A program made the position numbers and the translations under genes. 64,000 nucleotides of DNA, taken from Hymenopellis radicata (Eukaryota > Basidiomycota > Agaricomycetes > Agaricales > Physalacriaceae). The stretch spans positions 186,001 to 250,000 of the forward strand of contig JADNRX010000015.1 in NCBI GenBank assembly GCA_015501595.1. The letters run 5' to 3'. The notes under the pieces are model-generated. The model ran no database searches and was not told the origin of the DNA. It was given only the letters and a program-made list of their open reading frames with translations. The stretch's first letter is position 1. Each line of letters begins with the position of its first letter. Positions 1 through 64,000 of the stretch are shown here, in pieces.

Positions 1-584
1 ACAGTAACGGTATCCCCGATTTCAATACGGAACGCCGGCGATACGTGGGCCGCCAAGTTCTTGTGTCGCTTTTCGTAACGGTCTATGCGTATCCGGATCA
101 GTACAGATTGCCAACGGGCGAGAAAGTTAACGCACTGTATTTGGGAATATAGTGGAGGTAGTCTCGTCGGATAATGACGGTGCGGGTCATTTTCGTCGAC
201 ACAACCTTGCCAGTGAGGATGCGACCGCGGATGGAGACCTCGCCGGTGAATGGGCACTTTTTGTCTGTCCAGACCAGTCAGGTCAATCCTCTCAAAGATC
301 CAAGCTACACACCAATGTAAGTGCCATTGATCGCCTCTTGGGGCGTCTTGAAACCAAGTCCGACGTCCTTGTACCACCGTTTATCCTTGGTGGCGACCTT
401 CTTGCCTGCGCGCGCTCGCGTCTCAGAACATTAGTCTCCCACTTGAATACACGGACATACCCTTCACTTTGGCATTTTGGAAGATGGACTGCTTTTGGAA
501 AGCCTTTTCAATCTAATCCACGCAGCAGACATTCAGCATGACGGTAGTATCGCGATATCGGAGTGAACGCACTTGTTCAGCCAT
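1..584 (-). CDS. RPS11: 40S ribosomal protein S11 (uS17), 3' end outside window
   Basis: Structural protein of the small ribosomal subunit. Read on the minus strand, five exons join into the uS17 sequence. The first exon is only four codons (MAEQ, 573-584) and its intron ends at 513. The next exons give [12 protein letters not shown], then [23 protein letters not shown], then [16 protein letters not shown] followed by [11 protein letters not shown], and lastly [18 protein letters not shown], running to IGDTVTV at the window edge. These blocks match the family over its whole N-terminal two thirds; about 30 C-terminal residues lie beyond position 1. No frame breaks were seen. A tiny first exon carrying the ATG is common in fungal ribosomal protein genes. 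Confidence 0.95.
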
Positions 585-939
585 GGTCTTGAGGGCGTCG
601 GGGGTACTGGCGAGGGCGCTTGACGTTGTTTACAACAAGCGTCTGATTTTCAAAACTGTACAGTCGATACCCGGCAATCACCGGAGTGCACTGCCACAAA
701 GATCACCACAGCCACACACTTGCACGTACTGCACTGTGTTTCTCAAGCTGGCCTGTCGAAATCTAGGACTTGAATATCGCCAGTCATCACATTCACATGT
801 TTCTCATTCAGAAAGTCGAGTAGTGTTGAGGAATAAACCGATCCTTGTTCACCACGAAGTGGTACAATCATTCATTAGCAAACAGCCTGAGCCAACGATA
901 GAACAGGAACTGTATATTATGTAGTCATAACAAACGCGT
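585..939. other. Intergenic: RPS11 upstream region and MFS downstream region
   Basis: Both neighbours are on the minus strand, so this holds the RPS11 promoter and 5' UTR and the MFS terminator region. No coding sequence or clear TATA box was identified. Confidence 0.5.
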
Positions 940-3348
940 CTAATACGTGTAACGGAATGACGGCGAGTGCCTTCCAGCGCCCAAATCCTCCGTATTGGTG
1001 TTTGCGGCGGAGTAGTTTTCTTCAAGACCTTGGGCCTTGTTCCTCCGCCTGTTTTCAATCCTCATCCAAATCCCAGTACTGTGATGCTTATGAGCGATAG
1101 CTACGGCACAATGGTCCACACCTACCTGGCCACTATCACAAGACAAAGACCTCCAAAGGCAGCCGACGTCGCAAGTGCTATTGGAATACATCAGACTCTA
1201 TTGGTAGGACACGATAGATCACCTACCCGGAATGTACTTGGGTTCATCTTGTGCCCTGAACACATTTGTTGAAATCAATCCAGACGAGTTGGCGAGGGCG
1301 ACTGATGGATAATTCAGCACCCGAGAAGAGCATGTCAGACAAACACATACCCATGACAGCCGTGACCACAGCTCGGCGTGATTCCGAAGGCGTGTTGTTA
1401 TTGTACCAGGTAGCGACCAGTACGGAGGGTGCCGAGGCCTACGTGCATGGTTAGCAAATATCTCACCAAGTAGAGAAGCCACCATACCCCCATGGTCAGC
1501 AAGAAGCAAGCAAAGTACGCCACCTAACAATAAGTCAGGAACGTCAAAAGCAAGTATGAACGCATATCATACGCCAGTGTGCTTCACGACATCGATTGAT
1601 CCTAGGACAATGAAACCAACTAGGGTAGTAGCCAACGGGATGCAGATATGAATTGACCGTTCGTAGAAGTAGTCCGAGGAAAACGTCAAGCACAGTAACG
1701 AAACCGTTCCGACAATATTGGGGCCACGGTATACAGGTTCGTTTTGATTGTGGAATATCCCAGACTCGCGACGATTTGTGGCAAGAAGTTGTTCACACTG
1801 GCCAGCGGGACGCCCAGGGCCAAACTGATCACAGCCCACAGCCAGTATAATGGATCCTTGAGCGGCCTGAAAGCGTCGCGGATGTTCAACTTCTCGTCCG
1901 CGGTAACAGAAGATGCCGATAGGATACGGGCAAGAGCAATTGACTTTTGACGATCATCGAGGAACCACCAAGTAGACGCCGAGCGGGGGAGCCAAAGGAA
2001 CGCGATGACGGCAAAGAAACATGTTCCTGCACCTGTGCCGCTATTTGAGTACAGATGGTGGAAATGAAAAGAGAGATTACACAACCTTCAATCCAGAACA
2101 AATATTGCCAGCCATGATGCTTTCCGTTCTTGATCTGGAAGACACCAAAGGCAATGAGACCTGTACCGTCAAGGCCGAGTTGAAATGCGGGAAGCATGTG
2201 GATGTAGATAAGACTGACCAGAGAATGCACCAGATATGGCAGCAGCAGCTAAAATATACACAGTTTGAACAATGGTGTACGTTTTAATGCAGAGGCCTAC
2301 CGTAAAAGAGACCAACACGAGATGCTAGTTCGCCTCGCGTGTAGAACGTGGAAAGATAGAAGACCTACGACGCGTCAATAAAAACAAACAGATATCTGAC
2401 AATCTACTTACCACACCAGGAAGCATAGCCGACTCAAAAATGCCGAGGAACCATCGAATCGCAAAGATTTCTGAAGGAAACGTGAAACGTTAGGCCAGAG
2501 TCGATAGCCCGATACGGAGACCGACCAGAGAAATTCTTCGCGATACCGGCGAACAAAGACCTAAAGAACGTGAATAAATTTCATGGGATGACTTGAAATC
2601 TGCATACATGGAACCCTGATTTATAAATGTCAGAGACAGTCGCGACGTGGCTGGAAAGAACTCACGAAGCCAAGCATCATGATGGGCAAGACGCGAGCCG
2701 CGGAGAACCTCTTCACCAGCAAACTAATGGGTGTTCCGAACCTAACATACAAGATCCGAATGAATAGAAGTGGTCGTAGTCTAGGGTCCCGACTTACAAG
2801 CAGAAGGGCACCTGTGCCATAAGGTCAGTTATCGGTCCAAACACAATGACATATCGCTTACATAGAAAACCATCACGAGGATGTAGTACTGATCATATTA
2901 CGCTTCAGAATGGAGTAGCGCGCGGGGACGAATGGCCTCCTACCTGATTACCGACCAGTCCGATGTCCTGACACGGTGATCAGGACAGTGCACAAGCAAC
3001 TTACGAGGAGGATACGCGTACCTTGTCCCAGCCGTCCGTTTTAGCGTTACCAACGTTACCTTCAAGAGCATTGCAGTTTGTCAAGAGCATTGCAGTAGCG
3101 TTACCAACGTTATGTACCTTTGTCGAGTGCGTTGCAGAGATACCTGAATTTTTATGAGATTTGACAACAACGCAAGACGAATAGATCCACATGATAGTCA
3201 AAGGCGGTAGGATGGAGAAATCGAACTTGCGCAGAAGGCGGCGTTCTTCAGCGCGAGTGTACTCCACGGCCTGGGACTCCGCATCTATGTAATCCTCCTT
3301 GGTGGGAGACCCAGCGGCGACACGAGAGGTAGCTTCAGCCTTTTCCAT
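940..3348 (-). CDS. MFS transporter of the allantoate/nicotinate permease (Dal5/TNA1) type
   Basis: Plasma-membrane proton-coupled permease of the anion:cation symporter family. More than a dozen exons splice into a full-length protein. The N-terminal tail begins MEKAEATSRVAAG and leads to RRLLRKFDFSILPPLTIM, then YLCNALDKGNVGNAK. Next come SLFAGIAKNFS, FAIRWFLGIFESAMLPGV, FYLSTFYTRGELASR and FGVFQIKNGKHHGWQYLFWI. The C-terminal half has LYTVAP, NIVGTVSLL and FSSDYFYERS, ending after WYNNNTPSESRRAV, ISTNVFRAQDEPKYIP and WMRIENRRRNK. Two oddities were seen. The reading frame breaks by one base at a G run (1720-1723) between LYTVAP and NIVGT. A 58-nt intron (3060-3117) is built from duplicated coding sequence. 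The gene is divergent from a RidA gene; substrate cannot be read from sequence, though amino acids or small carboxylates are plausible. Confidence 0.85.
3060..3117 (-). repeat. Intron made of duplicated exon sequence in the MFS gene
   Basis: Two identical 17-bp direct repeats (3042-3058 and 3096-3112) lie 54 bp apart, and a second repeat pair (3063-3076 and 3082-3095, AAGAGCATTGCAG-type) lies between them. Removing 3060-3117 as a GT-AG intron restores the conserved LDKGNVGNAK motif of the transporter. Both borders are AG|GT, as expected when a tandem duplication of a proto-splice site creates an intron. Confidence 0.7.
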
Positions 3349-3729
3349 GCTGGTTAGATGCAAGGTGGAGCACGCAGGTCCCATCAACACAAGCTCGAAT
3401 ATATACTATCCAAGGACTAGTTGTTATCTCAGGGTGCTTTCTGCCGCGGCGGATATATACAGTCTTCTGACCAGGTCCTCGTCCTGGTCGGATAGGACCT
3501 CCATGTCGTGAAACGCTCTAATTGAGACATGTGTGGTCTCCTCGGCTCTGGAGTGCTGTCAAGTTTTGAGTAGGAGATTAAAAGGAATTAGGATTACTTG
3601 GAGTTGCAGTGTCAAAATATAGGCACGGCCACCCGTCTCGCGAGAAGAGGTGACCGGTCCGGTCCCGGACGATCATAAGGCGATCTGCTATCGGTTGACA
3701 AATTCAAGACGTCTTCATCTGCATCCACC
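3349..3729. promoter_or_regulatory. Shared divergent promoter region, MFS transporter / RidA
   Basis: The 381-bp gap separates two divergent start codons and must hold both promoters. I see no canonical TATA box; a small ORF here has no recognisable features. Confidence 0.4.
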
Positions 3730-4259
3730 ATGTCCGTCGAAAGAATCAACTCGGAGAAAAACAGCCAGTTCACACGCATCCTCTGTGAGTTCAGCTAGTT
3801 GCGCATCAACTTGGATCGCGTCTGATTAGCTCAATAGCACATGCGACTAAGGTCCCTGGGTTGATTTTCCTGTCCGGCCAAACCCCCGTCGACGGGACTG
3901 GCAAGCTCGTTGAGGGCGGTATTAAGGAGCACACTGTATGTTCCTGTCTCCATTGTTATTGGATAGATGTCGATCTCCGGGTATAGGCTCAGTGCTTGAA
4001 CAACCTCGGAAACGTCCTGGAGGCTTCCGGCTCTTCTTGGGACAAGGTGCTCAAAGTTAATGTGTACTTGAAGAACATGGACGACTTCTCTGCGATGAAT
4101 GAGGTCTATGAAAAGGTCATTACTTTGTCCAACATATGAAACTCAGACTGACCTTTACGAAAGATCATTCCCAGCCCCAAACCCGCAAGGACTTGCATCC
4201 AAGCTGGCAAGCTTCCTTTTGATGTTGATGTCGAGATTGAGGCGATTGCTGCCGCGTAA
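3730..4259 (+). CDS. RidA/YjgF/HMF1-family enamine/imine deaminase
   Basis: Hydrolyses reactive enamine and imine intermediates, above all 2-aminoacrylate released by PLP-dependent dehydratases, giving pyruvate and ammonia. Four exons give 125 residues, the usual size of the family. Characteristic blocks are KVPGLIFLSGQTPVDGTGKLV, then QCLNNLGNVLEASGSSWDKV, VNVYLKNMDDFSAMNEVYEK, and near the C-terminus PARTCIQAGKLPFDVDVEIEA. That last block contains the conserved arginine which binds the carboxylate of substrates. The ATG at 3730 is preceded by ACC and followed by MSVERINSEK. The next gene on the same strand, 305 bp away, is a D-serine dehydratase, an enzyme that generates 2-aminoacrylate, so a joint role is likely (inference). 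No frame breaks. Confidence 0.93.
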
Positions 4260-4564
4260 ATCGTATTGCTGTAGTATTAAAAAGATCAATGTATTGAGTC
4301 ATCCAAACCAGATTGAATCAGTCCAAGATCAGCGCTCAGCGGCTGTCCGTAGCTGTCCGTTACTGTAGCCGTCGACAGCCGTCTATTAAAGTGTGTACAG
4401 TGGGAGGGTGATGTTGATCGATATCACTGATTGCAAATAGAACGCGTCGACACGCGGTCCGGTTCACGTGTGCCAGCCCTCGTATCTATCTGAAATGCAG
4501 GTGATCAGCGCAAGACTCGCACCTGTTCCTCTTGACCTCAAACCAGCTTTAGTAACGTACCATC
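4260..4564. promoter_or_regulatory. Intergenic region upstream of D-serine dehydratase
   Basis: It holds the terminator side of the RidA gene and the promoter of the dehydratase gene. A CACGTG E-box-like hexamer is visible around 4465; no TATA box or further gene was seen. Confidence 0.35.
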
Positions 4565-6101
4565 ATGACCGTACAAACAAAGACACCCATCGATTTCCTC
4601 GCGCTCCCGTCCAAAGACATCCTCGTAAAAGAGTTTGTCGGAAAATCGCTCGATGGATTGCGCACGCCTGCGTTCATTATTGACCGAGGGATTTTTGCAG
4701 AAAATTGCGCTAAGGTGAGCGCCGTCTCATGCGCAAGGTTCCGCGATGCTGATGCTTTGTCCTTTTCTAGATGCACAAGAAAGCTGAGGCATGGGGCGCA
4801 GGATTCAGGGCTCATCTGAAAACTCATAAGGTGAGTCCGGCTACGCGACAATGACAAGACTGACATGGATTAGACGGCAGAAGGGACCAGACTTCAGCTC
4901 GCGTCAAGCGCGAACACGACACACAATGTGGTAGTGTCGACGCTCATGGAAGCTTGGAACGTGGTGAACGCCGGACTCGTCAAAGATGGAACTGTTAAAG
5001 ATGTGAGTAAACCTCTGGAGATCGACTGAAAGCTTACATGCATATGGTGTTCAGATGCTATACGGTTTGCCAGTAGACACGAGCAAGGTTGACGACCTAT
5101 CGACCTTGTGGGATATCATGGCAGAGAGCGGAGGCGTGATACGAATCCTTGTGGATCATCCCGATCAAGTCACATTCCTTGAAGAGTTTGAATCGCGACG
5201 AAGCACTCCTAGGAAATGGTCTGCATTCGTCAAGATCGATGGAGGTCAGAAGTGCGTCTTGTTCTCGTATTGTCTATTAGATCTGAATTCTGTTCCTACT
5301 AGGCGTGCGGGTGTGTCGACAAGCACTCCCTACTTTGAAGCGCTCCTGAAGAAGATGTTTGCTTCGCCAAATGTATCGGTCTATGGATTTTACGGCCACG
5401 CAGGCAATGCATATGCATCGACATCACTAGACGAGGCGTCTTCATTCCTGTCTGGAGAGGTCGGAGCTGTCAATACTGCAGCCGCTGCAGCGAAGTCGAT
5501 CCTGAAGTCTTTGGGAAAGGAGGGTCCTGACGTCCCCTTTAAGTTGTCAGTTGGATCGACGCCTACGGCTCATGCTGCCAGTGCGGAGACAAAAGCTGCG
5601 TTGAGTACGCTTCTTCATGGAGAACTTGAGCTGCACGCCGGTTTGTGGTTTGATGTAGGTTCTATCCAAAGCTGAACACGTCCAGGAAATTATCCGATGC
5701 TTGATCTCCAGCAACAGCACACTAGTCTAGTGGGTGGTCCTCAGATCGCTCAACGCGTTCGCGCTACTGTTGTGTCCTATTACCCTGAGCGTGGGCAGAA
5801 TGGCACAGATGAAGCTATCGTCGATGCGGGCGCCATTGCTTTCAGCAAGGACACTGGCCCATCGGGGGGTTTCGGTGACGTGATTGGGACTTCATGGAGG
5901 GTCGGACGAGTGTCGCAGGAGCACGGGATACTGACGCGTAATGACAAAGAGGAGATATTGAAGTTGGGTCAAGTGCTCGACATTGTCGGGCAACACGCCT
6001 GCCTTATTTCGGCCGCGTATCCTTGGTACTACATAGTGGATTCATCGGTAGAGAATGGCAGCAAGATCGTGGATGTATGGGTGCCATGGAAGGGATGGTA
6101 G
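4565..6101 (+). CDS. DSD1: Eukaryotic-type D-serine dehydratase (PLP and zinc dependent)
   Basis: Converts D-serine to pyruvate and ammonia through 2-aminoacrylate. Six exons give a protein of roughly 420 residues with a fold-III alanine-racemase-like N-terminal domain. The PLP lysine lies in the motif HLKTHKT of exon 2-3, preceded by LRTPAFIIDRGIF. YGFYGHAGNAY and LSVGSTPTAHA are the phosphate-binding region, and NYPMLDLQQQ follows. The C-terminal domain ends in GQHACLISAAYPWYYIVD, whose His-x-Cys pair is the zinc site of the yeast enzyme family; a zinc site sets this family apart from bacterial DsdA. D-threonine aldolase is the closest alternative, but the HxC motif and fungal context favour dehydratase. 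Start at 4565 gives MTVQTKTPIDFLALPSKD. All introns are 45-60 nt GT-AG and the frame is intact. Confidence 0.88.
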
Positions 6102-6207
6102 ATAGACGCGTTGAACGTTTGTGACAATAAAATGTGACTTCTTACTGCATGCGGTTGTTTGTTCCCACAGTATGCGACCTTAGATATCTCTCTCTCCTGC
6201 CATCATC

Positions 6208-7314
6208 ATGGCATTCAACGACTACGACGAGGATGGGACGGAATTGCTCGAGACTTATGGTGCGCCACATATATGCGTAAATGCTGGCATGAGCTCATTC
6301 ACCGACTAGACTTCCTCATGAAATACATCATTATCGGTACGCTGTCCCATGACAGCATGTAATCCTCGGACATACTCACTTCCCTCATAGGCGAAGCAGG
6401 ATCCGGCAAATCCTGCCTGCTGCACCACTTTACACATAATTCCTGTCCGTCCGTCATGTCACGATGCTCCTCTCGCCCGCTAAATATGTGGCTTACTAGT
6501 CAAGGACCATTCCCAACACACTATTGGAGTCGAGTTCTCTAGCAGGACTGTCAAACTAGGAGAGAAGCGGATAAAGCTACAGGTGCGTGTCACTGGTTTG
6601 GCACAGCCGTATGTCCTCATTATGATCCGTGTAGCTCTGGGATACAGCAGGGCAAGAACGTTTTCGGTTGCGCATCTGTTTCTTTCAACTATCTCCCTTA
6701 ATCTCACACCGCCTAATAGATCCGTTACTCGAAGTTATTATCGCGGAGCTGCAGGGGCAATCCTTGTCTATGACATAACAAAGTCGGTCAACGTTGAACA
6801 ACATATGAAATCCAATACTCACCAACACGTTCCAGTCGCGACTCATTTTTGAACCTCTCACAATGGCTTGCTGACGCCAGAGCATTAGCTAGTCCTCATC
6901 TTGTGGCTGTTCTCGTGGGCAACAAATCCGACCGAGAAGAGGACAGAGAAGTAGAGTGGGCCGAGGCTAGCCGCTGGGCAGCAGAGAATGGTATAGTCGA
7001 TCCGTCTCAGCTGTTGTGAATGATTGGCTGACCCATTTTGATCAGATGTTCATTTCTTGGAATCATCATCGTTAACGGGTGACAATGTCGAAGCTCCATT
7101 CCTCCTCGCAGCCCGGTCCATCCTGCTTTCCATAGAATCTGGAGCACTAGATCCTGAGAAGGCCGGTAGTGGCGTCAGCTATGGCGATAGGGCTTTGCGA
7201 AGAGTCAATAGCTCAAGCCGTTTGAGTTTTGGCAGTTTGAGTGGTGGACGCCGGCGAGGAGGGACAGTTAAATTGAAAGTGAAGAGCTGGATACCGGGCA
7301 ACAAATGTTGCTGA
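6208..7314 (+). CDS. RAB4: Rab4-type small GTPase
   Basis: Membrane-traffic GTPase of early endosome recycling. Seven introns split a protein of about 215 residues. After splicing, all nucleotide motifs are present: G1 [11 protein letters not shown], switch I with HTIGVEF, G3 [23 protein letters not shown]4 [12 protein letters not shown] and the G5-region sequence [16 protein letters not shown]. Downstream, [19 protein letters not shown] matches the C-terminal region peculiar to Rab4 rather than Rab5 or Rab11. The protein ends in Cys-Cys, the double geranylgeranylation site. A Gly/Arg-rich stretch before the tail ([19 protein letters not shown]) is the hypervariable region. The ATG at 6208 gives [10 protein letters not shown]. 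No frame breaks; splice sites are all GT-AG. Confidence 0.93.
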
Positions 7315-8286
7315 TGACATGGTGCGGTTACTTTGCTACTTGCATGAGACCTGCCATTCTGATTTGTATATGATAGGCATGCCATGCACTACCGTGTGAT
7401 ACTCTTCTCTCGCCGGGCCACCCGTACTCCATGCTTTCCCTCCGGACCCATACCCACTCCCTCTATACCAGCGCATGCTCCCACTCCACCCATGCGTGGA
7501 CAACATATAATGACCTATTCTCAGACCCAGGTGCATACTCATTCTTCACTGTATTTTCAGCCATACGTTCATTCCTTCCATTCCGTACAGTTACTTTACA
7601 TCTATCATGTTCATCTAGATCGGCTTATACTATTGGTAATCTCTCATTCATCTTTCCAGTTTGTAGGCGGTATCATACATAAGAGTTCCATTCACGAATC
7701 CCAAGTCCGACTTCCATTCAGTCTTCGGTACCTGAGCACAGTCTTATGCGATAATTGAATGGTGCTCGCGGGTTCCTGTCTAACGTTAACTTTCAAGGCG
7801 GTTTCGTTTTCGCAGGCGGCGCTCTCTTTACCGTCCATTTATGTTCAGATGGGCAAAGATTTGGGTGCGTCTTTCGCATCAGAGGTTGATAACGCTCACA
7901 TGCTCACGTATTGTCAAGGCAGTAATAACCCCGGTAATACTCTCCCCACCCTAAAGCCTCTTCTTGGCGGCTCCTTCGGTGCGAATCTCGTCGAGGCCAT
8001 GCACACCGTGTCAAATGATCGAGCGTTCCAGTGATCTTTCGAGATTTACCCGTGTGAATGGCTCATGAATGTCGACACGTAGACGAGCTATAATGGGACC
8101 CATGTCTCCTGAATGTGCGATTCCCCCACCCACCATACTTCCTCCCCAGGACTGAAGGAAAGATATGGTCCATCCACCCCAGTGGTGAGTTAATATCCTC
8201 GCCTCGAGTGATTGTGAACTGAGGATTATTAGACTTACGAACCTTGAGGATCATCGCTTGCCCGACTGTCGCCCAGGTACAGGTTA
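7315..8286 (+). other. Gap with possible 5' exon(s) of the following membrane protein gene
   Basis: A well-formed intron (8185-8232, GTGAGT donor, CTGA branch region, TTAG acceptor) lies just upstream of the Ser/Thr-rich gene, so a leader or N-terminal exon probably exists here. An ORF at 7759-8034 is in this stretch, but its protein shows no signal peptide or domain I recognise. I could not join a convincing signal-peptide exon to 8287. Confidence 0.35.
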
Positions 8287-10245
8287 TGAGTTCACAGACC
8301 GTAGTCTCACCATTCTCGACGTCAAATCTATCTTTGTCGGAATCGTCATCCTTGCCTGTCGGACAGTCATCGTTCTTCTGGGCCCAGACGTTATCCGCGT
8401 CACTCTCTTCTTCACCTACAGCGTCTACGACGTCCGCCGGTTCTGTATCCACTCTGGCTTCTTCACGAGCTATTTCGTCCTCTATTGAGGCCCTAGCTTC
8501 ATCTACTGCATCGCTTGACTCTTCATCCACCGTTGCGGACGAGAACAAATCTAAGTGGGTTATACATTCATATAGTGTTTGAAGCTGGCATTGAAATCCC
8601 TTCTAGTATGTCGGCCAGCCCTGCCTCTTCGAGCGAGGCCGCAAATGTTACCAGTCCTCGAGCAGGATTACCGGAAGACGGAAGTTCATCTACATCCACC
8701 TCTACTTCCGTCCAAAGGAACACGCAGACCAGCGTGGAATCTTCGTCAAGCCCGACTTCCGAATCTACTTCCGCTATGACCTCTGGCACAGCCTCTGAGA
8801 CGGACGATGGCTCTACACCTAAGCCACCCTCTGCTCCCACCGACACCACTTCATCGACCAATCCTACCACTGGTAGCGCCGCCAGCACTCAGACTGCACA
8901 ACCTGGTCAGACAAGCGAAGCCACGAACGAAGGCACCGTGACGACAACACCAGTCAATGTCAAAGCTACAACCTCTGCAGAGACTGGTTTACCAGCGGGT
9001 GGTAAGTATCACCAAGACGCTCCAAACCATGCTCACTCCTTTTTAGCGTCAGTGGCTGTCGTGGTCACTGATGTCAACGGGACGACGATAACGCGAACAT
9101 CCACCTCTTTACCTCCGACGCTGGCAAGTCCTATCGGAGTAACTGTCGTTGATTCTTCCGGTCACACTTCATTGACTTACCCTGCAATCGTCACCGTCTT
9201 GAGCACGGGAACCAATTCGGACGGTTCGCTTACGACAGAGACGAAAGTCGTTGTCAATCCTACTGGTGAAACGAGCCATAGAATCACGGATCCAGACTCG
9301 TAAGAATTATCAGCGTTACACTTTTAGTCTTCCCAACTCACTCTCTTTCGTAGATTTTTCAGTAATACTGGCGCCGTGGCGGGAACCTTTGTCGCTGTTG
9401 GCATTGTTATTACTTCCATCGCAGCATTTCTGTACCTCTGCTACCGTCGCAAGAGAAGAGCCAGGCATCAGCTTCGGTGGCTGGAGGGTATGCATAGCCC
9501 CCGTCCCCAATCGGCCGACGACTTGGATTTCGATGATGATCCCTTTGAGGATAGGAATGCTGCACCTGAGATGCTACAACGCCCAAGGACTCCCCCGGCA
9601 CTGCCTGAACCTAGTCGCAATGCCTATGCGTCCGTCCCACAAACTGCCACCGCTCAGGATTTCCGTGGGTTAGTCGCCGCTGCTCCATCCTCGGGAGGGG
9701 CCTTTGGTTCAGTCGCGTTCAAGGGCGAGCCGGAGGATCCATTCCACGACGTGTATTCTCCTTCTCGTCCCATTGGTCTTGCGGTGACAACTGCTTCCTT
9801 GGCCTCTGGACAAGAGACGCCGTCTCTCTATTCCAAGCAGGAAGAAGAAGGGTCTATCTATGAGGAAGTGGATATACACTCGGACGAGGGGCACAGCAGT
9901 GCGGTGGCGGCTCCTTTGGCATTGCCTGCGCGTCCTCCGCGCTCGCTTCTTCGCGCTAGTAACTCGGTCGAATACAAGACCTCGGAGTACAAACCATCGG
10001 AGTACAGACCCATATCTCCACCGACGACTGTTGAGTCGTCGACGCCGCCTTCGACACCGGTCAACCCCACTCCGCCTTCAAGCAGTCATGGATCGACTGC
10101 GAAGCAGGTTAGTCCGTATTCGGTCCTTACTCGGAAAACGTTACTGGATGTGAGTGATATCACATTGTTCATTATGTTTTTCTCACGACCTGATTAGATT
10201 CGTCCACGCCCAAGCCAGGATAATGTACGGGTTGCGCGAATTTAA
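8287..10245 (+). CDS. Ser/Thr-rich single-pass membrane protein (cell-wall-sensor-like)
   Basis: Probable plasma-membrane protein with a glycosylated outer domain and a cytoplasmic tail. The outer part is mucin-like (runs of Ser, Thr, Ala, Pro). It ends in a module TDVNGTTITRTSTSLPPT then VVVNPTGE, followed by the motif FFSNTGAVAGTF. One transmembrane helix (VGIVITSIAAFLYLCY) is followed by the stop-transfer RRKRRARHQLRW, and a tail with acidic and Pro/Ser-rich stretches ends RPRPSQDNVRVARI. Four introns are visible, joining NKS/MSAS, PAG/SVAV, DPDS/FFSN and LLD/IRPR. The architecture recalls Mid2/Wsc stress sensors, but no WSC or other named domain is present and the true N-terminus is uncertain. 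It is a paralogue of the gene at 13740-15440. No frame breaks. Confidence 0.75.
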
Positions 10246-10403
10246 GTAACGCCGTGGAATGAACCAACTGTATTTTTAGACTCTAAATTGTCTCCGTGTC
10301 ACCGTTCTCGTTCGTTACATACGTCGCATGTATACCATTCACATGGACAAGGGAATCTGTACGTGGTCTGTGTACAATACAATTATCAATGATCATGTAT
10401 GCT

Positions 10404-11511
10404 TTACACTATCGCGTCTGTCGCCGTAACAAATCCGTAACTCTGCAGGAAAAGTTAGATTGAATATCGTGACAGACAGATGCACACATTTCCGGCATTG
10501 TACACAACATTTGCATAACCACCCTCGGGCGATGTTGTCGCCGTGGCGTCCTTGAGTAAGATGCAATCATATCCTCGATAGTAAGCATCCACGAACGTCC
10601 CTAAAACACACTGCCCAGACGTGATTAATTGCGCCATCAGCGCGGATACTCTGCCATACTTACCTGGTCCGCATTTACGCCGGCGAAAAACAACGTTGTG
10701 ATACCGTTCTCCTTGAGGTACAGATCGAGCGCGGTCTGGTATCCCCATAGCCCGCTCATACTGTGAGTCACCATGATTCAGGAAAACCCGAGGCCAGCGC
10801 GTGCATGACAAACCCTAGCTCACCGATTCTTGTGAATCCAAACATCCGTGCCCAGCTTTTCTCCTTTCACAAACTCCTCCTGAAGGGGCCCGTACAGTTC
10901 GGAATTCAGCGCCCCGCGCATGAGAAGGCGCCCGAACCCGCCTGGGAGGTCCGCGCCAAAGCCGCCACGCCCGGCTTGAGGAATCCACGGATCAAGGAGG
11001 GCGGGAGGTCTTCAATTCGTGATCGGTCAGACCCCAGTTCCTGTAGAGGGGAAGGAGTATGTACATGCGGTAAGGCAATTTGAAGGTTACGCAACGAACA
11101 CACGTACACCCAGAGGATCTTGAGACCGTGCCCCCTGGCAGTTGGCAGCAACTTCAGGATCGGTCTATACACGCCAGGCCGGTCGGATGAACTCTAAGGT
11201 CAGGGTGTAGGAAGAAGCTACATAAGCGCGCATGATGAGCGTCCCCGCCGCTTGAGTCAATATTCGAACAACCGACTTTTGCATATCGATAATGACGATC
11301 GCACTAGATTTCCTATCAACGCGTATCGTCCGATTATGCTCCACCGGATGTCGAGCTGTTCTGGGGAAGGTTGAGGGCATTCTTGGATCGAGCTAGCTAA
11401 GGCAGTGACGTTCGAGCGGGATAGGTCTATCAAGCCCGAAGGATACTCAATCCAAAACGAGGGTTCAGCACCGTACTTGGTTGTTTCAGAAACGGGGGGA
11501 CGAGTCGCCAT
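10404..11511 (-). CDS. Isochorismatase-family cysteine hydrolase, four frame breaks
   Basis: Alpha/beta hydrolase of the isochorismatase/YcaC superfamily, acting on amides or related small molecules. Spliced blocks are MATRPPVSETTKYG, then FWIEYPSGLIDLSR and SSAIVIIDMQNFFLHPDL, which carries the catalytic Asp. GHGLKILWVNWGLTDHE follows, then RGGFGADLPGGFGRLLMRG, TDVWIHKNRMSGLWGYQTAL, AGVNADQCVLGTFVDAYYRG with the nucleophile Cys, and KDATATTSPEGGYANVVYNA. It ends SYGFVTATDAIV. The conserved sequence changes frame four times, each time because one base is missing from a C or G run: near 11344-11345, 11162-11163, 11007-11008 and 10970-10972. Four losses in 400 bp could mean a pseudogene, but the same pattern affects essential genes here, so base-calling error is at least as likely. 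Confidence 0.8.
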
Positions 11512-11845
11512 TCCGAGAATGGGAGTGTCGTGCAGGGGGACTCACAGACATTGCAGTGGACGGACAGAAAGCGTATCGATAGAGAGATTGCCACGGTGTC
11601 GTCAGCATAGTGTGATTAGTCGCGGTCATGCGGAGTAGAGCTGAAGGGAATAAATTGGCGGTGATAATGATAAGGACTGTTCCCAGTCTCACGGTGAGCG
11701 CGTTATGCGAGACGCGAGCACCGGCTGAAAGGGAAAAAGTTGAGAACGATGCGTCAGGTGTTTTCCATTCTGGATATACAGAGATTAGTAGAATACAGTA
11801 GAGACGGAGACCCACAAAAAACAAAAGACGTATAAGATGATGTTG
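11512..11845. other. Intergenic between two minus-strand genes
   Basis: Upstream region of the isochorismatase-like gene. A minus-strand ORF reads through it, but the protein has no recognisable feature; I treat it as promoter and 5' UTR. Confidence 0.35.
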
Positions 11846-13417
11846 TTACAGCATGTCAATCAGTGCGACGGCATCCCTGCTAACCTCTCCACTCGTGCGC
11901 GTCAACGGAATCGTCGACTCATACCTCATAGCGACGGCGCGCGTAATGGTGCTTTCCCACTCCTTCAACCAGTCAGCCTCCCGGCACCCAACCAGTCTGC
12001 GCACCTCTCCACTCCCTTGTGCACGCAGTATGGAGTCGGACATACCCTTACCAGTCTCCACTGGTTCCTGTGGCACCCAACGTTTCAACGCATACGCGCC
12101 ACCGCACACCTCCCATCTACCGCCACCTCTCTTATTGAAACGTTTGAAGAGCCAGATGAAAGGGAATATAAGCAGAATTATCGACAGGAACTTGAGCCAT
12201 TTGTTCGACAGCATACGTGATAAGCGATTATCCGGCCGAACGTACACTTTCGTTGCCGATTTCTCGAATTCGACGGTGAGACTTCCAGAGTAGAAGGAGG
12301 CACCATTAATGGACGTGCGTATAGCCTGTTCTAGTGTCTGCAGGTCCCATCCATACAATGACTTTAAAAGGTAAGGTCAGTACACTGTAGACAGCATCAG
12401 AGGGACGTAGGAACCTTGACGTATACGAACTCCTTCAAGTTTTTCGGGGAGGCGCAGTAGTCATCTGCCCATGCCCGCAGGCTCTTGGATGATTTCAAAA
12501 CCACGGAATAATCGTCTGTGAGTACGCCGGATTCACTAGATATCCAAGGAGGCAGCCCTTGAGCATCGCGGTGCTTGACCCACTTATTGTGGAGCTTGCG
12601 CTCGTTGTACTTTGCCTTGCGCGGCTCGCTGCCCACGTCCTTGAACATGCGGCCGCGATAAGCAGGATCTACATCTGAAACGGACCAATGGGTGACTTCT
12701 GGAAGGACGTATTTGTCCAAGCTGATGTAAAAGTCGAAATCGACGACCGTTTCCGAGTAACTCTCGGTATGGACATGGTGCTGGCCATCGCGTCCTTGGC
12801 GTGTCACATTTCTAGAGCGCGTTTCAGAGTGTGTGCCGCGACAGTGAAGTGACAGCTTGGGAGGGGTTTGGGCTTGGGAGAGGAGGAAGCGGTAAAGTGC
12901 TTCGCCTTGACAGAGTTTGATCAGTCGGATGAATTGGAGAAGGCGAGGGGCATGCATACCATCCGTATTCAGGTGAGGATCGTGAGATACGATGTTTCCG
13001 TTGCCTACATCGAAGTGCTCGGCCTCGTATGGAGCGAACTCGGGTGGCATTCTGTCTGGGGGTACGTGGCCGGATCGTCGTATTGGGAAAAGTCGATCAG
13101 TAGGTGAGTGTTCTCGGAACCGCATCTTCAAATGGCGGTGGCGGTTCAGACGAAGGCCAGCAACAGCGCTTTGGGGTGGCGGCGCCGTCTTTCCCGGTTC
13201 ATCGTCGACTACAATCATCATGCAAGGTTGTAAAGGCCGAGCTAATAATATCCGGAAAGTGCTGTGCCGCGTAGAATCTAGATTGTTCTGTTTGGCGGAG
13301 CACAATGGCCGCTTGGTAGACTGGCCGTATGGTAGACTTGAAAATACTCTGTAGATACTCGAGTCTGATTGGAACAGTTGCCTGGGGAGGGAGGAGAGCA
13401 ACGAGCTGGGTTTCCAT
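11846..13417 (-). CDS. Fungal membrane protein of unknown function
   Basis: I recognise this only as a conserved-looking fungal protein. The N-terminus starts METQLVALLPPQATVPIRLE. A middle part reads EAEHFDVGNGNIVSHDPHLN then GEALYRFLLSQAQTPPKLSLHC, followed by VVDFDFYISLDKYVLP. Near the C-terminus a single strong transmembrane segment (KFLSIILLIFPFIWLFKRF) is followed by a Trp- and Glu-containing tail ending VALIDML. Introns join NTDG/EALY and YVK/SLYG. The frame must shift by one base near 13200, between TTLHDD and EPGKTAPPP, so the model is probably damaged by a base-calling error there. The gene sits between two paralogous sensor-like genes. Location is likely an internal or plasma membrane; no function is proposed. 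Confidence 0.65.
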
Positions 13418-13739
13418 ATTAGGCGTACCTCCATCAATTGAATGATGACAGACACTGTCACTTGTGCGCACGCCGCTCAATCGGAGTCAATATATTTTCG
13501 ACTCGTTCCTTTTGGACTTCCTTTCGACTCTCTCCCCGACCTGTTTTCTATGTGTGATTAAGCGGGCATGCCTGCTGGCTTCGACAAGCGACAAGGTATG
13601 TCAAATCTTTATCGGCCAATGTATAGGCTGGACTGTTGCAACCTGTTGGTTTACGAGCACGTCCATGCTCACATTTTCCGGCAGCTTTCCCTTTATTTCC
13701 TCGTGAACATTCTAACAGTGTCGTCCTTTTTTTCTATCC
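13418..13739. promoter_or_regulatory. Divergent promoter region between two membrane-protein genes
   Basis: It lies between two divergent starts (13417 minus, 13740 plus). No TATA box or additional gene identified; a few short ORFs have no coding features. Confidence 0.35.
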
Positions 13740-15440
13740 ATGTCCACCTCCCCTCCCGCCACTTCCGTCACCTCACTAACGACTGCTGCGTCGCCTACTG
13801 ATTCTCCAACAACGACTACGGCTGCTGCGACGACAACGATGGCTTCTACGACGCCGACGACCCCCTCTTCAACCATATCCGCTCCGTGAGTATTTCAGAC
13901 TGCCAGACGTCGCGCGTTTGATATATATCTCCGCCCAGATCATCTCAAAACACGCCTTCTGCCACAACAGGCACTGACACCGGCACCACACCAACCATGT
14001 CAGAGGCGTCGACTTCAATATCCTCGACGTCTGACCCTCCGTCCAGCCCGTCAACCAGCTCCACGAGCAGTTCAAGCTCTACGCAGTCACAGACGTCTAC
14101 ATCCACAACGACATCGACTACGCAGCAGTCAACCACCACCACTACGAGCACGACATCCACTTCCATATCGACGTCCACCTCTACTACAACATCCACCGAG
14201 ACTAGCACATCGACGACCAACGAGCACAACTGAGTCGACGTCGACAACCTCGACCGACACCTCGACCGGTCCTCCTCAAACGCCGACGCAAGCCACTGTT
14301 ACAAGTGAAACGACGCACACCAATGAAGTTGTGTACGTCGCTTGGTCCAGGCTTCCGAGATACAACCGTTCTAACTGTCCAATTATAGAACTACCTTGGA
14401 GAGCACGGTGTTCGTGACAACCACTAATGCTGCCGGGTCCACCTTCACCAGCGCTCCCTCTGAGATAACTAGTTTCCTCACGTCCACCAATTCGAACGGA
14501 GGGGTCGTTACCGTAACTCAGATTGGCGTTAATCCCACTCTCAGTCCGAACAACGATAACAACGACGGCTCCTCGTGAGTCCCGTTATTTTTAAATGTTA
14601 TCCTTCCTTCGTCTGACATCCTTTCAGCTTTTTCCACAATACGGGCGCTGTCGCTGGAGTGTTCGTACTGGTCGGTCTGGCAGTAGCATCAATTCTTTAT
14701 GGATTTTGTTTGCTATTCGGCGCCGACGTCGCACACGGCGACTGGAACATGACACGGCTGTCAACGCTACTCTGGCGGCTGTAGGCTTCCACCGAGCCCC
14801 CTTGGAGGACGAAGACGACGATCATGGTGCCACCGGTAACTTACGGTTTGGATCCCCTGAGATGGCCCAGCACTCTCCGAGGAGTTCCATTCCTACAATT
14901 CCCACTACTGGCCGCACATCCGCTTATCTCAATGATGTAAACATCGAGAGTGGTTTCAACCCTTATGCCGAAATGGGGGCTTATGGTCCCCCGCAGTCAC
15001 CCCCGCTAATGTCGAATGCTCGCAATGCTAGCGATCACAGGATTAGCCATTCGGCGTCGCATAGCGCCGGGAGCTACGAACCTCTGCTCGCGTTCTACAA
15101 CTCTCAGAACGAGACGTCTCGGGGCCGACCCCGCCTCTACGTAATTCGCAGAGGGCTATGGACAAAAGCCCAGTGTTAGCGCAGAGCGGTCTGCCGGGTG
15201 AGCGCAGTAGTGCTGCTTCTTCGTACTCAACCCAGGACACGGGAGATGATCGTCTAGATCCCGACCTTCGAAGACGGCTGAAAGATGATAACGATGCTGA
15301 AAAGGGCGATCTGAGGGACGATGAGGACTATTCTCGTCCTGTTCTGGGAGTACGGCGTCTTCTCCAACCTTGAAGCACATGCTAACCTGGTTCCTTAGGT
15401 TCGAAATATTCCGGATGGTGTTAGCGTTCTTTCCCAGTGA
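13740..15440 (+). CDS. Ser/Thr-rich single-pass membrane protein, paralogue of 8287-10245
   Basis: Same architecture as the gene at 8287: a Ser/Thr-only outer region (13740-14330, almost pure Thr and Ser codons), then TTTNAAGSTFTSAPSEITS and VTQIGVNPTLSP. The shared motif FFHNTGAVAGVFVLVGLAVA follows, then a helix ending in a basic RRRRRTRRLEHD stop-transfer, and a cytoplasmic tail with acidic clusters that ends VRNIPDGVSVLSQ. GT-AG introns follow APSS, EVV, DGSS and VLG. Three single-base breaks are needed to keep this frame: an extra A at 14219-14220, a missing T at 14696-14698 and a missing C at 15129-15132. No signal peptide is obvious at the chosen ATG, so an upstream exon is possible. 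Probable role: cell-surface sensor or adhesin-like protein (inference from composition). Confidence 0.7.
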
Positions 15441-15944
15441 CCCGCGATGATTTCATTTCACTCGGACTCAGTGTATTTTACGGCGTCAGACTTGTATCTC
15501 AGGCATGCATCAGGCTACGGACCTTCCAAATGGTTTACACATTGACACGATCCTTAACTCAGTTTGCATATCATTACTGTATTTTGACACCCTAGACAGT
15601 TATTCTGATGATCAACTGTCTGGTAGTTAACCTTTATCGCATACGGACAAAGTATTCATAGTAGATCGTCGCACCCATTTTCTCGTTTTATCACATCACT
15701 TTTCAGTACTGGCACTAATACTCTGTCGAATTTTATCGTGAGAGCTCGTCACTAGTACTGGTTGTACACGTCTCATAAGATCCACTCGATTCGCAGAGCC
15801 CTCAAGCCGGGCTGATGGTAAGGTTAAAAGGGTTGCAAGTTATTCGGAAGAAATGACAAACAAAAAGCAGAACAAACGATGTCTCGAGCCGTTAGTTATA
15901 CCTTCACAGTAAAAATGAGCAAAGCAGGAAAAACATAAAAGGAC
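15441..15944. terminator. Convergent 3' intergenic region
   Basis: Two genes converge here. The sequence is A/T-richer than the flanking exons, which fits 3' UTRs and polyadenylation signals; no ORF of interest or repeat was seen. Confidence 0.4.
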
Positions 15945-16702
15945 TCAGTTCCACTTCTTCCATTCCTGGCCAGCCGGTGGCTTGACCGTCACCCTCTCCT
16001 TCCTAACCTCATCCCAGTTCGTACTCAACGTGGTACCACCGCTCTCAGAGTAGCTCTTCATCATGGCCCGTTTCGTATCCTCATCCGCATCAGCGAACAT
16101 CTTTTGGAAGAAGGAGTTGAGTGTGGCGTCCCCACCGACGTTGGGATCCTCGTCGGTCGTCTTTTCCTTGTCGGACTTCAAGATGCCATCCGTGATACCC
16201 TCCCAGTTCTTCTTCGGCTTGGGCTTGACCGACGTGGCGGTCATGGCGGGTTCAGCAGGGAAGGTCGCGAGTGCTATGTATTCCGACTAAATCAAGCGCT
16301 AATGTCGCGACGGAGGGGAAAACGACGCACGATCTGGGCTGTCGCCGACGAGGGCGCCCCAGCGGCCCAAGTTCATCTTGGCAAACTTGACCTCGACTTT
16401 GATTTGCCGACGTTGTATGTGGAGGATTCGAGGTTTATTTGGCCTTTGAGCGGCTCGAGGACGAGGATTTGTCGCCGTTTGTGTATGTGAACTGATTTTT
16501 TTGGTAAGCGTGTGCGCAGTTAGTTGTAGGCGAGTCTGCATACCTTTCTGGGCGCAAACTGGACCTCGACCTGGGATGGGTCGGCGCCGCGATCGAAGAT
16601 GGATAGAGTGAGATACTCGTCGCTCTCGTAGAATTCGTGTCTGTTTGTCGTCAGATACTTGCCTCAGAGTTGCATCGCAGCATACCGGATTGTGTCAGAC
16701 AT
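15945..16702 (-). CDS. SGT1-type co-chaperone with CS and SGS domains
   Basis: HSP90 co-chaperone related to SGT1, which acts in kinetochore and SCF ubiquitin-ligase assembly. The spliced protein begins MSDT IRHEFYESDEYLTLSIF, the start of a CS (p23-like) domain. The domain continues with QVEVQFAPRKFTYTNGDK, LVLEPLKGQINLESSTYNVG and KVEVKFAKMNLGRWGALVGD. The SGS domain then follows: KPKKNWEGITDGILKSDKE, FFQKMFADADEDTKRAMMKS and SGGTTLSTNWDEV. The N-terminal TPR domain of classical SGT1 is absent, since the ATG opens directly on the CS domain. Two missing bases, at GG 16465-16466 and TTT 16398-16400 (plus strand), interrupt the CS domain. The gene converges with the sensor-like gene. Confidence 0.87.
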
Positions 16703-16875
16703 GGCGTGTAATGAAAGACAAGAGAAGGAAGCTGTTGTTGTCTAACCGCCACGAGAACTTTCTAAGAGAGACGTGTCACAGATCGACGTGACCGTGCTCA
16801 CGTGCGAGACAGTAACGCCATGATCATCATGAACCCCACATCGGTATTGGGCTATAACTACTACACCCTACCACC

Positions 16876-18177
16876 ATGGCGCACGTACCTAAAGCAGTTT
16901 TATACTATTCACCAAAATCTATTTGGTCTTCCGTTGGTACGCTGTCTATTAGTTTCATTCAGTCACTATCTCATTCTCAACCGAACAGTCCTTCTCGCGT
17001 TGTAAGAAGACCAGCAATGATTATGAGTATTCTACTCATACTGGCTTAGGAACGAGAAAGGATACGGGGATGATGAAGTCGATCTCAAGGTCGTTGATCT
17101 ATGTGAGTACAGACAATCTAGATTTGCATTGCTAACTCAAGTTCCTCAGCCAAAGGAGAGAATTTCGACCCGACGTTTCTGCGATTAAACCGAAAAGGTG
17201 CGCGCCACGTATTTCAAGGAAACCAAACATTAATTCTTCTTGGCCAGCAACGGTTCCTACCTTGGTGGTTCCCTTGGAAAACTCGCTATCAGATGAAGTT
17301 GAAAGTCGCTACAAGGCATTGAACCAATCCCGGGTATGTCGTTGTGTACACAGGAACGACTAGGAACTCATCTTGATGCACGGTTCCTAGGCAATCGTCG
17401 AACTGTTGGACAAATCGCGATCAGCAGTCTCGCGAACGCACACGACATCACACGCGGCCGCGCCGGCATTAGCCCCCGCGACGGTCGCGTTTACCTCCAC
17501 GAGCAACCTGTTACTGGACCTCCTTCATTCCGATGAGGCCAATCCCAACAATTTTCTATATCTGCACGCGACGGACGAAACCGCACTCAAAGTCGTTGCG
17601 GGTGAGATGGTTCCGTATCTGACGGGGAAACAAGAAGCACTGGCAAAGTATATCGCTGACGCAGAAGCCGGAAAGTATAACGTTTCCGTGAACGTCACGT
17701 CATTTTGGAAGGAGAAGAAGGACGCCACAGACCTATTGCTTCAGTTTTACGCTAATGCGCACCTAGCGCAATCCGAATTGTCGGCAGAGGATCAGGCCAA
17801 GCGCACGGAGCTCTTTGCGAAATCGAAGGGAGCGAAGGACGCCATTAAGGGCATTCTGAGGCAACTGTGCAAGGAGATTATTGGACCGTATGCTCTAGGT
17901 AGGTCGCGATGGATCACGCGTTGTGTCGAGTTGCCTAACGTAAGGTGCAGGGGACCAGTTGTCTATTGTTGACTGTCATCTTATGGCTTGGCTTTCGCGC
18001 ATACTGTTATACTCCGGTGTTGAGGTCGCAGACGATGGAGCTGGAGCTGTGGGAAAACTGGAAAAGTATCTCGGGAGCGAGCTGTCGACTGAGGAAAAGA
18101 GCAAGCTTGGGACGTACTGGGAGTGTACTAAAACGAGAGATAGCTGGAAAAAGGTGTATGTAGGGGGATTGCATTAG
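16876..18177 (+). CDS. Glutathione S-transferase-like protein
   Basis: The N-terminal thioredoxin-like domain is visible after splicing: VPKAVLYYSPKSIWSSVVLL, then ALNEKGY, VVDLSKGENFDPTFLRLN and KATVPTLVVPL, where TVP holds the cis-proline typical of GSTs. The rest is helical: FLYLHATDETALKVVAGE, then a long charged region, and finally GDQLSIVDCHLMAWLSRILL, the usual 'D..L..AD/CHL' C-terminal motif of GST folds. It ends KVYVGGLH. Six introns, all GT-AG, and no frame breaks. The protein is longer than ordinary GSTs (about 320 residues) with a charged insert between the domains. Substrate and whether it binds glutathione are not evident. The ATG at 16876 follows CCACC. Confidence 0.7.
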
Positions 18178-18401
18178 GCAGTAATATAAATAAGAGAGGA
18201 GATTGTGTACAGGAGGGAGGATATTTGAAAAGTAAATGTAATCAGCAGCAAACAGACCCATCTGCTCCGACCCTTCCTTTACCTCCATAGTGTGTATACA
18301 CAGGGATTGGCGACTACGAGTTATTATTCTATACGAGAGGACGGGCTGAGCATGCACATATCTGTGCACAGCTCATAACAGCCGGACGCTGCGCTTGATT
18401 C

Positions 18402-20762
18402 ATGCCTCCTTCCAGCAACTTTTTGCTTCCTCAGACGCCCCAGCTCCCCACCGTCACTCTGTCCGACGACTACGACAATGGCGACACCGACTCGGACGAC
18501 ACCATGAGAATGCCGCTGCCCTCCACGTCGTCCCGCCCATCTCCAACCCAGTCGCCCCGCCCTACCTTTCTCTTTCTACCCAGCTCCCCAGGCCGAAACT
18601 CTGCCAATTCCACGGCAAATTCGACTCCGAATGTATCCCGTTCCACGTCGCCCTTGCCGCAGTATTTCACACTAGCCCATTCCTCCTCGTGTTCGTCGGA
18701 GACAGAGAGCGAGCCCAGTTCGCCGCTGTTGTCCAGGAGAACGAGCTCGGGAACATGGCGGCAGCAGGACCGACGGTGGTGGGAGTTTTCGAACCGTCGA
18801 CGGCGGCGGGAGGGCAGGTTCCTCCGGATACTTAAAAAGTGGATGCGACGGATAGTACGGCATCCGCTGGTTCCCAAGCACCCTATCACTATTGTGCGTT
18901 CCTTTTCTGCTCGATATTCAAGTATTCTCAACGGTCCATAATAGATTCTAACACTTGTCGTTCTCTCTGCATTTGCCACCTTTCTCACTCTACTACTAAT
19001 CTACATCTTCAATCCCGACAAGGAGCCGTTGCCATGGCGGGGCTACTGTTCTATTCCATCTATGGCGTCCCCGACAGACCACATAATGTCTTCGACATAC
19101 CCTTCGCCTTTTCCTGGTCCGCTGTCTACTGAACGGACCTTTCCTCCAGATAATCTCGACACACTTCCGCCCGCAGGCATATTTATTGGTGTATTCTCCA
19201 TCGACTCTGCGTTTGAGCGTCGCTCCTTGATACGATCAACGTGGGCCAGCCATGATACAAGTCGAAACGGCGCTGGTGATGGCGACGATGGAGTGGGCAC
19301 GTCCCGGACCGTGATCCGATTCATCCTTGGCCAACCAGGGCGTGATTGGGAGAAACAGATCCATCTCGAGATGGAGAGTACGTGTCGCGTCTTTTGTGAA
19401 TTGAGTTTGCTGTTTGTTAACCGTTTTTACGGCAGTGTATCACGACATCGTCATTCTCCCGGTCGGGGAAAACATGAATAGCGGAAAGTCTTATGCGTTT
19501 TTCTCATGGGCATCATTAAACGCCTGGATCCCACCAATCTACTTTGACACGCCTATCCCGCCACCGCGTTATTCCTATTCCAACCTGACGACACCGCCTC
19601 CTCCACTTGCCCCTCATGATTCTTTCCATGCGTGGCGTGATCGGGCGACGCTGCGGCCGAAATCATGGGTCCGACCAGACTATGTCGTTAAAGTGGACGA
19701 CGATTCCTTCGTGATGGTCGCCGAACTCGAGGCGAGACTGCGGGTAGCTCTGCACGAGAAGAAGTCACAATCACATCATTCCCGCGAGGAGGTTAGTTGG
19801 AATACCACCGACTTTACTAGCAGGCCTGCGTTTGTGTATACTTCCGAGTCGCCAGGGACCGATCCGCTGGAAGACCCGATGATATACTGGGGCTATTTGG
19901 TGACGAATAGGCTGCATCGTTTCATGGCGGGAGAACTCTACGCGCTTAGTTGGAATCTAGTCGACTGGGTTGCCCGGGATCCCGCAGTTAAAGGCATGGT
20001 TAAAGGCGCTGAAGATAAGCAAACGGCGAAATGGATGACCTCACATCCTCGAGCTTCGGAAATCCAATGGAAGAGCGAACGATGCTGGATCTATGATCAT
20101 CCGAGGTCTGGCACTGTGTACGTTTTTTTTTTCATTCATTCATTCTTCGGTTATTCATGAATGACGCAGATATGCGCATGGCTTCCTCTTTCCATCTGAA
20201 GTTACGCGAGTGCGGCGAGATGTAGCGGCCTATCTCGAGACTGCGCCCGTTGAGAAGACCACCGAGACGGGAACGGAAGATCCAGGTTATCTGCCTGCGC
20301 CAACGCAATGGGCGCAATCGAGCGTGTCAACGTTTGGTGTGCGTTATTCTTATCCTGTCTCGGTTCAAACTACGCAGCATGGAGTCGAAGCGATGGTGGA
20401 GGGGAGTGACATGTCCATGATCCATACCGGTATGATCAAGGCGTCTTCTCGCAAACCCTAATACTGATTGATCCTTAGGAGGACCTTTTCTCTCCGACTC
20501 CGCGTGGAAACATCGAGAGGGACGAGCGACGCGTTATGAGCACCAGCGCGTGGGCGGCACTGTCGTGGTGCATTTTATCAAGAAGAACATGTGGTTCTTG
20601 GAGGCCGCTCTGGCGATGCTGGACGGGGAAGAGTACACTGAAGCGGAAAAGTTCAGCACGGAGCCAGAGCAGGTCCCATTCAGGCCGCCAACAAAGTCAC
20701 AGTCAACGCACTTGAAACCAACGCACACAAATTCGGACCTTGAGCAGCATAATCATTCATAA
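18402..20762 (+). CDS. GT31-family galactosyltransferase-like type II membrane protein
   Basis: Golgi enzyme transferring galactose or a related sugar in beta-1,3 linkage. A Ser/Pro-rich cytoplasmic tail of about 150 residues precedes a signal anchor (TLVVLSAFATFLTLLLIYIF). The lumenal domain starts with the GT31 motif GIFIGVFSIDSAFERRSLIR then STWASH, followed by RFILGQPGRDWEKQIHLE. YHDIVILPVGENMNSGKSYA and RPDYVVKVDDDSFV carry the DxD-type metal motif, then MAGELYALSWNLVDWV. Near the end WKHREGRATRYEHQRVGG and VVVHFIKKNMWFLEAALAML are seen. The region RCWIYDHPRSGTVYAHGFLF crosses an intron. Five short introns, no frame breaks. Glycan target unknown; cell-wall or capsule-like glycans are typical of basidiomycete members. 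Confidence 0.85.
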
Positions 20763-21070
20763 CACATCCACATTTCGACATTTTTCATCCACATTCCCCA
20801 CGCAATTATTTTTTTCGTGTAATTTAGGTACCTTGTTGACTCTTTTGCATTCTTCTTTTTGCCCACACAGTCGTTTTGTGCATGTGTACCAGTAGAGTTG
20901 GATGCTGGGGTCTTTGTTGGCGGTTGTATTTATTATAGGTATCGGTTTATTTTATCACTATCCTTACACAGAGCACCAACCTAGACCGAATACATTGGAG
21001 TGTATAATATACCATTCAAACGCATGGAGAGTAACCTTTAAAGTTAAAGTAACTATCACGTTTTCACACC
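20763..21070. promoter_or_regulatory. DHFR upstream region
   Basis: The gap holds the GT31 3' UTR and DHFR promoter. A small ORF beginning at 20902 (MLGSLLAVVFIIGIGLFYHY) encodes one hydrophobic stretch but continues into DHFR sequence out of frame, so I do not call it. Confidence 0.35.
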
Positions 21071-21751
21071 ATGCCTTATCCTCTCACCATCGTCGTCGCT
21101 GCGACCAAAGCCAACGGTATTGGTCAGAACGGCGGCCTGCCATGGCGATTGTCGAAAGAAATGGCGTACTTTGCGCGCGTCACCTCGAATGCGCCTGCTG
21201 AACAGCAGAACGTCGTGATCATGGGCCGAAAATCTTGGGAAAGCATTCCGCCAAAGTTTCGCCCACTGCGGAATCGCACAAACATTGTGATTAGCAGAAA
21301 CGAACACTACGATCTGTGGGTTGCGCGTCGTTCACACCATGTGCGGTTGGCATTTTAACGTTGAAAAAAAAACAGAGGAGGCGCGGCACGGGCGTATCTT
21401 GACTCGAGCTTGCCGGCTGCCTTGGGGCGCCTGAACAGCCTGGAACGCGCACATCGGCATTTCATCATCGGGGGCGCATCATTGTATGCAGAGGCCCTCG
21501 CGCTGCCGCGCACAGCGCCCGCATTCGTGGACCGCGTCCTGCTCACCAGAGTTCTCTCACCGGGCTTCGCCGACTGCGACACGTTCATGGCGGACATCAC
21601 GGCGGCGCAAGACGAGGCTGGTGTATTGACATGGCAAAAGGCCGAACATAAAAGTCTGGTAGACTGGGCGGGGTTCGACGTGCCCGAGGGCGTGCAGGAG
21701 GAGAACGGCGTGCAGTACGAGTATCAGATGTGGGTCCGCCGCCGCTGCTGA
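21071..21751 (+). CDS. DFR1: Dihydrofolate reductase
   Basis: NADPH-dependent reduction of dihydrofolate to tetrahydrofolate. Two exons. The first opens [20 protein letters not shown] and continues [39 protein letters not shown] and [14 protein letters not shown]. After a 61-nt intron with an A-rich 3' end, exon 2 continues with [18 protein letters not shown], where GG binds the cofactor. [10 protein letters not shown] then leads to [20 protein letters not shown] at the C-terminus, which matches the family ending. Start at 21071. Frame intact. The gene converges tail to tail with bL36m, with only 29 bp between stop codons. Confidence 0.95.
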
Positions 21752-21780
21752 TGATGATGGTGTACATTTCGCGTCTACTA

Positions 21781-22096
21781 CTATCCTTGTCGCTGCAGTA
21801 TCGTTAGAAAAAACAAATCAAGTAGGCAGAGACGAACAACGCACCTGCTTGTGTTTTGGGTTTTTCTTGCAAATGACATACATCCTGCCCTTCCTCTTCA
21901 CGATGCTGCATCCGTCGCACATGATTTTGACGGACGACCGCACTTTCATTCCGCGAGCAAGGCTCGGTGTCAGCGGCATCCACGGTGCGGCATGATTGTG
22001 AGGGTGCGCGTGCGGGTGCTGGTGGTGCACGGCGGGTGATAATGTTCGCAACCGCGTCAACAGTGGCCGACTGGATGCCCAAAATGCTCGCAACAT
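21781..22096 (-). CDS. RTC6: Mitochondrial large-subunit ribosomal protein bL36m
   Basis: Zinc-ribbon protein of the mitochondrial large ribosomal subunit. The start [20 protein letters not shown] is a basic, hydroxylated mitochondrial targeting sequence. The mature part begins [20 protein letters not shown] and continues [18 protein letters not shown], with the C-x2-C and later Cys/His zinc ligands of bL36. A final intron leads to a four-codon last exon, RQG-stop (21781 onward), which restores the canonical KHKQRQG ending; without splicing the tail would be non-homologous. Encoded opposite and just after DHFR. Confidence 0.93.
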
Positions 22097-22255
22097 GACG
22101 GCTTCAAGTCAAGGTTCTCAAATATGGTCACGGACAGTCTCGAGTATGTCACATCACAACCTGGCGATGCAAATAGTTTGGACGCAGTGTGTAAGGTAAG
22201 TACGTGAGTGCTGAATAAATATCATAAGTATATACTGTCGTGAGGTATGTAGATG

Positions 22256-25200
22256 TTATTGTTTCCGAGATTCCATGTAACTGTTCCCACCTAACGTGCT
22301 ATCATTATTTGTCAACACGTATCTCCCATTCTCTAACCGCACGTCGACAGACAGTCCCTGCGACAAGCTACCAGACCTCCACAGAGGTGTCACTCCCATC
22401 CAGGCCCCAAGCTTCGCCAGGAACTTTATTCTGTGTGTTGAATGTACCGGATCGCTCAGTAAACCCTCCCACTTGTACGTCGGGCGAGGGCGTATTGAAA
22501 CATCGTCATGGTCCGTTCCTCCTCCAGTCCCTAGAGTGCCCATCGTAGAGGGTTGAACAAGCGTTTCCATATCTACATCTTCCATGTCCAACTCGTCATA
22601 CTTGTTGTCGCCGACATGGAACATGATAGCCTTAAATTGCATGTCAGCCGTCGAAGACATCATTCAAAGTAGAGCACATACCCTGTTTGAGTCACGGAAA
22701 GCAGTTTCGTTGAGCCGAAGGTACAGCTTGTTCAAAAAGCCCGAATGGAAGAAGTCAATTCGATGAGGCTTGTTCGAGAGCAGACCCCGTTGTATGAGCA
22801 AAGACTCAAGCGCTGGTCGGGGAAGTGGGGTGTAGGCAATAGAAGTAGGATATGACGGATTGAAATCAGTCGCATGAAGCTCAAGAGCAGAGATCGTGTC
22901 ATGGTTTCGACGCCATAAGTCGTCCTATAGTAAATCATGAGCAAAGTGACAACGGTCTGAGAGAAATTCTCGCACCCAAAATATATACCACCATGTCGCG
23001 GTTTCACTACTAGAAGCAGCACAAAAACGCGCATACGCGGCCGAAAACACTTCCTCGCTACCAGACATTAAAGTCTGCACTCTCGGATCCCGCTCACTAT
23101 TAATTGAGCTCTCCGTCAGACCTTTCGGCTCCTGAGGATTGTCGAACACATGTGCCATAAAGCGGTACGTGAGTGCATCAATCTTGGAATGGCACTCTTG
23201 ACGGTGATGCTGGCGATAGTGGGACAACGCCAATTCGACATCCCCAAGACGCGAAGAAATGAGTTTCCGATTCAGACCCAAAAAACGAGCCATTGGCGTC
23301 GTCAGATCAAAGTCATTGGTAAGGCCAATGACACTGCCATCCAGATCCAACTTCTTTGCATATGAAAGAACGACCTCGAAACCACTTCCAAACTGGAACC
23401 CGTCCCACTCCAGATGTCCACGACGGATTACGTTCAGCTTGCACGTCTCGTAGTGGACAGATGAACGAGCTGTATACTTCCCTTTGCCCCAAGATAACGG
23501 GGAGTGCGATCCGATAGGCTGTACAGGGAGTCAGTCCCACTGCCAAATGAGAGGATGCTGCACTCACAGTAACGTGGTCATAAGGCCATCGAACGGTCTG
23601 TCCTTCCAACGCGCGCAAAGACATTCTGACCTGCCGCCGTCGACATACATGTGGAGACTCGTTCTGAGCTATGTATTTCTGTAAATCTACAAGCTCCTGC
23701 AGGACGACATATGGTCCATCGTCGTATCGTAGCACCTGTTAGTAGGATTCAGCAGCCTTATTACTTGTAAAGAACTCCACAAACAAGAGTGGGCGGAAAA
23801 GGAATCCACCAAGCATTGCCAAAATGATTTGTGCATCTAGAGTCGGGATTCTTGTCATTCCTCCAGAACGAATCAGGTCCAATAAACTTGGTCTGGATTT
23901 CAGCTTCAAGTTGTTTGAACCATTCACGATCAGGCCCCGATAGAAGCGCAGCAGCCCTGTTGTACGCGAAACCTCCAGTTTCACGTAGAATCTGACCACA
24001 GTCAGCAAATACGAGAATGAAATCATAGAAACTGACCTTGAGATTTTCAGCATGACGCTCGCCAGGAGTCCCAGCAAAGTTTAACAAGTAAGGCGGAAAC
24101 TCCGAGTCTCGAGCTTGCGCATACGCCATCCGTTGTTTGGCTGGTATCTTACAATCGGGGCTCGTGAGTAACAGGGTGGTAATCGTTTCCTGCCAGATCC
24201 GACGCTTTGTGTGCGGCGAAGGAAAGGATAAGTCCAGGCTACAGGAAAATCAATAATGATGTCTATAATACGAAGAGAAAGACTCACGCAGGAGAAAAAA
24301 TGTCAATGCCTAGGGAAGAAATCAGACACAAGGAATTGTACAGCTGTTCTGAAAGGCTTACTGAAGTCGACACGTTTTGTCCAGCCTAAAACAGGGTTAA
24401 ACGAAGTCAGGTAGAGATCGAGAAGGCTCACGTTTGACAGCCCGTCGAATCAGGCTGGTATTAATAACAGTAAAATCTGTTCAATGTAAGTACAGTCCTA
24501 GTCTCTTCGGGCGTCACTCACAGAAACTGAGACCATAAGTGACAGCATAAATTCTGTATCCCTTCTTTAGACAGAAGGACAGCCAGAGGAAAATTTACGC
24601 ACGAGTAAAGCACATAAACGTTGTAGATTTGTTGGTTCGGTATGTTTAGTGCAAGCAGTAGCGCCACGATGGAGGTCGCCACATAATTCAATCTGGACGT
24701 CCATTCACTCGCATTGTTCACTGGGTCTAGAAAGGGAGCGAAAAAACACTGCGAAAGGAAAAACCCGATGGTCGATACGAGGAGTAGGACTTGGCGAACG
24801 ATAGGAATAGGATTCCGCGGCAAGGAACGAAAGAAGCAGTTATCGGGATCGATGATCGCAATAATCACCAACGTGCTGAGTTTTGCGAAGAGAAATGTGG
24901 ACTGATACGTGGCCCAGCCCCGGCGATATCCTACATGCTATGTCAGACGTGACCTGTAATAGTGTAATGGGGACCTACCGCTGTAAAGGAAAGAGAACGG
25001 ATTCTGATCCCGAGCGAGAAGTCGATGGTATTCACCATCAAGGTCCGCTCTGTTCCTGCGCCGCCCCAAGCCTGTGTACATGTCAACCTTCGGGACTGAT
25101 TGTCGAACAACATTGCGCAAGGCGATCGGAAACCATATTGTCAACTATGACATATCAGTCAAAATGTCCAAGGAACAATACGTAGTTCTCACAGAGAGCA

Positions 25201-26549
25201 AAACCATGACAGAAAGGATGAGAATGACTGGTGCGAAATTAATCTCATTCTTCGTCATCGTAGTTGTCCAGCAAAAGTCGAGGGGATCTCGATACACGCT
25301 AGGTGGCCCCAGTGGGGGTAGTTCCGGTGGCAAGACAGTAGCGTTTTTGTAGGGATTAGCCACAACCCATAGGTCGTCGGACCAAACCAATACATGTACC
25401 GCCATGGTGCTCAGAGGGAGATACAAGACGGTCAAAATAAACGTCACGACCAGAAGAGCCCACTGTTTGCCTTCCGGTGCAGACTGCTGTAGCCCTTCCA
25501 CTCGATTATAACGATCACAGTTCCGAGTAGAACGATAGAAGTAAAATAGCAATCCAGAAGAGAGGGTCAGAAATATGACCAACAGAATGAGTGACTGGAT
25601 GACGGAGGAGGCAAAGTTCAAAGCAATGACGTTCGGTATCGTTCCAAGCAGGAGTTGATGCCATTGATTCGACGTGTCATTGCCGAATAGAGGAACTAGA
25701 GGCGCATATTATTTCATGGTGCACGAAAGTAAGACAATGGTACGCACCAATAGTGGATAGGATCAGCGCGAAGATTTGGAGTGTGTTCGCTAGCCCTTGC
25801 AAGCTGTAGTATGCCGCGAGAAGACTTGATCCCGTGACACCTAGGACGGTGTTCACTGCGGAACCTAGAATGATATTTCTGTTTCTCCATGGCGGCGGGA
25901 CGTTGGAATTGGTCTCCAGATCTTCGATTGACCGTCCCGACGCAGCTAGCTTGTCCATCGGAGGGAACATCTTGTCCTTTTCCCAACGCGAGCCTTTCTG
26001 TAGAAATGTAGGTTGCTCTAGTGTGGAGATGTATGCGTCGAGCTTGGGAAGGTGTAGGCGGGGAGCACCACGAGCAAAGATGACCGTGGCAGGAATTGGT
26101 GTATGGGGTTTAGTACTGTGTACTGGGGGTGCCCTCGCCTTCCAAGATGACGGCCTGACACTAAGGTCTCTGACATAGATGGGGGATAATGATGCTTTTC
26201 CAGAGGAGCGAAGCCACGGGTCTTGCGCTTTGGCGCGCGTGTGTATGAATGCAAGGTAGTCACTGAATTTCTTGATTTTTCTGAGCGTTGGTCTGCAATG
26301 TCGACCGTCCTAGTTCGTGAAGTGTCATAAGGTGTGGTCATCAGGGGATAAGAAGAGGGATAGTCTTGGGTATCTGGAGGGCAATGTCAGAGCCTGAGGG
26401 TGCCTGCGACACCATCTAGAGAGCCTCGTACCACTTCTAGAATTAAATGACGCCTTGCTCTTCGAGGCGTTGCTGCTTCTTGGATGAGCGTCGTCGCTAC
26501 CGAGCAGGGTGTCCGCGTCGCTGCCATTGACGAGGTTGTTGTACGCCAT
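22256..26549 (-). CDS. Large polytopic membrane protein of unknown function
   Basis: A long multi-exon gene; I assemble about 1,150 residues. It starts MAYNNLVNGSDADTLLGSDD, then a cytosolic region, KDKMFPPMDKLAASGRSIED and WRNRNIILGSAVNTVLGVTG, the first of seven or so hydrophobic segments. Others include SVIQSLILLVIFLTLSSGLL, WALLVVTFILTVLYLPLSTM, FAPVILILSVMVLLSL, LVIIAIIDPDNC, VRQVLLLVSTIGFFLSQC and NYVATSIVALLLALNIP. The C-terminal half is soluble, with RVDFSIDIFSPALDLSFPSP, FAGTPGERHAENLK, ALLSGPDREWFKQLEAEIQ and SYAKKLDLDGSVIGLTNDFD. The same layout recurs in basidiomycetes without a known role; TRP-like channels are a loose structural parallel only. One A/T-run break at 26276-26280 affects the frame, and the exon join near 24570 is unsettled. 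Confidence 0.72.
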
Positions 26550-26944
26550 CAAGACCGGCTCGCAACGTCAATGGTCAGGCGCTCACTGACAACATGAGAG
26601 GCTGTCTCCAACCGTTTCTCCGAGAAACGTTTGACCTCTGTCGGGCCGGCCCGATTGGACCTGAATTGATGTCGATCCCCAAGCTGCGCAAACGCGACAG
26701 CGATCTCGTCCAAGTTCATCGTTCGACGTTCGACTTTCAACGCGTTTCAACAACAATCGATGGCGTTATTGAAACAGGGATGTGGACGATCATGCAGTGG
26801 GGTACTCTCCTATCTCCCGGTCAGTGTACAAATAACTTTCATAACAGTAAATTAGTACTAGTTGCAATTACTAGATGCTGTAGGAATATACGGAAAACAT
26901 AAGTTAAGGAGATCTCTGTCAAGATCGTTCGATGCCGAGTGGAT
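26550..26944. other. Intergenic upstream of the polytopic membrane protein gene
   Basis: Between two minus-strand genes. Overlapping ORFs on both strands contain no recognisable motif. Presumed promoter and 3' UTR sequence. Confidence 0.35.
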
Positions 26945-28830
26945 TTATGGGCGAGGAATGATCTCAATTGGGAAGGCCTTGACATGACTACAAGCCTCTT
27001 GTTAGCAGTTTGGACAACGAGTGCGTTCAAGAAATTTGACCTGGTAATGCCCGATGTGAACTCCACGCTGGGCGCCGTAGATTGAGCGGGCAACCCAATG
27101 TCAAACTTTGCCAGAATGTTCGCCATCGTGAGAAGCATAGACGTCTCCGCAAACTGAACACCTGCGCGCATGATCAGAGTAAGAATTCGAAAACATAGAA
27201 ACGTAAATGATACCTGGGCATGTCCGCCTTCCATAGCCAAACGCGAACATTCTCGAATCTGGGTTGATCTCTAGGCCAGTTGAGTCTTTCTCCGATTCAC
27301 CCAAGAAGCGAGTGGGGTCGAAGACGGATGGAAGTGGGTACAGCTCGGGATCGTGCATTATGGCCCATGTATTCGCGACGATGGTCGCATCCTTGGGGAT
27401 TCTATAACCTTCGTAGGTATCCTCTTCCGTGAGGCGATGCGGTAGCGCTATTACAGTGGCGTGAGTTACCATGGAGCATGTCTCTTGTCACTACTGACCC
27501 AAGTTAGCGATTGGCGCGTATCTCAGGACCTCCTTCATTACTGCCAAAAGGTAAACTAGACTCGTATTATCGCCGCAGCATGGTGAACCGTGACGTCCGA
27601 CAATTGTATCGACCTCGGCTTGTGCAGTTTTCTGAACATCCTGATGCAGGGCCATTAGAAGGATGAAAGACATCATGGCCGATACAGTCTATGAACACAT
27701 CAACGACAGTAAGAGAAGAGCGATACATAACCTTACTGTGTCGGCCGCACCGGCGTACAGTCCCCCGGCGCACCACTTTACGATATCCTCATCCGCAGAG
27801 CGCTCCTCTAGGTGACGAGAGGTGAAAGACTCGGTATACTTACCGATAGCCTATGCATCATTGATACGTCAGGAACTGTAAGAAGACCGCAGGGAGTATG
27901 TAGACGGACCATCTGCTTCTTGACCCATTTGTGAGGGACTTCCGAGAGGGAATCCAATTTCTGTTTCCACTCTTCGCCCTGGCGCCTGAAATCTGCAAAT
28001 GGAAACCACATAGGAAGGAAACGAACTAAAAACAAGTCAGTGATCTCAAAATCTCCACAGACGGGCGCGCATGACTCACCGATGGGATAATAGTCAACGA
28101 GCCATCGGCCAGGAGCCAATGCCTGTCCTGAGATCCTGGCAGATTCTTCGGCAATGCCAATGAAAGGATCATCGTCGACGACAGAGTAGCCATACGCAAC
28201 CTTCATTATTACTGCGGCCGAATTTCTGCACAAGTGTAAGCTTCAGGACTGCATCGGGAGATAGGGCAGAACACCCACCGGCGTAGATGCGCTTCATATC
28301 TTTTCGGACTGTCCTGTAAACCTTGCATTAACGTGACGACAGCGTCTTCCAAGATTGGCCAGTAGTATCTAGTCGCCTGAGCTCCGAGACCATTGCTCAA
28401 TAGCTTCCGGTATTCTTTGTGGCGTCCATCTAAGGATGATATATTGAAGACGGACTTTCCCCTGGCACATAACTCGTGATACATCCACGCCTTCGGACGG
28501 TCCGAATATACATTGGCACGTCGATTGAGCAGATCTCGAACTGATTTACTGTCATTGAGGACAATGATTCGGCGATTGTAGACACGGAAGGATATTATAG
28601 AACCTTGATGGCTCGTCAGCATTGAACACCTCGAGACCAGGATCCTTACTTCCAAAGTGTTGCGCCCAAGAGTGATACCTCTTCCACGGCGCTGTCGGTG
28701 AGAGTTGAGACTTAACTCCGCTGAAAAGACTGCCTATGGGTCCTGGAGGCAAGGGACGCCTCTTCAACGCGAGGTTAGCGCCCGCGATGTACCATACAAC
28801 GATCAAGAGGAGGATTAACCAGAGAATCAT
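26945..28830 (-). CDS. Cytochrome P450 monooxygenase
   Basis: ER-bound haem monooxygenase of secondary metabolism or xenobiotic oxidation. The N-terminal anchor MILWLILLLIVVWYIAGANL precedes KRRPLPPGPIG, the proline hinge. Next come RRANVYSDRPKAWMYHELC, then KVAYGYSVVDDDPFIGIAEE. The I-helix lies around LYAGAADTTVSAMMSFILLM (AGAADT motif), ExxR is in VMKEVLRYAP, and the PERF-like region is WAIMHDPELYPLPSVFDPTR. The haem loop FAFGYGRRTCPG carries the axial Cys. The last exon reads HVKAFPIEIIPRP, reached by splicing a 53-nt intron. Eight or more introns, no frame breaks. The overall pattern suggests the CYP64/CYP5144-type clade common in basidiomycetes, but the family number cannot be assigned by eye. 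The ATG at 28830 was chosen because translation then begins with the anchor helix. Confidence 0.9.
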
Positions 28831-30394
28831 CTGGGATAGACGAGAAGGAAAGTAAGGGTTCGCCCCGCTTGAAGTCTGGCTCAATAAATACTGGGGCCGT
28901 AGCCGAAAATAGACATCGTTTTAAAGTTCGCCATAATCGGAGGTGGAACTATAGACATCTATAGGAAAGTTCAACACCGCATAATGGCAAATGACACAAA
29001 CAAGACCCTACCGTCCAAGCGCGGCGTGCCCAGAGCGAAAAGCATAGCAATCAATCACCAGTGCCACAGAAACGGACGAAATGAATTGTGATTCATGTTC
29101 CGCGCTATCGAGAGGCGGCTGAAGAGTTGTTGTTCCCGCGTTTTTGCTTGATTTACGGTTTCAGTAACGGTCGAGGACGGCAACGTACGGAGTTAGAGCA
29201 CCTGGAGCCAAGGTCTACCAGGGTGTACCTCCGTTATTTTGGGGGTAGCCTACTCCAGGGTCCGTGCGGGAACTCTTGACGGCGTTCGCTTGTCAAGACA
29301 TCCTAAAATGACGCATCACGCCTTTGATCCAACTAGTCGATGGCCGGGAGATGCGAAACTGGTGCCCTATAGAGCTGCTTTTAGAGAGCACGGAGCATTA
29401 GACTGAGTCATCTACCAGAAGCTGCTTGGAGGTAGAAAACGATCTTAATATGCCGTAACTTGACATACCATTCCTCCACGTTTGAACTCGACCTCTCCCT
29501 CAGACTATGAGTCATTCTATTCAGTTCCGTATCATCCGGACCCGCAGATATCGAAAGTAGCGAGCCCATCTCCACTCTTGGAATCCAAGTTCCACATTGA
29601 GAACAAAGCAATGGAACGTGTAGGCGTTGTTGTTTGTATTTTACCGATTGTGAACGCGTAGCAACGGGTAAAGATACTAAAGAACGCCACGTTGTGAGAA
29701 GAAAGGTAAAAAGACGCTGTCTCCTTCAAGACGAAAGAAGGCACTCTACCACGTGAGATCCATTTTGATTGACCGGTAGGCCGTGATTATCAAAATGGAG
29801 AGTCGTCATAGCGCGCGCTTAAACGCTCATGGCATCGGTCCACAAGCGCCCCCGGCGAGCTTAAGTAGAGACGACGCCACAATACCGGTGGAAGCCGAAT
29901 ACGCAGGTCCAGATCGATGCGTAATTCAAGGTGTCTAAGTTAACGCTGGCCGTGGATATGAAGCGTTTTGAGCTTGTTACACCAATGGTCCTCAGTGGTC
30001 CGAGTAAAGGGGCAGGTCCTGCACCCCTTATTCTACGAGGGATGAGGACGCCTCGGAGATCTCGGTGAATGTTGAACAACTGATAGCAATATTGTGAACC
30101 CTCTTTCAGGCGCGGCTTGGGTGAGAAAGCAGAGGAGGGCCCGCGCGGAGGTGTAGCCGCTGAGATGATTGTTGTACCCAGATGCCCAGCCATTCGTAAT
30201 CGCCGTCGTTGGACGGTCGTGCGAGAGGAAACGGACTATGATTATTCCAGAATTTCCCGTGAATCGTAAACATGGCCCGATGGCCCATGCAAGGAGCGGT
30301 GTCCGAAGGGGCCCTTCGGTTTCGGGCACGTATTGGACCGAGGGATAATGCAGGTAAATTAGTAGATGTTCGATACAGTGTCCAATTAGTAGCA
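28831..30394. other. 1.56-kb gap between P450 and NUS1
   Basis: No gene could be supported. Several minus-strand ORFs (for example 29861-30193 and 30033-30395) have no domain, no splice-linked extension and ordinary composition. A CACGTG E-box occurs near 29751. This may be long upstream sequence of the P450 gene or a decayed locus. Confidence 0.4.
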
Positions 30395-31534
30395 TTATTT
30401 TCCAAAACGCATTTCGGCTCCAGCAAATTCGTCGAGTGCTTCTCTAAACACCACCTCTGTGAGAGGGACGGGTAGCCTCCTCGCGTAGAATCTAGAAGGC
30501 AGGATCCAGTTTATCCACGCGTCATGTCGCTTTAACAGGCGATTATGACTGGAGAAAAGAAGTCAAAACCATAAAACAACGAAAAACATGATACTTACTA
30601 CACCTCGGTTAACCGCGTTTGGAATGGCGGGAAGCCATGTAGTTCTAGAGCGGTTCGATTATATTTTGAAGGGGAAAGTGGGTGGACAATCATGAAATTC
30701 GACGGTGGTAGTCCATTTTTACCTATTTACATATGAGTATTGAGAGAACCGGCGTTGCGTCGAGACGAACCTTCAAGTCTCCATTTCATCTCTTCTACAG
30801 TAAGACAGAATGAAGTATCTTGATCTTTCGGGCGTAGTGCTTCTTCTTTGGCAATGGAGGACGCAATAGCCGCTATCACGGGCTTTGAAGAATCGTATGA
30901 CGCGAGATAGATAGTCGTCGAGGCTTCATGTGAACCTATTCATGTGTGACACGCTGCGAATAAGACGCCGGTCGGTTACATACCAACAGACCACGGAGAT
31001 AGCTTCCTAGTAGAATCCATGACGGTATGTTGGTAGTGAATGGTAGTAAACGGGGTACGACTCGATTCGCGGTCCGGAGAGTGCGGCCTTGAAGCGCAGT
31101 CGGAAAGTGGAGGTGTAGGTGGATACTCGAGACCCAAGTCAAGAGTTTGGGAAGTTATAGACATAACGTGTCTTTCTATTAAAGGCGCTAGTGCCTTGAG
31201 TATTCCTATGTAGTTTTCAGTTTCATGCGACGCGTTGCATAAAGAGGTGACTCTACCCTCTTCGTCATAAAAAGTTATGGTCGCGATGCCGACCTCCTTG
31301 CACCAGTCCAGCACCCTATACACGCTTTCAAGCAGACATTTCTCCGTCAAGTCGTGGTGCGTTTCTGGGTCCGGAATGAAAAGTACGCCGAGATGTTTAG
31401 GGAATTTGCCGCCGCGGAGCCGTTAGAGAGAGCGGGCCAACGTAGGTAAGTCGTTTCCAGCACGAATACGCGAAAAATGCGACGGCGTACAACGCATGAA
31501 TAAAACGAAGGACAAGGTAGGCGACAGAGCGCAT
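30395..31534 (-). CDS. NUS1: NUS1-type subunit of dehydrodolichyl diphosphate synthase
   Basis: ER-membrane partner (NgBR-like) of the cis-prenyltransferase that makes dolichol precursors for protein glycosylation. An N-terminal membrane segment (IHALYAVAFFAYSCWKRLTY) is followed by KHLGVLFIPDPETHHDL, ESVYRVLDWCKEVGIATITF and YDEEGRV, the cis-prenyltransferase-like fold lacking the catalytic Asp motif. Later exons give YLASYDSSKPVIAAIASSIA, CLTVEEMKWRLEG, FMIVHPLSPSKYNRTALELH and GFPPFQTRLTEVYHNR, with RLTE in the usual C-terminal position, and the last exon ends EMRFGK. One extra base at the GGG run 31400-31402 separates APRRQIP from KHLGV. The gene is divergent from a Zn2Cys6 factor. Confidence 0.82.
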
Positions 31535-32016
31535 TTCTACAGAATCATAGGCGAAGGTGGGAGTACGTGGCGAGAATGATCATGTGATTCGTACTCTACA
31601 TAATAGCTGGGGTCTAGGTCGGTCGATGGGCAATGCAAAAGTTCCGTTCAAAGCTGGCGTAGCTGGGTCATAGTAGTGGTTCAGGCCAATCGATTCCGCA
31701 AATCTGCATGCATATACAGTATGTCGTATACCTACTGGCAGGCCCTCAGAGTCACACGACAGGTGTCGAAATTTGCCGTGAGGAAATGCGCGGGCTACCT
31801 GGGTTCTAGCTGCGGTCATTCTATTGACGCAGTATACGTATCGTTTCATCTTCCAAGACACCTATGGAACTGTGCTTGGGGATAGATGGCTGCTAGCAAA
31901 AAATAAACGCAAAAACACAAGTTGTTCTTTCCGATCGGCATCGTGGGATCGGCCCTTGCCGTCGTTGCCGATCTCTGACAGCATGCCGAGAATATTTGGC
32001 TTGAATCTCAACAACG
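31535..32016. promoter_or_regulatory. Divergent promoter region NUS1 / Zn2Cys6 factor
   Basis: The 482-bp gap between divergent starts. An antisense ORF at 31580-31861 has no recognisable feature and is not called. No TATA box was identified with confidence. Confidence 0.35.
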
Positions 32017-34273
32017 ATGCCTCCGTCGTCCAGTAGGCCATCGTCCTCCTTGAAGGCGACGCGACCCAGGAAATCCAAGGTACAAGCATGTTCAACTTGC
32101 AGGAAGCAGAAAGCTAGATGTGAAGTCTTGGAGACGAACTCTGCTGGTGTTCGTAAATGCCATCGTTGTACAGTTCTCAAAGCTCCCTGCTCCTTTGAAT
32201 CCGATACACCTTCTACGCTTCCTCCTCCAACACCTCCCTCTGCAGAGTCACCACCGGCGGACACTCTTTCTGCCTTGGTCATCTTACCGGGAGTCTCTGC
32301 GATGCATAGAATACAGTCGCACGCACTCGACGCGAATCCGACGCCCAAGGTGCCCTTTTGCTTTACTGCGCCTCCTACTCGAGTGGCACTGGCCAATTAC
32401 ATACCGCCGCTGAAACCGTACGTATGGACTTTTGTCGGTCCATGCGTGGATTGGTCTGCACCGATGGTCGCAATGCAAGAACTAGCCAAAGTTCCCGACG
32501 TCGGCAGTTCGTCGTTCGTCGTACACGATGAATGCTTGGAGCATATCCTCCCGCCAAACGAAATCGACAATCTGTTGTCAACGTACGTCTCTCTGTGCAT
32601 CCAAGTGTTCTACATTAATCCATAACCAGATTTACAGCGCATTATACACCCTGGTTAAACTTTAATCTAGTACGCAATGCCCCCCATCATGCGTTTCTTG
32701 ACCTCGTGTGTTGCACTATTGCTTCACGCTACCTCGATTCGTCCACTCGTTTCATTATCGCTCCTCGATTACAAAATTTGACGCGGGACAAGATAGCTGA
32801 AATGGCGTTCAATCCTGCTGGATCCCAGTCTCTTGATACCGTCCAAGCCCTTATCATATTAGCATTGTGGGCTCCAATTTGTGGTTTCGGAGCTCAGGGG
32901 GACGGGAAAATGCTAATCGGCATGGGAGTGACTATGGCCATGAACATGCGTTTAAATGAAGCATCATCGCGCGCAATAAAGATGCGAACTGGAACATCGC
33001 CTCTCAACCCCATGGACATTGCCGAGTATGAGGACACGATGAATCGAGCTCGCATCGTGCGTATCCTATCATTATCGAATCTGCTTTATTTCCCTGATCT
33101 TCCTTGCAGTGGATAGTGCTCTCCAATACGGAGACCATGTAAGCGCATGTTTGTACAAGGCAGATTTCCTCTTAGTCTATTCTAGGCTTTGTATAGGAAG
33201 TGGAAGACCGGCTGTCTCAAAGCGTTCAAAATCGGATATGGACCTGTTCCCAATATTGTCTCCCGACACCCTCGAGGAGGGAAGAGATCTTCGTATCAGA
33301 CTTTTTTCGGAGCTATTCAATGCCACAGAACAGGGCTTGCAAGTTGAACTTCCTCGACGGGAAGACATTGATGCATGGTATGACGGCGTCTCCGCGTCGC
33401 TTCATGCCATGGATCGTCTAGTGGAATTGATCACACCGCTTCCAAGTAAGACGTTCCATTTTTTTCAAAGTTCGGAAAACAACTGACGTGATATCAGTCG
33501 CCCGCGCCGAGGAAAAGTTCTTTTATCACATCCTCCATTGCGTCGTTTTGTGTTGTCGACAATGCGTGCTTTACAACGCTCTTTTCATTTGTCGGACACT
33601 CGTCGAGGATCAATACCCCTTGGAACCCGCGCCGCAATGGACTTGGTTCCACGATATTCAGCCACATGGCCTGAACATTGTACCGCTCTGGGGAATGGAG
33701 AGCATCCGAAACGCTGAATCTGTCCTGTTATTCACTCTACAATGTGACCCCGCGTCTTTGGCAACTTCGCCCGACATCGTATTCGCCATGATTGGGTTCT
33801 GTGGAGGAGTTGTCGTCGCCATGAAGTTCTTCATGTTGAGAAGATTGGGTATCGAGCTGGGAGGTTCTGGGGATCTTCTCCTCGATCAGACGGTGGATCT
33901 CATGAGTCGGGCTAGCATATCGGACAACCACGCTCCGATACGCTATGCAAATGTTGTTCGGAATATGCTAGCGACCTGGCATAAGACTGACAAGACGGCG
34001 TTGGTGCGGGAAGCTTGGAGGTTCCGTCGTGATTTCGAGCATCAGTCACGGTTTCTTGGACAGTACGCCTTTGTCGCTGGGCAAAATGCAGGCCAGCACG
34101 AAAACGAACCCAGAAGCGAGAGTGGCAGTTCTGGAAGTCAAAGTGGTAGTGCTGGAAGCCAAAGTGGTAGTGCTGGTCCTCCCGACGAATCTCAGTTGCA
34201 AGGTGACGACTTCTGGTCAGAGTTTTTACAGAACAATCCAGTGCCACATTTTGCATCACCGCTAGGAATTTAA
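32017..34273 (+). CDS. Zn(II)2Cys6 fungal transcription factor
   Basis: Nuclear DNA-binding regulator. The basic region RPRKSKVQ leads into the six-cysteine cluster: C-STC-RKQKARC (C-x2-C-x6-C), then after a linker C-HRC-TVLKAPC (C-x2-C-x6-C). A Pro/Ser-rich linker (STLPPPTPPSAESPP) follows. The fungal-specific transcription factor domain begins around HAFLDLVCCTIASRYLDSS and continues with SLDTVQALIILALWAPICG, GVTMAMNMRLNEASSRAI, RARIWIVLSNTETMLCIGSG and RPAVSKRSKSDMDLFP. The C-terminus has a short repeat of GSQSGSAG, then an acidic QGDDFWSEFLQNN, a possible activation segment. Four short introns, no frame breaks. Target genes are unknown; neighbours give no clear pathway. Confidence 0.9.
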
Positions 34274-34386
34274 CTTGTATATATATACCCGCATTTGATC
34301 TCACGTTTGTACCATAGCTCGCATATCTATCATCATTAATCAAGAAGACATTCATATCCTGCGCCTAGTGTAACATTACATGTCCA

Positions 34387-35412
34387 TCAAGTAAGGTCGG
34401 GTTCCTCCTCCTGGACAGCCCGTTTGATCTTGAGCAGCATGTTCGTCTTCCAGTTATCTAGCTTCGTAACCTGATCGAACTCTACGACTGCGCCTGTAAA
34501 CGCCTCCACGTCACCGTTCTCTGCCGCTTCCAACAGGGCATTGAGGAATTTGCACTCGCGGGTCGAGGCAAAGGTAGCATCCTGGTTCATGTACTTCTGT
34601 ATGTTCCGACGAGCTGCTATCGCGTCCTGAACGTGATAAAGGTAAGCCAAGGATTATGCAAGAACGTGGAGACGACCCACCCTCATGGCCAACGAGCACA
34701 GGCCGGATCTGAGCCAGTATTCCTTGACACTGTACTTGGTCAACGCCGAAGTCAGGGAGTGGTTGGCAACCTCCTCATATCGGGCGATGGCTTGAGGGTA
34801 TTCCTCAAGATCAGCGTGTAGATCAGCAGCATCCTTGAAGCATGCATTAGCAGTTCTGTTGTACGGTGAATGGAAATACGGTTAGACATTATTGGAGCGT
34901 ACGCCGTGGCATCTTCTTGGGCATACCATTCACCAGCCCGCTCGTAGCTCTCGCAGGCCTTTCGGAGATCATTCGTTTCTTGGAGATAGATCTGACCTAT
35001 TTCCTTCTCTCTGTCTGCAGCCTGCCTGAACCTGCCGCATTGCGTGAGATGGATGATTGTTTGTGATAAGGCCTCGATGGCCTCTGGAATAGGGTTATAA
35101 GCATTGAATGTATGAAATGGAGAGGAGAAACATACGCTGAGGATATCCACGCTTGTAGGCCTTTGAGGCATTCCACCAGGCATTGGCAGCTTCGTTAAGC
35201 TCCTTGCACTGCTCCCTGCACTCGGCTTCGCGTGCGAACGCATCACCAGCCTCTTTAAAGAGCTTCTCTAACTTGAATGAGTTGGCGGCCTGCTGGTAGA
35301 GGTCGCCAGCTTCCTCGAATTTGGCAGAGCTGGACGAGAACCAGCCACCGGTTGAGTTGGCCTTTTTGTCGGCCTTCTCGAGTAAAGTTTGTGCTGGCGA
35401 TTTAGCAGGCAT
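34387..35412 (-). CDS. SEC17: Alpha-SNAP vesicle-fusion adaptor (Sec17)
   Basis: Adaptor that recruits NSF/Sec18 to SNARE complexes for disassembly after membrane fusion. The protein is built of TPR-like helical pairs: LEKADKKANSTGGWFSSSSA, YQQAANSFKLEKLFKEAGDA, AREAECREQCKELNEAANAW and SKAYKRGYPQ. Then come ALSQTIIHLTQCGRFRQAAD, REKEIGQIYLQETNDLRKAC and ESYERAGEWYAQEDATA. The C-terminal part reads ARRNIQKYMNQDATFAST then VEAFTGAVVEFDQVTKLDNW, and ends LLKIKRAVQEEEPDLT, the family-typical acidic tail that stimulates NSF. Several 45-60 nt introns, no frame breaks. It is divergent from PCM1 with only 122 bp between starts. Confidence 0.93.
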
Positions 35413-35489
35413 AATGGTCGTGGTCGCTGGTCAAGCCAAGACCAGTGTAGCCATGACGTCGTCACACACGGGCCGCACAGCCACCTAAG

Positions 35490-35498
35490 TATAAAAGG
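35490..35498 (+). promoter_or_regulatory. TATA box of PCM1
   Basis: TATAAAAGG about 40 bp before the PCM1 start, within the 122-bp divergent spacer shared with SEC17. Position and sequence fit a core promoter with a very short 5' UTR. Confidence 0.55.
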
Positions 35499-35534
35499 AC
35501 TTGAACCGTTTGACCTCCAGTTCTACAACAAATC

Positions 35535-37443
35535 ATGTCGTCGTTGCCTATCGAATCTCTCACTGCGCTTGCAAATCGTCATCTTAAGCCTGCAGACATT
35601 ACTTTCCAGTATGGCACGGCTGGATTCAGGACTCTGTACGCCCATCATCGACCTCATTAACCCTCAGTTGCTCACAGTGCTGTAGAGGATCCGTGCTTGA
35701 CTCTGTTCTTTTCAGAGTAGGCGTTCTTGCTGGACTACGGAGCAAGAAGCTGGATGGCAGGACAATCGGTGTCATGATTACCGCCTCTCACAACCCCGAA
35801 GAGGTACGCGGGCTCTCGCTTATTTCTCAAATGGATCCTGAATGATCAATAGGACAATGGCGTGAAACTTGTTGATCCTCGTGGAGAGATGCTCGAAGCA
35901 TCCTGGGAAGGACACGCGACGTCCTTGTCCAACGCTGCCACAACGGCAGACTTCATCTCAGCATTGGAGTCCCTTGTTCAAGCGACTAAAATCGACCTCT
36001 CCAAACCGGCTCGCGTCGTCTATGCAAGAGACACGCGTCCATCTGGCCCAGCACTTGTCTCTGCTCTCGAAGACGGCTTCACTGCTATTGGAGCTGAGAC
36101 TCGGAACGCGGGTGTTACCACAACGCCCATCCTTCACTATCTCGTACGATCCATCAATACTCTGGGAACAGAAGACAGTTACGGACCCGACTCTGAAGAA
36201 GGTTACTTCGCCAAACTCTCAAATGCGTACAAGAAACTTGTGGTCAGTCTCATGATCACTGTATCTCGGCTGCTTGCTCACTGTCATCTAGTCAAGCAGA
36301 GCCCCTTCGCCACCGCTTTTGATAGATTGTGCAAATGGTGTTGGCGCGCTGGCTGCAGTAAAACTTGTCGGTGTCCTCGGCGACACATTAAAGATTACAC
36401 TCGTAAATAATTCTACAACTACGGTGGGCGCCTTGAACAAGAACTGTGGCGCCGACTTTGTCAAGACGTCTCAGAAGCTTCCTCCTTCGCTTTCCGAGCA
36501 CCTGCGTGCAGGAGATCGAGCCTGTAGTCTTGACGGTGATGCCGATCGGCTCATTTACTACTACCTCGACGAACGCAGCCAATTCCATCTGCTCGACGGT
36601 GACAAAATCGCCGCTCTAACCGCAGCGTTCATCGTTGAACTTGTCAAACTTGCGGGCCTCGAATCTGACATCAAAGTGGGGATAGTCCAGACCGCCTATG
36701 CCAACGGTGCCTCAACCAAATACCTTCAGGATGTACGTTATTTCCGCGATGCGTTTGCTAGTGGTATTTTCTAATTATGTTTCAGCGCCTTCCGGTCAAG
36801 TGTGTCCCCACAGGAGTAAAGCACCTGCATCATGCGGCTGAGCAGTATGATGTCGGTGTTTACTTTGAGGCGAACGGACACGGAACTGTGTTGTTTTCGA
36901 ACAACACGCTCAAGACTCTCAAGGCCCATCAGCCGCAGTCTCCTGCCCAGTCGAGCGCTCTTGAGCATCTGATAAGCCTGACGGAGCTCATTAACCAAAC
37001 TGTTGGTGATGCCCTGTCGGATATGCTTCTCGTGGAAGTCGTTCTAGCGCACAAGGCATACACCGGTGTTGAATGGGATTCACTATACGCTGATCTTCCT
37101 AATCGGCTGGTCAAGGTGGTTGTGGGTGATCGCAACGCGTTCCGTACGACGGACGCAGAGCGGCGCTTGGTTAGCCCTGCGGGGCTTCAAGAGAAGATTG
37201 AAGAGCTTGTGAACCGATTCCAAGGTGGTCGCTCTTTCGTGAGACCCAGTGGAACGGAGGACGTCGTTCGTGTCTACGCGGAGGCAGCGATTCGCTCTCA
37301 GGCTGACGGTAAGTACATGTCATCTTCTTGGGATATGGTCTTTGATTTCTAAATGTTTCACAGAGCTCGCATTTCGTGTAGCTGGGCTGGTATATGACGA
37401 GGCCGGCGGTGATCTGGCCAAGCGTCCCAAGGAGTTTTTGTAG
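35535..37443 (+). CDS. PCM1: Phosphoacetylglucosamine mutase
   Basis: Interconverts GlcNAc-6-phosphate and GlcNAc-1-phosphate on the route to UDP-GlcNAc for chitin and glycans. Domain 1 carries [19 protein letters not shown] and the catalytic serine loop [20 protein letters not shown]. Then follow [33 protein letters not shown] sequence, [17 protein letters not shown] and [20 protein letters not shown]. The metal loop is [14 protein letters not shown], and [20 protein letters not shown] follows. The sugar-binding motif is [14 protein letters not shown], and [20 protein letters not shown] is the phosphate-binding domain 4. Introns are short GT-AG and the frame is intact. The start ATG at 35535 gives [17 protein letters not shown]. 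Confidence 0.94.
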
Positions 37444-37682
37444 ATTTTCTTTGCGCATTTCAGAAGGATGACAATTGTATCTGTGTATTCGAATCAAATG
37501 TAACGAACTGTGGTGACCTACAGTGTGTGAGCTGAAGCGAATAACTGAAGACGCGACGACGATCAGTCTCGTCATCTCGTGACTCGATTATGTCTTTGAC
37601 CTCGAGGCGGAGCTAATGAGGCGTTCGTTCGTTTCATCTATGCACGCCTTCTTGCTTCGCCTATAACATCTGAAGAACGAAA

Positions 37683-39192
37683 ATGTGCCGATTCGTCATT
37701 TACAAGGGCACGGCGCCGGTGCAGCTCTCCCATGTGTGTACGAGTTCGCGATACCGGTTCGACGAGCCTCTCACAGTCCCTGTAATAGCTACTCACACGA
37801 CCATGCCATTCCATTATCAACCAGGCCTTTGACTCACGTCTGCGGCTCGACCACCGACGGCCTATGAATGGCGATGGCTTTGGTGTCGGTACGTGGCAAG
37901 ATCATCGATTTGTTGATTCGCTAACCGGCGACACAGGATGGTATGACTCGGTATACGACGAAGAGCTGGGCAGCCAGCCTTGCATCTTCACGTCTGTTAC
38001 ACCTGTACGCGTCCTTGGTTAGCCGTCTTTATCGCTTTCTCGTGACCTCACAGGCATGGAATAACGTGAACCTTACTCGACTTGCGGAAAAGATCAAATC
38101 ACCCCTCGTGTTGTCAGTTGTGGCGTAGCCTGTCAGTCAGTTTATACTCATTGGAGTTTAGTGGACACGTCCGAGCGACGACCGCAGGCTCATTATCGTT
38201 GGACAACTGCCATCCTTTTGTGCATGGCAAATTGATGGTACCGTCCATTCTGTTTTGAGGCGGGCGAATTACTGAGAATCATCATCTAGTTCATGCATAA
38301 TGGTGGAATAGCCGACTTCCATCTCATTAAGCGCAAGCTACAAATGGGCTTGCCAGACGTGGCGTTCGACATGGTACAAGGCAACACGGACTCGGAATGG
38401 GCGTTTGCCCTCTTTCTATCCATGGTACGCGCTGAAAGCTAAAAATCCGCGATGTTGCTCAAATCATGCTGTCTTCAGCTTCCAGATCCCAACGCGCGAA
38501 CATTCACCGTACAGACCCTGCGAAAGGCCATGTTAGACACTATTGCGACTCTGAACAAATACGCAGAAGAGGCTGGCATCACCGAGGTATGTCCTTTGTG
38601 TATCCGAAACACTCATCGCTCAACGTTTAATGTTCATCAGCCGAGTCTCATGAACTTTTGTGTTACTGATGGTGAGACCGTCATTGTTACACGCTACATT
38701 TCTTCGAAACGGGATGAAGCTGCTTCCCTGGTATGTGTGACTGGTGCCTTCGCTGAGTGCCAATTGACGTCTTGCAGTGGTTCTCGTCCGGGACGTCGTT
38801 CAGTGAATACGCCGAAGGAGGACATTACAAGATGTCCAAAGCGGACAAGCGAGAGAACATCATAATGGTAACTTTGTTCGACCTGTCACCGGCCGTCTTT
38901 CATACGAGGTGTCTTTAGATTGCCAGCGAACCTTTGACTTTTGAACGAGGTCAGCCTCTTCGTCTAGTTCAAGTCTGTGTCTTTCTGATAATTCTTCACA
39001 GCGGACTGGATGGAAATCAAGACGAACAACATGGCAATCATCACGCCTAAGATGAATTTCCTGCAGATACCCATCATAGACCAGTTCTATGTGTCGCCTG
39101 CAGACCCTACTTTTACTGGAAGAACAACGGAATTTGCCCGGGAGAAAGGCTTGCTTGCGCCGAGGAAAGAGTTGTCTGCGGCCAAGGTTTAG
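37683..39192 (+). CDS. DUG3: Glutathione degradosome glutamine amidotransferase subunit
   Basis: Class II glutamine amidotransferase which, with DUG2, cleaves glutathione in the cytosol. The N-terminal nucleophile is the Cys of MCRFVIYKGTAPVQLSH. Splicing then gives LLTRPCHSIINQAFDSRLRL and RPMNGDGFGVGWYDS, a class II amidotransferase signature. Next come TSVTPAWNNVNLTRLAEKIK, GHVRATTAGSLSLDNCHPF and GKLMFMHNGGIADFHLIKRK, then MVQGNTDSEWAFALFLSM and NFCVTDGETVIVTRYISSKR. The end reads FSEYAEGGHYKMSKADKREN and IIASEPLTFERADWMEI, the terminal block of YafJ/DUG3 proteins. About nine short introns; no frame breaks. The start is fixed by the catalytic Cys at residue 2. Confidence 0.93.
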
Positions 39193-39760
39193 ATGCATAC
39201 GCAACGCTATCGATTTTCATTGTAAAGTAGTATTGTACGGTTTTACAGTTTTTGCCCAGCTCAGCGCCTGTCGAGTGTAATCACAATTTAATCACCTGTG
39301 AAGCATGTTAAGGGTCGCGTTTATCCGAATGAGGTCAATCGAGGCGAGTTGTCGACGAACTTATGCGTGCCAGGCTCAAGAGAGTAAATCATGGCTTTTA
39401 ATCCCTGGTTCCTCTGGAGCGTCGTGTCCAACAGTGCGAGGTGTGTTCCGCACCGACGAAAACCCAAAAATCTGATTTCTTTCATCCTCCGAATTCTTTC
39501 ACAGGCTGTCGTACCTTGGTCGTGAGCCGCCAGAAGGAGTGCTAGCTCCCGGCCGCCCACGTACGTAGGTGGGCGGCCCGCCGACAATGTTGGGTGGTTG
39601 ACCATCGGAGTGAACTGAGGTTGGTGTTGGTGCCCCGGGCGAATGCTGGAAGCCAGGTGGCATGAACTCGGGGGAGGCCGTTGATGCATGGGTGGGAGAC
39701 GCAAAAGCCTTGTATATCTGCTAGCTGGTTGAGGATCCTCGACTTCCTAGAAGCTCAAAA
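39193..39760. other. Gap containing a perfect hairpin and an open minus-strand frame
   Basis: No gene is supported on the plus strand: stops occur in all frames around 39560-39700. The minus strand is open from about 39720 to 39516 in a Pro/Gly/Ser-rich frame (HASTASPEFMPPGFQHSP, later PNIVGGPPTYVRGRPG), which may be coding but lacks a start and a homologue I know. A plus-strand start at 39390 (MAFNPWFLWSVVSNSA) splices once, then meets a stop. Confidence 0.35.
39551..39578. repeat. Perfect 10-bp inverted repeat with 8-nt loop
   Basis: GGCCGCCCAC at 39551-39560 pairs with GTGGGCGGCC at 39569-39578 around the loop GTACGTAG. All ten base pairs match and nine of ten are G-C or C-G rich, so a stable stem could form in DNA or RNA. 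Confidence 0.8.
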
Positions 39761-40223
39761 ATGTCATCCTCAGCTTCCACGAGTCCCAGGTGGGTTTCAC
39801 ATAAATTGCACGTCCAAAAAGCTCAGAGAATCGATATTAGAAGATGGAAGATTGGTCCCGAGCTGGGAGATTCAGTTACTGTGCGCAAGGCCGAGCGGAT
39901 CACGAAACTCACAAAAGGCGAGGCAGCGAATATCATCAGTGGTCTGAAGCACGGCGCTATGGTAGGTAGCCCCCTCGCACAGTGGATCGTTGGGCTTATA
40001 CGTGAATATTAGGCTTATCACCAGAAGAAGGCCAAGGCAGCGGCCAAGTCGAAGCAGCTGCAGTCGAAGGAGAAAGCGACGCTCGAGAGTAAACGTCTCT
40101 GTTGAACCTTTGCACGCCAATTGATGATCCACTCTTTGAACGTATCTCATCCATTTCTCAGCAGGTCCCAGCATCTTAGATGCCAGTGGACCTGTCCAAC
40201 GGTCCGGACGAATGTCTCAATAG
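39761..40223 (+). CDS. Small basic protein of unknown function
   Basis: I do not recognise this gene. From the ATG at 39761 the frame gives MSSSASTSPRWVSHKLHVQK, then RIDIRRWKIGPELGDSVTV and RKAERITKLTKGEAANIISG. After a GT-AG intron it continues AYHQKKAKAAAKSKQLQSKE, a very basic Lys/Ala/Gln helix. A second intron leads to the ending SILDASGPVQRSGRMSQ. About 120 residues, pI clearly basic, predicted helical; nucleic-acid or ribosome association would fit but is inference. An alternative short intron (39789-39825) would change the N-terminal frame. Confidence 0.45.
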
Positions 40224-40476
40224 CACTTACTTCAAGTCTTTACCCATAGGACATCGGCGTCTCCATTGTCTATGAAACATTTCGGGACAAGGTCGACCTT
40301 CGGGTCCTATTTCATCTTTCAAGTACATACATACATGCCACAACCACGCAGTACCTCTATCTCCAACACCGATTATTGTACTTGCATCATCAATTAAACG
40401 ACTTAACACGAGATTCTCGATGTAAATGGAGGGGATGATTCGAAGACAGAAGGAGCAGCCACAGCGGCACCGCTGC

Positions 40477-43111
40477 CTAAGATTCTAGAGGCTGAAATGT
40501 AAATAGGCTGCGGACAGGCGAAGCAGGAGTCGCCCCTGTTGACATTGATGGATGACGACGGAGCCCACCCTTGGTCTGTCTTTCAGAGGCGGCTTGAAAT
40601 GCTGGAGCCGGCGACACCTCCGCCTTCGGTACAAGCGGCACAGATGTGAATAGGGGAGCAAGGACCTGACCGACCTGTGGCTCATCGGCGGATTCTGCTC
40701 CTCCGTTAGGAACCAGATATGTAGTGGATCGCTGCGCAAACGCCATCGCCATTGCAGGCTCCGAATTCTCACTAAGGGTAAAGTCAATATCTACACAACA
40801 ATGCATTGGTAAAAGAGTACCTAGCGTCCCTTTGTATACTTTCCGGCGGAAAAGCAGTGGTGTTGGCAGGAGACTGTTTGGCCTCCCGCAGCTTGCATGG
40901 GTAGTGCGCAACCTCCGCTATGCCCGCAAAGCAACCCTGGATTTGTGTCGAATATAGGCAGGCAAGCAGTTCCGACGGACACGCTATGAATGCTCTTCGG
41001 GACAGATCCCGAGTCCAAACACCACGCTGCACATTCGAGCATGTAGCGAATGTTCGCCAGAAGACACCATACTTGGCGTAACCGCCGTGGCTTCCATCCG
41101 CCATTAAATACCTACAACAATGAGGGCATCTTGGATTCTCGTAGGCATAGACACAGGTCAAAACCTCTTCGTCATATTCTACACGCTAAAAAATGGAATT
41201 AGCTTTGCTTAAAATAGTACAGCATAGCTTACTGTTGGAGCCATCGCTGTTACAGATGGAGACGTCCAGGCCACTGTGGCTGAGGTGATGACCGAGGCAA
41301 CAAGGGGTAACAGTGATGCCAGGATTTCCGATCTGCAGACATTGATACAATGCAAAATGTCTGCAGGCATCTTTTTTGTGGGATTTCTCCTCATATACTG
41401 CTCCAGAGCGGAGACAACCTTATTGAACTTTGCCCTGAATACCCGAACAACCCACCGAGCTCGAAAGATTCCGATGCCTGGTAGATGATGAGATTGCCCA
41501 ATAGCAACCTCGATCCAGACGCTGCCAGCGAACTGAAGATAGTCTAAATCCACTCCGTCGAGACCTAGATCTTTGGCAAAGTTCTCGACTCGCACAAAGA
41601 ATTCCGGGTGGGACATTAGCATGTTCTGCAGTATATTGAGTTGTAGAAAATGGACAGCAAACTTGGCAATCACATACATAGAGTGCTGTTACAGCCCGAC
41701 TCCACTCAGTGAAACCAAAACTTTTGTTCTCCACGTCGGTCCTGACTAGCCATGAAAGGACGTCATTTTGCCGCTTAAGAGCCCGCCTGACCGCCTCCAC
41801 ATTAAGGGGAGAGCTAAGAAAGGTTGAGATGGCAATTATGGGATCGACTGGGATAGCAGTCGATGAGGGAGGAACTATGGGGACCGTGACAGGAGCGGAC
41901 GAGGGAGGAACTAAGGGGAAGGGAGGAACTATGGGCGAGGGAGGCGCCGTGACAGGAGCCGATGATGGAGGAACCATGGAGGCCCCAGCCTTCAATGTCA
42001 TCCTGCCTCCTTGGCGCAAGAGAATTTGAGGGACTGTTAACATGCCTGGGGGGCGCTCAAGCGGAACAAGGTGACGCTTCATAAGATGAAAGGGGATGGA
42101 GTCGACATCGCTGTGGCGCTTTGGGGCCTGGCGTTGGTGTCACCATTGGCACCGGCGGTCTCCGCGGGAGGTGGGAAGGGCATACCCTTGATGGACTTTA
42201 GAGACTCACGCATCGTTACGTGATCTTTTGTGTATGATGTCGTGAACACCGCCAGCCTGCTACTTTGTTTCTCAACAAGAGAGTCATACAACGTTTGAAG
42301 AACGTTAGGATGCTCTTTTGCGGCTCTGTAGTCCTTGGGCAGGTCACCAGCTTTGTAGAGGAGGTTGTGTAAGCTGTCCATAAATCGCTGAGCGGAGTTC
42401 TCTGAATAAAGAAGCTGGCGCTCATGCCAAGAGTACGATTCTAAAGTTTCCAAATAAGCTGACTGGGACACTCTCTCTTTAGAAGACGGAGTAAATTGAA
42501 GCGATGTGCGGTGTTGGTCTTCCTCGTCGGTATTTGATTTATCGCTGTGCCATTGTTAGATGACAATGATGCATCTATAGCCAGCAGGACAACGTACATG
42601 TTGGTTTCCTTCTCCTTCGACCTGAACTCCGCTTCCTCCTCCGACACCCTTTTTAGAGCCCCATCGGAATTTGCCCTGGAGTATGTTAGTCGCATGGACG
42701 CGCATCGAAGTCCAACAACATACCTCTTGCGGACTTTTGGTGGTGACGCCCTAGGTTCAGCCGACCCATAGTCGTCCTTGAGCTGAGAGCTGTGAATCCA
42801 TTAGCTTGCATATATGCGCATCAAATGCAAAGACGTACTTTGAGGAATCACTGATTTGACCGTTGGAAGGGATTCTGAGGCATTGTCAGAGCATGTATAT
42901 GCATAAAATAAGACCTTACTTTAACCTGTCCTCGTCATCGGAGCCATCCTTGAGATAAATTCTATGAATCCATGAGCTTGCATATATGCGTATCAAATGC
43001 AAAGACATACCGCAACTTATCGTTGTCACCCAAGGTGAATTGGCGCGTAACCAAATTGAAGGTGCCGACAAATTTGTGATCCTCATCGTACAAGCGCATC
43101 CCATAATCCAT
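40477..43111 (-). CDS. Unrecognised multi-exon gene with Cys-rich and Pro-rich regions
   Basis: No family recognised. From the ATG at 43111 the order is MDYGMRLYDEDHKFVGTFNL, a charged region, then SAYLETLESYSWHERQLLYS and SLVEKQSSRLAVFTTSYTKD. A Pro/Ser minisatellite stretch (VPPSSAPVTAPPSP and variants) follows, then RRALKRQNDVLSWLVRTDVE, FFVRVENFAKDLGLDGVDLD, FRARWVVRVFRAKFNKVVSA and RRNPTKKMPADILHCINVCR. Then comes a Cys/His-rich part (CVYAYENPRCPHC and many further Cys). The end is PASPVRSLFTFQPLES. The first four introns are alike in sequence (see repeat entry). One missing base at the GGGG run 42092-42095 breaks the frame; the Cys-rich exons are not fully settled. Neighbours suggest an accessory or transposon-linked locus (inference). 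Confidence 0.5.
41864..41980. repeat. Minisatellite encoding VPPSS/APVT-type repeats
   Basis: Imperfect copies of a unit around GAGGGAGGAACTATGGGG recur about every 18-60 bp between 41864 and 41980 (plus-strand view). On the coding minus strand they give Pro/Ser/Val repeats. Confidence 0.7.
42676..43010 (-). repeat. Family of related introns within one gene
   Basis: Introns 42962-43010 and 42790-42838 are both 49 nt and match at 45 of 49 positions over their full length, from donor (GTAYGTCTTTGCATTTGAT) to acceptor (ATGGATTCAYAG). Intron 42676-42723 (48 nt) shares the middle GATGCGC..ATGC part. Intron 42875-42919 shares only shorter pieces. The exons between them are not similar. This is the pattern of copied introns (introner-like elements). 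Confidence 0.8.
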
Positions 43112-43360
43112 GAGAGGTCTAGATGGGTGGCGACCAGAGGTGGTGGTAAGAAGGAGACCCGTACCCGCGTGTACCGGTACCCGCGACCCGGTGCGGGTCA
43201 CCCGCGCGATTGCGCGCTTCTAAGCTTCGACAATGGCGAAGTTAAGACGCATGTCACGCTGAGCTGAGGTTGGAAAGAAAGCGAGAAATTCAAAATTACA
43301 AAAGCAGTCAATTATTTAGGAAGGTTTATGTTGTATCTACAAAGGAAGACATCACCTTCG

Positions 43361-45004
43361 CTAGTGCCGCTGGTCTAAAACATACATAGGTAATGGGTAC
43401 CCCATTTTCCAGAAATCTGCTCCATGAATGATCCCCTTCAGCCGTTCCTTATCCAATGTTCCCACCTTGTTGAAAAGCGACGCCCAACGTTTCAACTTGC
43501 AGAGGAAGTGTTCGACAAAGATGGGACCAAATTGTACCGTTTCCTTGTCCTCGTTGGATAGGTGTTGATCCATGAATGCGTAAACACATCGGAACGCCTG
43601 CATAACACAGCCTTCCTTCTTGGCGGCCGCGGCGTCGAGTCCCAAAAGCTGCAGACCCACAAGCGCACCTTTCTTAATTCGAAATATCTGTCGACCCATC
43701 TCGTCAACGGTTGGCTGTTGACAGAGCCCAAGAAGCGCGAGCGAGTTTGCAAGCTGAAGATTGGTTAGACTATTTTCGCCAAAACCCTCGACGCCACAAT
43801 CAACGCCCAATTGCAGTGCTTTCGTAAATGTCGGCAACTTCGCAGTGTCCCACTGGGCTATGGTAGCCAAGTCGATGTCGCACATGTTGGCTTCATTGAG
43901 GAAGTCGTGCCAGGAGTCTGCAACTTTATCGCTGAAGAACACTTCACATCTGGCGGCAATATCGATCTCCTTGCCAAGAATGGTATCCATCAATGATAAC
44001 TGCGAACAAAACTGAGCTCCCCAACATCTACCATTGGAAAATGGCTGAGGTTGACGTTTCGCCTTGACGTCTAACGCATACTGGGTGCGAGCGCTTTTGA
44101 AAATTTGGGTACACCGAGTGGCGGAGGTAATCCGCTCCTGCAGATGGTTTTGGATGAATTCGGCGGTTGGGCCGCCCTGGCCGGTGCCAATGAACAGGAG
44201 CATGTTCGATAAACCATGTTGGGAGGTGAGGGGTTGACCCTTCAAACGGGAAGAGAACAATGTATGCATGTCGTTGCGTGCTCGGCAGGGATTGAAATAG
44301 TCGACAACGATGTTTCTCTTCGAGGTAGTTATCGGATTACGACCAAGAAAGACCGGTTGGAGGTCTTCGACGCGTACAGTGTCTACGCGTCTGTGACCGC
44401 CGCGGAGATGAGCAAGAGCCTCAATGAGAATAACCCCCAAGCATCCAAACTCTGGCATATCACATCTCGGAAAGATTCCAGCGAGTGGTTCCTGTGGTGA
44501 AACCGCACTGGCATCCCCATCAACGAGGTGTATTTTAAGGGCTCTCGATGAGTGGTTTCGTTTAGTTCGGTTCGCCAGGATCTTCGGCAGGGAAAACTTT
44601 CCTAAGATTTCCCGAACGGCATCACCTAAGCCAATGGCATGGTCTTGTATGCTCGTTCCCTCGGGATGTAGCTTCAGCCAACGTAGGAAGTCCTGTAAAT
44701 GTGCGGTAGGATTCTTCAGCAGTTGGTCGGCGAAGGAGGAATATTTCTCACACTGTGATCTGGATGATGTTTCATTATCCCGCTCGACGATCGGCAGCTC
44801 AGTAGAATTGCTATTGTCGATCGTCTTGGCGGGCATTATGTCGTCCTCTCGCTCGCCAGCTATTTCCATCTCCGCGTGATAGTCGTTGTCCATTGGCATC
44901 TGGGCGGATGTTTGGTTGTTCAGTTGAACATCCATCTGGACTGACACCGGGCTATCAGGATCGACATCCATCTGAAAGTCTTTGTTTGCTTCAAGGTGTG
45001 TCAT
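43361..45004 (-). CDS. 547-residue ORF of unknown function, possibly the C-terminal part of the TET-like gene
   Basis: An uninterrupted frame. The first 90 residues are acidic and Asp/Met-rich (MDVDPDSPVSVQMDVQ). Then YSSFADQLLKNPTAHLQDFL, LGDAVREILGKFSLPKILAN, GCLGVILIEALAHLRGGHRR, LVGLQLLGLDAAAAKK, FGPIFVEHFLCKLKRWASLF and a terminus YPLPMYVLDQRH. No domain is recognised; the bulk looks globular and helical. It begins 13 bp after the stop of the TET/JBP-like gene on the same strand. A 52-nt GT-AG intron could instead splice the two in phase (codon CGC of the upstream ORF to ATG-GAT of MDVDPD), which would make this the C-terminal half of one protein. No frame breaks. Confidence 0.6.
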   Translation of the reverse strand: MTHLEANKDFQMDVDPDSPVSVQMDVQLNNQTSAQMPMDNDYHAEMEIAGEREDDIMPAKTIDNSNSTELPIVERDNETSSRSQCEKYSSFADQLLKNPTAHLQDFLRWLKLHPEGTSIQDHAIGLGDAVREILGKFSLPKILANRTKRNHSSRALKIHLVDGDASAVSPQEPLAGIFPRCDMPEFGCLGVILIEALAHLRGGHRRVDTVRVEDLQPVFLGRNPITTSKRNIVVDYFNPCRARNDMHTLFSSRLKGQPLTSQHGLSNMLLFIGTGQGGPTAEFIQNHLQERITSATRCTQIFKSARTQYALDVKAKRQPQPFSNGRCWGAQFCSQLSLMDTILGKEIDIAARCEVFFSDKVADSWHDFLNEANMCDIDLATIAQWDTAKLPTFTKALQLGVDCGVEGFGENSLTNLQLANSLALLGLCQQPTVDEMGRQIFRIKKGALVGLQLLGLDAAAAKKEGCVMQAFRCVYAFMDQHLSNEDKETVQFGPIFVEHFLCKLKRWASLFNKVGTLDKERLKGIIHGADFWKMGYPLPMYVLDQRH

Positions 45005-45017
45005 AGGGAATTAATAA

Positions 45018-46826
45018 CTACACGCGCGGTAACGCGCCATCCATCCCAAGCAGCTCTCCAATATCTGCATTCCCCGAGTATCCCTCCAGACGAGCCTCTG
45101 CAAGTGTGTTAAACCCTGTCTCCGAAGTCTGGAACATCGACGCTTGGTTAAACCACACCACTGATCCTCGACCATTTCCTGCCTCCCAATCCTCCTCTGA
45201 GACATTTGCTGGACGTGTGAGCGTAGGTCCCGATAGAGGCGTGGAGTTCTGTTGAGTAGGCCGTGCACCGTCGGGAGTCGTAACGATGTCAACGTTGAAG
45301 TGGTAGAAAAGAGAAGAGGGATACAGTAAGAATACACCTGGCGGAAGCTCCAAGCAGATGCCTGCCTCCCATATAACTAGCCATGCTTTTTCGCGATGAT
45401 TGAAGATGCCTATTGGAAAGTAAGAGATTGAGATTTCTTTGTTGCTCTTCAGGCTTACCATAGACGAAGACCACACATACTGCCAGCGCAAGGTTCTTGA
45501 AGTCGACGTGAGGGTCACAGAACACTCGCTTCACTCCAGCAAGGGGTGCATTGAGGCACCAATTCCAAAACCGCCCGAACATTGGCTCCATTTTATGATT
45601 CGTCCTCATGTAATCGGCGCAGGCCTGAAATCGAGCTGCGATCGCAGGAAATAGGATCGCAACCAAGTCGTTGGCGATACCACTGGAAGAACGTCAAAAA
45701 AAACTCCGGAAAAGAGAGCAGCATTTACAAACTTAGCACGGTTGAAAACACGCTTTGGACAAAAATACTCCTTGATAATAGGCGCGTTTTCCTCGTGCCA
45801 TTTTGATAAGGCTGGGACAGATTTGTTGTTGCGGTCTGCACCCGCTATGCAGAACCAATGATTGCCGCGCAAGTTTCCAGCGATGTCTGAATCAGAGGGT
45901 GGTTTACAGGCCTTGACGAAGGCGGCAGCCTCCGCACCAAACTCAGCAGCCAAGGCAGCCATTCCAGGCGTAATCTTTGAGCGAAAGATTATTCGACGGT
46001 GCTCTGCATCGAGAACCTGCGTGGCTTGGCCATTGTACGGTAGAAACTGTATCCTATCTAGAAACTCCCAGACCTCATCCTCAGAACGATGAGCGTCGCG
46101 CAGAATGCGTGCCCAAGACTGAGGTATTCCCGCTCTCAGTCCCATCCAGCCAGTAGTAGTAATCGGAAGGTCGATGGCTGTGTTCAGCCCGTTTGTGGCT
46201 GCATAGGTCTCCATTTCGTTCAAGATACGCGCCTTGTATGCCTGCTTTTGGCGATGGCTACGTTTCGGTCGCACCGTTTTTGCGGATTCTCCAGAGCGTA
46301 TGCGCCTTGAGGGTTTTCTAGTAACCTTTGTCAGTGGACAAAATAGGCTGACTAAGAATTCACGAACTCTTGTGAGTACGCGACATGAGGTAGCGTCGGC
46401 TTTTTCTTTTGCTGTGCCCGCGTTTGTGCCAGCTTCTTGCGAGGTGCTGAGTGGCTGACGCGTGGAGGACGTGTGGCGGGGCCCGCTGTAGAGGCTAAGG
46501 AAAAATCCATGTTGTTGGAGGCAGACGGCGTAGACTGGGAGAGGATTTGTCCTAGACTGAAATCGTCGGGTCCATGGCCACTGTCCCGCGTTGTCACCCA
46601 GGATAGCAGCGCGGTCACGTCGGGGTCCGCATCGCGTCGAGAAAGCTGGGCATGGGTCCTTGAGAGGAAGATGAGATCAACGAGGCTGTTCTCCAGATTG
46701 AGAGTCTCCCCAGACCTAAGGCTCCGTTAGTCTGAGGCATTCTGTGTGAATCCCTGCTTACATCTGGCCGCCGGCATCCTTCCATCGAGCAGCGAACGAC
46801 TTGAGGGCGCTTCGCGTCAAACGCAT
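45018..46826 (-). CDS. TET/JBP-like 2-oxoglutarate/Fe(II) dioxygenase domain protein
   Basis: Likely iron- and 2OG-dependent oxygenase of the TET/JBP superfamily, whose members oxidise 5-methylcytosine or thymine in DNA. Start MRLTRSALKSFAARWKDAGG, then a GT-AG intron to SGETLNLENSLVDLIFLSR. A basic linker (APRKKLAQTRAQQKKKP) and KRSHRQKQAYKARI follow, then a globular part (ITTTGWMGLRAGIPQSWARI, VFNRAKFVN). The oxygenase core shows the metal HxD in DPHVDFKNLALAVCVVFVYG. Then come WLVIWEAGICLELPPGVFLL and YPSSLFYHFNVD with the distal His, and GRGSVVWFNQASMFQTSETG with the 2OG-binding Arg. These three blocks follow the order and spacing of fungal TET/JBP proteins. It ends GALPRV. Activity on DNA is inferred from family only. 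Confidence 0.72.
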
Positions 46827-47597
46827 GATGAGGGTGGGAGAGGCTGAACAGATGTGGATATCAGCACCCGTTGGGTGACACGCACAGCCTGGGGAAAGGC
46901 TTAGAGGGCCACGCACCTTTATACTCCCAAGGGTGGGAAGCGAACGAGATCACGCGTTGGACGCGCCGTTGAGGATCACGAGCACGCGTTCGCTGCTCGT
47001 GGTGGTGAGAGGGAGGAAGTAAACGAAGGACCCTGGACACGCGGCATTCCGTGGCCGAGCGCTTAGCTTGGGCGCTTATTCATGTTCCAATCAGAACGCT
47101 GATCTGTTCTGGCGGAACAACACGCCTTGCCATTCTCCTCCGACACTCGTTCCCTGGCTGACTTCCAGATGAGCGTGCAGGGGCTCGTGAGGTGCGTTTA
47201 CTTGCATCTCTAGTGGGGAGATCCATTAACCCTTCCATAGGTCTACAATTGTGACAATGAAGACCACGCCCTGCGAATGTCCCCGTTGTGACTGTCGCCT
47301 CGCAAGCATCTCGTTCGCCGCTCAGGAGATTATCGCGGCGTTGAAGTCGAACGCTGCTACCGCCATAGACGCCACGCTTCTCCTCGAACCCTCCCCCATA
47401 CGCCCACTCGATCCACTGCGACGACGGGACCATTTATTAATATTGAGACGTTCCGCGAGCTGGATGGGCTCTTTGTCTCCTTGTTTACTCTGGTCGTTGG
47501 TTTTCTAGTGCGCTTGATAGCACCCGTCTTATCCATGGACAGGCACGACGACGAGCAGCCCCCAACAAAGAGCTCGTCAGCCTCCAATCTTCTCTAG
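46827..47597. other. Gap between TET-like gene and truncated HSP104
   Basis: Holds the TET-like promoter and the upstream flank of the HSP104 fragment. ORFs on both strands have no recognisable feature. The Walker A part of HSP104 expected just upstream of 47598 is not there. Confidence 0.4.
46917..46924 (-). promoter_or_regulatory. TATA box of the TET/JBP-like gene
   Basis: TATAAAGG on the minus strand, about 90 bp before the ATG at 46826. Supports the chosen start and suggests an active or recently active promoter. Confidence 0.45.
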
Positions 47598-48513
47598 CTT
47601 GCAACGCTACTCTTCGACTCCGCCGATGCTATGATCCGTATCGATGGCTCAGAGTACTCTGAGAAGCACTCCATCGCTCGTCTAATCGGTGCACCTCCAG
47701 GATACGTTGGCCATGACCAAGGTGGTCAGCTAACCGAGTACATTCGCCGCAAGCCTTACAGCATTGTCCTCATCGATGAGATTGAGAAGGCTTCCCGAGA
47801 ATTCGTTACACTGTTCTTACAGGTCCTTGATGACGGTCGACTTACCGACGGTCAAGGGAGAGTCGTTGATTTCCGAAACAGTAAGTTTCTTCATCAAGTC
47901 TTGCATGGCATTCTTCTTACTGTTCGTTTTCTAGCCGTTATCATTATGACATCCAACCTTGGCGCTGCCTATCTCAATGACATGGGCGAGGGACCAGTCA
48001 AGCCTCACACTCGTCAGCTTGTCATGGGCGCAATACAGAGTCATTTTCCTCCTGAATTCGTGAATCGAGTAGATGAAATCATCATCTTCGTGAGTACATT
48101 CGGTATGATGCATGTTCCTCTTTCTGACTTAGTTTCTAGCGTGCTCTTTCTCGGAAACATGTCCTGAAAATTGTGGACATTCGACTTAAGGAAGTCGAGG
48201 AGCGGCTGGCGGAGAGGAAGATCACTCTGGACATAGACACTTCCAGCAAGGAGTATCTCATGTCTGTCGGCTACTCGCCGATATACGGTGCCCGACCCTT
48301 GAATCGTTCCATTCAAAGCGAGCTCCTCAACCCGTTGTCGATGATGATCCTCTCCGACCGCATTCGGGATGGTGAGGTGGTGCGGGTCCGTTTCGATGGA
48401 CCGCACAATCGGCTCAATGTCATTCCGAATCACGATGGGATGGAGATGGACGACATGTACATGGATGTGGATTATGACGACGACGACGAATCAAGGTTGA
48501 GGAAATGGACTAG
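47598..48513 (+). pseudogene. HSP104: 5'-truncated HSP104/ClpB (second half of NBD2 and C-terminal domain)
   Basis: Full HSP104 is a disaggregase of about 900 residues. Here only the last third exists: [20 protein letters not shown] then [20 protein letters not shown], Walker [12 protein letters not shown], and [23 protein letters not shown] intron leads to [20 protein letters not shown]. Next come [16 protein letters not shown] with the arginine finger region, then VGYSPIYGARPLNRSIQSEL (sensor 2) and VRVRFDGPHNRLNVIPNH. The homology begins right after a CTAG acceptor-like site at 47597. No Walker A (GPSGTGKT) or NBD1 lies upstream. One missing A at 48489-48490 shifts the last codons, which otherwise read KVEEMD like true HSP104. 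Probably a duplicated fragment; the intact gene must lie elsewhere. Confidence 0.8.
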
Positions 48514-49294
48514 ATGCTTGAGAATGGGTAACACAAATTTGTACTATAGTCAAGTAAAATGTATCTAGCAAGAGGAATGGTATCGTAGTTGTGAAATAAA
48601 TATTATTAATGCGCCACACATTGTAGAATTAACATGTTGTTTGGCAGTGGCTTGGAGGAGGTGGCTTCAGGCTCTAATTTACATTCATCTTGTCGACAAC
48701 TTGTTGACACTCTACCAGGCCAAGTGAGCAGACAGTCGTTCCCGATCGTGTAGATTACGATAGGGGCATACATGTCTTTTGGGGATGCCCGATTAAGAAG
48801 TTGCGCATTCTGCTCGCTACTCTCACGTCGCGCGCCTCCTACGTGGCGGGTTGTCTGGATCCGTGTTCAGGTCCAGGTCAGCCTTCCACCCAAGTCTTCG
48901 GCTGCCCGTGGCGATTCGGTTTCCTCTCCCACACCTTGGTGTGGCGTCCCTTGCGGAAACCGTCTCGCCTGCTGCTTTCCCCAGTTGGACCTCACCCTCA
49001 AACCACCTGGTATCACTGATACCAGTCTTTCCTCTCCCCATCGTGTACGTTGTCACCCAGCTTGGACTTGTACTGCCATTATAGAGCCTGTGCTTCGCGT
49101 GAGCCTTCCTTGCTCTGCCATCTCTCGTTTGCCTTTTTGACCATCATTATGAACAGACTTGGTCTCTACTCTTACCGTGGACCTTGGCTAAAGGAATAAG
49201 TGAGTCTGCTCCAGTTGGACATGATTAGCCTAAAGTTTATGCCTCTCGAGATCTCGTGCTACGTGCTCCTGCATCTCATTGCACTATAACACCG
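48514..49294. other. Gap between HSP104 fragment and WOPR gene
   Basis: No supported gene. Overlapping ORFs on both strands (48772-49140 and antisense) have no recognisable sequence. Pyrimidine-rich stretches before 49295 are compatible with a fungal promoter. Confidence 0.4.
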
Positions 49295-50602
49295 ATGTCT
49301 TGGTTCGGGTGGATACCCACTACCTTCGACGCCTTGCAGGTTATCGAGGGCGGACGACGTGGCGTCATTCCGCGCGTGACCCGACGCCTTGTCGACACTG
49401 AGCACAACAAGATCTGCAGTGGGAGTGTCTTCGTATTTGACGAGGAGGAAAGCGGCATAGACAAGTGGAGGGACAAGTATTTGTGGTCACCTCATCGACG
49501 TGATGAGAATTTCTACATCTGTCAGGAAGTCAGTGTCCGCCCGAGGCCCAAAGGCAACGATGAAAATGGAGAGGAATCCCACATCGACAACGCACCCCAA
49601 CTCAAAGTAGATGGACTCATAAAGAAAACGTTTACTGTCACTATCAACGACAGGCGTCTCCACTTAATATCATATTATCGACAAGCGGACACCAACGGTC
49701 GTCTTCAGGTACCCACGATGAAGCCGAAACCATTCTCATTTGATGTCGATGAATACTCGCGGTGTGCATTCCGTATTCCGCCCAAGTTGGAGCTTGGAAG
49801 CGACGGCGTTGTGCGATACCGATGGGAGCGTTATGAGGAGGAACGTAGTGGCACGGGACTTCTGGACGACACGTCGAATGCTCGCGTCGCACATTCCTCT
49901 TCAGGCCCAACAGCCATCTCTTCTGCCCCTTCCCACACAGATACCACGTCGTCCACTGCGACATTTCATTTCTCTTCCACTGATAGCACCGAGGATCACG
50001 ACGACGACGACGATGACGTGGAGACGCTCCGTAACAAACTTCGCCATGCCCGTGGCGAAAAGCGTGCTCTGTCTGCTCAATGTGTTGAATTATCTTCCAC
50101 GATTGCGGCGCTCACCAATGACCTCGAGCGCGCCCTCTCGTACAACGAATCAGTGGCTAGCTCTATTGCGGGGCTGAAGGGACAGTTTGTAGGGAAGAAA
50201 GACGAGAAGAAGAGACAAACTGAATTGGACAATGCTCAATTTAGATTGGATCTCAAATCCAACAAGGTCAATTTCACGGGGACATTGTCATCTCAAAATG
50301 TGCAGCGCCTGCGCGATATTGCGTGGTGTCTGGGAATCGCCCAGACGGGGAAGATAAAGGAGGTCTCGGAACGCGTCAGAGCCCATTTCACAGATAATCC
50401 CCATCTCAAGTCTGAGGCACGGTACGAGGCATTGTTTCCACCCCGTGGTGCAAGTCTTGGTCACAAGCGCCGTCGCGTTGACAAGTCACCTGGCATGTCG
50501 CGCGCTTCCTCACCTTCCGCTGAGAGTTCCCCCCAACGTCGTAAGCTTCTACCATCTCCCGCTCAAGAATTGGCCGACGTCACAAATATGGATGTCTTTT
50601 AA
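49295..50602 (+). CDS. WOPR-domain (Gti1/Pac2) protein with coiled coil and SAP-like C-terminal region
   Basis: The N-terminal third is a WOPR DNA-binding domain: GWIPTTFDALQVIEGGRRGV then IPRVTRRLVDTEHNK, SGSVFVFDEEESGIDKWRDK, LWSPHRRDENFYICQE and GLIKKTFTVTINDRRLHLIS. This is the Gti1/Pac2/Wor1 family of morphogenesis and nutrient regulators. A Ser/Thr-rich linker and an Asp run follow, then a coiled coil (ETLRNKLRHARGEKRALSAQ). The end has RLRDIAWCLGIAQTGKIKEV then SERVRAHF, a SAP-like helix-extended-helix motif, and a basic tail GHKRRRVDKSPG. Ordinary Gti1/Pac2 proteins lack this C-terminal half. Single exon, unlike most neighbours. The ATG at 49295 opens on the domain. Function: probably DNA-binding; role unknown. 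Confidence 0.78.
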   Translation: MSWFGWIPTTFDALQVIEGGRRGVIPRVTRRLVDTEHNKICSGSVFVFDEEESGIDKWRDKYLWSPHRRDENFYICQEVSVRPRPKGNDENGEESHIDNAPQLKVDGLIKKTFTVTINDRRLHLISYYRQADTNGRLQVPTMKPKPFSFDVDEYSRCAFRIPPKLELGSDGVVRYRWERYEEERSGTGLLDDTSNARVAHSSSGPTAISSAPSHTDTTSSTATFHFSSTDSTEDHDDDDDDVETLRNKLRHARGEKRALSAQCVELSSTIAALTNDLERALSYNESVASSIAGLKGQFVGKKDEKKRQTELDNAQFRLDLKSNKVNFTGTLSSQNVQRLRDIAWCLGIAQTGKIKEVSERVRAHFTDNPHLKSEARYEALFPPRGASLGHKRRRVDKSPGMSRASSPSAESSPQRRKLLPSPAQELADVTNMDVF

Positions 50603-51305
50603 GGTAAGTACCGATAGCCGATCTTTCCTCCCAAATGCAACTCTCTGATCCTCCACCTCAGTCCTTCCCGTATTTGTTGCCGCCGCTTGCTCCTTTCCTA
50701 TCCACCTTGCCTCCCCATGGATCTAACCATAACCAGAATAGTCTTCTGCACTTTTTCGAACACACTGAAAATAATAAAGCACGCATTAGATAGATTAATC
50801 ACACTTGTAGAATCTGACTGTATTGTAGTCTGTACTGAATTGACCATCCTCCAATTGTTGGTTTCTTATCTGGTTACTGGAAGTTCTCAGCCAAGGTACG
50901 TCAGCCTAAGGGATGCGACCCTCAGCGAAAGACCGCACTCCCTTCTCTGGCTTAGGACGCGTTCGCCAAGGACCCCCAATAGTGCTACCAAATGTCGTCT
51001 TGTACGTTCGGACAAAAATTGGCCAAAAGTGGTCAAATGTCGTGTCAAGTTCGGACAAAATGATGGGGCCCGCAGGCGAAACCCAATCTGAGGGTGTTCT
51101 GGAGAGGCCTCAGATTCAAACGAGTAACTGTCTTGGAGTTTCATGGGTTAGGTCAACTCATCGTGGCCTGATAGCATGGATACAAGGATAGCAACAAATT
51201 TCTTATATTATTCACGTAGCCAAAACAGTATCCACTCCTATGATGATAGCATAGTTTTGAAATTGAAATACACAGTTCTCCCATCCAAGAGACCGAGTCT
51301 GCCCC
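50603..51305. other. Non-coding stretch, possibly mobile-element derived
   Basis: No gene supported. A/T-rich in its middle, then a stretch with internal direct repeats (AAATTGG, GTTCGGACAAAA twice at about 51008-51060) and a 9-bp inverted repeat, AATCTGAGG 51085-51093 with CCTCAGATT 51108-51116. Such features occur in terminal regions of transposable elements, but no element boundary was found. Confidence 0.35.
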
Positions 51306-53253
51306 ATGTCGTTGGACATCGAAAGTACTGCTGTCTTTCGACGAGCAGAATGGATTGGAAAGGGGCAAAAGTACCGCGACGCGCCTCTACACGTCATGGA
51401 GGCATTTGTGGCGGAAGTCACAATGCCATCCACTCTCGCACAACTCCTCCCGGCACAGGAAGGCCAGTCCCTGAATCCATCGCGCTGAGCTTTCCACTTC
51501 AATCACACTCGCTCATTACATACCCAGAGCAGTGGTTTTCTCGAGAGACGCCATCCCGCACGCTAACGGCGGAAATGCTCTACGACATCATATCGCGTCG
51601 CACGATATCGCCGGAGGAACATCTGGTGGCAATGTCGGACATTGCAGGTCAACAGTGGTTAGACGGCGCTCAGTCCATCACTGATCCTCGGCGAAAAGGA
51701 CGCCAACCATTCCCACTATGGGTACTCTCGTTCCGGAGGACATTGTCAACAATCGTTCAGAAGCAGGAAGACTGGAAGGAGTCTCACCGTTTTGTCTCCA
51801 TCGAGGTTACGAAGCTTAACGTGGGTCCTATCCCAGTATCGAAAGCATTTTTCGAGGCATTTCCTGGGATAGCCCGGTCAATGCAGATCATTCACCTTTA
51901 CGACGCACAAATTTGTCAGGCTCCTACTTCCTGTTCAGCTGTGCGACGATATTGCTCAGACCATGATTGATGGCTTACAACAGCGTTGCCAAGATCAGCT
52001 AGGTCATCATGAAGATAATATCATCAGCGCTTCACGCTTCTGCAGGTAGCAGTTGAACGGGATAGACTTGTCGCTGGTCACAGGCTCTCGTCAAGCTTAG
52101 TTGTCGTCGAGGATGCAGTTGACCGAAATCCACGAGTGAAGCTGTGGTTTTCCGTGCTATTCGCAAACCATGAGGTTGTTCTGTGTGTCGACTTTGGACA
52201 GCGAACTATAAGCTATGGTAAGTTTTTTGTTTAGGATTCAGACTTGATAAAACTCACCTATCGGTAGGTGACTCGATTAGAGGGTTTTCGCCGCCAACAG
52301 AAGTCCTGCGTGATATGCAGAAAGGGCTGAAAGCGCGATTCAAGGGACCTTTTATGGACCTAGGAAATGTATTAGCGCATGGAACTCAACACGACGGCAC
52401 ATCATGCATACCATGCTCAGCGAATACGATCGCTCACGGGGTATTTGGAGAGCCTCTGTGGCAGCCGGAGACTCGATTTGTCGACCGCTTTCGTTGGTTT
52501 AGGCGTCTTGTGGCGAAGGAGACGCACTGGCAGCCAAAGATGCAGAGGACGGGAACAGGAACGACTTTGCATCCGGTACAGCCAGAAAACAAGCCGAATG
52601 TCTCTAGTGATGTACGCTAATTCATCCGTCGTCCGCCCAACGCTCGCAAATCTCTTGAATCCATCGGAGGGTATTAGTCTCGTAAACCGACTCAACGGAG
52701 ACGATGGGATACTCACGATCGTCTCTTAGTAGAGGAGGGTATGGCGTTCGGCGACATCATGCAGTTTATGCATCTCGAAGTAGAGGAGGAGTTTTCGATG
52801 GAGGCAGAGGAGTCGATGAACCTAGCCGATGAGAAGATGATGAGCAATGACAAGATAGAAGATGAAAGCGGCGACGCTCATACCATGGATGTTGACGAAT
52901 CTCCCCAATATGAACCCGGCTTATCTACAAGCGCAGCTTACCCGAACACCGCAGCTAGTCCACTTATACACTCCCAAAAGGATGCGTGGGCATCTCTATT
53001 TGCGCAAAAGAAGAGCACTGCAACAACGTCGTCAAAGCGTAAGTGCGACAATACTGCTGGATCCACTGGCAAGAACGCCAAAAAGTCGCGCGCTCGTTCT
53101 CCTTCGCCTACACGCGTACAGTCACTGATGTTGTCGAAGTCATTCTGTTCTATTCTCGCATCTACCATATACATGTCCCCGCACCAATCTTCAAACTCCA
53201 GAATGACCAGTTACTTAGAGCGATCAACGCAATTTTTCCAACCGTGCCACTGA
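51306..53253 (+). pseudogene. Ulp1-like cysteine protease (peptidase C48 fold), several frame breaks
   Basis: The core is visible after one GT-AG intron: LWFSVLFANHEVVLCVDFGQ then RTISYGDSIRGF and GTQHDGTSCIPCSANTIAHG. These carry the catalytic His, Asp, oxyanion Gln and Cys of SUMO-protease-like enzymes. An N-terminal block (LAQLLPAQEGQSL, LWVLSFRRTLSTIVQKQEDW) resembles the region preceding Ulp1 domains in basidiomycete transposon-linked proteins. Downstream come PTLANLLNPSEG, an acidic stretch (EVEEEFSMEAEESMN) and a basic end (SSKRKCDNTAGSTGKNAKKS). At least three frame changes are needed (near 51480, 51930-51950, 52030 and around 52620), so this is either a relic or damaged by base errors. 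It does not join the WOPR gene. Confidence 0.55.
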
Positions 53254-54477
53254 TAGTTTGACTTAGGCCATTTACTGAAATATGGTCAGATGGCAAATCT
53301 ATGGCAGAAGATGGCACATACAGTCCAAGGCGGAGAGCCTCTTGATGACGTGTGTTAACGTCGGCACCACGGTTTTTGTTGAAGAAGGACCTAAATTCGA
53401 CTTCCGCGGCAGATGGTTTAGGTCGAGGCACCGCAATGCCAGTGGCTCGTCTCCAATTTTTCCACCTGACATTGACAAGAGGCCATTCGCTGAAATATGA
53501 TCAGACGGCGAATCTAAGACAGAGAATGTCACATACAGTCCAAGGCGGAGCGCCTCTTGGTGACGGACCTCGATATCGGCCTGCGGATACTTGTCGAAAA
53601 AGAGACGGAACTGAATATCCTTGGCTGCATCACTTTCAGGATCTACTTGCGAGAGGAGACGTTGGTAGTCTTTGGCTTGGTCTCGAGGCACCGCAATGCC
53701 AGTTCGGCGTCTCCAACCGTTCCACCTGTCGTTGGCCAGAATCCAATCGCTGAAATATGGTCAGACGGCGAATCTAAGACAGAAAATGTCACATACAGTC
53801 CAAGGCGGAGCGCCTCTTGGTAACGGACCTCGATATCGGCCTGCGGATACTTGTCGAAGAAGGCGCGGAATTCTTTGTTAACTTTGCGCGACTGGTTAGG
53901 GTCCGACGAATCTGTTGCACCTATACCGTTGTATCAGACTGCTGCACATCATGTTTTACAACCATACGTACTCTGCTTCTTGGCCGTGGTCTTTGACTTC
54001 TTGATAGGTTTGCCGGCAGTTTTCACGTTCTCGTCTGGAGGCTCATTCAGCAAGCGAGCACTTTATGAAATAAACTATTGCTTGCCAGCACTGATATCCT
54101 GCTGCGTTCCTTTCTTCGCCTGCTTAGACTTGATGGCTGGAGCACCTTGACGTGCCAATAGCGTCGTAAGTAAGTCATATCGGAGGGCCTCACTCACCCT
54201 TTCCATCAGCCACTTTACGAGTCCCCAGATCATTCGAGGCGCGTAAGATGTCGGGATCAACGTCGTGTTCAAACGTCCCGTCGTCACGACCGCGAGCGGC
54301 ATCAGCCTCTATGCGCACCATAAGGACCGAGTCGCGCAGGATGTCGGGATCAACGTCGTGTTCAAACGTCTCGTCGTCACGACCGCGAGCGGCATCAGCC
54401 TCTATGCGCATCATAAGGTCATCCGAGTCACGCAAGATAGCGGGATCAACGTTGTGTTCGAAGGAGTCGAGAGTCAT
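53162..54477 (-). CDS. Repeat-built protein of unknown function
   Basis: Not recognised. From the ATG at 54477 the protein begins MTLDSFEHNVDPAILRDSDD and contains three 31-32 residue repeats (FEH-VDP-ILR...MRIEADAARGRDD). An intron and a Lys/Gln-rich middle (SKQAKKGTQQDISAGKQ, KPIKKSKTTAKKQS) follow. The C-terminal part has three copies of FFDKYPQADIEVRHQEALRL then GLYV with SPSDHISANG, separated by variable linkers. Both the DNA and the protein repeats are imperfect, showing age or selection. The exon joins in the middle are uncertain. The last repeats overlap the 3' end of the Ulp1-like locus on the other strand. Confidence 0.45.
53322..53880. repeat. Three long direct repeats, about 215-260 bp period
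   Basis: The sequence CAGTCCAAGGCGGAG recurs at 53322, 53537 and 53797, each followed by a similar 60-150 bp block; copies 2 and 3 are nearly identical over their first 60 bp (CGCCTCTTGGTGACGGACCT and on). Confidence 0.85.
54247..54470. repeat. Three tandem 93-96 bp repeats
   Basis: Units start at 54247, 54340 and 54436 with GATGTCGGGATCAACGTCGT or a close variant. Periods of 93 and 96 bp preserve the reading frame on the minus strand. Confidence 0.88.
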
Positions 54478-55086
54478 ATTGATGAAGAAGGGGGAAGGAA
54501 GGATGGGGTGTGGAAAGAAAGCTCGAGCTCTGCGCGCTCTTTATACCCAGCAGGAGGGTATTACTCGATTTGGCTCGCTGCCGACGCTGCGCCAGCGATG
54601 GTGACGCTCACGCGCGTCATCGAACTGACGATGACGTCGTCTATTCGTCACGACGCCACCAGTGGCGAGTTCACTGTTCAGCCAGTTCACGTCGTTCGCG
54701 GGTTTGTCCAGTTCGTCGATCGCAATATGCCCCTCGAAACAGGAAAAGGTGATTATGGGCACATATTTGCCTTACGTCGATGGCAGCAAGCATGCCTAAT
54801 ACGCGAGAAAATAGTGAGCCCGATAACGCACCTGCAACAGGCATTCTCGTTATCGGGGTAGAGGCGGGAGGATGGACACACCGAAGTGTGGGCCAGTCAA
54901 TGGCTGGATAGAGCCTTTATATAGATTATCAACAATATCACGTCGTCCTCGAATACGACGCATACTATTGAAAGAAAGTAAACAGTCCTGGTATTTTCCC
55001 TTGTTGAACGTTGAACAAGGCATTTGCCTCTGACTAAGACTGCCCGTTTTGCTCGGTTATTTCCGGTACGGCTTCTTTTGGCCACC
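54478..55086. promoter_or_regulatory. Divergent promoter region, repeat-built gene / ICE2
   Basis: Contains the TATA box at 54539-54545, a TTTATATAG element at about 54913-54921 that could serve ICE2, and a 10-bp inverted repeat CCCGATAACG (54819-54828) / CGTTATCGGG (54848-54857) with a 19-nt loop. ORFs here show no recognisable protein. Confidence 0.45.
54539..54545 (-). promoter_or_regulatory. TATA box of the repeat-built gene
   Basis: TATAAAG on the minus strand about 60 bp upstream of the ATG at 54477, a normal distance for a fungal core promoter. Confidence 0.45.
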
Positions 55087-56425
55087 ATGGTCTTGGATGC
55101 GTTCCGTGATTCTTTCAATGCGTTCTCGACCGCCGTCCATCCATGGCTCCTTAGCGCTGTGTCTGCGTGGGGCACCACTCTAACGTGCCTTGTCATCTTC
55201 ATTTTTATCGTCCTCCGAATTTTTACCGTCCTTGAAATTTTTACCATCTTCCAAATCCTCGTTTTCCTTCCCCTCACGTTGGTCACGCTCAGCAAGCCGG
55301 CATTCTTGCTACTTTCTCTTCTTCTTACCGTGCATTCACTCATCCATGGCACGATGATCTTGTTCTGGGGTTGGGAGGCCCTATCCGTCCTACAAGTACC
55401 AATGCATTCATTTTTGCTGCTGGTCTGTTTCAATGCGTTTTCGACCGCCGTCCATCCATGGCTCCTTAGCGCTGTGTCTGCGTGGGGAACCATCCTAACG
55501 TACCTTGGCCCGTTGTTCATCGCCATGGAGGGACTATCCAGTCTTCTCGTCGTTCAAAGGCTTGGTGAGCAGGCCAAGGCACTGGTGGAGGAAGGAGAGG
55601 CGTATCAGTTTGGCCTGCTCATTGCTTCGGCGACTGCGTATGTGGTCACTGCAGGATGGATTGTCGTCGTGCGTATTGTCCACCTTTTTCTGAAACCCAC
55701 GTTGTGTTTACGCTTTGTATAGGCATATCCGGACGCAGCTGCTTCTCCTCTTTCTTCGACTCTCCTGGGCGTAGCCATCACGGCCCTGCTTTTCCTGACC
55801 TTCATCGGATTCTTTTTACGACGGACGAACATCATAGAGACGTCGGGTCTCGCGCTTTTCATTGCATACAATGTGTGGCTCTGTGGCTTTGACCCAACGT
55901 CATTTTCCGACCCGTCCTCTTCATAGTATGTGGGCTTTATCGCCTTCCAAAAGTCTAGTCTGAACCATCTCCAGTGCACCGCTTCTTCCCAATATTCTCC
56001 CTCATTTCCAGACCTTATTGAGCTTTGTCATGAATACTTTACCCAAGCCAGTCTTGGTTGCTCTTCTGTATCGTCTAGCGGTACTCCAATTCGCCTCCAA
56101 AATCTTGCCTGGGATCGGCGCAGACAGCTGGGAGTACGAAGACGGCGTCGATGGTGTCTGGGAGGATCGACCAACTAGAACTTTAACTCGCATTCTGTTG
56201 ACATATCGCCAACTTATATTTGTGATGGTGTATTCACATCTTCTTCGTGAGTGTCTTGTTTCTGAGGACATTGAATGATTTACTCAATCGCGTGCAGTGC
56301 TAGACCACTCCTCCCAAGTGTGGTGGCGCTGGTTCAACATATTCTTTACGCTGTTCATGTGGGCTATTGAGCTACTTGTCAGCAACGAGGATGACATTCT
56401 GTCGAAAGATTGGAAAGTGGATTAA
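55087..56425 (+). CDS. ICE2: ICE2-family endoplasmic reticulum membrane protein
   Basis: Polytopic ER protein needed for cortical ER inheritance and lipid homeostasis. The ATG at 55087 sits in a perfect GCCACCATGG context. Family blocks: FLPLTLVTLSKPAFLLLSLL, WGWEALSVLQ, FNAFSTAVHPWLLSAVSAWG and TILTYLGPLFIAMEGLSSLL. Then come GEAYQFGLLIASATAYVVTA, SPLSSTLLGVAITALLFLTF, YAPLLPNILPHFQTLLSFVM, NTLPKPVLVALLYRLAVLQF and ILPGIGADSWEYEDGVDGVW. It ends VWWRWFNIFFTLFMWAIELL then ILSKDWKVD. Three GT-AG introns, no frame breaks. Odd point: the first 35 residues repeat the FNAFSTAVHPWLLSAVSAWG block, from a 78-bp duplicate placed upstream of the normal N-terminal helices, followed by a short 18-bp tandem repeat. 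Confidence 0.9.
55113..55506 (+). repeat. 78-bp duplicated segment inside ICE2
   Basis: Copies at 55113-55190 and 55429-55506 differ at about five positions, and both are in frame. Between them, 18-bp units (CGTCCTCCGAATTTTTAC and CGTCCTTGAAATTTTTAC) are repeated in tandem around 55208-55245. Confidence 0.85.
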
Positions 56426-56474
56426 TCAATACATCGATGCTTGTATTACTGGACATTTAAAAGCGATCTATGTG

Positions 56475-57135
56475 CTATGCGTTCGCTTTCCACTCGGCCT
56501 GTTCATCAGCCATGCCCTCGTAGTATTCTCGTTTCCATATCTGTGCTTTCTTCTTGACGTCTTCCAGTATTTGCTCACAAGCAACGAAGGCCTCCTTTCT
56601 GTGCGGCGATGAAACAGCAATTACTATACACAGACGAAATCAGTCAGGCAGCAGATGGAGACAAGAGGGAGACCTACCAATGGACGGTTCGCCAACGGGA
56701 ACCGTCCCGATGCGGTGTGAAAGGGCACATCTGATAAGTGATGTTGCTGCTGTTTGCGACTCCGCCTGGTGTTCAGAGCGCGTTATACTAGTACACGCGT
56801 CTTCCACGATACTCGCCATGGTTTTGATAGCGAGTTTAGAATATGCCTGGTATTCTAGACGCGTAACAACCTTTCCTAGAAGCCTTGTCAATTATCTTCT
56901 GTCGCATCAACATCGCGTTGACCTTTGAAGGAATTTCTTGTGGTACCTGATTACGAGTCAACAAGGGTATCTTGAAATAATGAGGATATTGTTTACCGAC
57001 GAAGACCGCAATGGCACCTGCACTGCCATCTCCCACATACGAAATGGCTTCTTGGACATCAAGAGGTTGGGACGAAATGATACATCTTCCTCTTTGTGTA
57101 TCCAGACGTGCATCAACAGACGCTTTGGGAGCCAT
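56475..57135 (-). CDS. MOCS2B: Molybdopterin synthase catalytic (large) subunit, MoaE/MOCS2B
   Basis: Transfers sulfur to precursor Z during molybdenum cofactor synthesis. Exons on the minus strand give MAPKASVDARLDTQRGRCI then ISSQPLDVQEAISYVGDGSA, GAIAVFVGTTRNSFKGK, VVTRLEYQAYSKLAIKTMAS, ALSHRIGTVPVGEPSI and VIAVSSPHRKEAFVACEQIL. The last block ends KKKAQIWKREYYEGMADEQA with the catalytic Lys of the KxE/KRE motif. Introns of normal size and GT-AG type join FVG/TTRN, FKG/KVV and PSI/VIAV; the frame is intact. It converges with ICE2 (49 bp between stops) and is divergent from the pseudouridine gene 92 bp away. Confidence 0.93.
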
Positions 57136-57227
57136 CTCTGCCGTCTAAGTTACGAGTCGGGAAGTGTCGAGACCCTTGTTAGCACAAATACGACCAAAGA
57201 GGATTTCTTGATCAACGGAACACGATC

Positions 57228-60218
57228 ATGTTGAAGCTTCCACAGATTGGACGAGCGGGATCCCTCATTTCGAGAATTGCGCATGCCCGTTCGACACCCT
57301 TGGATATCCACCCGGAAGTGCAGACAGCTATACAGGAAAGAAAACCCGTAGTTGCCCTTGAGACAACCCTCGTCTCTCATGGCTTTCCTTATCCGACCAA
57401 CTACGAGCTGGCGACATCCTTGGAGGACATTGTACGCTCGACTGGCTCCATTCCAGCTACGATTGGGATCATCGAGGGGAGGGTGAAGGTCGGTATGAAC
57501 AGGCCCGAGCTCGAAAGGCTAGTCTTCGTTCTCGCCTTTGAAGCGCGTCGCGTGACGACTAGACTCTAGATTGGCAGACAAGGAAACATATCCCGGCGCA
57601 GTCAAGGTTTCGCGTCGCGACATTGGACCAGTGATTAGTGCAAAGATGGATGGAGGTGTGCTTAGACTTTGATTTCACGAACAGTTTGCCTCAATTCGTG
57701 CTAGGAACAACATGTAGTGCGACCCTCATCTTCGCAGCTATGGTAGGAATAAAGGTACGCCCATTGTATAGTACTGTGACAGGCCTTATTCATTGAAGTC
57801 TACTAGGTGTTCGCTACGGGAGGGTATGACAATGTCCCTTATTTCGTGTGTGGTTACTCAGATGCACGACTAGTCTTGGAGGTGTTCATCGAGGAGGGGA
57901 GAGCAGTGAGTCATGTTCACGTTGTCGCCACTGTATTCCGACATAAGCCTTGCAGCCATGGACGTCTCTGCTGACCTTTTTGAGCTGTCACGATGCGAAG
58001 TCGGCCTGGTTTCGGCTGGTGTAAAGTCGATCTTGGATATTGGACGGTTAGTCCGCTTCTCCGTCTGCCGAATTCCTCATTTACAGTACGTGACTAGGAC
58101 ACTGGAATATCTTGCAAGTCATTCATTTTTACCTTCATCTAACATTTCCGCCATAAAGTACCTCGACAGGAAACTCTTGGTGTACCAGTTGTAACTTATG
58201 GGCCAACCCGCCATTTCCCGGCCTTTTTTACGCGTCATAGCGGTTTCCAGGTTGGTCTTCGTTACATACAGATATCTGTTCGACCTTTTCACTTAAGTAC
58301 GATAGGTCCCTTACAACGTGGAGACGCCCACTGCCGCTGCAAGCTTACTCCGTATGCCCCATTTCATACCTATTTTCTCATTCCTAATTTCTACCAGGAA
58401 CACAATGGCAATTCGGTATGAAGAACGGCGCTCTCATTGCCGTGCCTATCCCAGAGGAACATCAGGCCATAGGATCAGCCATTCAACAAGCGGTGGAACA
58501 AGCTATTGAAGAATCTGAAGCCAATGGAATCAGTAAACAGGGGAAAGAGGCGACACCATGGTTATTAGCGCGCGTTGCGGAACTGACCGGTGGTGATTCA
58601 CTGACTGCCAATATCGCTTTGCTAAAGAACACGGCATTAGTCGGTACGTTCTGATTTAAATTCGGCAGCCTACCATTCTAATTGCTCTTTCATTAGGTGG
58701 CCAAATTGCTGTCGAATATCAAAACTTGGCGGATGAGAAAGAAGTAAGAAAATAGGTTGTATTTGTTACATTAAATAGTCAAGTTTTTTTTGGATTTAGA
58801 TCTCTTTTACGCCGGAGCCTCAAAGCCCATATGCAAGATCTGTTAAACGCCGGCCTTTGAACACTTCTGAACCAGCACGACTGGTGATCGTAGGCGCTTC
58901 CGCTGTCGATGTGACAGCCAAGGCCAGCATGTCGTCGGAGTCATCGTTGGCCGCGCATTCAACTGTTCCAGGAAGTGTCGAATTATCGCTTGGTGGTGTT
59001 GCACGTAATGTGGCCGAAGCATCTCATCGTACTTTTGCGAGTTCGTCAGCCACCTTCTCCTTTCACCAATCGGCGATGATTCGTTCGGAAACCTACTGCT
59101 CAAGGAAACGGAGGCCCTTGGTATGCGCACCGATGGCCTCATCAAGACGAACGGTATGCGAACCGCTGTGTGCAATATGTTGTTGAGTAACGACGGGCAC
59201 CTTATCACTGGTGTAGCTGATATGGACATTACGGCACAGTTTTCGGGTGATGCGGTTCGGGTCTTCACTTTGACTGTAACTCCCTCTCGACTTACATATT
59301 TTACAGGTGATAGAGCAGCTCGAGAAACATAACCCTAATTTAGTCGCGTTCGATGGCAATCTATCTCCCTCGACCACTGAGACGCTGATTAACTATTGTA
59401 ACGAGAAGGGCCTCCGAAGTACGTTTCTCGTTCCCCAGACATACATTAAATTTACCCTCCTTGCAGCATTTTTGTACGTTTTGAGGTACAATGTGTTCAA
59501 AGCACGCTGATCAAACTTCAGCGAGCCGACATCTATCACGAAATCAACAGTCATACTACCTGCGATATCTTCTCTCATCACTTTCGCCCGCGGATCTCCC
59601 ATCACTTTCGCATCTCCCAATATGCTCGAACTGCAGCAGATGTATGAAGCTGCACGCGAGGAGCCCTTGGATCTGTTCTCCAAACCTCTGTGGTGGACCC
59701 TAATTGACAACCTTGCGTTGGGTTCGGAATACCGAATGGACCTAGAAAAGCTCGCTAGGCATTCAGTCCTGGCGAGCAATAATTCCAAAGGCGATCTTTC
59801 TTTCCTCGTGGACAAAGGCGTTGTAAGCATGGCCGTCAATCTGCTTCCCTTCATTCAACACATCATCATCAAATGCGGTGAACTGGGAGTTGTGGTTGTC
59901 ATGCACGTACCCGAAATTGCCGACTCTGGCTGGCGGAAGAGTGATCTTGGAGAGCGATACATCGTTGCTGATGGAAATGCGGGGCACGGACTGGTGGTCG
60001 CTCATTTCCCTCCGCATGAAGTTGGCAATGGAATGATACGGAATGTCACAGGCGCTGGGGATACGTTCGTAGGGGCTCTCCTCCATTCGCTTCATAACGA
60101 CACGGCTACGAGCCATCCAAGCTTCACGAGGATGATCAAACTTGCCCAAGAAGCTGCGGTACTGACCTTGCAGAGCGATCGTGCTGTATCGACCGAGTTA
60201 CCTCAAGCCAAAGCTTAA
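57228..60218 (+). CDS. Pseudouridine-5'-phosphate glycosidase fused to pfkB pseudouridine kinase
   Basis: Bifunctional catabolic enzyme: the C-terminal kinase phosphorylates pseudouridine and the N-terminal PsuG domain splits the C-C glycosidic bond. PsuG blocks are VQTAIQERKPVVALETTLVS, GSIPATIGIIEGRVKVGMNR, VKVSRRDIGPVISAKMDGGT, LGGVHRGGESTMDVSADLFE, TLEYLETLGVPVVTYGPTRH and FGMKNGALIAVPIPEEHQAI. PfkB blocks are ARLVIVGASAVDVTAK, VELSLGGVARNVAEASHR, LLLSPIGDDSFGNLLLKETE and IRNVTGAGDTFVGALLHSLH, the catalytic Asp motif. Gene structure is unusual: one GC-AG intron (58114-58169) and a 7-nt exon (59467-59473). One base is missing at CC 59053-59054 between SSAT and LLLSP. Some 14 introns in all. 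Confidence 0.9.
59467..59473 (+). other. 7-nt microexon of the PsuG-PsuK gene
   Basis: CATTTTT, flanked by two 48-nt GT-AG introns (59419-59466 and 59474-59521). Only its inclusion keeps frame and gives EKGLR-TFF-EPTSITKS, the phosphate-binding-like PTS motif of pfkB kinases. Confidence 0.7.
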
Positions 60219-60470
60219 CGTCAGTGTATTCGGTCATGAACTGTTTTTAGTCTTGCATTGAATGACAATATTCGAAGCATCGTATACCAACCTCTCGTCG
60301 ATCCGGGTCCGTTCTCACCAGATGCAAAATATTCGAGATTTGAGCGTATATAAGAAATAATAGAAGTGTCCAAACATGAAACGCTTGAATCTACCAGCGA
60401 TCCTACTCGACTTGTCTGATTCGGAGTCGTCAGTCAAACTGCGGTGGTAAGGATTGATAGGTTAGCATAC

Positions 60471-61048
60471 CTAGTATGGGACGATGTTCCCGTTCTCGGA
60501 TTTGACGGCCTCTTCAGCAGGAATCTGGCGACGCACGACATCTCGTTTGTCATAGGGCACGATGTTTCCGTTGTCAGATTTAACAGCCTGTTCGGCTGGG
60601 ATCTGGCGGAGTACGACATCGCGCTTGTCGTAGGGTACGATGTTGCCGTTGTCTGATTTAACAGCTTGTTCGGCAGGGATCTGACGCTTCTGTGGAATGT
60701 TGTCGTAGGCACAATGTTTCCGTTCTCTGATTTGACTGCTTCTTCGGCGGGAATCTGGCGCTTCTGTGGAATGTTGTCGTAGGGCACAATGTTTCCGTTT
60801 CTCTGATTTAACGGCTTCTTCGGCGGGAATCTGGCGACGTACGACATCTCGTCTGTCATAGGGCACGATGTTTCCGTTGTCGGATTTAACAGCCTGTTCC
60901 GCGGGGATCTGGCGCTTGTAGGAACGATGTTACCGTTTTCCGACTTGACGGCCTCCTCAACAGGAATAGCTCCCCCAATCTGCTGACGCTTGTCGTACGG
61001 AACAATGTTGCCGTTGTCTGACTTAACAGCCTGTTCAGCAGGGATCTG
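60471..61048 (-). repeat. Tandem repeat array encoding the KEP peptides
   Basis: Eight copies of 63-81 bp, starting with CAGATYCC and carrying AAYGGNAACATYGTNCC. Neighbouring copies are highly similar (for instance 60690-60800), so recombination could change copy number. Confidence 0.85.
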
Positions 61049-61267
61049 GCGCCTTCCAACATCAGGGATTTCAGACCTGCTGTACGCAGGAATGACTTCG
61101 AGAGGGGCAGGGGAGCGTGCTTTAAGCACGGGGACCTGATAAGTCAGACATTAGCACAGCGAAGGGGACTTTGAAAAGTTAAAGCTTACGGGCATTACTG
61201 GTGATGCCATGACCTGGCTCGCCAGGAGGACCAAAGGCAGGAGGAGAGCAGTGAGTCGGGAGAACAT
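60471..61267 (-). CDS. Secreted kexin-processed repeat precursor (KEP-type, eight peptide copies)
   Basis: Signal peptide MFSRLTALLLPLVLLASQVM (cleavage near ASA/ASP), one 54-nt intron, a short propeptide (LEVIPAYSRSEIPDVG), then eight copies of a peptide with consensus QIPAEQAVKSDNGNIVPY. Each copy follows a basic site (GRR, DKR, QKR, YKR or VVRR), so a Kex2-type protease would release peptides starting with Gln. Spacers alternate among DKR, DNIPQKR and DKRDVVR. Copies vary only at Q/E and D/E positions, which points to purifying selection on the core. The last copy ends at the stop right after VPY. Three single-base breaks (60921-60922, 60798-60800, 60708-60709) shift frame without changing the repeat pattern. 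This matches fungal KEX2-processed repeat proteins, which can be pheromones, wall peptides or cyclic-peptide precursors; which one is unknown. Confidence 0.85.
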
Positions 61268-61774
61268 GATTAACGAAGGGAAGTGAAGAGCAAGTCGAGT
61301 TGGAAACTATGGAGGCGTCCAGGCCTAAAAGAAGGAAACGAAATAAAGACTGGAGGAACGGAGGTCAGTGAACGGATAATTCGAGGGACGGACACGTACA
61401 GGGAGGAGAGGGAAACTGGTGGGAGGAAGGTAAGTAAGGTGAGAATATAAACGTTCAAAACCCCTTGATGGTCGCGATGACGTTTGATCTTTTTGGCCAA
61501 TCAGCTTGTGCTATCCGTTTGTTTGGGTCAGGTCGGTGGACGCGGTTGGTGTTGATTTGGGTGCTTTCGTCCTTCAAGCTCGAGCTTTATACGTTGGTAC
61601 TCGTTATTGTTTTATTCAACAGAGCTCAATCTATCTGAAACGGCTCACAGAATAGATACTTGAAAGTGTACAGTAGCTCTCCTTGAGACTTGCTGTGTTT
61701 CAGGGTCCTTCCCAAACGAGAGATCATCAGATCGGTAAAATTAATCTAAATACGTCTCTTGCTCATACCTCGAC
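61268..61774. promoter_or_regulatory. Divergent promoter region, KEP precursor / ESF1
   Basis: The gap separates two divergent starts. It has purine-rich stretches on the KEP side and a TATAAAC at 61446-61452; no other gene. Confidence 0.4.
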
Positions 61775-64000
61775 ATGTCCGACTCGCGTTTTTCTCGTCT
61801 ACGCTCTGATCCACGCTTCCGACGACCTAAGAAAGCAAAATCCAAGGTCGTTGTCGACGAGCGCTTCAAATCCGTTTTCGCTCAGGAGAAAAAATCCAAA
61901 AATAAATCCGCTGGTACTTTTTTCAGGAACTGCATTGGCATAGCATTCATCATCATTCGTAGGACGTGTTGACAAGTATGGCCGTCCATTGAGTGCATCG
62001 CATGAACAAGACAATCTCCGTCGGTTCTATCGCATCGAGGACGAAGACGAAATTCCAGACGAGCCAAAACTACCTGACTATGCTCGCGGTCAGGTGCTTC
62101 TAGAGTCTTCAGACGAAGAAGATGCTTCAAAAGCTCAGGACGACAGCGACGAAAGTGACATTGACGGGTTCGTGTCGGTCGGCCTCCGTGGCGAACATAG
62201 CGATGTGGAGATTGACCTGGATGAATCTCAAACTGCCGAATTATCTGCCCAGGCTGCCGCGTACTCACAAGAGCATCCACAAATTGAAGAGGGAGATAGA
62301 ACGCGTCGCATTGCAGTCGTTAACCTCGACTGGGACCATGTTCGTGCTAAGCACCTATACAAAATCTGCTCTTCCCTCGTTTCACCAACAGCGCCATCAT
62401 CCCGTGCTGGTTCTTCGCGTAAAGCCACCACGTCTCAGGTTCGTGGGCAGGTTAAGAGTGTTCGCGTCTATCCTAGTGACTTTGGAAAAGAGAGAATGGC
62501 GAGAGAGGAAAAGGAGGGTCCGCCTGCAGAACTTTTCAAGACAAAATCGGATTCTAAAGAGGTCAATGAGAAGACTATCTACGAAATCGGTGATGAAAAC
62601 CAAAGTGAACGAGGAAGCACTTCGTAAATACCAGCTGGAGAGGCTGAGGTATGTTTCACCACCATTCTCCTCCACACATTCTCAAACACAAATAGGTATT
62701 ATTATGCCGTGATAGAGTGCGACTCGGTTGATACAGCTCTCATATATACGATGAATTGGAGGGGACTGAGTTGGAACGCTCTGCAAATGTGTTCGACTCA
62801 GTTTCATCCTGACGAGATGACTTTTGAGAATCCTTTCCGGTGCGCACCAGAGATCTCCGCTGTCGCTTGTTCTGATTGTTGATCAGCGACGAGGCAACGG
62901 AAGATACGGGTACTCAGACCAAATCGTTGGATTTCGTTACTGATGGTTTGTGCATTTGCTGATTTCGCAGCGTCGTTACTAACACTGATCCCAGCTCTTC
63001 GCCACTCGAAAGTCAAACTCACGTGGACGAGGATGATCCTGAAGAGAAATCAAGTCACTCGGCGCCCTTTTTCTCGAAAGGAAATAGAAGAAGACAACTT
63101 TCAAACATATCTCGCCTCGTCGTCTTCAGACTCGGAGCAGGATGAGGACCGACCGAAGAAAGGCGACCGCAAGGCGCAATCGCGGAACAAGCTACGGGCA
63201 CTGCTCTTGGGCGGAAATGATGCCATGCCCGAAGGCTGGGCTCGCGACGAAGATGGAGATGCTGGCTCGGACGTAGATATGGAGATCACATTTACTCCGG
63301 TCTGTCCGAGTCGAAAGGTGATCGCGACGAGACGACCTTGGAGAAGTATCAGCGGAAGATGAAGGAGAAGAGGAAGCAGAGGGTGGAACAGAAGAAAGGT
63401 GGTGCGACCAAGGGGAAGGATGAAGAATTGGAAGGCGATGACTTCTTCGATGCGGACAGTGAGGAGGATCTGGTCGAGAAGCCTCTGAAGACGAACAAGG
63501 CAGGCAAAGAGAAAGAGCGAATTCCTCAGGATCTGTCGCACCTCGTCGACGAAGAAGATGATGGGAAACACTTTGATCTGAAGGCCATTCTGAAGGCAGA
63601 GAAAAAGTCGAAGCGAAAGGGCAAGAAGAGTAAGGATGCTGCACCAACTGACGAGACGCAACCCGATTTCTCCATCGACGTTGCGGACAGTCGGTTCAGT
63701 GTGCTGCACGAGGATCCTACTTTCGCTATTGACCCAAGTAATCCTCAGTGCGACCGTTTACCTTTCCAAATCCGACGATATCGACTAAATTATTCACAGG
63801 TTCAAGAAAACCAAAAGCATGTCGGCATTGCTGGAAGAGGGTGGCAAGCGAAGACAAAAGAAACGGGGGGAGGATGGCACCGCGACGACCCCGACTTCGT
63901 CAACTGGTTCTGGGCGCAAGCTTGAAAGTCTGGTTGAGAGTGTCAAGAGGAAAAGCATGGTTCAAGGGCAAAAAGGGAATGGTAAACGACAAAGGTTATC
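61775..64000 (+). CDS. ESF1: ESF1-type 18S rRNA processing factor, runs to window end
   Basis: Nucleolar protein of the small-subunit processome. Start MSDSRFSRLRSDPRFRRPKK, then DERFKSVFAQEKKSKNKSAG and RVDKYGRPLSASHEQDNLRR, with FYRIEDEDE and acidic tracts. NLDWDHVRAKHLYKICSSLV is the RRM-like start of the ESF1 core. Next come RGQVKSVRVYPSDFGKERMA, KYQLERLRYYYAVIECDSVD, IYDELEGTELERSANVFD and ALRHSKVKLTW. The C-terminal part has DSRFSVLHEDPTFAIDPSNP then FKKTKSM, the NUC153 signature, and a basic tail cut by the window end. At least six single-base breaks occur (near 62596-62599, 62738, 62796, 62808-62809, 63014-63046 and 63299-63300). ESF1 is normally essential, so these are best read as base-calling errors. 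Confidence 0.9.

Follow-up and report, generated by a model that had tools for sequence, protein, structure and literature searches.

A minus-strand repeat gene in the window (the whole stretch of 64,000 nucleotides analyzed here, part of the 403-kb Hymenopellis radicata contig C463) is very probably a new member of an agaricomycete family of KEX2-processed repeat proteins (KEPs) whose type member is KEP 497993 of Coprinopsis cinerea; its most likely predicted products are linear peptides with an N-terminal pyroglutamate, about 18 to 23 residues long. The species belongs to the Physalacriaceae, a family of agaricomycetes. The gene, its repeats, the constraint on the peptide, and the family were established in this analysis; what is in print for the Coprinopsis homologue is that peptides are made, carry pyroglutamate, follow a tissue pattern, and are lost in the knockout (PMC9769878). 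The class, a Kex2-type repeat precursor, had been proposed in the original prediction, made from this DNA alone, and is borne out by a core that is identical at 13 of 18 residues to the KEP 497993 peptide and by the presence of KR and RR sites. Its definition was taken from two surveys of fungal KEPs, as given there (PMC6339444, PMC7329392).

The proposed gene limits proved to be real ones, with a start and a stop codon on the minus strand (Table 1), although the intron at 61189-61136 had been omitted from the proposed structure. The N terminus, MFSRLTALLLPLVLLASQVMASP, is hydrophobic, with a top 11-residue mean hydropathy of 2.75 in a hydropathy computation, and the residues of exon 1 also open both the nearest database protein, P0001 (hypothetical protein BDZ89DRAFT_1034183 of Hymenopellis radicata, 239 aa), and the second haplotype copy of the gene, L005. 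The deposited model of P0001, which covers window positions 60471-61267, contains an out-of-frame stretch; the public annotation of the gene is therefore wrong in part and misstates the repeat protein. A Pfam identity was also sought for P0001 to P0005, and the matches, including DUF7330 in P0002 and P0004, all fell below the curated cut-offs and were set aside.

Table 1. Features of the repeat gene and of its direct neighbors, in window coordinates
Feature	Position	Strand	Description
Repeat gene	60471..61267	minus	ATG at 61267, TAG at 60473-60471
Exon 1	61190..61267	minus	start codon and signal-peptide-like hydrophobic N terminus, MFSRLTALLLPLVLLASQVMASPVMP
Intron	61136..61189	minus	54 bases, GT...AG; missing in public gene model P0001
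Pro-region ahead of core 1	61049..61135	minus	VPVLKARSPAPLEVIPAYSRSEIPDVGRR; exon 2 begins at 61135
Core 1	60995..61048	minus	QIPAEQAVKSDNGNIVPY, Q/D type, whole
Core unit 2	60915..60971	minus	AIPVEEAVKSENGNIVP..., E/E type; frame break at end; without basic residue just before
Core 3	60858..60911	minus	QIPAEQAVKSDNGNIVPY, whole, second frame; 78-base unit missing from second haplotype copy
Core unit 4	60761..60836	minus	E/E type, spacer DNIPQKR; frame break inside
Core unit 5	60687..60760	minus	E/E type, spacer DNIPQKR; frame break inside
Core 6	60630..60683	minus	QIPAEQAVKSDNGNIVPY, whole
Core 7	60552..60605	minus	QIPAEQAVKSDNGNIVPY, whole; single Arg before (DVVLR)
Core 8	60474..60527	minus	QIPAEEAVKSENGNIVPY, whole; Tyr is the final residue ahead of the stop
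Stop codon TAG	60471..60473	minus	immediately after core 8
Neighbor, tail to tail	58418..60218	plus	Indigoidine_A (PF04227) and PfkB (PF00294) pieces, probably one gene
Neighbor, head to head	61775..64000	plus	ESF1-type; pieces matching RRM_ESF1 and NUC153 within this span

Tandem Repeats Finder returned an array with a period of 78 bases at 60474-60914 (score 419), and the repeated core was found eight times in the window, in a broken frame, and seven times in one open frame on the other haplotype. These units had been described as eight near-identical copies, each behind a basic pair or triplet. The number stands, but core 2 (AIPVEEAVKSENGNIVP) diverges more than this description allows, and the KR or RR flanks expected of a KEP lie directly before only six of the eight window cores (and five of the seven L005 cores), as core 2 is preceded by ...QQIGGA and core 7 by ...DVVLR. 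In most of the internal cores the tyrosine is followed by D or DNIPQ, unlike in the last core, and because the last core stops at Tyr before the stop codon, ...PY is suggested as the functional C terminus.

Two core types can be told apart, since residues 6 and 11 are linked, as either Q6/D11 or E6/E11, in 8/8 window cores and 7/7 L005 cores, the window and L005 sets being alleles; this linkage may only mirror how the units were duplicated. When the nine distinct whole core DNA sequences of both haplotypes were compared, pS was 0.658 and pN was 0.045 (ratio 0.068) over 36 pairs, which are not independent of one another and in which gene conversion may matter. Synonymous change per site between repeat units was thus about 15 times nonsynonymous change, and therefore the amino acid repeat has been kept while the codons differ. 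In the homologue P0006, two core types (KS...PYT and KA...PYS) alternate as a two-unit higher-order repeat, an arrangement reminiscent of the Q/D and E/E types in Hymenopellis.

The eight cores do not share one reading frame, a point missed in the original prediction: relative to the other haplotype, exon 2 shows three length differences of a single base each, which shift reading between two frames. By their start, cores 1, 2, and 5 lie in one frame and cores 3, 4, 6, 7, and 8 in another; the breaks hit cores 2, 4, and 5, which leaves five of the eight cores intact in the present window sequence. On contig C1269, exon 2 of the same gene (L005) reads through without a break, encoding 195 residues that include seven cores. 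The segment C1269:4489-19011 is colinear with the window contig over about 14.5 kb, in two pieces of 97.9% and 97.1% identity, and owing to this colinearity and identity, C1269 probably represents the other haplotype. The unit missing there is window core 3, whose closest counterpart among the cores is core 7 (94%). For the window regions of about 39500-48300 and 50300-55200, the match on C1269 is absent or rearranged at the corresponding end. A protein search of the genome (E up to 1) gave four matches, all at the window locus and on C1269, and no further paralogue beyond these two haplotype places.

Comparison with the published Coprinopsis peptide, pyro-QIPAELPTKSINGNIEPY, places the gene in the KEP 497993 family. 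The identity of 13/18 residues was reached in none of 200000 shuffles of the core, for which the maximum was 8, and the family motif QIPAE....KS.NGNI.PY is present in the Hymenopellis core. Starting from this core, we collected at least 67 distinct family proteins, 5 of them by a single-sequence search and at least 35 and at least 47 by two profile searches, a total that is a lower bound as each profile search scored the best 7992 candidates by shared words. These members, all gathered by their similarity to the Hymenopellis core, document a conservation across the agaricomycetes: they come from at least 12 named genera (Hymenopellis, Termitomyces, Lentinula, Tricholoma, Agrocybe, Hericium, Amanita, Desarmillaria, Russula, Lactarius, Hermanssonia, and Serendipita), and many other matches are metagenome proteins. 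The C. cinerea precursor was not returned under its name among the matches listed for the profile searches.

Cores were then counted with regular expressions in 67 entries, namely 66 proteins and L005 in place of the broken allele P0001. The fixed core pattern was found in 64 of these entries, 219 times in all, and in none of P0061, P0066, and P0067. A KR or RR pair lay at most 16 residues upstream of 191/219 cores, and the residue directly after it was Gln in 130 of these 191; downstream, KR or RR followed within 10 residues in 165/219 cores, 32 cores ended the protein, and 22 showed neither. As 32 of the 64 proteins end exactly at the Tyr or Phe of a core, Tyr is suggested to be the natural C terminus. 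Standard length was shown by 184 of the 219 cores, and among these E5 was present in 91%, K9 in 82%, G13 in 96%, and Y18 in 92%, frequencies to be read against a pattern that forces P3 and the Tyr or Phe end and restricts positions 5, 9, and 12/13. Because the homologues were gathered by core similarity, the conservation of the core is in part a circular result, which applies less to the basic sites, the glutamine, and the exact ends. Homologues that had lost the basic sites or the core, which the original prediction had named as contrary evidence, are thus not what we found, with the core in 64/67 entries (the partly circular figure) and KR or RR before 191/219 cores. A PLxxIPxY-like motif followed by a basic residue occurs in the pro-region of 17/67 database proteins (P0001 included), and this segment could be a second conserved peptide.

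The original prediction had known of no named peptide with this core. The KEP 497993 peptide is, however, already in print (PMC9769878), and since the core belongs to this published, conserved agaricomycete family, the supposed novelty falls away. According to Vogt et al. (2022), KEP 497993 gives rise to pyro-QIPAELPTKSINGNIEPY, as confirmed by mass spectrometry, and to the pyroglutamyl form of QIPAELPTKSINGNIEPY with a C-terminal Lys (PMC9769878). This report places the 18- and 19-mers mainly in premature caps and gives them as undetectable in the culture supernatant, while another product of the same precursor, pyro-QVPVDEPA, was in both supernatant and mycelium, and Pichia expressing the precursor released a related peptide into its supernatant. 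As reported there, the free peptides were detected and quantified, were linear apart from the pyroglutamate, and were gone in the deletion strain. The same source describes no visible phenotype for the kep deletions tested, continued peptide production in all kex knockouts tested, for which its authors invoke redundancy, and no antibacterial activity of synthetic peptides on the strains tried. It also counts at least 13 homologues of KEP 497993 in other species and supposes a biotic role (PMC9769878). Because, in this account, the 18-mer was not detected in the supernatant and the peptides persist in the kex knockouts tested, neither secretion of this core in the mushroom nor dependence on Kex2 is proven for Coprinopsis. 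Among the papers listed in the literature search, none with Hymenopellis peptides or expression data came up.

The two precursors, compared here through the published peptide, share the repeat architecture and a core of the form QIPAE..(T/V)KS.NGNI.PY, the pyroglutamyl peptides being those of Coprinopsis (PMC9769878). They differ at five core positions: Q/E6, A7, V8, D/E11, and V16 of Hymenopellis correspond to L, P, T, I, and E in the published peptide. The Hymenopellis precursor is further distinguished by the spacers D, DNIPQ, and DVV and by seven or eight cores depending on the haplotype.

The Hymenopellis precursor would enter the secretory pathway, as its N terminus suggests, and a Kex2-type protease would cut after KR or RR. 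Carboxypeptidase trimming would then leave mainly linear QIPAE(Q/E)AVKS(D/E)NGNIVPY, with or without a C-terminal D or DNIPQ, and the N-terminal glutamine would be converted to pyroglutamate, as in the homologue. The calculated monoisotopic masses of the predicted pyroglutamyl forms are 1924.953 (Q/D 18-mer), 1939.953 (E/E 18-mer), 2039.980 (Q/D form with D), 2507.218 (E/E form with DNIPQ), and 2394.207 (core 2 form), to which deamidation at Asn-Gly may add. The capacity of these Gln-first peptides to form pyroglutamate, put forward in the original prediction, is documented for the 18- and 19-mers of KEP 497993 (PMC9769878). In the Hymenopellis genome, S8 peptidase and P domain fragments follow one another on contig C963, an order of domains that is Kex2-like. 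A search for a glutaminyl cyclase in the genome found none: PF05096 had 0 matches, and PF04389 (M28) had 16, of which 12 loci were fetched. Comparison of 4 of the 12 with solved structures gave aminopeptidases for three (for one of them only weakly) and no match for the fourth.

Other readings of the locus were weighed against this assignment. If the frame breaks are real, the window haplotype is a pseudogene and only the other haplotype makes the peptide, which is compatible with the family assignment. The three frame-breaking length differences within the coding region and the out-of-frame stretch in the deposited gene model fit such a decayed copy, but the cores downstream of the breaks are whole, and the head-to-head neighbor is damaged in the same way. 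ESF1 is essential in yeast. In the ESF1 gene, at 62602-63297, nine more single-base length differences separate C463 from C1269 (introns not separated), and the RRM_ESF1 match of the window fragment is shortened to positions 1-77 (74.5 bits), compared with positions 1-99 (98.5 bits) on C1269. As a neighbor that is essential in yeast is broken likewise, base errors in this part of C463 are likely. We therefore consider a pseudogene quite improbable, and the breaks in the window contig are most likely base errors, an explanation that is inferred and not proven.

The KEP-like architecture would also suit a dikaritin-type RiPP precursor, in which the core would be cyclized through its tyrosine. 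Dikaritins of the ustiloxin type and epichloecyclins combine a signal peptide with repeated cores and Kex2 sites (PMC9769878), to which the signal-peptide-like N terminus, the cores, and the KR and RR sites of the Hymenopellis gene would correspond; a Tyr is present in each Hymenopellis core, and the genome contains 23 matches to UstYa (PF11807), the one cyclization family searched for. None of these 23 matches, however, obtained in a six-frame search exon by exon, lies on contig C463, and the homologous Coprinopsis peptides are reported as linear save for pyroglutamate (PMC9769878). Nor was a known peptide-modifying family present among the eight Pfam-matched frames of ten open frames chosen nearby (window right of 43 kb; two had no match). 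The cyclized product is thus highly improbable, and a plain peptide, which the original prediction had rated as likely as a RiPP, is favored. In a published survey, DUF3328 (UstYa) genes were near 103/1680 (6.1%) of basidiomycete KEP genes (PMC7329392). Two or three UstYa matches each lie on C596, C576, C967, C1015, C758, C767, and C1016, which may mark RiPP clusters elsewhere in the genome. As for the surroundings of the repeat gene, the tail-to-tail neighbor is a gene that probably belongs to pseudouridine metabolism, and at a greater distance Pfam assigns open frames to a mitochondrial carrier, a helicase, a Gti1/Pac2 regulator, and an AAA protein. At window 54231-54459, a tandem repeat (2.4 copies, 93 bases each) overlaps an open frame.

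The repeats could instead act within a secreted protein that is left uncut or cut only in part, for instance as a hyphal-surface component like Ustilago maydis Rep1, rather than as free signals. Two cores without a dibasic site directly before them are in keeping with this, and Rep1, also a basidiomycete repeat precursor cut into peptides, is reported to govern properties of the hyphal wall through those peptides (PMC6339444). By that description, the Rep1 peptides are set apart by their 37 residues and their wall role. Moreover, free peptides of the Coprinopsis homologue were found and quantified (PMC9769878), and a stop right after Tyr or Phe in 32/64 proteins points to a defined free end, so that we regard an uncut or partly cut protein as unlikely. 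A mating-pheromone-like precursor was considered as well and rejected, as the STE13 dipeptides XA and XP are absent after the basic pair in the cores. Ascomycete alpha-pheromone precursors and the STE13-type KEPs of basidiomycetes share the Kex2-processed repeats with the Hymenopellis gene, but its cores start with QI, end with Tyr, and have no C-terminal Trp.

Taken together, these results favor membership of the Hymenopellis gene in the KEP 497993 family, a family with proven products and wide conservation. The difference in copy number between the two haplotypes makes the Hymenopellis member material for peptidomics, and the analysis of its locus exposes a partly wrong public gene model. 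The kept residues E5, K9, and G13, which the search pattern does not exclusively demand, narrow what to test. We infer that the decisive elements of the mature peptide are the N/D-G turn, the pyroglutamate, and the C-terminal Tyr. At a guess, its likely role lies in interactions, either with other organisms or among tissues, and the first half of this guess is shared with the Coprinopsis authors. More speculatively, and with considerable doubt, the family may provide a mushroom-wide signal, from Serendipita to the gilled mushrooms, built on one pharmacophore of pyroglutamate, N/D-G turn, and free Tyr end, to which Hymenopellis would contribute two linked isoforms (Q6/D11 and E6/E11), longer tails, and the PLxxIPxY peptide.
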